A stretch of DNA of 37,824 nt. Source: Polyangiaceae bacterium (GTDB lineage: Bacteria; Myxococcota_A; Polyangia; Polyangiales; Polyangiaceae). A model generated the notes under the pieces. The model made no database searches. It was not told the origin of the DNA and saw nothing but the letters and a program-made list of their open reading frames with translations. The stretch's first letter is position 1. Every line of letters starts with the position of its first letter. The translations under genes and the position numbers were made by a program. The DNA lies in assembly GCA_025937835.1 (NCBI GenBank), contig JAICQO010000068.1, forward strand, positions 1 through 37,824, written 5' to 3'. Below, piece by piece: positions 1 through 37,824 of this stretch.

Positions 1-117
1 GGGCTGATGGGCAGCCTGGACTCCGCCGGCGCGGGCTGCCGTGGGGTCGCTCGCGCTTCGCACTCATCACGGCTGCGGCGCATTCTGGCCACGCTCTGGA
101 AGCTGCTGCAGCGCTGA
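1..117 (+). CDS. 3' end of an unidentified protein (partial)
   Basis: Frame 1 is open from the window edge to a TGA at 115-117 and would encode the last 38 residues of a protein, ending in a basic helix-like tail (RILATLWKLLQR). About 84% of third codon positions are G or C, as in the confident genes nearby, which is the main support for coding. The gene would converge on the PEGA/TPR gene that stops at 147. No family can be recognised from so short a tail. A frame-3 reading runs on to about 241 but has poorer third-position bias and would overlap the next gene. Confidence 0.35.
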   Translation, partial: GLMGSLDSAGAGCRGVARASHSSRLRRILATLWKLLQR

Positions 118-146
118 TCGCGGCAGAACGGCTAGCGCAGGCGCAT

Positions 147-1175
147 TCAGAATTGGCCGCTCAGGCCCACGGCGCCGTAGCCGATCCACGGCTGAACGCG
201 CGTCTTGGCGCTGTCGCCCGGCTCGTCGTGGGACGAGAGTAACAGCAGCACGGTGCCGGTCACGAGCGCTGCGCCGCCGACGCTGGTCGCGATGATCGCA
301 CGCACGCCCGCGGAGCCGGTCGAATCTTCGAGGTCGCGGACGGCGGCGATGTCGTCGTCCGTGCAGCTGCCGGTGTCGTTGCAAGCGTAGGCGTCTTCCG
401 CCTGTTTGTCGTAGTCGGAGCGCTGCCAGGCGAAGAAGCCTCCGAGCGCCAGGCCCACGCCGCCGGCGCCGAGCAGGATGTAACCGGGGAGGCGCAGGTC
501 CGTCCCGCGAGCGTCCGCGGCGTACGCGGTTCCGGGCGTCGTCGTCGAGGCCGCGCCCTGCGCGGCGGACCCGCTGCTCGCGTCGAAGTCTAGCTCGTGC
601 TCGGTCACGGATTTGGGCTCGAGCACGACCTCCCAGACGAGCTGTCGATCCCCTGCGCGAGCCGTGATCGTGTGACCGCCCGCGCGGAGCCGGAGCTCGA
701 TCCTGCCGTCTACCATCTTGTAGGGTTGGGGCGGCGCCGAGCTACCTGCGCGGCGATCGGACAGCTTGACCTCGGGGTACTTCGAGGTGAGCACCACCGT
801 CGCGAGATTGCCCTTCAACAGCAGGAGATCCTGCTCGATGGCGCGGCGCTCTTCGCTCGCGATCTCGGCCCCGCCTCGGTTCAGATACTCTTCGTAGTAT
901 GCGACGGCGTCTTGATCGCGCTCCAACTTGAGCGCGCACAGCCCCAGGTTACCCAGCACCTTCCAGCTATTGCCGCTCTCCTGATACGCGAGCTGGAACT
1001 GATAGAATGCGTCCTGGTAGTTCGGCTCCTTCGCGGTGATGAGGTCCACACCGTTCTGGAAGTAGCGCCGCGCGTCGTCTTCGTCGGCCAGGCTCGGGCG
1101 AGAGAGGCCAGCCACGGCCATCAAGACCCAGGCGGCTGCCAGCGCGGCACGGGGCGAAAGGAAGGATCTCGGCAC
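147..1175 (-). CDS. PEGA/TPR-type exported membrane protein
   Basis: Unnamed myxobacterial-type envelope protein. From the chosen start it has a hydrophobic signal segment ending near SLA|DEDD, and a TPR-like stretch (DARRYFQNGV, then LGNLGLCALKL and AVAYYEEYL). A PEGA-like beta module follows (ATVVLTSKYPEVKLSDRRAG, then ELRLRAGGHTITA). Near the C-terminus two hydrophobic helices flank a short loop holding two Cys. Starting at GTG 1175 gives a normal signal peptide. An ATG at 1286 is in frame and would add 37 residues, but those codons have weak third-position GC bias (about 67%) and would put an atypical polar leader before the signal. Neither start has a clear Shine-Dalgarno. The role is probably a periplasmic or inner-membrane scaffold; no enzymatic motif is visible. 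Confidence 0.75.
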   Translation of the reverse strand: MPRSFLSPRAALAAAWVLMAVAGLSRPSLADEDDARRYFQNGVDLITAKEPNYQDAFYQFQLAYQESGNSWKVLGNLGLCALKLERDQDAVAYYEEYLNRGGAEIASEERRAIEQDLLLLKGNLATVVLTSKYPEVKLSDRRAGSSAPPQPYKMVDGRIELRLRAGGHTITARAGDRQLVWEVVLEPKSVTEHELDFDASSGSAAQGAASTTTPGTAYAADARGTDLRLPGYILLGAGGVGLALGGFFAWQRSDYDKQAEDAYACNDTGSCTDDDIAAVRDLEDSTGSAGVRAIIATSVGGAALVTGTVLLLLSSHDEPGDSAKTRVQPWIGYGAVGLSGQF

Positions 1176-1524
1176 GAGCCGACTTAGCCAGATACGCTCG
1201 AAACCCGCAAGCCGCGTCGAAAAAGCCGCGTGAGATGGCGGATTTTGCCGGGCGTCGTAATCCCGGCTGGAACCCCGGTCCGACATGATTTTCGCGTGGC
1301 CGTTCGATGCGGCCCGGGCCCACGACCGGGCAGCATATGAGCGGTCATGCCCGGGTGGTGCCCGGGAAAAATCGGCGTTTTCGCGGCGAGCTCGCGTTCG
1401 GAGTTTCGCTCTGCGTCTCGCGAGCGAGTCGATGTAACTCCTAAGAGTTATTGGGTGCCGCGCTCGTGGGTTGCGCCTGGAAGTCCGCGCGGCATCGTGC
1501 TAGCCGAGGAGCCAGGTGCAGGTG
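1176..1524. promoter_or_regulatory. Divergent intergenic region with inverted repeats
   Basis: This non-coding stretch separates the minus-strand PEGA/TPR gene from the plus-strand Cys-rich/RCC1 gene, so it should hold both promoters. Two inverted repeats are visible. One is TAACTC-ctaa-GAGTTA at 1435-1450, AT-rich against its surroundings and 75 nt upstream of the ATG at 1525. The other is a pair of CCCGGG palindromes at 1350-1355 and 1361-1366, followed by AAAAA. The first looks like an operator or promoter element; the second could be a hairpin. No confident -35/-10 pair was found. Confidence 0.4.
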
Positions 1525-3903
1525 ATGAAGCGTGCGTTCGGTGCGTTCGGGTGGAGGTGTCTGAAAGTTGCCGCGGTTGCGTGGCTATTTGCCGGCTGCG
1601 GGGGCGAGAAGCGCGATTTCGCCAGCGGCTCGGGGGGCACCACGTCGAGTACTGGCCAGGCCGGTGCATCGGCACGGGGCGGCTCGACGGCCGAGGGCGG
1701 CTCCACAGCCGAGGGCGGTGCTCCGGAGGACGGGGCCGGCGCGGGCGGCGATGCGTCGACCGATCCAACTGCCGGCGCAGCGGGTGAAGTAGCAACCCTG
1801 ACCGGTGACAAGCGCGAAGGGCTTGCGTGCACCGCGGGCTCCGAGTGCGCTTCGGGCTATTGTCGCGATGAGGTGTGCTGCGCCACCGTTTGCAGCGGCT
1901 CCTGTGAAGCCTGCGCCGAGCCGCTCACCGGTCAGCCGAACGGGACCTGCGCTCCCGTGGTCTCGGGCATGGACCCGCACGACGACTGCGAGACGAGCAG
2001 CGCCGAGTCTTGCGGCCACGACGGCGCCTGCGACGGCCAGGGCGCGTGCAGGAACTACGGCACGAATCAGGTCTGCCGAGCTGCCTCTTGCGCGGAGACC
2101 GAATACTCCCCGGCGAGCACCTGCGACGGAGCGGGTGAGTGCAGCGTCGAGGAGACCGTGTCGTGTGGCGAGCACCGTTGCAGCGTCGACGGATGCGAAA
2201 CGCCCTGCGCTGACGACTCGGAGTGCCCCGCGCAGGCGTACTGCGCGACCGATGTCTGCCGGAACAAGAAGACGGACGGCGAGGCTTGCTCGGCCAGCGC
2301 CGAGTGCCGCTCCGGCGCGTGCGCGGACGGCGTGTGCTGCGAGAGCTCTTGCGAGGGCAGCTGCGTGGCCTGCTCCGAGGAAAAGACCGGGCAAGAGTCG
2401 GGGCGCTGCGTCGTGATCCCGGCGATGCAGGATCCGGACGACGAGTGCAGCGAGGACGGCGCAAACTCCTGCGGCACCGACGGCGTTTGCAACGGCGGTG
2501 GTCAATGCCGTGTCCCTGCCGTGGGTACCGCCTGCGGAGCGGCGAGCTGCGACGGCAACAGCTTCACGCCGGCGGGCTCGTGTGACGGCGCTTCATCGTG
2601 CGTCTCGGGAGCTCCCCGGAACTGCGCAGGGAACCTGACCTGCGCCTCGAGCAGCGCCTGCCGCGAGTCGTGCAGCTCGGACTCGCACTGCGTGGCTGGC
2701 TACCACTGCGCCGACGGCGAGTGTGAGCCGTTCAAGGACCAGGGGACGCCGTGTTCCACGGGTGCAGAGTGCAGCAGCGGGTCGTGCCGCGACGGAGTGT
2801 GCTGCCAGAGCGCCTGCAACCTCTCGTGTCAGGCTTGCTCGGCCGGGACGACGGGCCTTGCCGACGGCGTGTGCGGCGCGCGCACGAGCTCAGCGAGCAA
2901 GCCGTGCACCGCGGGCGGAACCACGAGCTGCATCGACGTCACGAACAACGCCAACCACTGCGGAGCCTGCGGTAGCGTTTGCAACGGCTCCTCTTTGCCT
3001 GGGACCGCGCCCGTGTGCAGCGCTTCGACTTGCAGCATCTCTTGCCCGGCCGGCACAGTGGGCGACGGGGCGAACGTGTGCATCCCCGTGACCACCGTCG
3101 CTGCTGGACAGGGCTTCGCCTGCGGTCTGCTCACGGACGGTCACGTGAAGTGCTGGGGCGACACCGCCAACTTGGGGCTGAGCCCGTCGTCGCTGTCGAA
3201 CGTGCTGTTCAAGTCGATCACGGCGGGCTTGTCCTTCATGTGCGGTATCCGCGACAACGGGGCAGCGTACTGCTGGGGGAACAACGCGCCGACTGCGAAG
3301 TCGGGCACGTTCTATTCCATCGCCGCGGGCGAGACGCACGTTTGCGGCATCAAATCGAATCGCACGCTCGACTGCTGGGGCAGCGGCGACGGCATCGATA
3401 GCTTCCCGACCGGCACGTACAAGTGGGTAGCGTCCGGTGCCGAGTTCAGCTGCGCCGTGGTGCAGGGCGGAAACCACAACGGCCGTGGCACGTGCTGGGG
3501 TGCCGGCAAGCAGGTGTTGGATAACTTCCCCTCGACCGACAGCTCACAGACGTACTTACAGATGTGGGCCACCGGGCTCGGGGGCTGGGGAATGCGCCCC
3601 GACGGCACGATGACCAACTGGGGCCAGATCCGCTTCAACCCGCCGAGCGACACCGTCTTCAAAGCGCTGAGCCACGGCCCGTCGGCGAACCGCTGCGGGA
3701 TCCTGACGGACAGCAGCCTGACGTGCTGGGGCACCCCGGGGAGTGAGGCAATCGTTGCTCCGTCCGGCACCTTCAAGGCGGTCGGCATGGGCGGCGGCTT
3801 CGCCTGCGGCGTCAAGACGAACGGATCGATGACCTGCTGGGGCTCGAACGACCTTGGGCAAGCGCCGACCAGCGTCTCGGGGACCTTCCAGGGTTACTGG
3901 TGA
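1525..3903 (+). CDS. Cys-rich repeat / RCC1-like propeller lipoprotein
   Basis: Predicted surface lipoprotein of 792 residues. The signal peptide ends in the lipobox FAGC (lipid Cys25), followed by a Gly/Ser/Ala/Thr linker with a GGSTAE repeat to about residue 90. About 430 residues follow with three related modules of the pattern GxxCxxxxECxSGxCxDxVCCxxxCxxxCxAC. The C-terminal 270 residues hold about eight short repeats of the type F.CG....G...CWG, resembling RCC1/BNR-like propeller blades. ATG 1525 is chosen because AGGTG lies 6 nt upstream; GTG codons at 1516 and 1522 are alternatives. This kind of Cys-rich architecture is common in myxobacterial cell-surface proteins of unknown function. 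The many paired Cys suggest disulfide-stabilised folding outside the cytoplasm. No catalytic residues are recognisable. Confidence 0.85.
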   Translation: MKRAFGAFGWRCLKVAAVAWLFAGCGGEKRDFASGSGGTTSSTGQAGASARGGSTAEGGSTAEGGAPEDGAGAGGDASTDPTAGAAGEVATLTGDKREGLACTAGSECASGYCRDEVCCATVCSGSCEACAEPLTGQPNGTCAPVVSGMDPHDDCETSSAESCGHDGACDGQGACRNYGTNQVCRAASCAETEYSPASTCDGAGECSVEETVSCGEHRCSVDGCETPCADDSECPAQAYCATDVCRNKKTDGEACSASAECRSGACADGVCCESSCEGSCVACSEEKTGQESGRCVVIPAMQDPDDECSEDGANSCGTDGVCNGGGQCRVPAVGTACGAASCDGNSFTPAGSCDGASSCVSGAPRNCAGNLTCASSSACRESCSSDSHCVAGYHCADGECEPFKDQGTPCSTGAECSSGSCRDGVCCQSACNLSCQACSAGTTGLADGVCGARTSSASKPCTAGGTTSCIDVTNNANHCGACGSVCNGSSLPGTAPVCSASTCSISCPAGTVGDGANVCIPVTTVAAGQGFACGLLTDGHVKCWGDTANLGLSPSSLSNVLFKSITAGLSFMCGIRDNGAAYCWGNNAPTAKSGTFYSIAAGETHVCGIKSNRTLDCWGSGDGIDSFPTGTYKWVASGAEFSCAVVQGGNHNGRGTCWGAGKQVLDNFPSTDSSQTYLQMWATGLGGWGMRPDGTMTNWGQIRFNPPSDTVFKALSHGPSANRCGILTDSSLTCWGTPGSEAIVAPSGTFKAVGMGGGFACGVKTNGSMTCWGSNDLGQAPTSVSGTFQGYW

Positions 3904-3918
3904 TGCCGCGCAGGCTCG

Positions 3919-4557
3919 CTACGGCTTGTTGATGATCGTCCTACCGGTCTGCGGTGGGATCGGGAAGCTCACGGGCGGCAGCAGGCTCTGCCCGACGCCC
4001 AGGCCCGACACGCCGCCGGACACGATGAAGGTCATCAACTCCGAGCTCGATACGTCGATCGGCTCGACTAGCTCGCGCGGCGCCACCACCAGGTTGCCGG
4101 CGAAGTTGTACGACTGCGGCAGATAAACCGCGACGTGATCGTGGTACCCGAGCTGAGCCAGGCTCTCGCGCGTCACGAAGCCCAGGAATTTGATGCCGCT
4201 GCCCTTGGCCATGTAGAGCAGCACCGGTCGATCGAAGCTCTTGCGATCGCCCACGAACGCGCCGATCAAATCCTTGATCGACGTGTACACGAGCTTCACG
4301 AGCGGCACCTTCTTCAGGATCGCCTCGGTCGTGTCGAACACGCTCTTGCCGACCACGTTCGAGGTCAAAAACCCGGCCAGCGTGATCAACGCCAGCACGA
4401 TCACGATCCCGAGCCCGGGAATGCCGACGGGCAGGATCTGATCGAAGAGCGAGAGCAGGTAGTAGACGATATAGAAGGTGAGGGCGAGCGGCGCGGTCAC
4501 CAGCGCGCCGCGCAGGAAATAACGCGGGATGCGGCGCCAGAGCTGTTTACCCTTCAT
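3919..4557 (-). CDS. DUF502 family membrane protein
   Basis: Integral membrane protein of 212 residues matching the DUF502 family. It has two N-terminal transmembrane helices (around ALVTAPLALTFYIVYYLLSL and LGIVIVLALITLAGFL), then a conserved soluble part with typical features: IPLVKLVYTSIKDL-like text (here VPLVKLVYTSIKDLIGAF), FLGFVTRE and VAVYLPQSYNFAGNLVVAP. The biochemical function of the family is unknown. ATG 4557 is preferred because GAGGG sits about 5 nt upstream; an in-frame ATG at 4569 lacks a usable site. The start overlaps the end of pheA by 11 bp, so translation is probably coupled to pheA. Its stop lies 15 bp from the convergent Cys-rich gene. Confidence 0.9.
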   Translation of the reverse strand: MKGKQLWRRIPRYFLRGALVTAPLALTFYIVYYLLSLFDQILPVGIPGLGIVIVLALITLAGFLTSNVVGKSVFDTTEAILKKVPLVKLVYTSIKDLIGAFVGDRKSFDRPVLLYMAKGSGIKFLGFVTRESLAQLGYHDHVAVYLPQSYNFAGNLVVAPRELVEPIDVSSSELMTFIVSGGVSGLGVGQSLLPPVSFPIPPQTGRTIINKP

Positions 4558-5629
4558 CGGCCCTCGCATAGCTCCCGAGCAAGCGCACCGTCGAGCAGCT
4601 CTGCTTGAGCCGTTCGATGGCGCGCGCGACCTCCGGGTCGTTCCTGTGACCCATGACGTCCGTGAAGAACACGTACTCCCAGCGCCGGCCGAGCGCGGGG
4701 CGTGACTCGATCCGTGTCAGGTTCAGCCCCTCGTCGTCGAAGATCTCGAGCACCTTGCGCAGCTCGCCGCGCGCGTGCTTGGTCGAGAACACGAGGCTCG
4801 TCTTGTCGCGGCCCGTGCGCGGGCCATCGCTCTTGGCCAGCACCAAGAAGCGCGTGGCGTTGCCGGCGCGGTCCTGGACGCCCGTGCGGATCACCGGAAC
4901 CCCGTAGATTTCTGCGGAAAGCGCGCTGCCGATGGCGACGGCGCCGTCGTCCTTGGCTACCTCTTGTACGGCGGCCGTGGTCGAAGAGCTGCTGATGACC
5001 TCGGCGCCCGGCAGCTCGCGCGCGAGGAAGCCTCGACACTGCCCGAGCGGCTGCGGATGCGAGTAGACGCGGCGAACCTTCGAGAAATCCGGCTCACGCC
5101 CGATCACGCACAGAGACACGTCGATGATCAGCTCACCGCGGATCGAGACGTCGTTCTCGAGCAACCCGTCGAGCGTCGCGGTGACGCCGCCCTCCGTCGA
5201 GTTCTCGATCGGTGCGACGCCGTAGTTCACGAGACCGCGCGCGACCTGATCGATGACGTTGCCGATCGTCGGGAAGTCCACGCAGCGCGCACCGAGACCG
5301 AACGCTTCGAGCGCGGCGATGTGCGAGTACGTCCCGGGCGGGCCCATGTACGCTACCGTCTGCGGCTGCTCGAGCGACAGGCACGCGCTCACGATCGACC
5401 GGAAGATCGCGCGCACGCTCTCTTTGGGCAACGCGCGGCTCGGGTGAGCGCTGGCCCGTTCCTCAACTCGCTCGAGCACTTGGCGTTCGCGCTCCGGGTC
5501 GTGGGCGGGCAGGTTCGCGTCGCGCTTGGCAACGGCCGCCTGACGCGCGAGATCGGCGCGCCGCTCGAGCAAGTCGAGGATCTCGGCGTCTACCGCGTCG
5601 ATCTGCTGGCGGACGTCCTCCAAGGCCAT
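4547..5629 (-). CDS. pheA: Bifunctional chorismate mutase / prephenate dehydratase
   Basis: P-protein of phenylalanine biosynthesis, converting chorismate to prephenate and then to phenylpyruvate in the cytoplasm. The 360 residues show the usual order. An AroQ-type chorismate mutase domain covers about 1-88 (MALEDVRQQIDAVDAEILDL). The prephenate dehydratase domain covers about 91-268, with the GPPGTYSH start, IENSTEGGV and the catalytic-site motif NATRF at 257-261. A C-terminal ACT regulatory domain starts near 276 and contains GLNLTRIESRP at 301-311, the Phe-binding loop associated with feedback inhibition. Start ATG 5629 matches the normal N-terminus of the mutase domain; upstream in-frame codons are low-complexity Arg/Ala text and are not coding. 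The DUF502 gene overlaps its 3' end. Confidence 0.96.
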   Translation of the reverse strand: MALEDVRQQIDAVDAEILDLLERRADLARQAAVAKRDANLPAHDPERERQVLERVEERASAHPSRALPKESVRAIFRSIVSACLSLEQPQTVAYMGPPGTYSHIAALEAFGLGARCVDFPTIGNVIDQVARGLVNYGVAPIENSTEGGVTATLDGLLENDVSIRGELIIDVSLCVIGREPDFSKVRRVYSHPQPLGQCRGFLARELPGAEVISSSSTTAAVQEVAKDDGAVAIGSALSAEIYGVPVIRTGVQDRAGNATRFLVLAKSDGPRTGRDKTSLVFSTKHARGELRKVLEIFDDEGLNLTRIESRPALGRRWEYVFFTDVMGHRNDPEVARAIERLKQSCSTVRLLGSYARADEG

Positions 5630-5715
5630 GATTCGTGAGGGGTGAGTTCCCGGACCCGGGGATCTGTAGCACGGTCCTTCGCTCGAGCAGTCTTGTCTGG
5701 TGCGGAACCGCGAGG

Positions 5716-6408
5716 CTAGCGGCCTTTCTCGATCACCGCGCGGATCATGCTGGCCGCGTGAGCACGGGCGTAGTCTTTCCACCCGAGCAGCTCGCTCGTG
5801 CCCTCGACCACCGCGGTCCACGGATCGGGCTCGCGCTCGAGCACGCGCACGATCTGAACGGCGCGCTCGAGCGGCATGCGCTCCCGCACCGCGCGCGGTA
5901 GCCCAGCGTGCAGCACGCCCGCGCAGCTCTGAATGGCGGCGGAGAGCTGCTGCTCGCTGCGCGGCGTTTCGCGGATCGCGCTGTGCGCGCGGCTGACCAC
6001 GTGGGCCACCCGCAACACCTGCGGCGGCGTGGTCCCGCCCAGCGCGAACGCCGCCCACGTGCGGGAGATGGTCGCCTGATCGAGCGCATCGACCTCACCC
6101 CGGCCGAGCCGCTCCGAGAGCCAATCGACCAGCGCCTGCGCGGCGCGGGCCCACTCTGCCGCCGGTGGGGGCAGTGAGTCTCGCAGCCGCCTGACCTCGA
6201 CCTCGGCCTGCTCGGTGGTCTCTGGCAGGTCCGTGTCGCGCTCGAGCGCTTCGAGCTCGGCCGTGCGCGGCCGGAACGGCGTCACGGTTTGCACGGGATC
6301 GGCCGGGAAAGCCGGCGAAGATTCCGCAAACAGCGGCCACGTGTTGCCGAGAGCAAAAGACCCGCCCGCCGGGGGCTTTCCCCCGCCGCGTATCGGGCCC
6401 GAGCTCAC
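5716..6408 (-). CDS. Unknown cytoplasmic protein coupled to SCP2 gene
   Basis: Unrecognised protein of 230 residues. It begins with a disordered Gly/Pro-rich segment (about 1-40), then is mostly helical with alternating Ala/Arg/Glu (VEVRRLRDSLPPPAAEWARA, ALVDWLSERL, AVQIVRVLERE). There is no signal peptide, membrane helix or recognisable motif. The start is GTG 6408, whose bases overlap the TGA of the upstream SCP2-like gene in a GTGA junction, so the two are translationally coupled and likely work in one process. The reading frame extends upstream to 6555, but that part lies inside the SCP2 gene and is out of character. The C-terminal part (GTSELLGWKDYARAHAASM) might be a helical bundle. Confidence 0.7.
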   Translation of the reverse strand: MSSGPIRGGGKPPAGGSFALGNTWPLFAESSPAFPADPVQTVTPFRPRTAELEALERDTDLPETTEQAEVEVRRLRDSLPPPAAEWARAAQALVDWLSERLGRGEVDALDQATISRTWAAFALGGTTPPQVLRVAHVVSRAHSAIRETPRSEQQLSAAIQSCAGVLHAGLPRAVRERMPLERAVQIVRVLEREPDPWTAVVEGTSELLGWKDYARAHAASMIRAVIEKGR

Positions 6409-6731
6409 GAAAGAACTTCCGTCAACGCCTGGAGCTTGAGCGCCATGCCCATGTCTCCTTCCACCGTCAGGCGCCCGCTGAAGAACAACTGCTGTCCGGC
6501 GGCGCGCCCTTCGAACAGGTCGACGAAGTCCGAAGCGGACATGCGGATCGTACACGGCGCGGCGCCGTCGCCTTCGGTCACGCCGATCTGATCCGTCAGG
6601 TTCATGATGAACGTGCCGCCGCCATCACCCTGAATGTCGAAGCGGAACACTCCGCCGATGGTGCTGGCTTGCGCCTTGCGTTCAGAAAGCTTCTGGCCGA
6701 GCTCGAGCATCTTCTCGCGGGCGGTGGTCAT
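6405..6731 (-). CDS. SCP2 sterol-carrier-like protein
   Basis: Small cytoplasmic protein of 108 residues resembling the SCP2 (sterol carrier protein 2) fold. The family forms a hydrophobic pocket that carries lipids or acyl groups, often in fatty-acid or sterol metabolism. Family-like features are the pattern FRFDIQGDGGGTFIMNL, the acidic turn after DQIGVTEGDG, PCTIRMSASDFVDLFEG, and the C-terminal block QLFFSGRLTVEGDMGMALKLQ. The length fits a single SCP2 domain. It overlaps the downstream unknown gene by 4 nt. The ligand cannot be told from sequence. Confidence 0.88.
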   Translation of the reverse strand: MTTAREKMLELGQKLSERKAQASTIGGVFRFDIQGDGGGTFIMNLTDQIGVTEGDGAAPCTIRMSASDFVDLFEGRAAGQQLFFSGRLTVEGDMGMALKLQALTEVLS

Positions 6732-6765
6732 GCCACCTTCCTACCACTCTCGGCGTTTCGGCGGA

Positions 6766-7032
6766 TCAGAATGCCGGAGCGGGCAGGGGCGCTGCCTGGG
6801 GCGGTGGCGCCGCGGCGGGAGGCGCGCTCTCGGGCTGCGGAGCGGCCTGGGCCGCGGCGGGCGGGGCTTCTGCGGATGCGGCGGGTTTGGTCTCCGGGGC
6901 TCCGGCCAACTTTCGCTCCGGCGCCGCCTGCGCCGCTGGTGGCGGCGCGCTGTCGATCGGGCGCTCCGTCACGATCACGCAGCCGGACACCGACCACGCC
7001 AGCACTAGCCGGCGAAACCAAATAACCGCCAT
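6766..7032 (-). CDS. Small Ala/Pro-rich lipoprotein
   Basis: Predicted lipoprotein of 88 residues. ATG 7032 gives a short signal peptide (MAVIWFRRLVLAWSVSGC) with lipobox VSGC at Cys18. Reading back to 7122 would put polar text before it. The mature chain is almost entirely Ala, Pro and Gln with a few charged residues (PPPAAQAAPERK, then PPQAAPLPAPAF), so it is probably disordered and could span part of the periplasm. No family is recognised. The opposite strand is also open here only because of the composition. Confidence 0.6.
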   Translation of the reverse strand: MAVIWFRRLVLAWSVSGCVIVTERPIDSAPPPAAQAAPERKLAGAPETKPAASAEAPPAAAQAAPQPESAPPAAAPPPQAAPLPAPAF

Positions 7033-7076
7033 GCCGCCGAGCTTACACCACCAGTGCGCGACTGGCTCGCTCGGTA

Positions 7077-7119
7077 GAGCGCCCCGCCGGAGTGCGGCGG
7101 GGGCTCCCCGGAGGGCGCT
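7077..7119 (-). terminator. GC-rich stem-loop after lactonase-like gene
   Basis: An inner 8-bp perfect stem (CCCCGCCG at 7082-7089 with CGGCGGGG at 7095-7102, 5-nt loop) is enclosed by an outer 7-bp pairing (AGCGCCC at 7077-7083 with GGGCGCT at 7113-7119; the two stems share two bases and would compete slightly). It starts right at the stop codon of the lactonase-like gene. No T-run follows on the minus strand, so it may slow or stabilise RNA ends and need not be a classical intrinsic terminator. Confidence 0.45.
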
Positions 7120-8633
7120 CACTTCTCTGTGATCTTCACGAAGTAGGGCTGATCGCAGACCGCGCGGGTGCTGACGAACCCGAGCGAGCCCTGAACGTTG
7201 ACACTAAAAATCGCGATGCTGTCGGAGCCGGTGTTGGCCGCGACCAGGACCTGGCCGTCTCCAGAGACTGCGATGTCGCGCGTCTGATTGCCGCCCCCCG
7301 AGATCGTCGGGGACGCGAGCGCGGTCAGGCGGCCCGCGTTGCTGCCGCTCTGCGCGATCGAGAAGATCGCGATCGAGCCCGGCGTGGAGCCGTCGAGTGG
7401 GCTCGCGACGTACAGGAAGTTACCGTTTTCGCTGATCTGAATCGCCGCGCTGTTCAAGTCGCCCGTGTACCCGGCCGGCGGAGGGATGGCGATCGTCTCG
7501 TCGTGCACGATCGTGCCGTCTGCGTCGTCGAACGCAAAGTAGCTGATCGAGCCCTCCGTCTCGTTGACGCTGTAGAGCCAGTCGCCGTTCGGGTGGACCA
7601 CCACGCGCCGCGGACCGGTGCCTGCATCGAGCTCGATCGGAGCGTCGGCGAGGATGAGATCGCCGTCTTCTTCGATTACGTACACCGCGAGCTCGTCGGA
7701 GTCCGTGTAAGGGACGATCAGGAAGTTGTCGAGCTGCGTTACGTACGCGTGGTGGGGGCCCGCGCCGTTGCTCGCGTCGTCGAGCAGGTCACCCACGTCG
7801 CCGTCGTTCGCGATGTCGAAGGTGTAGACGTTGTCGGCCGCGCCGTTCGCGACGTAGAGGCGCTCGCCGGCGCTGTCGACCATGATCGACTGCGTGCTCG
7901 GGTTCACGCCGGACGTGCCGCCCGCACCACCTGCGCCGTCCTCTGGATCGAAAGGCACGTCGATGGCGTCGCGCTCGTCGAGCGCGCCCGTCGCAGCGTT
8001 CACACCGAAGGTCGTGATCAGGCCCTCGGACTTGTGCGTCACGTACAGCCGATCGTCGTGGATGTCGCCCGCGCTGAGCGGCGAGCCCGCGGTCGCCGTC
8101 GGGCCGGGCGTCAGCACGTTGGTGCCGCCAGCCAGCGAATAGACCTGGATCGTGCCGTTGGTGTCGGCGCAGCCCACGTAAATCAGGTAATCGCCCGCGA
8201 GCTCGGGAGCTCCGCCTTCACCGCCTGCGCCGGCGTCTGCCGTGCCACCGGCTCCTCCGGGGGCCGCGCCGCCCTGGCCGCCGGCCGCGCCTCCGGCTCC
8301 GCCTTCGAACTCGCCGCCAGCGCCGGAGGTCGGCGCCTCGCCGCCGCCCGCCGCGCCACCTTCGGACGAGCCGCCTTGTGCGGGCGCTCCGCCCTCGGGC
8401 TCGCTGCTCTGCCCGCCGGTCGCGGACGTACCACCCGTCGGGGTGGTGCCACCAGTGCTGGTCTTGCCCGCGCTCGGAGTTCCACCTTGGGCCCTGCCGC
8501 CGGAGCCCGCCGAGCCGCCGGTTGCGCTCGGAGTCGAACCCCCTCCGTCGTCGTCGCCGCAAGCGGCCAGGACCGAGGAGCCGAACAAGGCGTACAAGGC
8601 AAGGCGAGGAATCAAGCCAGCATTAGTCTTCAT
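7119..8633 (-). CDS. Lactonase-family beta-propeller lipoprotein
   Basis: Predicted surface lipoprotein of 504 residues. The signal peptide ends in lipobox LAAC (Cys25). Residues about 26-150 are a long low-complexity Gly/Ala/Ser/Thr stalk, typical of myxobacterial lipoproteins. From about 155 onward lies a seven-bladed-propeller-like domain of the lactonase (YbhE/6-phosphogluconolactonase-like) family. Repeated blade motifs are seen: YLIYVGCADTNGTIQVYSL, RLYVTHKSEGLITTFGVN, RLYVANGAADNVYTFDI, DWLYSVNETEGSISYFAF and VLVAANTGSDSIAIFSV. Family members range from true lactonases to non-enzymatic propellers, so the activity is unproven. The start ATG 8633 has AGGAG about 10 nt upstream. The 187 bp between this start and the peptidase gene stop at 8821 must hold its promoter. 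Confidence 0.9.
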   Translation of the reverse strand: MKTNAGLIPRLALYALFGSSVLAACGDDDGGGSTPSATGGSAGSGGRAQGGTPSAGKTSTGGTTPTGGTSATGGQSSEPEGGAPAQGGSSEGGAAGGGEAPTSGAGGEFEGGAGGAAGGQGGAAPGGAGGTADAGAGGEGGAPELAGDYLIYVGCADTNGTIQVYSLAGGTNVLTPGPTATAGSPLSAGDIHDDRLYVTHKSEGLITTFGVNAATGALDERDAIDVPFDPEDGAGGAGGTSGVNPSTQSIMVDSAGERLYVANGAADNVYTFDIANDGDVGDLLDDASNGAGPHHAYVTQLDNFLIVPYTDSDELAVYVIEEDGDLILADAPIELDAGTGPRRVVVHPNGDWLYSVNETEGSISYFAFDDADGTIVHDETIAIPPPAGYTGDLNSAAIQISENGNFLYVASPLDGSTPGSIAIFSIAQSGSNAGRLTALASPTISGGGNQTRDIAVSGDGQVLVAANTGSDSIAIFSVNVQGSLGFVSTRAVCDQPYFVKITEK

Positions 8634-8820
8634 GACGATCTTCTCCTGAGCGCTCGTGAGACCGCGGGGGCGAAGGCGAACGATACCCGGGGGCCCCAGT
8701 CGAGCGGGCTAAAGCTAGCGCTCCGACTCGGGTGGGAGCAACCCCGAATAGCGCGCACACATTGGGGGATGCCGCCTTCGGAAGGGCAACCGCGCCTCGG
8801 CTCGACCGCTCCCGAGACGA

Positions 8821-11037
8821 CTAATCGACGGTCATGCCCAGAGCGTCGAACAGGAAGGCGTAGATGTCCGTGACTTCCTGCACCAGCTTGCTCACGGGCA
8901 TGCCTGCGCCGTGGCCGGCGGAGCGCTCCGTTCGCAACAATACCGGCAGACCGGAGCGGGTGGCGCGCTGCAGCGCGGCGACGAACTTGCGCGCGTGCAA
9001 GGGGGCGACGCGCGTGTCGCTCTCGGCCGTCGTGACCAACACCGAGGGGTAGTCCGTGCCGTCGCGGACGCGGTGGTAGGGCGAATACGCGAACAGCGCT
9101 CGAAACTGCGCCGGGTCCTCGGGCGAGCCGTATTCGGGTACCCAGAGCTTGGCGATCAAGAATTTCGGGTAACGGATCATGTCCGTGAGCGGCACACCGG
9201 CCACGGCTGCGCGAAAAAGCTCCGGGCGCTGCGTGACGGCCGCCGCCACCAGCAGCCCGCCGTTCGAGCGGCCGTGGATCGCGAGCCGCTCGGGGCGCGT
9301 CAGCCGCCGCCGGATCAGGTCTTCGGCGACCGCGATGAAATCGTCGAAGGTGTTTTGCTTATTTTCGAGCTGGCCGCCCTTGTGCCAACCCTCTCCGAGC
9401 TCGCCGCCTCCGCGCGCGTTGGCCTGCACGTAGACGCCGCCGCGTTCCAGGAATGCGTAGCTCGAGCGGCTGAAACGCGGGAGCAGGTTGATGTTGAAGC
9501 CGCCGTAGCCGTAGAGCAGCGTCGGGTTGTCGCCGGACTTCGGGTTCAGCGTCTTCTTGCGGACGAGCGAGTAGGGGACCTGCGTGCCGTCCTTCGAGCG
9601 CGCCGCTGCGGTCTCGACCACGAAGTCTTCTGCGCGGATCGGCGCCTTCACGGCCTGCCAGAGCCGATCCTTGCCCGTTCCGAGATCGAGCGCACGCACG
9701 GCGGGCGGAACGGCGAACGACTCGAACGCGTAGAACACGGTCTTGTCGTCGGGTAGGCCGGAGAAGCCGTCGCTCGCGCCGACCACCGGCAGCGGGATCG
9801 GCCCCTTGCTCTTGCCCGACGTGTCGAAGCGCTCGAGCCGCGAGATGCCGGAGTGCAGGTACGACACCACGAGCTCTCCGCCGATCACGTCGAAGGCCGA
9901 CAGCACGTCTTCGGCGTGCTCGGGCAGGATCTCCGTCCACGACTCGCGTGCAGGTGTCCTGGGATCGACGCGGAAGACCCGGTACCGCGGCGCGCCCTCG
10001 TTGGTCATCACGTACAGCGCGTCCGCGAGCGGGACCGGCGAATACAGATTCTTTCCCTCGGGGCTGATGCGCACGAACGTCGAGCCCGGCTGCTTCAGAT
10101 CCTTCAGGTAAACCAGGCTCTCGCTCCAGCCACGGCTGACGGTCACGGCGAGGTAGCGGCCGCCGGGCGAGAGGCTCACGTTCGGAAACTCGGTGCGCTC
10201 GAGCCCTTCGCCGAACACCAGCGGGTCGAGGGCGAAGGGCCGCCCGAGCTCGTGCTCGTAGACCTTCCGGTGATAGCGCTCCTCGCCCTCCGGCACGCTG
10301 CCGGGGGCAGGGTTCCGCGTATAAAAAAAGCGTTGCCCGCCCGGAAGCCAGGCGATCGAAGCGTGCCGCGTCTGCGGGATCACGTCGGAGAGCTCGCGCC
10401 CCTGCTCGACGTCGAGGATCTTGAGCACGCTGTCTTCGGTGCCGTGCTCGCTGGTCCCGTAGGCGAGGTGGCGACCCTCTTCCGACGGCGCGAACCAATC
10501 GAGCGCGGTGGTGTGCTCGTCGCCGCCGAGCAGATTCGGATCGACCAGCACGCGCTCGGGGCCGTCGAGCCCATCGCGCACGTACAAGATCGGGTGGTTC
10601 TGCTTGCCTTCGCGGCGCGTGTAGAACAGGCGCAGCGTGCCCTTTGCGCTGCGCTTGACGTGCGGCAGCGAGATCGAGCCGATTTCGAGCAGCTCGCCCA
10701 GCCGCTTCTCGAGCGCCGCCTTGCCGGGCACGCGAGCCAGGGTGCGCTCGAGCAGCTCGTTCTGACGGTCGATCCAGCGCGTGACCTCGGGATCGGTGTC
10801 GGATTCGAGCCAGCGATACGGATCCTTCACCTCCACGCCGAACAGGACGTCTCGCACGTCCTCGCGGCGCGTGGGCACTTCGTGGACCGTCATGGGGTGG
10901 GAGTGTACCAACACCTTCGTCTGCTCGAGGACTGCGCCAGGGCCGCGACGTTGATCGAGGTGAGACATCGACGGCCGTGCGCCACCACAGGCGCACACGA
11001 GCAGCGATCCCGCGACGAGCAGCGCCAGCGCTCTCAC
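8821..11037 (-). CDS. Prolyl oligopeptidase (S9A), exported
   Basis: Serine peptidase of family S9A, cleaving short peptides after proline. It has 738 residues. An N-terminal hydrophobic signal with VCAC suggests a lipoprotein (Cys17), so it acts outside the cytoplasm. After the N-terminal segment (KDPYRWLESDTDPEVTRWI, the typical S9A opening) comes the seven-bladed propeller to about 445, then the alpha/beta-hydrolase domain. The catalytic triad is visible as Ser591 in GRSNGG, Asp674 in ESDTRV and His709 in SAGHGAG; LLYGYGGFNI is the oxyanion-side motif. The GTG start at 11037 overlaps the TGA of the kinase gene (GTGA), so it is the third gene of the gltA-kinase operon. Gene length is normal for the family. 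Confidence 0.95.
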   Translation of the reverse strand: MRALALLVAGSLLVCACGGARPSMSHLDQRRGPGAVLEQTKVLVHSHPMTVHEVPTRREDVRDVLFGVEVKDPYRWLESDTDPEVTRWIDRQNELLERTLARVPGKAALEKRLGELLEIGSISLPHVKRSAKGTLRLFYTRREGKQNHPILYVRDGLDGPERVLVDPNLLGGDEHTTALDWFAPSEEGRHLAYGTSEHGTEDSVLKILDVEQGRELSDVIPQTRHASIAWLPGGQRFFYTRNPAPGSVPEGEERYHRKVYEHELGRPFALDPLVFGEGLERTEFPNVSLSPGGRYLAVTVSRGWSESLVYLKDLKQPGSTFVRISPEGKNLYSPVPLADALYVMTNEGAPRYRVFRVDPRTPARESWTEILPEHAEDVLSAFDVIGGELVVSYLHSGISRLERFDTSGKSKGPIPLPVVGASDGFSGLPDDKTVFYAFESFAVPPAVRALDLGTGKDRLWQAVKAPIRAEDFVVETAAARSKDGTQVPYSLVRKKTLNPKSGDNPTLLYGYGGFNINLLPRFSRSSYAFLERGGVYVQANARGGGELGEGWHKGGQLENKQNTFDDFIAVAEDLIRRRLTRPERLAIHGRSNGGLLVAAAVTQRPELFRAAVAGVPLTDMIRYPKFLIAKLWVPEYGSPEDPAQFRALFAYSPYHRVRDGTDYPSVLVTTAESDTRVAPLHARKFVAALQRATRSGLPVLLRTERSAGHGAGMPVSKLVQEVTDIYAFLFDALGMTVD

Positions 11038-12080
11038 GACGGCGGGGGCACCGAGGCGTACGGCCCGAACTTCTGCGACAGCACGCGCAGCGCTTCGCGA
11101 CCGCGTTCGGTGGTCGGCACGTACATATCGGGTGCACGCGAGAGCGGCCGCGTCTCCACGCGCGCGGAGCGCGCCAGGATCGCGTCGAGGTCTTCCGCGA
11201 AAGCGTTCATCGTGGGATAGCGGTTGTCCGGGTGCTTGCGCGTGGCGTTCAGGATCAACGCCTCCACTTGCGGATCGATGCCCTCGACCAGCCAGGACGG
11301 CGGAGGGATCGGCGAGAAGAGCTGGTGGCGGAGCACCATCGGGCCGGCGTCGGTCTCGAACGGCAGGTGCCCCGTGACCAGCCGGAACAGCACGACCCCC
11401 AGCGCGTAAACGTCCGCGCGCGCGTCGACCATTTCCACCACGATCTGTTCGGGTGCCATGTACTCGATGGTCCCGAGCACGGTCGAGGCGTCGTCTCGGT
11501 GCGTTTCTTCGGAGGAGAGCTTGGCCATGCCGAAGTCGAGCAGCTTCACGGCGAGCTCAGAGCCTGGGCCGCGTCGGACCTGCAGGTTGCCGGGCTTCAC
11601 GTCACGGTGCACGACGCCGGCAGCGTGTGCCGCCGCCAGAGCATCCGCGGCTTCGCGCACGATCTTCAGCGCCTGGTCGAGCTTCACCCGCCCCTTGCGC
11701 GCGAGCAGCTTGTCGAGCGGCTCACCCGGCAATGCTTCCATCACCAGGTACGGCAGCCCGCCCGAGGTCACGCCCTCATCGAGCACGGTCACGACGTTCG
11801 GATGGCGAACGCGGCGCGTCACCGTCGCTTCGCGCGCGACCAACGCCCGAAACCCCGGCTTTTCCGCGGCTTCGGGCGATAGCAGCTTCACGACCACCGC
11901 GCGCTCGGTCGCGAGGTCGCTCGCCAGATACACGCGTGCAGTCGCGCCGTGGCTCAAAAATCCTTCTATCTTGTAGCGGCCGTCGAGGATCGCCCCGGAC
12001 AACTGCGAAGGCGACGCAGTGAGGACCCGTGTCGCCACGGGTCCTGTCTCCGAAGCGGGATCCTCGCCGTCAGGGCTCAA
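11034..12080 (-). CDS. Hanks-type Ser/Thr protein kinase
   Basis: Soluble protein kinase of 348 residues, with no transmembrane helix. The kinase domain covers about 36-300: a degenerate glycine loop (FLSHGATARVY at 41-51), ATP-binding Lys65 in VVVKLL, the alphaC Glu84, catalytic HRDVKPGN with Asp160, DFG with Asp182, and APE at 209-211. All catalytic residues are present, so it should be active. The N-terminal 35 residues are polar and likely disordered. The start is TTG 12080, which overlaps the TGA of citrate synthase (TTGA), with GGGAG about 6 nt upstream. It therefore appears coupled to citrate synthase upstream and to the peptidase downstream. Substrates are unknown. Confidence 0.94.
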   Translation of the reverse strand: MSPDGEDPASETGPVATRVLTASPSQLSGAILDGRYKIEGFLSHGATARVYLASDLATERAVVVKLLSPEAAEKPGFRALVAREATVTRRVRHPNVVTVLDEGVTSGGLPYLVMEALPGEPLDKLLARKGRVKLDQALKIVREAADALAAAHAAGVVHRDVKPGNLQVRRGPGSELAVKLLDFGMAKLSSEETHRDDASTVLGTIEYMAPEQIVVEMVDARADVYALGVVLFRLVTGHLPFETDAGPMVLRHQLFSPIPPPSWLVEGIDPQVEALILNATRKHPDNRYPTMNAFAEDLDAILARSARVETRPLSRAPDMYVPTTERGREALRVLSQKFGPYASVPPPS

Positions 12081-13420
12081 TCAGTCTCCCTCGGTGAGCT
12101 CTTGGTTGCTTCGGGCAGCCGCGACGGCTTGCGCTCGCCCATCGGCACGAACTTCCGCTCGTCGTAGCCCGTGAAGATCTGCCGCGGGCGCGCGATCTTC
12201 TGCTCCTTGTCGAGCAGCATCTCTTCGTACTGTGCGAGCCAGCCCGAGGTGCGCGGGATCGCGAACAGCACGGGGAACATGTCGACCGGGATCTGCAGCG
12301 CCTCGTAGATGAGGCCCGAGTAGAAGTCGACGTTCGGGTACAGCTTGCGCGACACGAAGTAGTCGTCCGAGAGCGCGATGCGTTCGAGCTCGAGCGCCAC
12401 GCCGAGCAGCGGGCTCTTGCGGCCCACCAGGTCGAACACCTGATCCGCGAGGCGCTTGATCACGCGCGCGCGCGGGTCGTAGTTCTTGTACACGCGGTGG
12501 CCGAAGCCCATCAGGCGCCCGCCGACTCCGCCCTTCACCTCTTTGATGAAGGCCGGGACGTTGTTGACGCTGCCGATCTCGCGCAGCATGCGCAACACGG
12601 CCTCGTTCGCCCCGCCGTGGAGCGGGCCGTACAGCGCCGCAGCAGCGCCGGCGACGGCCACGTACGGATCGGCGCGCGAGCTGCCGATCCCGCGCATCAC
12701 GCTGGTCGAACAGTTCTGCTCGTGATCGGCGTGGAGGATGAACAGCACGTCGAGCGCCCGGACCACCTCGGGGTGGATCTCGAACTTCGGCTCGGCGATG
12801 CGCTTCATCATGTACAGGAAGTTCTCGGTGTAGCTGAGCTCGTTGCTCGGATACACGAACGGCATCCCCATGCTGTGCCGGTAGCTCCAGGCCGCGATGG
12901 TCGGCATCTTCGCGATTAGCCGCGTCATCTGCGCGCGGCGGATCTCTCGATCCATCACGTGCTTGGCTTCGGGGTAGAAGGTGCTGAGCGCGCCGACGGT
13001 CGCCACCAGCATGCCCATCGGGTGCGCGTCGTAGCGGAAGCCGTCGATGAACGTGCGCACGTTCTCGTGCACGAAGGTGTGGTGCGTGATGTCGTGCGTG
13101 AACTCGGCGAGCTCGGACTGCGTGGGCAGCTCGCCGTTCATCAGCAGGTACGCGACCTCGAGGTAGGTGGCATTCTCTGCGAGCTGATCGACGGGGTAGC
13201 CGCGGTAACGCAGGATCCCCTTGTCGCCATCGATGTACGTGATCGCCGATCGACACGAACTGGTGTTCATGAAGCCGGGGTCGTACGTGAGCAGACCGAA
13301 GTCGTCGTCGCCGGTGCGGATCTGGCGCAGATCCGTGGCGCGAATCGTGCCTTCGCTGACCGGGACCTCGTAGGTTTTGCCGGTCCGGTTATCGGTGATC
13401 GTGAGCGTGTCCTTGGGCAT
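12077..13420 (-). CDS. gltA: Citrate synthase
   Basis: Condenses acetyl-CoA and oxaloacetate to citrate, the entry step of the TCA cycle. The 447 residues match the Gram-negative (type II, NADH-sensitive family) length and N-terminal beta domain (TLTITDNRTGKTYEVPV). The catalytic triad is seen as His268 in GPLHGGANE, His308 in GFGHRVYK and Asp365 in NVDFYSG; these sit three residues beyond the E. coli numbers His264, His305 and Asp362. ATG 13420 matches the family start; in-frame codons further upstream are not coding and would run into the divergent lipoprotein gene. The C-terminal tail after about residue 420 is polar and Ser/Arg-rich. It is the first gene of an operon with a Ser/Thr kinase and an S9A peptidase. 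Confidence 0.96.
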   Translation of the reverse strand: MPKDTLTITDNRTGKTYEVPVSEGTIRATDLRQIRTGDDDFGLLTYDPGFMNTSSCRSAITYIDGDKGILRYRGYPVDQLAENATYLEVAYLLMNGELPTQSELAEFTHDITHHTFVHENVRTFIDGFRYDAHPMGMLVATVGALSTFYPEAKHVMDREIRRAQMTRLIAKMPTIAAWSYRHSMGMPFVYPSNELSYTENFLYMMKRIAEPKFEIHPEVVRALDVLFILHADHEQNCSTSVMRGIGSSRADPYVAVAGAAAALYGPLHGGANEAVLRMLREIGSVNNVPAFIKEVKGGVGGRLMGFGHRVYKNYDPRARVIKRLADQVFDLVGRKSPLLGVALELERIALSDDYFVSRKLYPNVDFYSGLIYEALQIPVDMFPVLFAIPRTSGWLAQYEEMLLDKEQKIARPRQIFTGYDERKFVPMGERKPSRLPEATKSSPRETD

Positions 13421-13548
13421 CGTTTGGCCGAGAGCGGAAAGGGTAGGGACGGATACTTTCCCGAACCCTCCCGTACCGCAAGCCCGCTCCGTGATCTCTC
13501 TGCCGATTTCTGGGCCACCCCGTCCAGTTTTCGGCATGGGCCAGAGGG

Positions 13549-15153
13549 ATGCGTTCTCGTGTTGCGACGTGGTGCCTCGGTGCGCTGGCCTTGCCAGCCC
13601 TGTCGGCGTGCGGCTGGCTGTCCGATACGGATCCGGGGCTTTCCAAGATCGCCGCGGATCCAGCTGCGGCCGCCAGCAGGCGAGAGGGTGACTGGACCCA
13701 AGTGCCGGTTCCGCCGACGAACGGTCCCAAGCTCCATCCATTGTCGATGGTGGTGCCGATTCGCCTCAAACCCGAACCCCGCGCCGAAGTGGCTGGGTAC
13801 CTGCGAATTGGCGCGGCCGTCCCGCGCTCGAAGGAACCGGTCACGCTGCGCGATTGCCCCGGCGGCTGGTACGCGATCCGGCCGGTCGGCTTCGTTTGCG
13901 CGGGCCCCGAAGTGACGCTCAACGAGCAACACGCGTTGGTGCGGGCCGTCGGCGTCGAGCCCGATCGCTCCAAGCCGATGCCGTACAAATACGCTTTCGT
14001 CAGGGCGATCGTCCCGAATTACCTGCGGATCCCGAGCACCGCCGAGCAGCACCGCTACGAGATGAGCCTCGAGCGTCATTTGAGAAACTACGGCAAACTC
14101 CACGAGTCCTGGAACGAGCTCGACGTGGGCGCGAACGACGTGCCGCTCGATGAGCAGGGGCTCGCCACCGGAAAAATCCCGGACCATGCCCGGCCGATGG
14201 ACCTGAGCGAGCGCTACGGCGGCAACGGCAACGACGCTGTCCCATGGTGGCTCGAGGGAAGCCGCAAGATCCCCAATCTTTCCACCTTCAAGGCGCCGCC
14301 CAACGCCGCGATCACCAACCGGGTACAACGCCATGCCGGGCTGGCGCTGATTGGAACGTTCGTCGCCGGGGAGGAGGCGGGCAAGCGGCGTTTCGCGATC
14401 ACGACGGACGCGCGGCTCGTGCCGGCCGACAAACTAAAAGCCGACTCGGGCTCACCGTTCCACGGCGCCGTGATCCAGAACGTGGGTTTGCCCGTGGCTT
14501 TCCCGCGCGCTTCGCGTGCCCGTTTCTATCGTTTCGAAGGCAAGAGCTTCGAAGCAGCCGGCGCCGCCCCCTACCGCGAGATCGTTCCACTCACGGGCCG
14601 CTCGCACGTGGCGGGCGGGAAGCGCTACGTCGAGACCCGGGCCGGGGAGTGGTTGAACGCCGCGGAGGCCAAGATCATCGTCAAGCCGAGCTCGCTGCCG
14701 AGCTTCGCGAAAAAGGGCCAAATCTGGCTCGATATCTCGCTCTTGAATCAGACCCTGACGCTGTGGCGCGGGGCCGATCCGATCTACGCCACGCTCGTCT
14801 CCACCGGCCGCGACGGCATCGGTGAACCCGGCAAGACCCTGAGCACGCCTCAGGGCACCTTCCGGATCGTACAGAAGCACGTCACCACCACCATGGACTC
14901 CGCGATCGCCGATCAAGAGTTCGAGCTCCGCGACGTGCCGTGGGTGATGTACTTCAAGGGCGGCTACGCGCTCCACGCCGCTTACTGGCACGACGACTTC
15001 GGGCGCGCGCGCTCGCACGGCTGCGTGAACCTCTCGCCGATCGACGCGCGCTACATCTTCGAGAACACCACGCCCGGCGTGCCCGAGCACTGGCACGCGG
15101 CCTATGCCAGCGACGGCACCGAGGCCGGCACGCTCATCAACATCCATCCTTGA
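13549..15153 (+). CDS. L,D-transpeptidase (YkuD) lipoprotein
   Basis: Predicted lipoprotein of 534 residues with lipobox LSAC (Cys21). The first 380 residues lack a clear family call; they include PVPPTNGPKLHPLSMVVPIR, a segment that may be a cell-wall-binding or SH3-like module. The C-terminal YkuD domain (about 385-534) begins at QIWLDISLLNQTLTLW and carries the catalytic motif HAAYWHDDFGRARSHGCVNL, with His490 and the nucleophile Cys492. The family makes 3-3 cross-links in peptidoglycan or attaches lipoproteins to it. The gene is divergent from gltA with 128 bp between starts. It overlaps the next gene by 4 nt (TTGA), indicating coupled translation and a joint role in the envelope. Confidence 0.92.
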   Translation: MRSRVATWCLGALALPALSACGWLSDTDPGLSKIAADPAAAASRREGDWTQVPVPPTNGPKLHPLSMVVPIRLKPEPRAEVAGYLRIGAAVPRSKEPVTLRDCPGGWYAIRPVGFVCAGPEVTLNEQHALVRAVGVEPDRSKPMPYKYAFVRAIVPNYLRIPSTAEQHRYEMSLERHLRNYGKLHESWNELDVGANDVPLDEQGLATGKIPDHARPMDLSERYGGNGNDAVPWWLEGSRKIPNLSTFKAPPNAAITNRVQRHAGLALIGTFVAGEEAGKRRFAITTDARLVPADKLKADSGSPFHGAVIQNVGLPVAFPRASRARFYRFEGKSFEAAGAAPYREIVPLTGRSHVAGGKRYVETRAGEWLNAAEAKIIVKPSSLPSFAKKGQIWLDISLLNQTLTLWRGADPIYATLVSTGRDGIGEPGKTLSTPQGTFRIVQKHVTTTMDSAIADQEFELRDVPWVMYFKGGYALHAAYWHDDFGRARSHGCVNLSPIDARYIFENTTPGVPEHWHAAYASDGTEAGTLINIHP

Positions 15154-15821
15154 AAATCGCGCGGCTGCTGCTCGTGTTGGTATTAGCCGGCTGCTCGCGG
15201 CTGCCGGACTTCGCTGCGCCGAAGCGCATCGACTCCGACTCGAAAGAAAGCATCGAGTCCGACGATCTGATCTCGTACCGAAAGCTCCAGCGGGGCGACT
15301 TCAAACGTGCGAGCGCGCCGGGTCAGGTCAAACACGGGAAATACGAGCTAGGAGCCCTGACCTGCGGCTCGATCTCCACGTCCCCGGACACCCAGCTCGA
15401 GCTCGTCACGACCAAGTCGCCCGACGGTCAGGTGACGTACACCGGCACGCTCAAGGTCCTACGCTTCCGCTCGCTGATGGACCGCCAGTGCTCGTGGTGG
15501 AACCCCACCAACAAGCAGCACGACTACACGCTCCAGCACGAGCAAATCCATTTCGCCCTTCACGAGATCGAAGCCCGGCGCCTGAACGAAAAAGCCGCCA
15601 AGCTCGTGAAGACCACCAAAGTCGAATCCGACGACAAGGACGAGGTCGTCGAGCGCCTGAACGCCCTCATCAAGGAGCTGCTCGACGAGCACATCGAGAT
15701 CGCCCTCGAGCGCAACCACGACTTCGACTCGGAAACCTCCCTCGGCCACGACCCCAAACGCCAGGCCGAGTGGTGGAAGACAGTCCAACGCGAGCTGGCC
15801 GAGACCGCCCGCTTCAAGTAA
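15150..15821 (+). CDS. HEXXH-containing lipoprotein, putative metalloprotease (DUF922-like)
   Basis: Predicted lipoprotein of 223 residues. The TTG start at 15150 overlaps the TGA of the L,D-transpeptidase and begins directly with a signal peptide (KIARLLLVLVLAGC, lipid Cys15). HEQIH at 130-134 is an HEXXH zinc-protease signature; a following His138 and the acidic helix (DEVVERLNALIKELLDEHIEI) give a pattern like DUF922-type secreted Zn-dependent proteases. I assign this family from motif context only. There is a Trp pair before the motif (QCSWWNPT). It probably acts in the periplasm or outer membrane together with the transpeptidase. Confidence 0.75.
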   Translation: MKIARLLLVLVLAGCSRLPDFAAPKRIDSDSKESIESDDLISYRKLQRGDFKRASAPGQVKHGKYELGALTCGSISTSPDTQLELVTTKSPDGQVTYTGTLKVLRFRSLMDRQCSWWNPTNKQHDYTLQHEQIHFALHEIEARRLNEKAAKLVKTTKVESDDKDEVVERLNALIKELLDEHIEIALERNHDFDSETSLGHDPKRQAEWWKTVQRELAETARFK

Positions 15822-15829
15822 CCCCCGGA

Positions 15830-15850
15830 CGACGTGCACGTCGCACGTCG
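15830..15850 (+). terminator. Stem-loop after the HEXXH lipoprotein gene
   Basis: CGACGTGC at 15830-15837 pairs with GCACGTCG at 15843-15850 across a 5-nt loop, 8 nt after the stop codon. It is an 8-bp GC-rich hairpin in the right place for transcript ending. There is no downstream T-run, so classical Rho-independent termination is uncertain. Confidence 0.5.
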
Positions 15851-16073
15851 CAATCATTCGATCCGGCCGACTAGAAGACTGGAAGAGGAGGAAGGGACGG
15901 CAGGGATAAGTTCAAAGTGAAGAAATGGATTTTATTGGGGGGTCTAGATCTTAACCGCGTCTCCCTCCGCACCCGTGGCGAACAGCCGTCGCAACGCGTG
16001 ATCGGTGCGAGCGACCCACAAAAATCTTCCTGTCTTCTTCCCTTCCGATCTTCTTGTTGCATCCCCCGGTACC
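15851..16073. other. Non-coding, purine/pyrimidine-tract region
   Basis: This stretch separates two convergent genes and has lower GC than its surroundings. It holds a purine-rich tract (GGAAGAGGAGGAAGGGA near 15890-15906), an AT-rich patch (TGGATTTTATTGGGG) and a pyrimidine-rich tract near 16026-16056 (CTTCCTGTCTTCTTCCC). The purine and pyrimidine tracts are partly complementary and could pair over about 120 nt. Short open frames exist but have no normal third-position bias or recognisable product. I see no gene here. Confidence 0.4.
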
Positions 16074-16108
16074 CGTCGCGACGCGTCGTGGCTACGACGT
16101 TCGCGACG
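16074..16108. terminator. Imperfect inverted repeat between convergent genes
   Basis: CGTCGCG (16074-16080) pairs with CGCGACG (16102-16108), and CGTCGT (16084-16089) pairs with ACGACG (16094-16099) around a GGCT loop, giving 13 bp with a small internal bulge. It lies between the convergent HEXXH lipoprotein and phosphofructokinase genes, so it could act on both transcripts. It overlaps the start of the tandem repeat. Confidence 0.4.
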
Positions 16109-16186
16109 GATCGCCCTGCGGGTGAGCGCCCTGCGGGTGAGCGACGGATCGCCCCGCGGGTGAGCGACGGATCGCCCCGCGGGTGG
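16103..16186. repeat. 23-bp tandem repeat, about 3.6 copies
   Basis: Units lie at 16103-16125, 16126-16140 (a copy missing 8 internal bases), 16141-16163 and 16164-16186. The full unit starts GCGACGGATCGCC and ends GCGGGTGA. Copies 3 and 4 are identical except for the last base; copy 1 has a single C-to-T difference. The repeat ends 4 nt before the phosphofructokinase stop codon. The unit length is not a multiple of three and the stretch is not part of a supported gene. Confidence 0.85.
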
Positions 16187-16190
16187 GGGG

Positions 16191-17423
16191 TCAGTGGTGT
16201 TGGGGGGACAGCGCGCGGCCTGCGGGTTGGCGCAGGTCTTTGAGGAGCTGGGTGAACCAGGGTTGGGCGATGTCGAGGGGCTTGCCGCCCTTGATGCGCG
16301 CAAACTCGATGGTGCGCAGGCGGTCGCCCTGGTCCTCGTCGTGACCGACCACGCCCGGCTCGCCGGACAGACCGCTGCTCACGGCCAGGTCGACCATGCC
16401 CTGGATCAGCCGCTGGTCTTCGATGTTGGCGGGCGCGGAGCGCGCGAAGTAGCCGGACTTTTGCACCAGCGTCTTTTCGGCGGAGACGAGCTTCGCGAAC
16501 TGCTTCGTGAACCACGCGCCGACGTTGACGGCGTCGAGCTTGAAGTGACCGAAGGCGTCGCGCGGGACGCTCTCGCCGCGCGCTTCCATCTCCGCCACGA
16601 TCTGCTCGGCGCAGGCGCCCTCGGAGACGAACACGTTGACGCAGCCGGTCTCGTCCATCACGGCGTTCAGGCGCTTCGCCTCGGCTTCGACGTCGAAGTG
16701 CATCTCGGGCACGTACACGGCGTGCACGTCGAGCTGCGAGCGCGTCAGGTTGATCGAAGGCGCGAACTTTCGCGACAACAGCCGCTCGCGGTAGACCTTG
16801 GCCGTGTAGCCCGTGAGCCAGCCGCAGTTTCGGCCCATCACCTCGTGCACGATCAGCATCCGCGGGTTCGCCGATTGCTCGTTCACGACGTTCTCGAAGT
16901 AGATCGCGCCCTGTTCGGCCGCGGTCCAGGCGCCGAGTGACTGGCGGATCGGGTAGACGTCGTTGTCGATGGTCTTCGGCAGGCCGACCACCGTCAGGCC
17001 GTAGCCGTTCTTCGCGAGGTAAGCGGCGAGATCGGCCGCCGTGGTGTTGGTGTCGTCACCGCCGATCGTGTGCAGGATCGTCACGCCGTCGGCCGCGAGG
17101 CGCTCGGCCGCGACCGCGAGCGGATCTTGTCCGTCGCGAACCAGGCCGCGCTTGACGCAGTCCTTGGTGTTGGTGAGCTTGACGCGGCTGTTCTGGAGCG
17201 GGCTGCCGCCGTGCCGGTGTAGCTCGCTCGCTTGCAGGCGCGCTTCCTTCGTGATGTTGACGCTTTGACCGAGCAGCAGCCCCTGGTAGCCGCCCAGGTA
17301 GCCGATGATCGGCACCTCGGGAGCGAGGTCGGTGTAACGCGTGATCAGCCCACCCACGGCCGAGGAGAGGCAGGGAGCCAGCCCGCCAGCCGTCAAGATC
17401 GCCACTTTCTTTTCGCGTGTCAT
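16191..17423 (-). CDS. pfp: PPi-type 6-phosphofructokinase
   Basis: Interconverts fructose 6-phosphate and fructose 1,6-bisphosphate in glycolysis, most likely using pyrophosphate and not ATP. The 410 residues belong to the PFKA family. The motif GGDD at 121-124 (Asp at the position where ATP enzymes have Gly) and PKTIDND at 149-155 (Lys in place of Gly) are the signatures of PPi-dependent enzymes. MGRNCGWL at 196-203 is the substrate-binding segment. ATG 17423 is chosen over an in-frame TTG at 17435 because it is the stronger codon. The PPi-dependent reaction is reversible, so the enzyme may serve gluconeogenesis too. It is a single-gene unit divergent from a regulator gene. Confidence 0.93.
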   Translation of the reverse strand: MTREKKVAILTAGGLAPCLSSAVGGLITRYTDLAPEVPIIGYLGGYQGLLLGQSVNITKEARLQASELHRHGGSPLQNSRVKLTNTKDCVKRGLVRDGQDPLAVAAERLAADGVTILHTIGGDDTNTTAADLAAYLAKNGYGLTVVGLPKTIDNDVYPIRQSLGAWTAAEQGAIYFENVVNEQSANPRMLIVHEVMGRNCGWLTGYTAKVYRERLLSRKFAPSINLTRSQLDVHAVYVPEMHFDVEAEAKRLNAVMDETGCVNVFVSEGACAEQIVAEMEARGESVPRDAFGHFKLDAVNVGAWFTKQFAKLVSAEKTLVQKSGYFARSAPANIEDQRLIQGMVDLAVSSGLSGEPGVVGHDEDQGDRLRTIEFARIKGGKPLDIAQPWFTQLLKDLRQPAGRALSPQHH

Positions 17424-17526
17424 GTTCGTCGTCAACCTGCCGGATGGAGTTGCGCCTTTTTGACAGCGCTCGGCGGAATCTGCAATCGAAACCCGAACGC
17501 CGGTCCGATTGGCAAGCCTTCGCTCC

Positions 17527-17538
17527 CTCTCCGGAGAG
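17527..17538. promoter_or_regulatory. 12-bp perfect palindrome in divergent promoter region
   Basis: CTCTCCGGAGAG is self-complementary and lies in the 198-bp gap between the divergent phosphofructokinase and regulator genes, 84 nt upstream of the regulator ATG. A TTGACA (17460-17465) on the plus strand upstream of it resembles a -35 box, but no good -10 follows at 17 nt. The palindrome is a candidate binding site, perhaps for the neighbouring regulator. Confidence 0.35.
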
Positions 17539-17621
17539 TGAAAGGGGGCTGCCCGGGCCCCGATGTCTCAATTCTGGACGCGCCGATCGGACCGCGAGCC
17601 AGCCGAGGTAGCATCGCGCCC

Positions 17622-18848
17622 ATGGATTCGCTGCTCGCCACCGCGGCGCGCGCTCTCGCGGGTGGGGACCCGCTCGGGGCGTTGAAGTGCGTGGCGCTGC
17701 GGAGCGACCCGCCGTCCCTGGCGCTGCGCGGCATCGCGCTCGCGCAGCTCGGGCAATACGCGGTGGCTCGGCGCTTGTTGCAGCGGGCGCAGCGCGGGTT
17801 CGGCAAGGGCGAGGTCCTGGCGAGGGCGCGCTGCCTGACGGCGGAGGCCGAGATCGCTCTTCGCACCCACGGGCACGACCTGCGAGAATTTCAGAAGCCG
17901 CTCGAGAGCGCGAGTCGCGAGCTCGAAGCGCGCGGGGACGTCGCGAATGCGCTGTTCGCGCGCCTGCTCGTGATCCGCGGCTTGCTCGCCGTCGGCAAGG
18001 TCGGTGCAGCGGCCGAGGCACTGTCGCGGCTGTCGCTCTCCGAGGTGCCAGCGCGGCTGATCGCCGTGGCCGAGCTCTTGCGTGCGGACGTGGCGGTGCT
18101 CGAGCTCCGGAGCCGCGATGCGGCCGACGCCATCGAGCGCGCGGCGAGCGCCGCTGAAAGCGCGGGCATTCCGCCGTTGCGGAGCGAGGTCGAGCGTGCG
18201 CGCACCGAGCTCCACGCCGTGGCCGCGCGGCTCGCCGCGGGCGAGGCCGAGACGCCGCTCCGCCTGGCCGAGATCGAGGCGCTGCTCGGTTCGGGCGCGT
18301 TCGTGATCGATGCCTGCCGGCGCAGCGTGGTCGCGGGCAAGCAGAGTGTTTCGCTCGTGTCGCGCCCGGTGCTGTTCGAGCTCGCGCTCTCACTCGGCGT
18401 GGCCGCGCCGGGGGAGGTGATGCGCGACGTGTTGATCGCAGCCGCGTTCGGTGCCCGGCGTATCAACGACTCTCACCGCGCGCGGCTGCGCGTCGAGATC
18501 GGGCGCTTGCGTCGCGCCCTCGCAGCCGTGGCAGAGCTTCGCGCGACCCCGAACGGCTTCGCGCTGATCCCGCGTCGCGCGGCGCGCGTGGTGCGGTTGC
18601 TCCCGCCCTCCGAGAGCGAAACCAGCGCGCTCTCCGCGTTGCTCGCGCGGGGCGAGCCCTGGTCGAGCTCGGCCCTGTCGGCCGCGCTCGGCAAGAGTCA
18701 GCGCAGCGTGCAGCGCGCGCTGCTCGAGCTCCAAGCCGCCGGCCGCGTGCGCGCGCTCGGCAAGGGCCGCGCGCAGCGCTGGCTCGCGCCCGAGAGCACC
18801 GGAATCACGACAGCGATGTTACTCGTCGCTCGAGGTGCGTTGGGTTAG
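17622..18848 (+). CDS. TPR-like / double winged-helix regulator
   Basis: Predicted cytoplasmic regulator of 408 residues, family not named. Residues 1-230 form repeated Ala/Leu/Arg-rich helix pairs like TPR repeats (SLALRGIALAQLGQYAVARR, NALFARLLVIRGLLAVGKVG). Residues about 245-330 resemble an OmpR/SARP-type winged helix (RARLRVEIGRLRRAL, then RATPNGFALIP, the wing). Residues about 335-392 form a second helix-turn-helix (SSSALSAALGKSQRSVQRAL, then GRVRALGKGRAQRWLAP). Two DNA-binding-like folds behind a TPR sensor is uncommon. The ATG at 17622 has only a weak, distant GAGG. The gene is followed after 9 nt by a propeller gene, suggesting one transcript. What it senses is unknown. Confidence 0.75.
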   Translation: MDSLLATAARALAGGDPLGALKCVALRSDPPSLALRGIALAQLGQYAVARRLLQRAQRGFGKGEVLARARCLTAEAEIALRTHGHDLREFQKPLESASRELEARGDVANALFARLLVIRGLLAVGKVGAAAEALSRLSLSEVPARLIAVAELLRADVAVLELRSRDAADAIERAASAAESAGIPPLRSEVERARTELHAVAARLAAGEAETPLRLAEIEALLGSGAFVIDACRRSVVAGKQSVSLVSRPVLFELALSLGVAAPGEVMRDVLIAAAFGARRINDSHRARLRVEIGRLRRALAAVAELRATPNGFALIPRRAARVVRLLPPSESETSALSALLARGEPWSSSALSAALGKSQRSVQRALLELQAAGRVRALGKGRAQRWLAPESTGITTAMLLVARGALG

Positions 18849-18857
18849 CTCTAGGTC

Positions 18858-19529
18858 ATGAACAAAAGCCAAATCCGCGAGCCGGCGCAGATCCTCCGTG
18901 AGCTCGGCCCGTTCTCCGAAGTTCCGAACGTGGGCGGCGTCAGCTTCGACGGCGAACGCGGCTGGTTCGCAGGCGGCAGCAGCTTGCGGGCCTTCGAGCC
19001 GGAAACGGGCGCAGAAGTCGAGCGCCTGAACCTCGCCGCCGACGCCGGCACGGCCTTCGACGGCCGCTATCTGTACCAGGTGACGAGCGACCGCATTCAC
19101 AAGATCGATCCCAAAACCGGCAGCATCGTCGCCAGCATCCCCGCGCCCGGGGGAGGCAAAGATTCCGGGCTCGCCTGGGCCGAAGGCACGCTCTGGGTCG
19201 GCCAGTATCGCGATCGCAAGATCCACCAGATCGATCCCGAGACCGGGAGCATTCTCAGCACCATCGAGTCCGATCGCTTCGTCACCGGAGTCACCTTCTG
19301 CGACGGCGAGCTCTGGCACGGCAGCATGGACGATACCCGGAGCGAGCTCCGGCGCATCGATCGTCAATCGGGCGAGGTGCTCGAGGCGCTCGAGATGCCA
19401 TCCGGGACGATGGTCTCCGGGCTCGAAGCCCGCGGCAGCGACGAGTTCCTGTGCGGAGGTGGCACGAGCGGGAAGGTGCGCGTGGTGCGAAAGCCCAAGC
19501 GCAAGCCTCCCGCGGCGACCAGCCGCTGA
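18858..19529 (+). CDS. Cytosolic beta-propeller protein (streptogramin-lyase/glutamine-cyclotransferase-like fold)
   Basis: Protein of 223 residues without signal peptide, made of repeated propeller blades of about 40 residues. Examples are GGVSFDGERGWFAGGSSLRA, TAFDGRYLYQVTSDRIHKID, LAWAEGTLWVGQYRDRKIHQ and TFCDGELWHGSMDD. The text KIDPKTGSIVASIPAPGGGK followed by QIDPETGSILSTIESD is typical of Vgb-like and glutaminyl-cyclotransferase-like propellers. There are no catalytic residues that I can assign. It starts 9 nt after the regulator stop, so it likely shares the operon and may bind the regulator's ligand. The C-terminus is Lys/Pro-rich. Confidence 0.8.
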   Translation: MNKSQIREPAQILRELGPFSEVPNVGGVSFDGERGWFAGGSSLRAFEPETGAEVERLNLAADAGTAFDGRYLYQVTSDRIHKIDPKTGSIVASIPAPGGGKDSGLAWAEGTLWVGQYRDRKIHQIDPETGSILSTIESDRFVTGVTFCDGELWHGSMDDTRSELRRIDRQSGEVLEALEMPSGTMVSGLEARGSDEFLCGGGTSGKVRVVRKPKRKPPAATSR

Positions 19530-19553
19530 CAGCGCCGACAGCCGTGTCCCTTC

Positions 19554-19835
19554 TCACGGCGGCACCCCGTACGAGAGGAGGCCCAGAAGCAGCGTCGCGG
19601 CCGAACACAGGCCCCACGCTCGCCATCCGCCTCGAGCCAGAAAGACCAAGCACATCACCGCGACCCAGACGGGGATCGCCAGCGTGAAACCGAGCGTCAG
19701 GCGCGCCCCCTCCGCGAGCGGCAACCGTCGCGCGAGGCAGACCGAGGCGAGTACGGCGAGCGGGAGCGTTCCGACGAGCGCGGCGAGGACACGCAGCGTC
19801 GCGTCGAGGCGACCAGACCAGGCGCGCTCAGTCAC
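19554..19835 (-). CDS. DUF3649-like small membrane protein
   Basis: Protein of 93 residues with three predicted membrane segments (VLAALVGTLPLAVLASVCL, LTLGFTLAIPVWVAVMCLVF, LCSAATLLLGLLSYG). The layout R...ALVG...LP...LP...GWRAW resembles DUF3649, which accompanies PepSY_TM and DUF3325 genes in siderophore-uptake loci of Gram-negative bacteria. The GTG start at 19835 overlaps the TGA of the DUF3325-like gene (GTGA). It is the last gene of the iron operon; its stop lies 24 bp from the convergent propeller gene. The role is unknown; presumably an accessory of the inner-membrane step. Confidence 0.75.
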   Translation of the reverse strand: MTERAWSGRLDATLRVLAALVGTLPLAVLASVCLARRLPLAEGARLTLGFTLAIPVWVAVMCLVFLARGGWRAWGLCSAATLLLGLLSYGVPP

Positions 19836-20161
19836 GGCTTTCCGACGAGAGCAAGAGCCGCGATCAGCAGGGGGCACGCGAGCACGACGCTCCAGAGCGC
19901 CCGCGGGCTGAGCGGCGCCAACAGCACGAAGCTCGTCGCGGCGACGGTGAGGGCCGTGAGTGCGACGAGCAGGGCTTCCACGATACCCCCGGTCCGTGCC
20001 CAAAGCACGACACCCGCGACGGTCGCTCCCGCGGCTGCGACCCGCATGGCGAAAAGCAACCCCCGTGTTGGCTTCCAGCGAGCAGGAAAGCGCCGAGGGT
20101 CCGCGCCGTGAGCGAGCGCGAATGCAAGGTAGAGGGATAGGAGCGCCGCAATCTCCGTCAT
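19832..20161 (-). CDS. DUF3325-like membrane protein
   Basis: Protein of 109 residues with about three transmembrane helices (MTEIAALLSLYLAFALAHG, FAMRVAAAGATVAGVVLWA, ALWSVVLACPLLIAALALVG). The size and position next to PepSY_TM and DUF3649-like genes match DUF3325. ATG 20161 overlaps the TGA of the PepSY gene (ATGA). It acts in the inner membrane with the PepSY protein by inference from conserved neighbourhood; no ligand-binding residue can be named. Confidence 0.78.
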   Translation of the reverse strand: MTEIAALLSLYLAFALAHGADPRRFPARWKPTRGLLFAMRVAAAGATVAGVVLWARTGGIVEALLVALTALTVAATSFVLLAPLSPRALWSVVLACPLLIAALALVGKP

Positions 20162-21771
20162 CGCTGTGTCCCAGGCGACTCGAAGGTGCCGGCGGGCGCG
20201 AGCGCGACGGCGCGTCCGGTCTCCCCGTTGGCCTCTGCTGCTTTGGCTGGCCGAGCCTTGTCCGACTGCTTTGCGCCTCGCCGGAGTGCCACGGCGATTC
20301 CGCACAGCGACAGCGCCGTGACGAGGAGCGCGACGTCGACGCCGGCCACGGCTGGGATGCGCGGACCCGCGCCGAAGAGGCCCGCTTCCGACCAGCGTGC
20401 GGCGAGGACCGGGACCGGGAGAAGCAAGACACCCGCGAGGCCGACACCCTGCCACCAGAGCGCGCGGCGGTCCTCCACCATGCACGCCCAGGCGGCGCAG
20501 AACACGAACACGCTGACGAACACGAAGTCTTCGGTCGAGCCGCGGTCGCGAAGGTCGAAGGGTAGCAGTCGGCTCGTGAGGAACAGCGCGGCAGTGGCGA
20601 CTAGGGTTCCCGCGCCGACGCCTACCGTCAGGCCCGCGAGGAGCAGGTTGCCGGGGCTCTCGCGTCGCGACTCTCTTCGCGCGAGCCAGACGGAATTTCC
20701 GGTCAGGATCGTCGCCGCCGTCGCGAGGGCCAGCACGAAGAACAAGAAGCGTAGCGGAAGACCACCGAACTCGGCGTAATGAAGCCCCCGAACCCAGCGC
20801 CAGGTCGCGCCCATCGCGGTCTCAGCGGCCGGGGAATCGACGTGGAGTACCTTGCCGTCGATCAGACGCATACGGACCGCGCCGTCGGACTCCGGCGTCG
20901 TCCCGTGGAGCGGGCCTTGCACGTCTACGCCGCCGTTGGCGCGCCCTGGGTAGAGAACACGATAGGACTCCGGAGCGAGCCGCGGCTCGACCGCGCGCGC
21001 TCGCGCGGCGAGCTCGTCGAGCGAGAGCACCGCCGCGGGCGCGCCCGCCTTTTCCGTCGACTCTCCGGGCATTCCCCAGAACACGGCCTCGGCGCGCTTC
21101 TCGTCGCCGCCAAAGACAGGTCCCACGAAGGCGCCGAGCAGGAGCGGCGCGAGCACGATCAGCGCGCCCGTGTACGCGTAGAGGAGCTGAAACGGGAGCC
21201 CCATGACGCCGAGCACCTTGTGCATGTCGGACCACAACACGCGCCGCGACTTGTCCGGCCGAAACTGATGGAACTGGCGGACGATGTCCTTCAAATGAAT
21301 GAGCACGCCCGTCACGATCGCGAGCAGCAGGGCCACCGCGAGAAACCCCGACGCGCGATAGAGCCAGTCGCCCGTCACCTCGTGCCAGAGGAAGTGCAGG
21401 TTATAGAGGAAGGCCGTGAGGCGCTCGCGCTCGGGAATCAGCTCCCCCGTGTGCCCGTCGAACCAGAGCTTCTGCCACGAGCCCGTCTTCGGATCTTCGT
21501 ATCCGAGCTGCGCCGCGCCGGTAGCCTTCGGGTAGAACCAGACGCTTTCGGGCCGGGCGGGGAGCTTGGCGAGCGCGCGCTCGAAGAGCGCCTGGTGGGT
21601 ACCGGGCAGAGGAGCCTGCTGGGCGAGCGGTTCTTGCCAGACCTCGAGCTCGTCGTGGAACAGCGTGATCGCGCCGGTCAGGAACATGACGTAAAGGACG
21701 AGCCCTCCGATCACGCCCGCCCAGGCGTGAACGTCCCAGAAGCGGGTGAAGGCGTGGGCAGAGAGCTTCAT
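20158..21771 (-). CDS. PepSY_TM inner-membrane protein, ferric-siderophore reductase-like (XusC/FoxB-like)
   Basis: Inner-membrane protein of 537 residues with about eight transmembrane helices, two PepSY-like periplasmic parts and conserved His near the membrane faces (LFHDELEVW, LYNLHFLWHEVTGD, HLKDIVRQFHQF, WSDMHKVLGVMGLPF). The family includes FoxB, PiuB and Bacteroides XusC, linked to iron release from siderophores, probably by haem-based reduction. It follows three lipoprotein genes by 31 nt and overlaps DUF3325-like by 4 nt. ATG 21771 starts with a typical MKLSAHAFTRFWDVHAWAGVI. Reductase activity is inferred from the family. Confidence 0.92.
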   Translation of the reverse strand: MKLSAHAFTRFWDVHAWAGVIGGLVLYVMFLTGAITLFHDELEVWQEPLAQQAPLPGTHQALFERALAKLPARPESVWFYPKATGAAQLGYEDPKTGSWQKLWFDGHTGELIPERERLTAFLYNLHFLWHEVTGDWLYRASGFLAVALLLAIVTGVLIHLKDIVRQFHQFRPDKSRRVLWSDMHKVLGVMGLPFQLLYAYTGALIVLAPLLLGAFVGPVFGGDEKRAEAVFWGMPGESTEKAGAPAAVLSLDELAARARAVEPRLAPESYRVLYPGRANGGVDVQGPLHGTTPESDGAVRMRLIDGKVLHVDSPAAETAMGATWRWVRGLHYAEFGGLPLRFLFFVLALATAATILTGNSVWLARRESRRESPGNLLLAGLTVGVGAGTLVATAALFLTSRLLPFDLRDRGSTEDFVFVSVFVFCAAWACMVEDRRALWWQGVGLAGVLLLPVPVLAARWSEAGLFGAGPRIPAVAGVDVALLVTALSLCGIAVALRRGAKQSDKARPAKAAEANGETGRAVALAPAGTFESPGTQR

Positions 21772-21802
21772 GCGCCGCGCTCCTCATCCTGGATGCCCGC
21801 TC

Positions 21803-23035
21803 TCATCGGATCCTCGCGACTCCGTGCAGGAACCCCGGCGCAGTCAGGGCGCGACGCGGACCGCCTTCAGCCGTGAGCTCGATCAGCGTGGTCTCGGAGT
21901 AGTCCTCGGTCGTTTCCGTCCCGTAGACCTTCCCGTCGAGTCGGAACCACAGCACGTCCGACGTGGAAGGCTCGAGCGCGTCGACTGGCGACACGTCATA
22001 GGTGCCGGGCGTCCAGCGCAGCCAGCGCCACGCGGACTGGCTGGTGAGCTCCCAGGTGAGCGCGCCGTCCGCGACGGTGCCGAGGCCTTCGTCGAAGACC
22101 CGCAGGAAGATCTCACTGCCACCCCCGGGAACGGGCTCGCCGGCCAGGGCGCTGCCCGTGAGCTCCTCCAGGCTCTCGAGGTAGTCGGCGTCAAAGGCGT
22201 CGTCCCCGGCGCGCACGCGCAGCGCGCACGGTGCCGTGTCCAAGCGATCGAGCCGGTGAGCAGCCGCGGCCAGCGCAGAGCTGACGAAATACACGTCACC
22301 CGAGCTCGTCTCGACCGGCGTGGTGATGCCACCACAACGCGCATCCACTTCGAATTTCGACACCTTCTCCGTTTCGGTGTCGAGCACGACGAGCCCCGTC
22401 TCGCCGAGGATCGAGTCCGTCTCGTTCCAATCGACCCAGGCCACTGAGAAAAGGAGGTCGCTGCCACGCTCGAGGTGGGCGTAGCTGTAGAGCGACAGGA
22501 ACCCCTCTCGCCCGGTCTGGCCGAGGTCGACCTCACCCGTAATCTCCATCGCGCTCGGGTCGATGATGATCAGGCGCTGGCCGTCGCGATCCGGGTAATA
22601 CATCTTCGTGGGCGAAACGACGTAGAGCGTGTCCCACAAGTTCTCGATGCCGTAGTCCTGGAGGCTGATCGTGTCGTCTTCGTCCAGCCGGCCCTCGTCG
22701 TCGAGCGTGTAGCGCGTAATCGTCGGCGCTTCGCCGCCGCCGATCGCGAACCAGCCGACACCCTCGATGGCGTAGAGCTTCGCGGCGCCCGGAACCTCGA
22801 CGGCCCGGGAGGCATCGATCGCAGTGCCTGCTTCGATCGATGACACGACGTGAAAGTAGGAGGTGGTCGACGTGTCGTCCCAGACCCGCGTGCCGAGCAG
22901 GAGGGCGGGTGTCTCGGGGCTGCCGCCGGCACGCTCGTTCGCGTCGTTGCCGCTGCATGCGACCATCGCGGTGGCGGCGATCACTGCCAGTAGCCGAGGC
23001 AGTCGGCCGGTTGATCGAAGCGCTGCTGCTCTCAT
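21803..23035 (-). CDS. XusB/DUF4374-like lipoprotein 1
   Basis: Predicted surface lipoprotein of 410 residues, lipid Cys27 in MVAC. It is one of three tandem paralogues sharing a propeller-like layout: a start with ASRAVEVPGAAKLYAIEG, then TRYTLDDEGRL and ISLQDYGI, the block SPTKMYYPDRDGQRLIIIDP followed by SAMEITGEVDL, a single conserved Cys-Gly turn (VDARCGGITTP), and an ending GFLHGVARIR. This resembles XusB (DUF4374) of Bacteroides, a surface lipoprotein that holds the siderophore for its TonB receptor. The gene is closest to the PepSY gene, 31 nt away. No detectable enzyme motif. The family call rests on operon context and fold pattern, not a search. Confidence 0.75.
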   Translation of the reverse strand: MRAAALRSTGRLPRLLAVIAATAMVACSGNDANERAGGSPETPALLLGTRVWDDTSTTSYFHVVSSIEAGTAIDASRAVEVPGAAKLYAIEGVGWFAIGGGEAPTITRYTLDDEGRLDEDDTISLQDYGIENLWDTLYVVSPTKMYYPDRDGQRLIIIDPSAMEITGEVDLGQTGREGFLSLYSYAHLERGSDLLFSVAWVDWNETDSILGETGLVVLDTETEKVSKFEVDARCGGITTPVETSSGDVYFVSSALAAAAHRLDRLDTAPCALRVRAGDDAFDADYLESLEELTGSALAGEPVPGGGSEIFLRVFDEGLGTVADGALTWELTSQSAWRWLRWTPGTYDVSPVDALEPSTSDVLWFRLDGKVYGTETTEDYSETTLIELTAEGGPRRALTAPGFLHGVARIR

Positions 23036-23046
23036 GGCTCGTCCTC

Positions 23047-24327
23047 CTATCGAATTCGGTAAATCGTCCCGCCGAGCTGCCCCTTGACCGTCATCGCCGG
23101 TCGCAGCTCGCCGCCCGGTGACAACTCCGTGAGCACGGCGTCGCCGTTCGCATCGAGCGTCGTGTTGTCGGCGACGAAGGTTCTCCCCGCGACCGTGAAC
23201 CTGTCCGCGAAGCTCCCGTGCGGGGTCTGTCCGGGGACCTCCGTCGCCGTGCTCGAGTCAAGCTCCCAATACCACCAACGAAACGCCCGCACCGTCGCCC
23301 TGGCCTCCTCGAAGTTCTCCGGGGTGACCTCCTGATCGACGTCCTCGTCATGCCACGCCCGGAGGAACGCAGCGGTGTCGCTCACGACCATCAGATCACC
23401 GGCGACGGGCCGACCGCCGACGAGGTCGCTGAGATCGATGTCGTAGCCCTCGTCGAAGGAGAGTCCCGGCGGGACCACGCGCAGACCACAGGGCGTCGCG
23501 CCAAACTCGGGTCCAAACACGTGCCGCTCGAGTACTCGACCCGTGTCGGCGGTGTAGTAGGCGGTGCCGTCGCTCGTCTGCCCGGCGAGCTGCATCTTCT
23601 CGCACCCGACCCATTCGTCGACGCTGACGACCTCGTCCGTGGCTCTGTCGACGGCAACGAGGCGGCTCCGGTCGGAGTACCGCACGTCGTCGTCCGGGTC
23701 GTTCATGAACGAATTCACGAGCACCGCGTCGTCTCGAACGGTGAGATAGGACATCAGGATCGGCACCAACGTCCCCTCGTTCTCGAGCGGCAGAGGAATG
23801 GTGCCGATGACCTCCATGGCCAATGGATCCCACGTGACCAGCTGCGCGCCGATGTAGTCGGCGAAGTAGGACTTTTCCGGCGATGCGATCGGGGTGAACG
23901 CTACCGACGAGGTGTCCAGCACGCCCAGATCCGCGAAGCTGATCGTGGGCCCCTTCGTGAGGGTCCCGTCCGGCTGGAGCTCCCAGCGCTCGACGGCGGG
24001 CGTCGACCAGAGGCCGACGTAGACGTACGGTTGCCCTTCGATGCCGACCGCGTTCGCTCCGCCCGGGAACTCGATCGCGTTGCGAAGGTCCATCGTTGTC
24101 GGCGCGTCGAGCGATGGGACCAATGCCACGTATCCCGTGATGCCATCCGGATCGAAGACGTTGGTGGAGACGACGTAGAGCGGACCCGTGCTCCCGCCGT
24201 CCGGCGTCGCGTGCCCGTCGTCACCGCTGCCGGCACAGCCAAGCCCGAGCATCGCTGCGATTGCCGCCGATCCGAGATTCGTCGTCATTTGCTTGCTTTT
24301 CCGTAGGTGCTTCATTGCGACGCTCAT
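23047..24327 (-). CDS. XusB/DUF4374-like lipoprotein 2
   Basis: Second tandem paralogue, 426 residues, with lipobox LGLGC (Cys31). It keeps the family layout: LRNAIEFPGGANAVGIEG, ERWELQPDGTL, ISFADLGV, SPEKSYFADYIGAQLVTWDP followed by LAMEVIG, the Cys turn VGCEKMQLAG and the ending LGGTIYRIR. ATG 24327 has a GGAA about 9 nt upstream; an in-frame TTG at 24342 is weaker, and another ATG at 24315 is possible. The three copies are clearly diverged from each other (only scattered identities), so the triplication is not recent. The gene starts 48 nt after the stop of the third copy. Confidence 0.75.
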   Translation of the reverse strand: MSVAMKHLRKSKQMTTNLGSAAIAAMLGLGCAGSGDDGHATPDGGSTGPLYVVSTNVFDPDGITGYVALVPSLDAPTTMDLRNAIEFPGGANAVGIEGQPYVYVGLWSTPAVERWELQPDGTLTKGPTISFADLGVLDTSSVAFTPIASPEKSYFADYIGAQLVTWDPLAMEVIGTIPLPLENEGTLVPILMSYLTVRDDAVLVNSFMNDPDDDVRYSDRSRLVAVDRATDEVVSVDEWVGCEKMQLAGQTSDGTAYYTADTGRVLERHVFGPEFGATPCGLRVVPPGLSFDEGYDIDLSDLVGGRPVAGDLMVVSDTAAFLRAWHDEDVDQEVTPENFEEARATVRAFRWWYWELDSSTATEVPGQTPHGSFADRFTVAGRTFVADNTTLDANGDAVLTELSPGGELRPAMTVKGQLGGTIYRIR

Positions 24328-24375
24328 GCTGTGCCGTTCCAAGTCCTGGATTCTTTCGCGCTTTACAGTCGCGAC

Positions 24376-25656
24376 TCAGTCCACCCGGTAGGCGCGGCCA
24401 GGAAAGCCCGGAAACGAAAGCGCCCGCACCACGTCGCTGCTCCTGGAGACGTCGTAGTAGTTGCCCGCGCTGAAATCGGCTTCGACGGCCACCAGGAAGG
24501 GGTTCCGCACGCCATTCACGACGGTGCTGAACGAGTCACCGTACGCGGTGAAGGAATCGAGGCCCTCGACTGGCCCGAAGCTGCTCGCTTCGTTGCCCAG
24601 CTCGAGGCCGAAGACCCGCCATTCTTCGCCGCGAAGACTGGCCTGCCAGTTGTCCTCCGTGATGGGTTCGCCGTCGTACTGGAACACGTACGCTCGATCG
24701 CCAGCACCCTGGAGTAGCCCGCCGACGACTCCACCGGACAGCTCCGAGAGGTTCACGAAATAGTCCTGGTCGAAGCGGCTCTCCCCTTTCTTGATACGAA
24801 GCAGGCATTGCGGCGGAGGAGAGTCCCCATCCAGGCCCGCCGCCATGTACACGGCATGACCCGGGTGCGAGCCGAGGTAGAGGTTGCCCGCGTCGTCGGT
24901 GACGTTGAACGCGATGTCGCCGCACCGCGTATCTTCGATGTATTCGACCGAATCGTCGCGCGAGTCGACGATCGCTGCACGCACCAGCGGGGTCGTCGTT
25001 CCCTCTTCGAGGTGCCAGTAGCGCGCGGTCACGATGAAGCGCTCTCCGTCGCGGTGAACGAAGTTCATGGCGTGCTCCTGTCCCTGGACGGCCAACCCCT
25101 CGATGCTGAACGAACCCTCGGTCGTCATGCGCACTGGATCGAACACGACGACCTGCAGGTTCTCGTTGTCGAAGTAGTATGCGCGATGCTCGTCGATGAA
25201 CTGCATGACGTTGCGCCCGCCACCGAGAGTCTTGGTCACGCCGAAGTTCGCAAGGCTCACTTGATCCTGCTTCTCGAGCGCGTTGCTCTCGTCGAGGCCC
25301 CAGCGCTCGATGATCGGCGCGTCCTCGCGACCGACGAACACGACGCGCCCTCCCGGCGACGCATAGACCATGTCCCCGCCAAACTCCACGGCGCGCGAAA
25401 GGTCGATGGTTCCATCGCGCGAGAGATCGTCGACGACGGTCAGGTAGCCCGTGTACTCGTCCGCGGTGCTGATCCACCCTCCGACGATCCAGAGCTCCTC
25501 TGCGCTTCGCGGAGGGTTGCCCCCCACAGCGTCGCCGGCCTCTTCTCCCCCGCAGGCCACGGCCGTCAGGGCCATGCATCCGGCGCACAGGTGGGCCAGA
25601 ACTTTCGAGAGCGTGCCAACCGGGTGTGGGTGCTTCCTTGCGATGTTCACGTGCAT
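24376..25656 (-). CDS. XusB/DUF4374-like lipoprotein 3
   Basis: First-transcribed of the three paralogues, 426 residues, lipobox VAC at Cys35 (LTAVACGGEE). Shared blocks are LSRAVEFGGDMVYASPGG, ERWGLDESNALEK, VSLANFGV, DEHRAYYFDNENLQVVVFDP, TRCGDIAFN and the ending GFPGRAYRVD. The start ATG 25656 lies 12 nt after the TonB receptor stop, with GGAAAGG just upstream. By analogy with XusB it would sit on the outer membrane next to the receptor and capture or hand over a ferric siderophore. This is inferred. Confidence 0.75.
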   Translation of the reverse strand: MHVNIARKHPHPVGTLSKVLAHLCAGCMALTAVACGGEEAGDAVGGNPPRSAEELWIVGGWISTADEYTGYLTVVDDLSRDGTIDLSRAVEFGGDMVYASPGGRVVFVGREDAPIIERWGLDESNALEKQDQVSLANFGVTKTLGGGRNVMQFIDEHRAYYFDNENLQVVVFDPVRMTTEGSFSIEGLAVQGQEHAMNFVHRDGERFIVTARYWHLEEGTTTPLVRAAIVDSRDDSVEYIEDTRCGDIAFNVTDDAGNLYLGSHPGHAVYMAAGLDGDSPPPQCLLRIKKGESRFDQDYFVNLSELSGGVVGGLLQGAGDRAYVFQYDGEPITEDNWQASLRGEEWRVFGLELGNEASSFGPVEGLDSFTAYGDSFSTVVNGVRNPFLVAVEADFSAGNYYDVSRSSDVVRALSFPGFPGRAYRVD

Positions 25657-25668
25657 GCCTTTCCGGAG

Positions 25669-28455
25669 TCAGAGCTCCGCCGTCGTCTTGATGTAGAAGG
25701 CCCTTCCCGGGCGCTGAACGCCGAAGAAATCGAAGACCTTCTCGTCGGTGACGTTCTGCACCTCGAGCGTCGAGCTGACCGTCGCGTGGTCGTTCTCGAC
25801 GAGGTACCCGAGCCCGACCGTGTGGACGAGCTGCGAGTCGATGGTCTGCTTGAACTCGCGCAGGCCGATGCTCTCCCAGCCGCGGAAGTACTCGTGCACG
25901 TAGCGGGACGTCCAGCTGAGCGCGACCTCGTCGCGCGGGGCGACGACGCTGCGGAATTGGAGCCGCGCCGAGCCGTTGGCGAAGAGATAAGGGCGATTCG
26001 GGATGCGGTCGCCGTCGAAGTCGCCGAAAGTGCCCGCGCTCGAGGAGTTACGGAAGTCCTGATAGGTCGCGTTGGCGTCGAGGACCAAGTACTCGCGGGG
26101 TGACGTCCAGCCGAGCGCCGCTTCTACCCCGAGGGATCGTGCGCCGAAGACGTTCTGGTAGCTCTGCACGCGATCGTTGCCGAGCAGCACGATGAGCCGA
26201 TCGGCGTCGCGCAGGAAGCCGTTGAGGCCTGCGCGCAGCTCTCCCAGCCGCGTTTCGCGAGCATCGACGGTGAAACCGAGGTTCGCGTTGTGGCTCGTCT
26301 CGGGCTCGAGCTCGAGATTGGCGATGATGAACGCGTTGTCCCCGAAGATCTCGTCAGGGCGCGGGAGGCGCGTGGCGTATTCGTAGGAGGCCTTGGCGTA
26401 GAGCCAAGGCGTGAAGCGGAACCGAAGCGCATCCCCGAAGCCGAAGCGGTGCGTGTCGCGATCGCGGCGGCGGAAGATGCCTCCTGGGCGCGGTTCTTCG
26501 CTCGCGAGCAGCTGCAGGTACTGCTTGGCGAACAGGATGTTCTCCAGGCGGTCGCGGAGGAGATCGAGCTCGTATTCGAGGCCGTTCACGAGCGTCGTGA
26601 GCTCCCTCTCGGCGGTCAGTGGGTCGCGCGCGCCCGGGTTGCTTTGCCGCCGCTCGTCGCCGGTGCGCGTCAGGTAGGTGGGAGCGAGGGAGAGCCGCAG
26701 CGCGTGTTGGGGATGGACGCGCCATTCGAGCTTCACGCGACCGAACGCCGAATGATCCCAGTAGACCTGGTCGTGCGGGCGCGAGTCGGTCTCTCCCGGG
26801 GTGCGGCGCTCGCGCACGCAGCGCCCGAACCAATCGTAGACGCAGCCGGCGACGTCGAGAAAGTCGCCACGGAGGTACGTGTAGCCGCCAAGGACGTCTA
26901 CCGTGACTCCGTGCCCGAGCGGCTGCTCGTAGCGCAGGCTCGCGCCCGTGGCGGTCTCGCCGTACGTCACGCCGCCATACGGGACCGTCATCACGACGTT
27001 GTGCTGGTACTCCTTGTCGTAGTGCGTGACGAAGGCGCGCAAGAGGAGCCGCCTCGCCCAGGGCCGATGGGCGAGCCCGATCTCGGCGTTGCCGCCCGCG
27101 GCGCGGTAACCGTCGTGGAAGCGGTAGGCTCGCGCTGGTGAGAGACGCCCGCGCTCGTCCGGAACCTCCACGTTCACCGGGTAATCGTTTCGCGCGTAGT
27201 CGAAGAAGCCGCTGACCCGCGTGAAGAAGCCGCTCGGTTCGTGGAGATTCCGTGCGCTCAGCGTGAGGCGATGCGTGTCGAACGAGCCGGCCTCGTAGGA
27301 GGCACCGGCGTGCGTGCCGCGCAAGTCTTGGTTGGTGACGAGGTTGACGGCGCCGCCGAGCGCGTCGCCGCCGAAGCGGATCGGGACGACGCCGCTGTAG
27401 ATCTCGACGCGCTCGACGAGGTTTACGGGGACGTTGGCGACGCCGAACGGGTAGCCCGCGAGCTCGAGCGGCACGCCGTCGAGGAAGAACCGGACTTGCT
27501 CGTCGGTGAGGCCGTTCAGCGAGAAGCGCGCGCTCGAACCGAGCCCGCCGCCACGGCGAACGCCGACCCCCTGAGTGCGCGCGAGCACTTCGCCCAGGTC
27601 CGCGCTCTCGCGCTTCGCGCGCTCCGTTTCGACTACGGTGACGGCCTCGGCGGATTGACGCCGGCGGTCGGCCTCGGAAGTTCCGCGGACGGTCACCTCA
27701 ATCGGCGTCTGCGCCGCGGCAGGCTCGAGGCGCGCCGTGATGCGGGCGCCCTGACCTGAAACGACTTCAGCTTGAAGCTCGACTTGGCCGAGCTCGGGCG
27801 CGCGCGTCGTGACGACGTAGGCGCCGGGAGCGAGCGCCTCGAACCGGAAGCGTCCGTGCTCGTCGGTCCGCGTCGTCGCCGTCGCTCCATCGGACGCACG
27901 CACGACGATCTCGACGCCGGCAGCACCACCATCGCCGCTTCCGGGAAGGAGCAGCCGGCCCTCCAGGCTCCCCGTCGCGGGCGCCTGGGGTAGTCGGAAC
28001 TCGACGCGGACCAGGACCCGCGACGCGACCTCGGTGTCGCCGCGGCGCGCAGGGCGGTAACGCGCGCGAAGCACGGCGGCCCGCGCCGCCTCGTCGAAGC
28101 CGTGGCCCACAGGCTCCATCACCTCGGCCTCCGTAACGTTGCCCTCGGCGTCGATGCTGACGCGAAGCGCGACGGTCGCTTCGAGGCGAGCTGCGGCCGC
28201 CTCGCGGGGATATTCGAGCTGAAAGGCCTCGAGCGGCTCGGGCATGTGGGCATCCGGGGGCGGGCCGTCACTTTCAGCGGGCGGAGCAGAGTCACTCGGA
28301 GCGTCCGCGGGCGGCTCTTCGCTCCGGGGCTGCGTGGCACCGGGCTCGGGTGGCGCGTCACCGGGGCCCGCATCCTGAGCCTGCGCCGCTGCGCAGAGGA
28401 CGAAGGTGCAGACGGCGGCTGCGGCCGCAAGGAATGACGAGCTCGGTTCGGACAT
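25669..28455 (-). CDS. TonB-dependent receptor with N-terminal TonB-like domain
   Basis: Outer-membrane siderophore-type receptor of 928 residues. In order: signal peptide to about residue 25; a Pro/Ala/Glu-rich linker to about 70; a TonB C-terminal-like domain at about 72-156 (YPREAAAARLEATVALRVSI, then FDEAARAAVLRARYRPARRG); a carboxypeptidase-regulatory/CnaB-like beta domain at about 162-247 (GSLEGRLLLPG, then TDEHGRFRFEALAPGAYVV); a possible TonB box near PIEVTVRG (251-258); a plug at about 265-375 (LARTQGVGVR, FFLDGVPLELAGYPFG, RVEIYSGVVPIRFGGDALGG); then the beta-barrel. Carrying a TonB-like domain inside the receptor itself is unusual. It is the first large gene of the Fur-controlled operon. 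The ATG 28455 is supported by GGTGAG about 8 nt upstream. Confidence 0.93.
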   Translation of the reverse strand: MSEPSSSFLAAAAAVCTFVLCAAAQAQDAGPGDAPPEPGATQPRSEEPPADAPSDSAPPAESDGPPPDAHMPEPLEAFQLEYPREAAAARLEATVALRVSIDAEGNVTEAEVMEPVGHGFDEAARAAVLRARYRPARRGDTEVASRVLVRVEFRLPQAPATGSLEGRLLLPGSGDGGAAGVEIVVRASDGATATTRTDEHGRFRFEALAPGAYVVTTRAPELGQVELQAEVVSGQGARITARLEPAAAQTPIEVTVRGTSEADRRRQSAEAVTVVETERAKRESADLGEVLARTQGVGVRRGGGLGSSARFSLNGLTDEQVRFFLDGVPLELAGYPFGVANVPVNLVERVEIYSGVVPIRFGGDALGGAVNLVTNQDLRGTHAGASYEAGSFDTHRLTLSARNLHEPSGFFTRVSGFFDYARNDYPVNVEVPDERGRLSPARAYRFHDGYRAAGGNAEIGLAHRPWARRLLLRAFVTHYDKEYQHNVVMTVPYGGVTYGETATGASLRYEQPLGHGVTVDVLGGYTYLRGDFLDVAGCVYDWFGRCVRERRTPGETDSRPHDQVYWDHSAFGRVKLEWRVHPQHALRLSLAPTYLTRTGDERRQSNPGARDPLTAERELTTLVNGLEYELDLLRDRLENILFAKQYLQLLASEEPRPGGIFRRRDRDTHRFGFGDALRFRFTPWLYAKASYEYATRLPRPDEIFGDNAFIIANLELEPETSHNANLGFTVDARETRLGELRAGLNGFLRDADRLIVLLGNDRVQSYQNVFGARSLGVEAALGWTSPREYLVLDANATYQDFRNSSSAGTFGDFDGDRIPNRPYLFANGSARLQFRSVVAPRDEVALSWTSRYVHEYFRGWESIGLREFKQTIDSQLVHTVGLGYLVENDHATVSSTLEVQNVTDEKVFDFFGVQRPGRAFYIKTTAEL

Positions 28456-28464
28456 CGGCTGAGC

Positions 28465-28647
28465 TCACCGGCGTCTTGCGGGCAGCCCGAGAACCTCGAC
28501 GCGTCGAGCGAAAGGTCGAGACGGCCGTGAGTTCAGCGGAGCCCGAGCAGGCGTCACCGCTTCGGCGGACAACGCGGCGAACTGCGCGCGCGGGGCAGCG
28601 GTCGAGGCGGGTGAATGCCGGTGTCGGTGCTCGGCGCGGTTCTTCAT
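28465..28647 (-). CDS. Possible His-rich small ORF in operon leader
   Basis: A 60-residue frame beginning MKNRAEHRHRHSPAST lies in the about 300-nt leader of the iron operon and stops 9 nt before the receptor start. It has GAGAG about 8 nt upstream of its ATG. The N-terminus holds three His in a basic run; the rest is Ala/Arg/Pro-rich with no family. Third-position GC is moderate (about 75%). It could be a small protein or a leader peptide that tunes receptor translation, or a chance frame in GC-rich DNA. No homology evidence is available. Confidence 0.3.
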   Translation of the reverse strand: MKNRAEHRHRHSPASTAAPRAQFAALSAEAVTPARAPLNSRPSRPFARRVEVLGLPARRR

Positions 28648-28761
28648 GCGGACAGCTCTCGGCCCTTTCGAGGGGTGCCGGGCGCTGGACGCGGAGGTCG
28701 CTGGCCGCTTTAGCGGTGGGTGCCGGTGTCTCTGGGCGTCTCAGCCCAGCCGGTGGGCGGG

Positions 28762-28790
28762 TTGATACTGCAAGTGATAATCATTTTCAA
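28762..28790 (-). promoter_or_regulatory. Sigma70-like promoter of the iron operon
   Basis: On the minus strand TTGAAA (plus coordinates 28785-28790) and TATCAA (28762-28767) are spaced by exactly 17 nt, a good vegetative promoter shape (5/6 and 4/6 to consensus). It points at the TonB receptor gene, giving a leader of about 300 nt. The Fur box overlaps its -35 and spacer. Confidence 0.65.
28775..28789 (-). promoter_or_regulatory. Fur box
   Basis: TGATAATCATTTTCA (plus strand) is a 7-1-7 dyad matching the Fur consensus TGATAATnATTATCA at all but one defined position. It is AT-rich in a GC-rich region and sits across the -35/spacer of the promoter, where iron-loaded Fur would block RNA polymerase. 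This predicts repression when iron is plentiful. A regulator identity other than Fur within the Fur family cannot be excluded. Confidence 0.8.
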
Positions 28791-28800
28791 GTAGAGTTCG

Positions 28801-28826
28801 AAAAAAAGCCTTGAGAGCCGGAAGGC
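28801..28826 (-). terminator. Intrinsic terminator of the ferritin-like transcript
   Basis: Read on the minus strand: GCCTT, a 9-nt loop, AAGGC and then seven T (the plus strand shows seven A at 28801-28807). A second hairpin with 6-bp arms (CGCAGC 28826-28831 with GCTGCG 28837-28842) lies just before it. It is 65 nt after the ferritin-like gene stop and immediately before the Fur promoter, so it insulates the two units. Confidence 0.65.
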
Positions 28827-28891
28827 GCAGCGCGCTGCTGCGTCGGCCGGCGGGCGGAGGGCGCTCCGAGGCGCTGCTGCTCGTGAGCGGC

Positions 28892-30172
28892 TCAGGAGAG
28901 CAGCGCGCGGCGGCACGGGTCGATCACGGTGGTCTGAATTTGCAGCGCGAGCGCCGCGCGAGCCGCGTGGCCGAGGCGGCCGTGAGTCGCGAGTGGGTCG
29001 TCGTGCCCCGCTGCGCTGCAGGTCGTCGAGCGGGGCGAGGCCTCGAAGGCGCGTTCGACGGCAGCGCGCACGGGAAGGCTGCCCGTCGCCATTGCCCACT
29101 GGACGAAGGCCCAAGCGAGCTCGGCGTGACGCAGCTCGTCTTCGGCGATCGCCGCGAGCAGCCCGGCGAGTGCCGGGTCGTGCGCGAGACGCGCCTGTTC
29201 CGCGGCGATGGCCGCCGCGACCGTCTCACCGACGCACCCCTCCCGGACGACCAGCGCTGCGATATCTGCCAGGTCTTCGCCTCCAAACACGCCGCCGAGG
29301 GGCAGGGGACCGGGCTCGAGCTCGGCGCCTGCGTAGCGGCTCGCTAGCTCGAAGCAGAGCGCCGCATGCTGGATCTCGTCACCGATCGCGGCCTGCGCGC
29401 GTTCGACGAGCGAGCGCGGCGCACCGAGCGACAAGAGCTGGAGCACGAAGCGCGCGAAGGCAGCGACCGAAGCGTGCTCCAAACGCGCGTCCTCGAGCCA
29501 GCCCTCTGCCAGCGCCGCACGGGTGTGAGCGTCGAGCCCCGTCGGATCGATCGCGCGCAGAGCGCCGCGCCAGCCCGCTCCGCGCCGGACCGGTGCAACG
29601 CGAGCCTCGCCGTCAATCAAGAAGGGACGTCCGCAACAGGTGCCCGAAGTCACGTTGTAACAACACAAGCCGTTCTTCTCCGTCGGCGGCTCGTTGATCC
29701 AACCGCACGTCCAATTCGCCTTGAACACCGGACACGCGAGCCCGGTCGCCCCGCCGTCACCGCCCGCGCCTGCGCCTCCGACATCCCCCGAGTCGCCCGC
29801 GGAACCGAGCATGGCCGCCGGAAACGTCTCGGCGACTTTTTCTGGCGCAACGCACATGTTGCGGGTGCAGCAAACGCCGACGCCACTGTCGTGGCAGTTC
29901 GAAGGCAGGCTTCCTCCCGTCCCGATACCAGGACCCCCCGAAGTCGCGCCACCGGTGGTCGGCGGGTTCGTAGCGCCACCCGTGGACGGCGGTTGATTCG
30001 GGCGCCCGCCAGGCGTGGTAGGCGAACCGCCCGTCGGAGCGCTGGTTGTGCCACCTGTGCCAGAGGCGGGCGAGTCTGACGTCGACTGTCCGCCGCACGA
30101 GGCGCCGGCGACCAACCCAGACGCCAATACCCCGAGGATCCTCTCGATCAGCCGGCTGTTCACGCTGCACAT
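28892..30172 (-). CDS. Lipoprotein with ferritin-like domain
   Basis: Predicted lipoprotein of 426 residues, lipobox GASC (Cys26). A long Gly/Ser/Thr/Pro stalk (to about 95) is followed by a Cys-rich segment to about 185 (NCHDSGVGVCCTRNMC, LCCYNVTSGTCCGRP). The C-terminal half is a helical ferritin-like bundle with plausible di-iron ligands: LEHAS, GDEIQHA (ExxH), the helix AAAIAAEQARLA and EDELRHAELAW (ExxH). Ferritin-like proteins use such a site for oxidase, peroxidase or iron storage; an exported, surface-tethered version is unusual. It follows the response regulator by 47 nt on the same strand, so it could be part of that operon. Confidence 0.82.
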   Translation of the reverse strand: MCSVNSRLIERILGVLASGLVAGASCGGQSTSDSPASGTGGTTSAPTGGSPTTPGGRPNQPPSTGGATNPPTTGGATSGGPGIGTGGSLPSNCHDSGVGVCCTRNMCVAPEKVAETFPAAMLGSAGDSGDVGGAGAGGDGGATGLACPVFKANWTCGWINEPPTEKNGLCCYNVTSGTCCGRPFLIDGEARVAPVRRGAGWRGALRAIDPTGLDAHTRAALAEGWLEDARLEHASVAAFARFVLQLLSLGAPRSLVERAQAAIGDEIQHAALCFELASRYAGAELEPGPLPLGGVFGGEDLADIAALVVREGCVGETVAAAIAAEQARLAHDPALAGLLAAIAEDELRHAELAWAFVQWAMATGSLPVRAAVERAFEASPRSTTCSAAGHDDPLATHGRLGHAARAALALQIQTTVIDPCRRALLS

Positions 30173-30219
30173 GTTCGCTGCCTCCGGTTTGCGCGACGCA
30201 AGAAGCGTACCGGGTCAGT

Positions 30220-30810
30220 CTACCTCGGGAACAACAGGCGCAAGAACTCCGCCCGGTTTGCCACGCCGCACTTGGCGTAAATTTGGCTGATGTGCTGGCG
30301 GATGGTGCGCGGGCTGTTGTGCTCGAGCTCGGCGATTTCGCTGCCCGAGAGGCCGTCGAACAGGTGCCGCGCGACGGTGCGCTCTTTCTCGGTGAGCTCG
30401 GCGCGCTCGAACAGGCGTTGAATGGCGGCCTCCGCGCCCCGGCCCGCCTGGCGAACGCGCTCGATCGCCGCGAGCAGCTCTTCGGCTGAAAACGGCTTCT
30501 CCAGGAAGAAGGCGGCACCCTGGTTCAGCGCCGTTTTGACTCGGTGCACGTCGGCAAAAGCGGTGATCACGATCACCGGCGCGTGAACGCCCAGGGCGTG
30601 GAGCTCGGTCATGAGCTTCAGCCCAGCGAGGTCGTCCGCTCCCAACACGATGTCGGTGATCACCACGTCGAGCTCTGCAGTTCGCGCGAGGGACAGCGCA
30701 GCTTCGGCCCCGGCCGCCGTCAACGTGCGAAAGCCGGCTCGGTCGAGGGCACGGGCGAGCAGCTCGCGCGTGTCGTCCTCGTCTTCGACCAATAGCAGCG
30801 TGGCGGTCAT
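30220..30810 (-). CDS. Response regulator, receiver plus LuxR-type HTH
   Basis: Cytoplasmic response regulator of 196 residues. The receiver domain (about 1-120) has the acidic pair (EDED at 9-12), phospho-acceptor Asp53 in VITDIVLG, Thr in VIVITAF and Lys in FFLEKPF. The C-terminal domain is LuxR/NarL-type HTH (LTEKERTVARHLFDGLSGSEIAELEHNSPRT, in part), here with ISQIYAKCGVANRAEFLRLL. ATG 30810 overlaps the TGA of the kinase gene (ATGA). Its partner is the upstream histidine kinase. Targets may be the divergent lipoprotein-receptor-pqq region; this is inferred from position. Confidence 0.93.
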   Translation of the reverse strand: MTATLLLVEDEDDTRELLARALDRAGFRTLTAAGAEAALSLARTAELDVVITDIVLGADDLAGLKLMTELHALGVHAPVIVITAFADVHRVKTALNQGAAFFLEKPFSAEELLAAIERVRQAGRGAEAAIQRLFERAELTEKERTVARHLFDGLSGSEIAELEHNSPRTIRQHISQIYAKCGVANRAEFLRLLFPR

Positions 30811-31739
30811 CGGCCTCCGAGCGGGAGCTCGAGGCGAAAATGTTCGTCTGCGTCGAGGCTGAGCTCGCCGCGCATGGCTCGCGACAGCGCGCGCGCGATC
30901 GGCAGGCCCAGGCCGAGGCCGTGGGTCTTGGTGGAGCGCAGCGGGTCGAACAGCGTCGCGGCGATCTCCGGGGCGAGGCCGGGGCCGTCGTCACCGATGC
31001 GGATCACCGCCTTCGAATCCGTCGCCGCCAGCGAGACGCGGACCGTGCCGCCCTGGTCCGACAACGAATGTAGGCTGTTTTCGAGCAGATTTTCCAGGAT
31101 GGTGCGCAGGTAGGTCGGGTCGGCCACGGCCTCAATCGAGCCGGAGGATTCGAGCTCGAAGTGAACCTCGTGTGGCGAGCCGAGCGTCGTCATCTCTTCG
31201 AGCAGCGGCGAAAGGAACGTCTCGAGTCGCAAGCGCTGGAAATCGGGGTCACCGAGGCTCTTCAGCCCGCGCAGGGCGCCGAGCCGTGACAGCGCTTTCC
31301 CGATCTGCGCTCGCGCCCGCGCGTCGAGATCGGCCCGGCGCGCGGCGTCCGTCTCTTTCGATTGTTCGTCGAGCAAGAGGCCCAGCGCGTGCAGCGGGTT
31401 GTTCAGCTCGTGCAGCACGGCCGCGATCACCACCCACACCGCCTGATCGCGCTCGATCTTTTGAAGCCGAATCCTGAGCGCTTCGGCGCGGCTCGCTGCT
31501 TCTTCCGCGGCGGCGAGGCGCGACGTGAGGCGAAGTTGGTAGAGACACAAACCGAGCAACCCTCCGGCGAGGATGGGGAAGCTCTGGTCGATCAGCTGGT
31601 GCGCGTTGGCGAAGCCGCCGATCAGCGTGCCCGACGCGAGGCGCTGCTCGGCGGCCTTGTCGAACACGACGTAGATCACACCGAGCACGAGCCCGATCAG
31701 CACGAACAGGAAGAGCTGCGGGTCCTTGCGGCGCTTCAC
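30807..31739 (-). CDS. Membrane sensor histidine kinase
   Basis: Sensor kinase of 310 residues. Two transmembrane helices (about 9-26 and 55-70) enclose a short periplasmic loop of about 28 residues, so there is hardly room for a periplasmic sensing domain. A coiled-coil-like linker (RLAAAEEAASRAEALRIRLQ) precedes the H box LHELNNPLHALGLL with His110. The N box (LENLLENSLHSL), G1 (GDDGPG), F-like (LFDPLRSTKTHGLGLGL) and catalytic ATPase domain follow. The HELNNPL form is typical of NtrB/PAS-class HPK4 kinases. It is the first gene of a minus-strand unit and starts 107 bp from the divergent lipoprotein gene. Confidence 0.94.
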   Translation of the reverse strand: MKRRKDPQLFLFVLIGLVLGVIYVVFDKAAEQRLASGTLIGGFANAHQLIDQSFPILAGGLLGLCLYQLRLTSRLAAAEEAASRAEALRIRLQKIERDQAVWVVIAAVLHELNNPLHALGLLLDEQSKETDAARRADLDARARAQIGKALSRLGALRGLKSLGDPDFQRLRLETFLSPLLEEMTTLGSPHEVHFELESSGSIEAVADPTYLRTILENLLENSLHSLSDQGGTVRVSLAATDSKAVIRIGDDGPGLAPEIAATLFDPLRSTKTHGLGLGLPIARALSRAMRGELSLDADEHFRLELPLGGR

Positions 31740-31785
31740 GTTGCGGGCGATTTATCACACCGGCCTGCTCGCCGAGACCGCCGAG

Positions 31786-31805
31786 TATCCGGCAGCTGTC
31801 GGATA
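31786..31805. promoter_or_regulatory. 20-bp near-perfect palindromic operator candidate
   Basis: TATCCGGCAGCTGTCGGATA is a dyad with 6-bp perfect outer arms (TATCCG/CGGATA) and a CAGCTG centre; one inner base pair fails. It lies in the 106-bp gap between the divergent histidine kinase and cupredoxin-like lipoprotein genes, 40 nt upstream of the latter's ATG. It could bind the LuxR-type response regulator encoded nearby, controlling both directions. Confidence 0.55.
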
Positions 31806-31845
31806 GCGTCCGGAGCAAGAAGCGGCCTAGCGTGTCCCTCCGCCC

Positions 31846-32292
31846 ATGCGCATTTCCGCGATAATTGTCCGATCCGTGATCTTGGCTCTGGCGCTCTCCA
31901 GCATCGCTTGCAGCGACGACGAGGGGAGCGAGGACGCGTGCACGCCCGACGACCTCGACGGCGTGATTGGCGGCGACGTCACCTTCGAGGTAACCCTCGG
32001 CGACGACGCGTTCAGCCCCCGGATCCTGACCGCGCAGAACCGAGCCCTCGTGACCCTGACTCTGACCAACGACTCGAGCGAAGCGCGCGGGTTCTACGTG
32101 GAGTGCTTGCAGACCCCGAACGACGACGGCTGCCCCACCGAGTCGTGTTTTCCCGACGAGGCTCGGATCGACCCGATCGAGCCCGGTGAGTCGGCGACCA
32201 CGGAGTTCGAGGTCCCGCTCGTCGAGGGCGCGTACACGATCGTTTCGGCTCCCGGGGAGACGGAACCGAGCGCGCAGTTCATCGTCAAGTGA
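31846..32292 (+). CDS. Cupredoxin-like lipoprotein
   Basis: Predicted lipoprotein of 148 residues with lipid Cys22 (SIAC). The mature part looks like a single cupredoxin-type beta-sandwich: VTFEVTLGDDAFSPRILTAQ, ALVTLTLTNDSSEARGF, then IEPGESATTEFEVPLVEGAY. The His/Cys/Met copper ligands of classical cupredoxins are not evident; instead there is a CX8CX4C pattern (Cys in VECLQTP, DDGCPT and ESCFP) and a Cys at 32. It may bind a metal through Cys or form disulfides. Its stop overlaps the GTG of the TonB receptor by 4 nt (GTGA), so the two are coupled. Confidence 0.75.
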   Translation: MRISAIIVRSVILALALSSIACSDDEGSEDACTPDDLDGVIGGDVTFEVTLGDDAFSPRILTAQNRALVTLTLTNDSSEARGFYVECLQTPNDDGCPTESCFPDEARIDPIEPGESATTEFEVPLVEGAYTIVSAPGETEPSAQFIVK

Positions 32293-34394
32293 ACGGACAC
32301 GCGCTCCGGCTCGGCTTCGCATGGTGCCTGTGGTGCGTGCGGGCAGCGGCCGAGCCGAGCCCGAGCCCGAGCGTGGAGGTGCGCGGCGAACGCCCGGGCG
32401 AGCGGCGTGGCGTCTTCGATCTGGAGCTCGACCGCGAGCTCTTGCAGCTCTCGCCGCGCTTTCAGACCAGCGAGCTGCTGTCGGCCGCGCCCGGTTTTTT
32501 CGTCGATCACGAGGACGGGGAGGGGCTCGGAAACGACGTGTATTTGCGGGGTTTCGACCTGTCGCACGGCTCCGGCATCGAGATGCGCGTCGGGCTCGTG
32601 CCGATCAATTCGCCCGTGCACGTGCGGGGTCAAGGCTACGCCGACGTCAACTTCGTGATCCCCGAGGTCGTGAGCTCGGTGCGCGTCTCGGAGGGCAGCT
32701 ACGACCCACGCCAGGGTGACGCCGCGATCGTCGGGAGCGCGCGCTTCGAGCTCGGTGTCGCCGAGCGCGGCGCGCTCGCAAAGTTTTCCTACGGTTCGTT
32801 CAATCAGCAGCGGCTCGTGGGGCTCGTCGCGCCCGAGGGCCTGGACGAGAAGAGCTTCGCGGCCGTCGCGTTGCGCCGCACCGACGGCTTCGGCGAACGG
32901 CGCGAGGCGCGCTCGGGCACCGTCAACGCGCAGTCCGTGCTCGACCTCGGCTCGGCCGGCACGCTGACGCTGCTCGGCATGGCTTACGGCGCGCGCGCCA
33001 GCTTGCCCGGCGTCGTGCGAGAGGACGACGTCGACGCCGGTCGCATCGGTTTCTACGACTCTTACCCGTTTTACGCTGAAAATCAGTCCTTGCGCACGGG
33101 GCGCGTGCTTTTATCGGCGGAGTTTCGCCACCAGGGGCCGCGCGGCTCGGAGCTCGTGCTCGCGCCGTTCTTTCAGTGGAGCGACTTGCGCGCACGCGAG
33201 AACTACGCTGGCGTGCTCGAAGTGTCGGAGCTCGACCCTTCGGTGTTCGCGCAGGGCGACCTGTTCGAGACCCGCAACATCGAGAGCGCGCTCGGTCTGA
33301 CGGCATACTACGCGAGCGAGCCGCTGCGCGTCGGCGAGCAGAGCGCGATCCGCGTCGAGCCGGGGCTCTATTTGCGAGCCGGCGAAGGCGAACAGACGAA
33401 GTCGCTGCTCCGTCCGGAGGATGCATCGCCGTGGGATCGCCGTCTCGACGCGGACGTGAGCACGCTCGACGTCGGCGCCTATCTGGACTTGATCTGGATT
33501 CTGTCGCCGAAATGGACCTTGTCCGGCGGCGCACGCGCCGATCTCCTGCTCGCGGGGGTGTCCGATCATCTGGCTGGTTTGCGGCCGAATTCGCGCGACA
33601 CCGCGCAACCGGAACGCAACGTGGGCGGCGTCGCCGTCAGTCCGCGCGCGACCCTCGCCTACGAACCGAGCGAGGGCTTCACGCTGCAAGGCTCGTACGG
33701 AGAAGGCTTTCGCTCGCTCCCGGTGCCGTATCTGCGAGACGGCATGAGTCACCCCTACTCGAAGGTGCGCTCGGCGGAGCTCGGCATCACCACCGAGGCG
33801 GCCGAGGGGCGCTTCGAATCGCGGCTCGCGCTCTTCAACACCTGGGTCGAGAACGAGATGGTATTCGTCGCCGAAGAGGGAGGCCTCGACACCCAGCATC
33901 GGAGCGTGCGGCGCGGGCTGGTTGGTTCGTTCGTGCTCCGGCCGAGCAAGTGGCTCCTGGCGTCGACGGCGTTGTCGGTGACGGACGCCGTCTACCGCAC
34001 CCGAGTCGCGGGTATTTCGCACCGCGTGCCGAACGTCCCGCCGCTGCTGCTGCGAGCGGACCTCGGCGTGCGGGGGCAGGCAACGCGCGGCCGCGTCGTG
34101 CTCTTCGGGTGGAGATTCGGCCTGGGCTACACCTTTCTGTCAGGCCAGCATTTGTCGGATCTAGTCGTGGGCCCGGCGACGCACGCGCTCAACGCCTCGT
34201 TCGCGGTCCGCCCAGGCCCGTTCGAGCTCGGGCTCGACGTGTACGATCTGCTCGGGCGCAAGAACGCGGATCGCGCGGACTATTACGTGTCGAACTGGAG
34301 CCTCGAGCCGGGCCAGCAAGCGGCATCGCTCGCATCGCACCTGACGGCCGCGCCGCCTCGCACCGTGATCGCCTCGGCGACCGCCTACTTTTGA
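32289..34394 (+). CDS. TonB-dependent outer-membrane receptor linked to pqq
   Basis: Outer-membrane TonB-dependent receptor of 701 residues. Signal peptide to about 21 (RAAA|EPSPS), then the plug (about 45-155) with ELLSAAPGFFVDHEDGEG, DVYLRGFDLSHGSGIEMRVG, VRGQGYADVNFVIPEVV and ARFELG, then the beta-barrel ending in a C-terminal Phe (ATAYF). The plug lacks the common RGP.SALYG form and is of the GQGYADVNF type. The substrate is not readable. Its place between a cupredoxin-like lipoprotein and pqqABCDE suggests import of a metal or of PQQ itself; PQQ-transporting receptors (PqqU) and lanthanide receptors exist, but I see no sequence proof that this is one. The GTG start at 32289 overlaps the previous stop. 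Confidence 0.92.
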   Translation: MNGHALRLGFAWCLWCVRAAAEPSPSPSVEVRGERPGERRGVFDLELDRELLQLSPRFQTSELLSAAPGFFVDHEDGEGLGNDVYLRGFDLSHGSGIEMRVGLVPINSPVHVRGQGYADVNFVIPEVVSSVRVSEGSYDPRQGDAAIVGSARFELGVAERGALAKFSYGSFNQQRLVGLVAPEGLDEKSFAAVALRRTDGFGERREARSGTVNAQSVLDLGSAGTLTLLGMAYGARASLPGVVREDDVDAGRIGFYDSYPFYAENQSLRTGRVLLSAEFRHQGPRGSELVLAPFFQWSDLRARENYAGVLEVSELDPSVFAQGDLFETRNIESALGLTAYYASEPLRVGEQSAIRVEPGLYLRAGEGEQTKSLLRPEDASPWDRRLDADVSTLDVGAYLDLIWILSPKWTLSGGARADLLLAGVSDHLAGLRPNSRDTAQPERNVGGVAVSPRATLAYEPSEGFTLQGSYGEGFRSLPVPYLRDGMSHPYSKVRSAELGITTEAAEGRFESRLALFNTWVENEMVFVAEEGGLDTQHRSVRRGLVGSFVLRPSKWLLASTALSVTDAVYRTRVAGISHRVPNVPPLLLRADLGVRGQATRGRVVLFGWRFGLGYTFLSGQHLSDLVVGPATHALNASFAVRPGPFELGLDVYDLLGRKNADRADYYVSNWSLEPGQQAASLASHLTAAPPRTVIASATAYF

Positions 34395-34399
34395 TGCGG

Positions 34400-34434
34400 A
34401 ATTGCCGCACCGTGCGCGAGGTGCGGCAATTTTT
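34400..34434 (+). terminator. Intrinsic terminator after the TonB receptor gene
   Basis: AATTGCCGCAC (34400-34410) pairs perfectly with GTGCGGCAATT (34421-34431) across a 10-nt loop, followed by TTT. It begins 5 nt after the receptor stop codon. This 11-bp stem with a T-run is the best terminator in the window and separates the lipoprotein-receptor unit from pqqA. Confidence 0.85.
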
Positions 34435-34521
34435 CCGCGGACTTACACAGTCGTTCGGCTTGACGCGCTAGCGCTCGCGTGGAACACCAAACCGCACCAC
34501 CCTGTCTTGAGGAGCCACCGA

Positions 34522-34617
34522 ATGACCTGGGAAATCCCCGCCTTCGTCGAGATCGAAATGAACGCCGAGATCGGTTCGTATCAAGAAGACTTCGACAACG
34601 GCAACGAAGGCATCTGA
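34522..34617 (+). CDS. pqqA: PQQ precursor peptide PqqA
   Basis: 31-residue precursor of pyrroloquinoline quinone. It starts MTWEIPAFVEIEMNAEIGSY and contains the conserved Glu16 and Tyr20 (ExxxY) that PqqE cross-links. Typical PqqA peptides are about 23-24 residues; this one has an 11-residue acidic tail after Tyr20. GAGGAG lies about 8 nt upstream. In the 87 bp after the receptor terminator a TTGACG (34460-34465) overlapping the palindrome GCGCTAGCGC (34465-34474) is the likely promoter region. It is followed 58 nt later by pqqB. Confidence 0.95.
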   Translation: MTWEIPAFVEIEMNAEIGSYQEDFDNGNEGI

Positions 34618-34632
34618 GCGGCGTCGCCCGCT

Positions 34633-34647
34633 GGCGCGTTTCGCGCC
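34633..34647 (+). terminator. Attenuating stem-loop between pqqA and pqqB
   Basis: GGCGCG-TTT-CGCGCC forms a tight 6-bp GC stem with a 3-nt loop in the pqqA-pqqB gap. In other pqq operons a similar hairpin makes pqqA RNA more abundant than the biosynthetic genes, fitting the need for excess precursor. No long T-run follows, so it is more likely an RNA-stabilising or partial-termination element. Confidence 0.5.
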
Positions 34648-34675
34648 GTCTGATTTCAAATAGGAGGCGCGTCGT

Positions 34676-35593
34676 ATGCACGTGCGGGTTCTGGGCTCGG
34701 CCGCGGGTGGCGGTTTCCCGCAGTGGAACTGCGGTTGCCCGAATTGTCAGGGCGTGCGCGCCGGCAGCTTGCGCGCCAAGCCGCGCACCCAGGAGTGCGT
34801 GGCCGTCAGCGCCGACGGAGTCTCCTGGTACCTGTTGAACGCTTCGCCGGAGATCCGGAGTCAGCTCGAGAGTTTCCCCGCGTTGCATCCGAAAGGGCTC
34901 CGGCACACGCCGCTCGCGGGCATCGTGCTCACGAGCGGGGATCTGGATCATTGCCTCGGCTTGCTGTCGCTGCGCGAATCGCAGCCGCTCGTCGTGTACG
35001 CCACCGAGCGCACTCGCCATGGCTTCGTAGACGGCAACGTCCTCTACAAGACGCTCGAGCGCTTCGAGGGCCAGGTCAGCTGGCGCACGCTCAAGATCGA
35101 GGCCGAGGTCGAGCTACCCGCGCTCGATGGGCAGCCGTCGGGTCTCACCCTCCAGGCCTATTCGGTGCCGGGAAAGCCGCCACTGCACGTGAAGGGCCTG
35201 GCGCCGAGCTTGGAAGACAACGTCGCGATCCGCATCACCGATCGCAACACGGGCGGCGTGCTGGTCTACGCCTCCTCGGTGCGCGGCTATGCGCGAGTGC
35301 TCGAACGCATGGCGGTGGGGGCGACGGCGCTGTTCTTCGACGGCACGTTCTTCTCGAGCGACGAGCTGGTCGAGATGGGCGCGAGCGACCGAAAGGCCGA
35401 GGACATGGCGCACTGGCCTATCGGCGGCACCGAAGGCAGCCTGCATTTCCTGCAGGGGCTGCCGGTGTCGCGCCGGATCTATATCCACATCAATAACTCG
35501 AACCCGATCCTGAACGAGGACTCGGACGAGCGAGACCGCGTGCACGCCGCCGGCGTCGAGGTCGCCGAAGACGGCCTGGAGCTCGTGCTGTGA
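34676..35593 (+). CDS. pqqB: PQQ biosynthesis protein PqqB
   Basis: Metallo-beta-lactamase-fold protein of 305 residues that hydroxylates the cross-linked tyrosine intermediate. It opens with GSAAGGGFPQWNCGCPNCQG, where Cys19, Cys21 and Cys24 are the zinc-binding CxCxxC typical of PqqB. The active-site HxDxxG-like segment SGDLDHCLGLL follows, and the ending YIHINNSNPILNEDS is characteristic. AGGAGG lies about 8 nt upstream of the ATG. The stop overlaps the GTG of pqqC (GTGA). Function in the cytoplasm, acting with PqqA, C, D and E. Confidence 0.97.
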   Translation: MHVRVLGSAAGGGFPQWNCGCPNCQGVRAGSLRAKPRTQECVAVSADGVSWYLLNASPEIRSQLESFPALHPKGLRHTPLAGIVLTSGDLDHCLGLLSLRESQPLVVYATERTRHGFVDGNVLYKTLERFEGQVSWRTLKIEAEVELPALDGQPSGLTLQAYSVPGKPPLHVKGLAPSLEDNVAIRITDRNTGGVLVYASSVRGYARVLERMAVGATALFFDGTFFSSDELVEMGASDRKAEDMAHWPIGGTEGSLHFLQGLPVSRRIYIHINNSNPILNEDSDERDRVHAAGVEVAEDGLELVL

Positions 35594-36303
35594 GCGCGGA
35601 GCGCGCGCCGCGCTCCCGCGACGAGCTCATCGAGCTTTTGCGGCGTGAGGGCGAGCGCCGCTACCACGACGCGCACCCGTTCCACCGCCGCATGCACGAG
35701 GGCACGCTCAGCCAGGCCGAGCTCCAGCGCTGGGTGCTGAACCGCTACTACTACCAGACGCGGATCCCGATCAAAGACGCGCTGATCCTCTCCAAGTCGG
35801 AGGACCCCGCGTTCCGGCGCGCGTGGATCCGGCGCATCCACGATCACGACGGCGAGCGCGAAGGGGAGGGCGGGCTCGCGCAATGGCTGCGCCTGGCCGA
35901 CGGCGTGGGGCTCGACGTCGAGCTCGTGCAAAGCACGCGCGCGGTGTTGCCCGGCGTGCGCTTCGCGTGCGACGCGTACGTGACGCTGGTGCGCGAGCGG
36001 AGCTTGCTCGAGGCCGTGGCCTCGTCGCTCACCGAGTTCTTCGCTCCCGACCTGATGACCCGGCGCGTTCAGGCGTGGGAACGGCACTACCCGTGGGTCA
36101 AGGCCGAGACGCTCGAGTACTTTCGCAATCGCGTCACCCGCGCGCGCAGGGACTCCCACGAAGCCGTAGACTACGTGGTCGAGCACGCAAAGACGTACGA
36201 GCTCCAGACGCTGTGCGTCGACGCGCTGATCCGAAAGACCGAGATCTTGTGGCAGCTGCTCGACTCGGTCGAGGCGGCGGGCAGCGCGGGGGAGCGCGCG
36301 TGA
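35590..36303 (+). CDS. pqqC: PQQ synthase PqqC
   Basis: Catalyses the last step of PQQ formation, ring closure and eight-electron oxidation of AHQQ using O2. The 237 residues fit the family (heme-oxygenase-like all-helical fold). Hallmarks are YHDAHPFHRRMHEGTLS, VLNRYYYQTRIPIKDALIL, RIHDHDGEREGEGG and FAPDLMTRRVQAWERHYPWV. The GTG start at 35590 overlaps the pqqB stop, and its stop overlaps the GTG of pqqD, so all four genes B-E are coupled in a row. Confidence 0.97.
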   Translation: MSAERAPRSRDELIELLRREGERRYHDAHPFHRRMHEGTLSQAELQRWVLNRYYYQTRIPIKDALILSKSEDPAFRRAWIRRIHDHDGEREGEGGLAQWLRLADGVGLDVELVQSTRAVLPGVRFACDAYVTLVRERSLLEAVASSLTEFFAPDLMTRRVQAWERHYPWVKAETLEYFRNRVTRARRDSHEAVDYVVEHAKTYELQTLCVDALIRKTEILWQLLDSVEAAGSAGERA

Positions 36304-36584
36304 TCGAGCGCGACGCCCGCCCCAGGCTCGCGAGCAAGGCGCGGATCCGTCTCGACAAGCAGACCGGCCAGCAAGTGCTGCTCTACCCGGAGAAGGGCCT
36401 GGTCCTCAATTCGACCGGCGCCAAAATCCTGAGCCTGTGCACCGGCGAGCGCCGCTTCGAGGAGATCCTCGCGGCGCTGCGGGGCGACTACACAGAGGGT
36501 CCGGTCGAAGAGCTCGAGGCTCATGTCGAGTCGTTCCTCCGGAGCCTCGAGCAGCGGGGCCTCGTCGAAGGGCTGTCGGCGTGA
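36300..36584 (+). CDS. pqqD: PqqA-binding chaperone PqqD
   Basis: Small chaperone of 94 residues that binds PqqA and presents it to the radical SAM enzyme PqqE. Its winged-helix-like RiPP recognition fold is seen in ARIRLDKQTGQQVLLYPEKG, VLNSTGAKILSLC, RRFEEILAALRG and FLRSLEQRGLVEG. The GTG start at 36300 overlaps the pqqC stop and the TGA overlaps the pqqE GTG. Not fused to pqqC or pqqE, unlike in some species. Confidence 0.96.
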   Translation: MIERDARPRLASKARIRLDKQTGQQVLLYPEKGLVLNSTGAKILSLCTGERRFEEILAALRGDYTEGPVEELEAHVESFLRSLEQRGLVEGLSA

Positions 36585-37681
36585 GCGATGCGCCGCGCCT
36601 GTACACGCTGATCGCGGAGCTTACCTACCGCTGCCCACTGCGCTGCCCGTATTGTTCGAACCCGGTCGATTACCAGAAGCGAAAGAGCGAGCTCTCGACC
36701 GAGGACTGGGTGCGGGTGCTCACCGAAGCCGAGGCGCTCGGGGCGCTCAGTGTCAACCTAACGGGTGGTGAGCCGCTCTTGCGCGACGACCTCGAGGCGA
36801 TCGTCGCGGCCGGAAAACGCCTGGATCTGTACCTGAACCTGATCACGAGCGGGCAGCCGCTGCGACGCGAGCGGCTCGAGCGCTTGAAGGAGCTCGGGCT
36901 CGCGGCGGTGCAGGTGTCGATCCAGGACACCGACCGCGAAGCCTCCGATCGCATCGCCGGCACGCGCGCCTACGACCAGAAGCTGGAAGCCGCGCGCTGG
37001 GTCAAAGAGCTCGACCTGCCGCTCACGCTCAACGTCGTCTTGCACCGCGAGAACCTCGACCGCACGGCAGCGATCATCGAGCTCGCCGAGCGGCTCGGCG
37101 CGGACCGGCTCGAGCTCGCCAACACGCAGTACCTCGGCTGGGCGCTCGAGAACCGCGAAGCGCTGCTCCCGTCACGCGCGCAGATAGAGCAGGCGCGCGC
37201 TGTCGCCAGGGCCGCCAAGGAGCGGCTCAGCGGGCGCATGGAGCTCTTGTTCGTGCTCCCCGACTACTACGCCGACCGCCCCAAGGCCTGCATGAACGGC
37301 TGGGGCGAGCGCTACTTGCTGGTCTCACCCGAAGGCAAGGCGTTGCCGTGCCACCTTGCGCACACGCTGCCAGGACTCGAGTTCGAGAACGTGAAGGACC
37401 GGCCGCTCGCGGAAATTTGGCGGGATTCGCCCGCGATGCGCGCCTTCCGCGGCGACGAATGGATGTCGCCCACCTGCCGCAGCTGCGACCGCCGCAGCAT
37501 CGATTTCGGCGGCTGCCGCTGCCAGGCCTTCCACGTCACGGGCGACGCCAGGGCGACCGATCCCGTGTGCTCGCTGTCGCCGGATCACGGAGTCGTGCTC
37601 GCGGCGCGCGCTCGCGCGGAGTCCGCGGGCGAGCGCCTGGTCCAGCTCCGTTATCGTGGCGGCACGCGCCCGGTCACCTGA
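36581..37681 (+). CDS. pqqE: Radical SAM PQQ synthase PqqE
   Basis: Radical SAM enzyme of 366 residues that forms the C-C bond between Glu and Tyr of PqqA. The SAM [4Fe-4S] motif CxxxCxxC is at Cys18, Cys22 and Cys25 (TYRCPLRCPYCSNP). The TIM-barrel part includes LTGGEPLLR. The C-terminal SPASM domain has the expected Cys cluster (CMNGWGERYLLVSPEGKALP, then CRSCDRRSIDFGGCRCQ). The GTG start at 36581 overlaps the pqqD stop. The last about 45 residues after the SPASM Cys are slightly long. No pqqF is seen in the window. Confidence 0.97.
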   Translation: MSDAPRLYTLIAELTYRCPLRCPYCSNPVDYQKRKSELSTEDWVRVLTEAEALGALSVNLTGGEPLLRDDLEAIVAAGKRLDLYLNLITSGQPLRRERLERLKELGLAAVQVSIQDTDREASDRIAGTRAYDQKLEAARWVKELDLPLTLNVVLHRENLDRTAAIIELAERLGADRLELANTQYLGWALENREALLPSRAQIEQARAVARAAKERLSGRMELLFVLPDYYADRPKACMNGWGERYLLVSPEGKALPCHLAHTLPGLEFENVKDRPLAEIWRDSPAMRAFRGDEWMSPTCRSCDRRSIDFGGCRCQAFHVTGDARATDPVCSLSPDHGVVLAARARAESAGERLVQLRYRGGTRPVT

Positions 37682-37684
37682 GCG

Positions 37685-37824
37685 CTACCGGAGCCCCGAC
37701 TTGTTCAGCAGCTCCTGCGGGCAATTCACCTGCTCGTAGACGACGCGCGGGTTGTCGGCGGTGTTCAGCCAGTCGACCGTCCATTTGCAGCCATCGAGCA
37801 GCTGCGAGAAGCTGCCGTTCGAGA
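37685..37824 (-). CDS. 3' end of an unidentified protein (partial)
   Basis: On the minus strand an open frame runs from the window edge to a TAG at 37685-37687, giving a 45-residue tail that includes FSQLLDGCKWTVDWLNTADN and ends in PQELLNKSGLR. Almost every third position is G or C, which supports coding. Two Cys are present. It converges on pqqE with 3 bp between stops. The family is not recognised; it could be linked to the pqq region only by chance. Confidence 0.65.
   Translation of the reverse strand, partial: SNGSFSQLLDGCKWTVDWLNTADNPRVVYEQVNCPQELLNKSGLR

Follow-up and report, generated by a model that had tools for sequence, protein, structure and literature searches.

Organization of the locus

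Seven open reading frames lie on the minus strand of the window (the whole stretch of DNA analysed here, 37 824 nucleotides of contig JAICQO010000068.1 from a Polyangiaceae bacterium). They read from 28455 down to 19554 in the order receptor, LP1, LP2, LP3, PepSY_TM protein and two small membrane proteins (Table 1). The layout given in an earlier note made from the sequence alone, with seven genes in one direction and gaps of at most 48 nt, was recovered in full. The receptor and LP1 are separated by 12 nt, LP1 and LP2 by 48 nt when the ATG at 24327 is taken as the start of LP2 (33 nt with the TTG start), LP2 and LP3 by 11 nt, and LP3 and the PepSY gene by 31 nt. The PepSY gene overlaps the DUF3325-like gene by 4 nt, and the latter overlaps the last gene by the same length.

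Table 1. Features of the probable siderophore-uptake locus, with window coordinates.
Feature	Position	Strand	Basis
MxcH-type TonB-dependent receptor, 928 aa	25669..28455	-	NF038079 score, Pfam domains, tree
LP1, XusB-like lipoprotein, 426 aa, lipobox AVAC	24376..25656	-	Homology to LP2 and LP3, tree
LP2, XusB-like lipoprotein, 426 aa, lipobox GLGC, alternative TTG start 24342	23047..24327	-	AlphaFold2 model, tree
LP3, XusB-like lipoprotein, 410 aa, lipobox MVAC	21803..23035	-	AlphaFold2 model, tree
PepSY_TM inner-membrane protein, 537 aa	20158..21771	-	PF03929, E 1e-53
DUF3325-like small membrane protein, 109 aa	19832..20161	-	Pfam E 0.2; relative L082 E 1e-4
Small membrane protein, 93 aa (earlier 'DUF3649-like')	19554..19835	-	No Pfam family
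Fur-box-like palindrome TGAAAATGATTATCA, one mismatch to TGATAATNATTATCA	28775..28789	.	Upstream of the receptor, 320 nt from its start codon

The number of Fur-box-like sites expected in the window by chance is 0. When the pattern was searched in the 6.9 Mb genome with up to two mismatches, three distinct sites were obtained, of which the one in Table 1 was the best; the reversed-pattern control gave one site. An identical 15-mer is located upstream of a receptor–lipoprotein locus in a relative (L079); boxes resembling it lie ahead of MxcG or receptor genes in three others (L057, L061 and L070).

Receptor

The receptor was scored against NF038079 (MxcH) and reached 1242.9 bits (curated cut-off 925), which by sequence makes it a member of the myxochelin-receptor family. 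Pfam domains were assigned as TonB_C (residues 79–155) and CarboxypepD_reg (residues 177–244), followed by plug and barrel; an N-terminal carboxypeptidase-like domain on the TonB-dependent receptor is a trait of XusABC. A receptor scan of the host genome contigs returned four loci, two of them remote, and a second MxcH receptor is encoded on contig C150. Downstream of the receptor's nearest relative (L031, 69%), no lipoprotein gene lies within 10 kb, which counts against the importer model favoured below.

The three lipoproteins

A lipobox cysteine is found in LP1, LP2 and LP3 alike. The three are paralogous, as the earlier note had claimed (pairwise BLASTP E values of 1e-17, 4e-29 and 2e-31), and the blocks that it had cited (KMYYPDRDGQ, KSYFADYIGAQ and RAYYFDNENLQ) share a single position in their alignment. 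Their mutual identity is 24–27% and they take separate positions in the lipoprotein tree, which contradicts the triplication that had been proposed, and a recent tandem duplication was rejected on these grounds; judged from their sequences, the copies are old paralogues, separately placed. The LP3 lineage also holds lipoproteins of MxcH/PepSY loci in four genomes (G026, G027, G071 and G086), and two relatives (L070 and L071) are common to LP3 in the lipoprotein tree and to the receptor in its own. In G005, G006 and G009, members of the LP1 lineage have different MxcH receptors as partners, and LP2 forms a long branch that is sister to this lineage. By tree placement, LP3 represents the lineage that accompanies the same operon type elsewhere, and LP1 and LP2 represent another.

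Pfam DUF4374 matched LP1 (E 0.004, 16.5 bits) and LP3 (E 0.003, 16.8 bits) below the gathering cut-off of 25 and gave no match on LP2; among 44 lipoprotein relatives it matched 15 at E ≤ 0.01, the best at 2e-9. A cysteine pair (C245/C284) is conserved in 42 of the 44 family members.

Fold comparison with XusB

A profile was built from the 44 myxobacterial relatives. It matched Bacteroides fragilis XusB over its full length with an E value of 2.3e-18; other XusB structures followed at about 1e-10 and BtuG propellers at only 1e-4. AlphaFold2 models were made for LP2 (pLDDT 78) and LP3 (pLDDT 71). The best PDB match of both was XusB, with a VIA Z of 26.7 and an r.m.s.d. of 3.7 over 351 residues for LP2 and a VIA Z of 27.9 and an r.m.s.d. 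of 4.1 over 349 residues for LP3, and Foldseek also placed XusB first for both. The profile search and the predicted folds of LP2 and LP3 thus both point to XusB, as the earlier note had supposed; LP1 is placed in the same fold by sequence homology to the other two. The note had named unrelated propeller enzymes as the finding that would speak against this assignment; enzyme-type propellers (amine dehydrogenases and nitrous oxide reductases) reached a Z of about 20, 6–8 below XusB.

The transfer of ligand residues from XusB was rejected. The lipoproteins do not retain the ferrichrome site of B. fragilis XusB: its ferrichrome contact W235 (PMC13142918) lies within a stretch that is missing here in the profile alignment, and the ligand is therefore not predictable from XusB residues. 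A hook loop in blade 2 or 4, about 15 residues long, marks the catecholate subtype of XusB. In the sequence alignment, the family profile is colinear with the hookless B. fragilis XusB and shows no hook-sized insertion relative to it.

PepSY protein and small membrane proteins

The PepSY_TM label was upheld by Pfam (Table 1). The protein matches 7abw weakly (E 0.0018), and His15, His126, His184 and His331 are invariant in 24 of 24 relatives; it is likely to be a ferric-siderophore reductase of the XusC/HiuB/FoxB type. A PepSY inner-membrane protein in the operon is a further XusABC trait. The DUF3325-like label is weakly backed in the window protein and somewhat better in a relative from the same operon type (Table 1). 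The gene has an equivalent place in an operon of G026 (L070), and its product is possibly a partner of the PepSY reductase; a PepSY reductase with a small membrane partner has a precedent (PMC13001220). The DUF3649 label of the last gene was dropped, as neither the window protein nor the scanned relatives gave a Pfam match. The 93-residue protein recurs next to PepSY genes in relatives.

Relatives and linkage to myxochelin

XusB-like lipoproteins are widespread in Myxococcota, where they adjoin MxcH receptors: an MxcH-type receptor lies within 3 kb of 38 of the 58 lipoprotein genes examined. The combination of genes, which had been put forward as a new variant, recurs as a myxobacterial operon type (MxcH receptor, lipoprotein, PepSY protein and small membrane proteins), with a one-lipoprotein version of the same architecture in G026 (L070). 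Three diverged lipoproteins with one receptor in a single unidirectional operon were encountered only in the window among these 58 genes.

A full match to the MxcG synthetase was obtained in six of 379 sampled genomes (two genera), and in all six a lipoprotein gene is found at most about 5 kb from MxcG; a role of the family for self-made catecholates as well is therefore probable. Inside the myxochelin clusters of relatives, lipoprotein and PepSY-like genes are present too. In the host, mxc biosynthesis genes were not found beside the operon in this draft assembly, in which linkage past the contig ends is possible, and the MxcG synthetase was not found in the genome. MxcG-like matches on contig C31 scored 431 bits versus 2300 and belong to a large multi-module cluster; for these reasons they were not taken as a myxochelin synthetase. 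Contig C33 carries a partial DHB/MxcK-like cluster, with DHB synthesis genes and an MxcK-like exporter. A neighbourhood link between pqq genes and the siderophore locus was discarded, the two being close only in the window and in G021 among eight genomes with pqqB.

Proposed mechanism and alternatives

We favour, with a probability of roughly two in three, a Fur-regulated ferric-siderophore importer of XusABC-like design, in which three alternative capture lids serve one MxcH-family receptor and a reductive PepSY step follows. Under iron starvation LP1, LP2 and LP3, each a predicted seven-bladed propeller, would catch ferric siderophores at the cell surface and act as alternative lids of the single TonB-driven receptor. 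In the periplasm, the PepSY_TM protein, together with one or both small membrane proteins, would reduce Fe(III) and free Fe(II). LP3 would be the ancestral partner of the receptor, and LP1 and LP2 would have been recruited from another lipoprotein lineage, most likely broadening the ligand set. Candidate ligands are myxochelin-like catecholates made by the cell itself, related catecholates and foreign siderophores.

A rather unlikely alternative is that LP3 alone is the lid of this receptor. LP1 and LP2 would then store siderophores as released or vesicle-borne depots, or would cap other MxcH receptors of the genome such as that on C150. The relatives shared by LP3 and the receptor and the separate lineage of LP1 and LP2 are consistent with it, as are the second MxcH receptor in the genome and the surplus XusB thought to enter vesicles in Bacteroides (PMC13142918). 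Orthologues of LP1 are convergent with the different MxcH receptors that they adjoin, and LP1 might therefore have another partner. Against this, the position of LP1 and LP2 inside one unidirectional operon, flanked by the receptor and LP3, favours a partner in common.

A dedicated locus for xenosiderophore piracy that does not serve self-made siderophores, as the earlier note proposed, is unlikely. The close mechanistic parallel to XusABC, the failure to find an MxcG synthetase in the genome and the ferrichrome-binding XusB as the nearest structural relative would suit it, but the genome holds DHB synthesis genes and an MxcK-like exporter, and the xenosiderophore label is not established because the receptor belongs to the MxcH family and, in relatives, this lipoprotein family is part of the myxochelin biosynthesis cluster. 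A BtuG-like role for the propellers, with vitamin B12 or some other molecule as ligand, is very improbable: BtuG lipoproteins rank second among the fold families (Z 22–23), but they fall about 5 Z units behind XusB for both models and trail it by about 14 orders of magnitude in profile E value, and the PepSY partner, the Fur box and the linkage to siderophore synthesis point to iron. Of the note's overall interpretation, the XusB kinship and the XusABC-like gene set were retained; its uniqueness, the triplication and the DUF3649 and xenosiderophore labels were not.

Returning to the three-lid importer, we tentatively extend it, at somewhat less than even odds, to a single gate with three interchangeable, ligand-specialised lids for the organism's own catecholate and foreign siderophores, with XusB-type capture an integral part of myxobacterial myxochelin uptake.

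Comparison with known systems

The lid mechanism of XusAB and the role of XusC have been described (PMC13142918). The locus shares with XusABC of Bacteroides (BT_2065-2063) and the B. fragilis XusB homologue a receptor, a propeller lipoprotein and a PepSY protein in one operon, the XusB fold, the carboxypeptidase-like receptor domain and control by iron starvation (a Fur-like box here; induction for XusABC, PMC13142918). It differs in having three diverged lipoproteins instead of one, a receptor of the MxcH type that carries a further TonB_C domain at its N terminus, two added small membrane proteins, the conserved C245/C284 pair and a lipoprotein family that in relatives is connected with siderophore synthesis. 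With the myxochelin cluster it has in common an NF038079-level receptor and, in relatives, the lipoprotein and PepSY-like genes, whereas the window locus has no adjoining biosynthesis genes, the partial DHB/MxcK-like cluster being carried by contig C33. HiuABC of Caulobacter crescentus likewise combines a Fur-regulated receptor, a PepSY reductase and a small inner-membrane protein (PMC13001220), but it includes no capture lipoprotein, and HiuA is FhuA-related and takes hydroxamates. The PepSY–DUF3325 pair is also known from proteobacterial loci, in Stenotrophomonas (PMC6240677). BtuBG also pairs a propeller lipoprotein, as lid, with a TonB-dependent receptor, and differs in ligand and sequence family.

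In the searchable literature, the only characterised XusB-type capture lipoproteins are siderophore-stealing tools of gut Bacteroidota. Here, they occur across Myxococcota, by myxochelin receptors and within myxochelin biosynthesis clusters, which suggests that lipoprotein-assisted uptake is older or more mobile and probably not confined to piracy. The DUF4374 family is thereby extended to a second phylum and acquires a likely class of ligands for testing, and the three-lipoprotein operon offers a test case for whether one receptor can shift its ligand range by lid swapping.

Lipoproteins of the operon

The earlier note had assigned the three lipoproteins of the operon (P0001, P0002 and P0003; LP1, LP2 and LP3) to the XusB type, and profile and structure comparisons agree. 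The single sequences hinted weakly at this relationship: LP3 and LP1 matched DUF4374 with E values of 0.003–0.004, LP1 matched XusB with an E value of 0.067 and LP2 gave no DUF4374 match. Kinship of the family with XusB was clearly indicated by a profile of 44 members collected from Myxococcota (profile A1), 15 of which matched DUF4374 individually. The profile aligned to full-length Bacteroides fragilis XusB (BfXusB; E = 2.3e-18), to other DUF4374/XusB structures (E near 1e-10) and to BtuG-type propellers (E only near 1e-4). BfXusB is colinear with profile A1, unlike the solved DUF4374 group PDB 9gbc/9hq1, which aligns circularly permuted (219–315 to 156–252 and 37–74 to 349–385).

AlphaFold2 input was confined to the three window lipoproteins; the structure models cover LP2 (pLDDT 78) and LP3 (pLDDT 71), to which LP1 is homologous. 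XusB was the top match of both models in Foldseek and in VIA-align (Z = 26.7 for LP2 and 27.9 for LP3), with BtuG as the runner-up family (Z = 21.7 and 23.0, respectively). The lipobox is kept in nearly all family members and the C245/C284 cysteine pair, probably a disulfide, in 42 of 44. In the open-access literature searched, DUF4374 is mentioned by two papers, each concerning Bacteroidota, and no link between XusB and myxobacteria was found; novelty is claimed within that literature.

Receptor and inner-membrane proteins

The receptor P0005 scored 1243 bits against the myxochelin receptor (MxcH) model NCBIfam NF038079 (cut-off 925); its closest relative found, from a Polyangiaceae MAG, shares 69% identity. 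TonB_C and CarboxypepD_reg domains precede the plug and barrel. In this outer-membrane receptor the TonB C-terminal domain is placed N-terminally (residues 79–155); it is included in the MxcH family model and absent from some relatives (about 715 residues).

P0004 is a PepSY_TM protein (E = 1e-53) with weak similarity to the PepSY protein 7abw. Its H15, H126, H184 and H331 are invariant in 24 relatives and would be haem ligands, as expected in such reductases; haem-ligating histidines have been described in HiuB and FoxB (PDB 7ABW) (PMC13001220). For the small membrane proteins, the proposed DUF3325-like label can be kept tentatively for P0006, whereas the DUF3649-like label was dropped for P0007, which had no family match. 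PepSY and DUF3325 genes are adjacent in Stenotrophomonas (PMC6240677), and ferrioxamine use in Caulobacter requires the small inner-membrane protein HiuC and its PepSY partner (PMC13001220).

Operon layout and neighbouring loci

In operon order (receptor P0005, LP1, LP2, LP3, PepSY protein P0004, P0006, P0007) the gaps are 12, 48 (or 33), 11 and 31 nt, followed by two 4 nt overlaps. The Fur-box-like palindrome upstream was found 0 times in shuffled sequences and ranks first among the three distinct sites with ≤2 mismatches in the whole draft genome (6.9 Mb). The identical 15-mer precedes a receptor–lipoprotein locus in another genome, and several relatives have similar boxes upstream of receptor or MxcG genes. 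Two more family lipoproteins are encoded in the same genome, on contigs C9 and C150; the receptor on C150 scored 918 bits, just below the MxcH cut-off, and is without the TonB_C domain.

Coordinates of the operon and of other features in the window and its genome
Feature	Sequence	Position	Strand	Remark
Lactonase-type lipoprotein	Window	7119–8633	−	Propeller-like
Glutamine-cyclotransferase/PQQ-repeat-like protein	Window	18858–19529	+	Propeller-like; its end and the last operon gene, on the opposite strand, are 24 nt apart
Seven-gene operon	Window	28455→19554	−	
Receptor P0005	Window	25669–28455	−	
Fur-box-like palindrome	Window	28775–28789		15 bp, one mismatch; 320 nt upstream of receptor start
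426-residue protein	Window	28892–30172		No Pfam match; between operon and next pair
Response regulator and histidine kinase	Window	30220–31739	−	Upstream of operon
Second TonB-dependent receptor	Window	32289–34394	+	
This receptor, directly followed by pqqB, pqqC (TENA/PqqC family), radical SAM/SPASM PqqE-like gene	Window	32289–37681	+	pqqB above curated cut-off
L048, fourth XusB-like lipoprotein	C9	9453–11431		Cut off by contig end; short PepSY_TM-like gene after it; type VI secretion-like genes adjoin (Hcp-like, TssM-like, by inspection only)
L049, fifth lipoprotein, then second MxcH-like receptor	C150	4581–8077		NorB-type nitric oxide reductase gene upstream

Distribution and origin

A family lipoprotein (E up to 1e-15) occurs in at least 21 of 379 sampled Myxococcota genomes, a lower bound because four candidates per genome were scored. 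Within 3 kb of 58 lipoprotein genes with neighbourhoods, an MxcH-type receptor was present in 38, a PepSY gene in 30 and both in 20; these genes were gathered by similarity to the window, so the counts are not population frequencies. In this set, three other loci have neighbouring lipoproteins, all of them in genomes G071 or G086 and with the genes variously oriented; the window alone has three co-directional lipoprotein genes together with a single receptor.

The proposed triplication is contradicted by the 24–27% pairwise identity and by the lipoprotein tree, in which LP3 stands apart from the other two, with lipoproteins of loci in G026, G027, G071 and G086. LP1 groups with lipoproteins adjoining other MxcH receptors (G009, G005 and G006), and LP2 forms a long branch adjoining LP1 (support 94/89); several deep branches are weakly supported. 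In the receptor tree P0005 lies near the receptors of loci L071 and L070, which are partnered by an LP3-type lipoprotein, and the L070 operon has the receptor–LP3–PepSY–small-proteins layout with one lipoprotein. The simplest history suggested by the trees is that LP1 and LP2 were recruited into an ancestral operon of this layout.

Link to siderophore synthesis and proposed mechanism

DHB-AMP ligase genes lie near lipoprotein loci in G021, G026, G027, G071 and G086. In both G026 (2546 bits) and G021 (2567 bits) the myxochelin synthetase MxcG scores above its cut-off and adjoins MxcH and the lipoprotein. The clusters of G026 and G086 also have a short PepSY_TM-like gene after the lipoprotein. 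Among the 379 genomes, drawn independently of lipoprotein presence, six have a full MxcG match (under the curated cut-off in G071 and G086), and all six carry a family lipoprotein within about 5 kb of it; they represent two genera only and are not six independent events. G026 is a seventh such genome. MxcG was not found in the window's own draft genome, where a 6.4 kb contig (C33) encodes isochorismate synthase, DHB-AMP ligase, an isochorismatase-like protein, DHB dehydrogenase and an MxcK-like exporter (431 bits; cut-off 525). In G021, pqqB/C/E homologues (40–49% identity) lie directly beside the myxochelin cluster; in the six remaining genomes with pqqB, no close pqq link to a siderophore locus was seen.

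By analogy to XusAB (PMC13142918), a lipoprotein would capture the ferric siderophore and close over the receptor as a lid, receptor loops would dislodge the ligand, TonB would power import and the PepSY protein would reduce the iron. LP1–LP3 may be alternative lids with differing pockets; a difference in pockets is suggested, to a limited extent, by their divergence. At the position of BfXusB L93, for example, the profile alignment can be read as placing G in LP3, E in LP1 and W in LP2. Hookless XusB proteins have been proposed to favour hydroxamates (PMC13142918); the myxobacterial family also looks hookless, yet its link is to the synthesis of catecholates.
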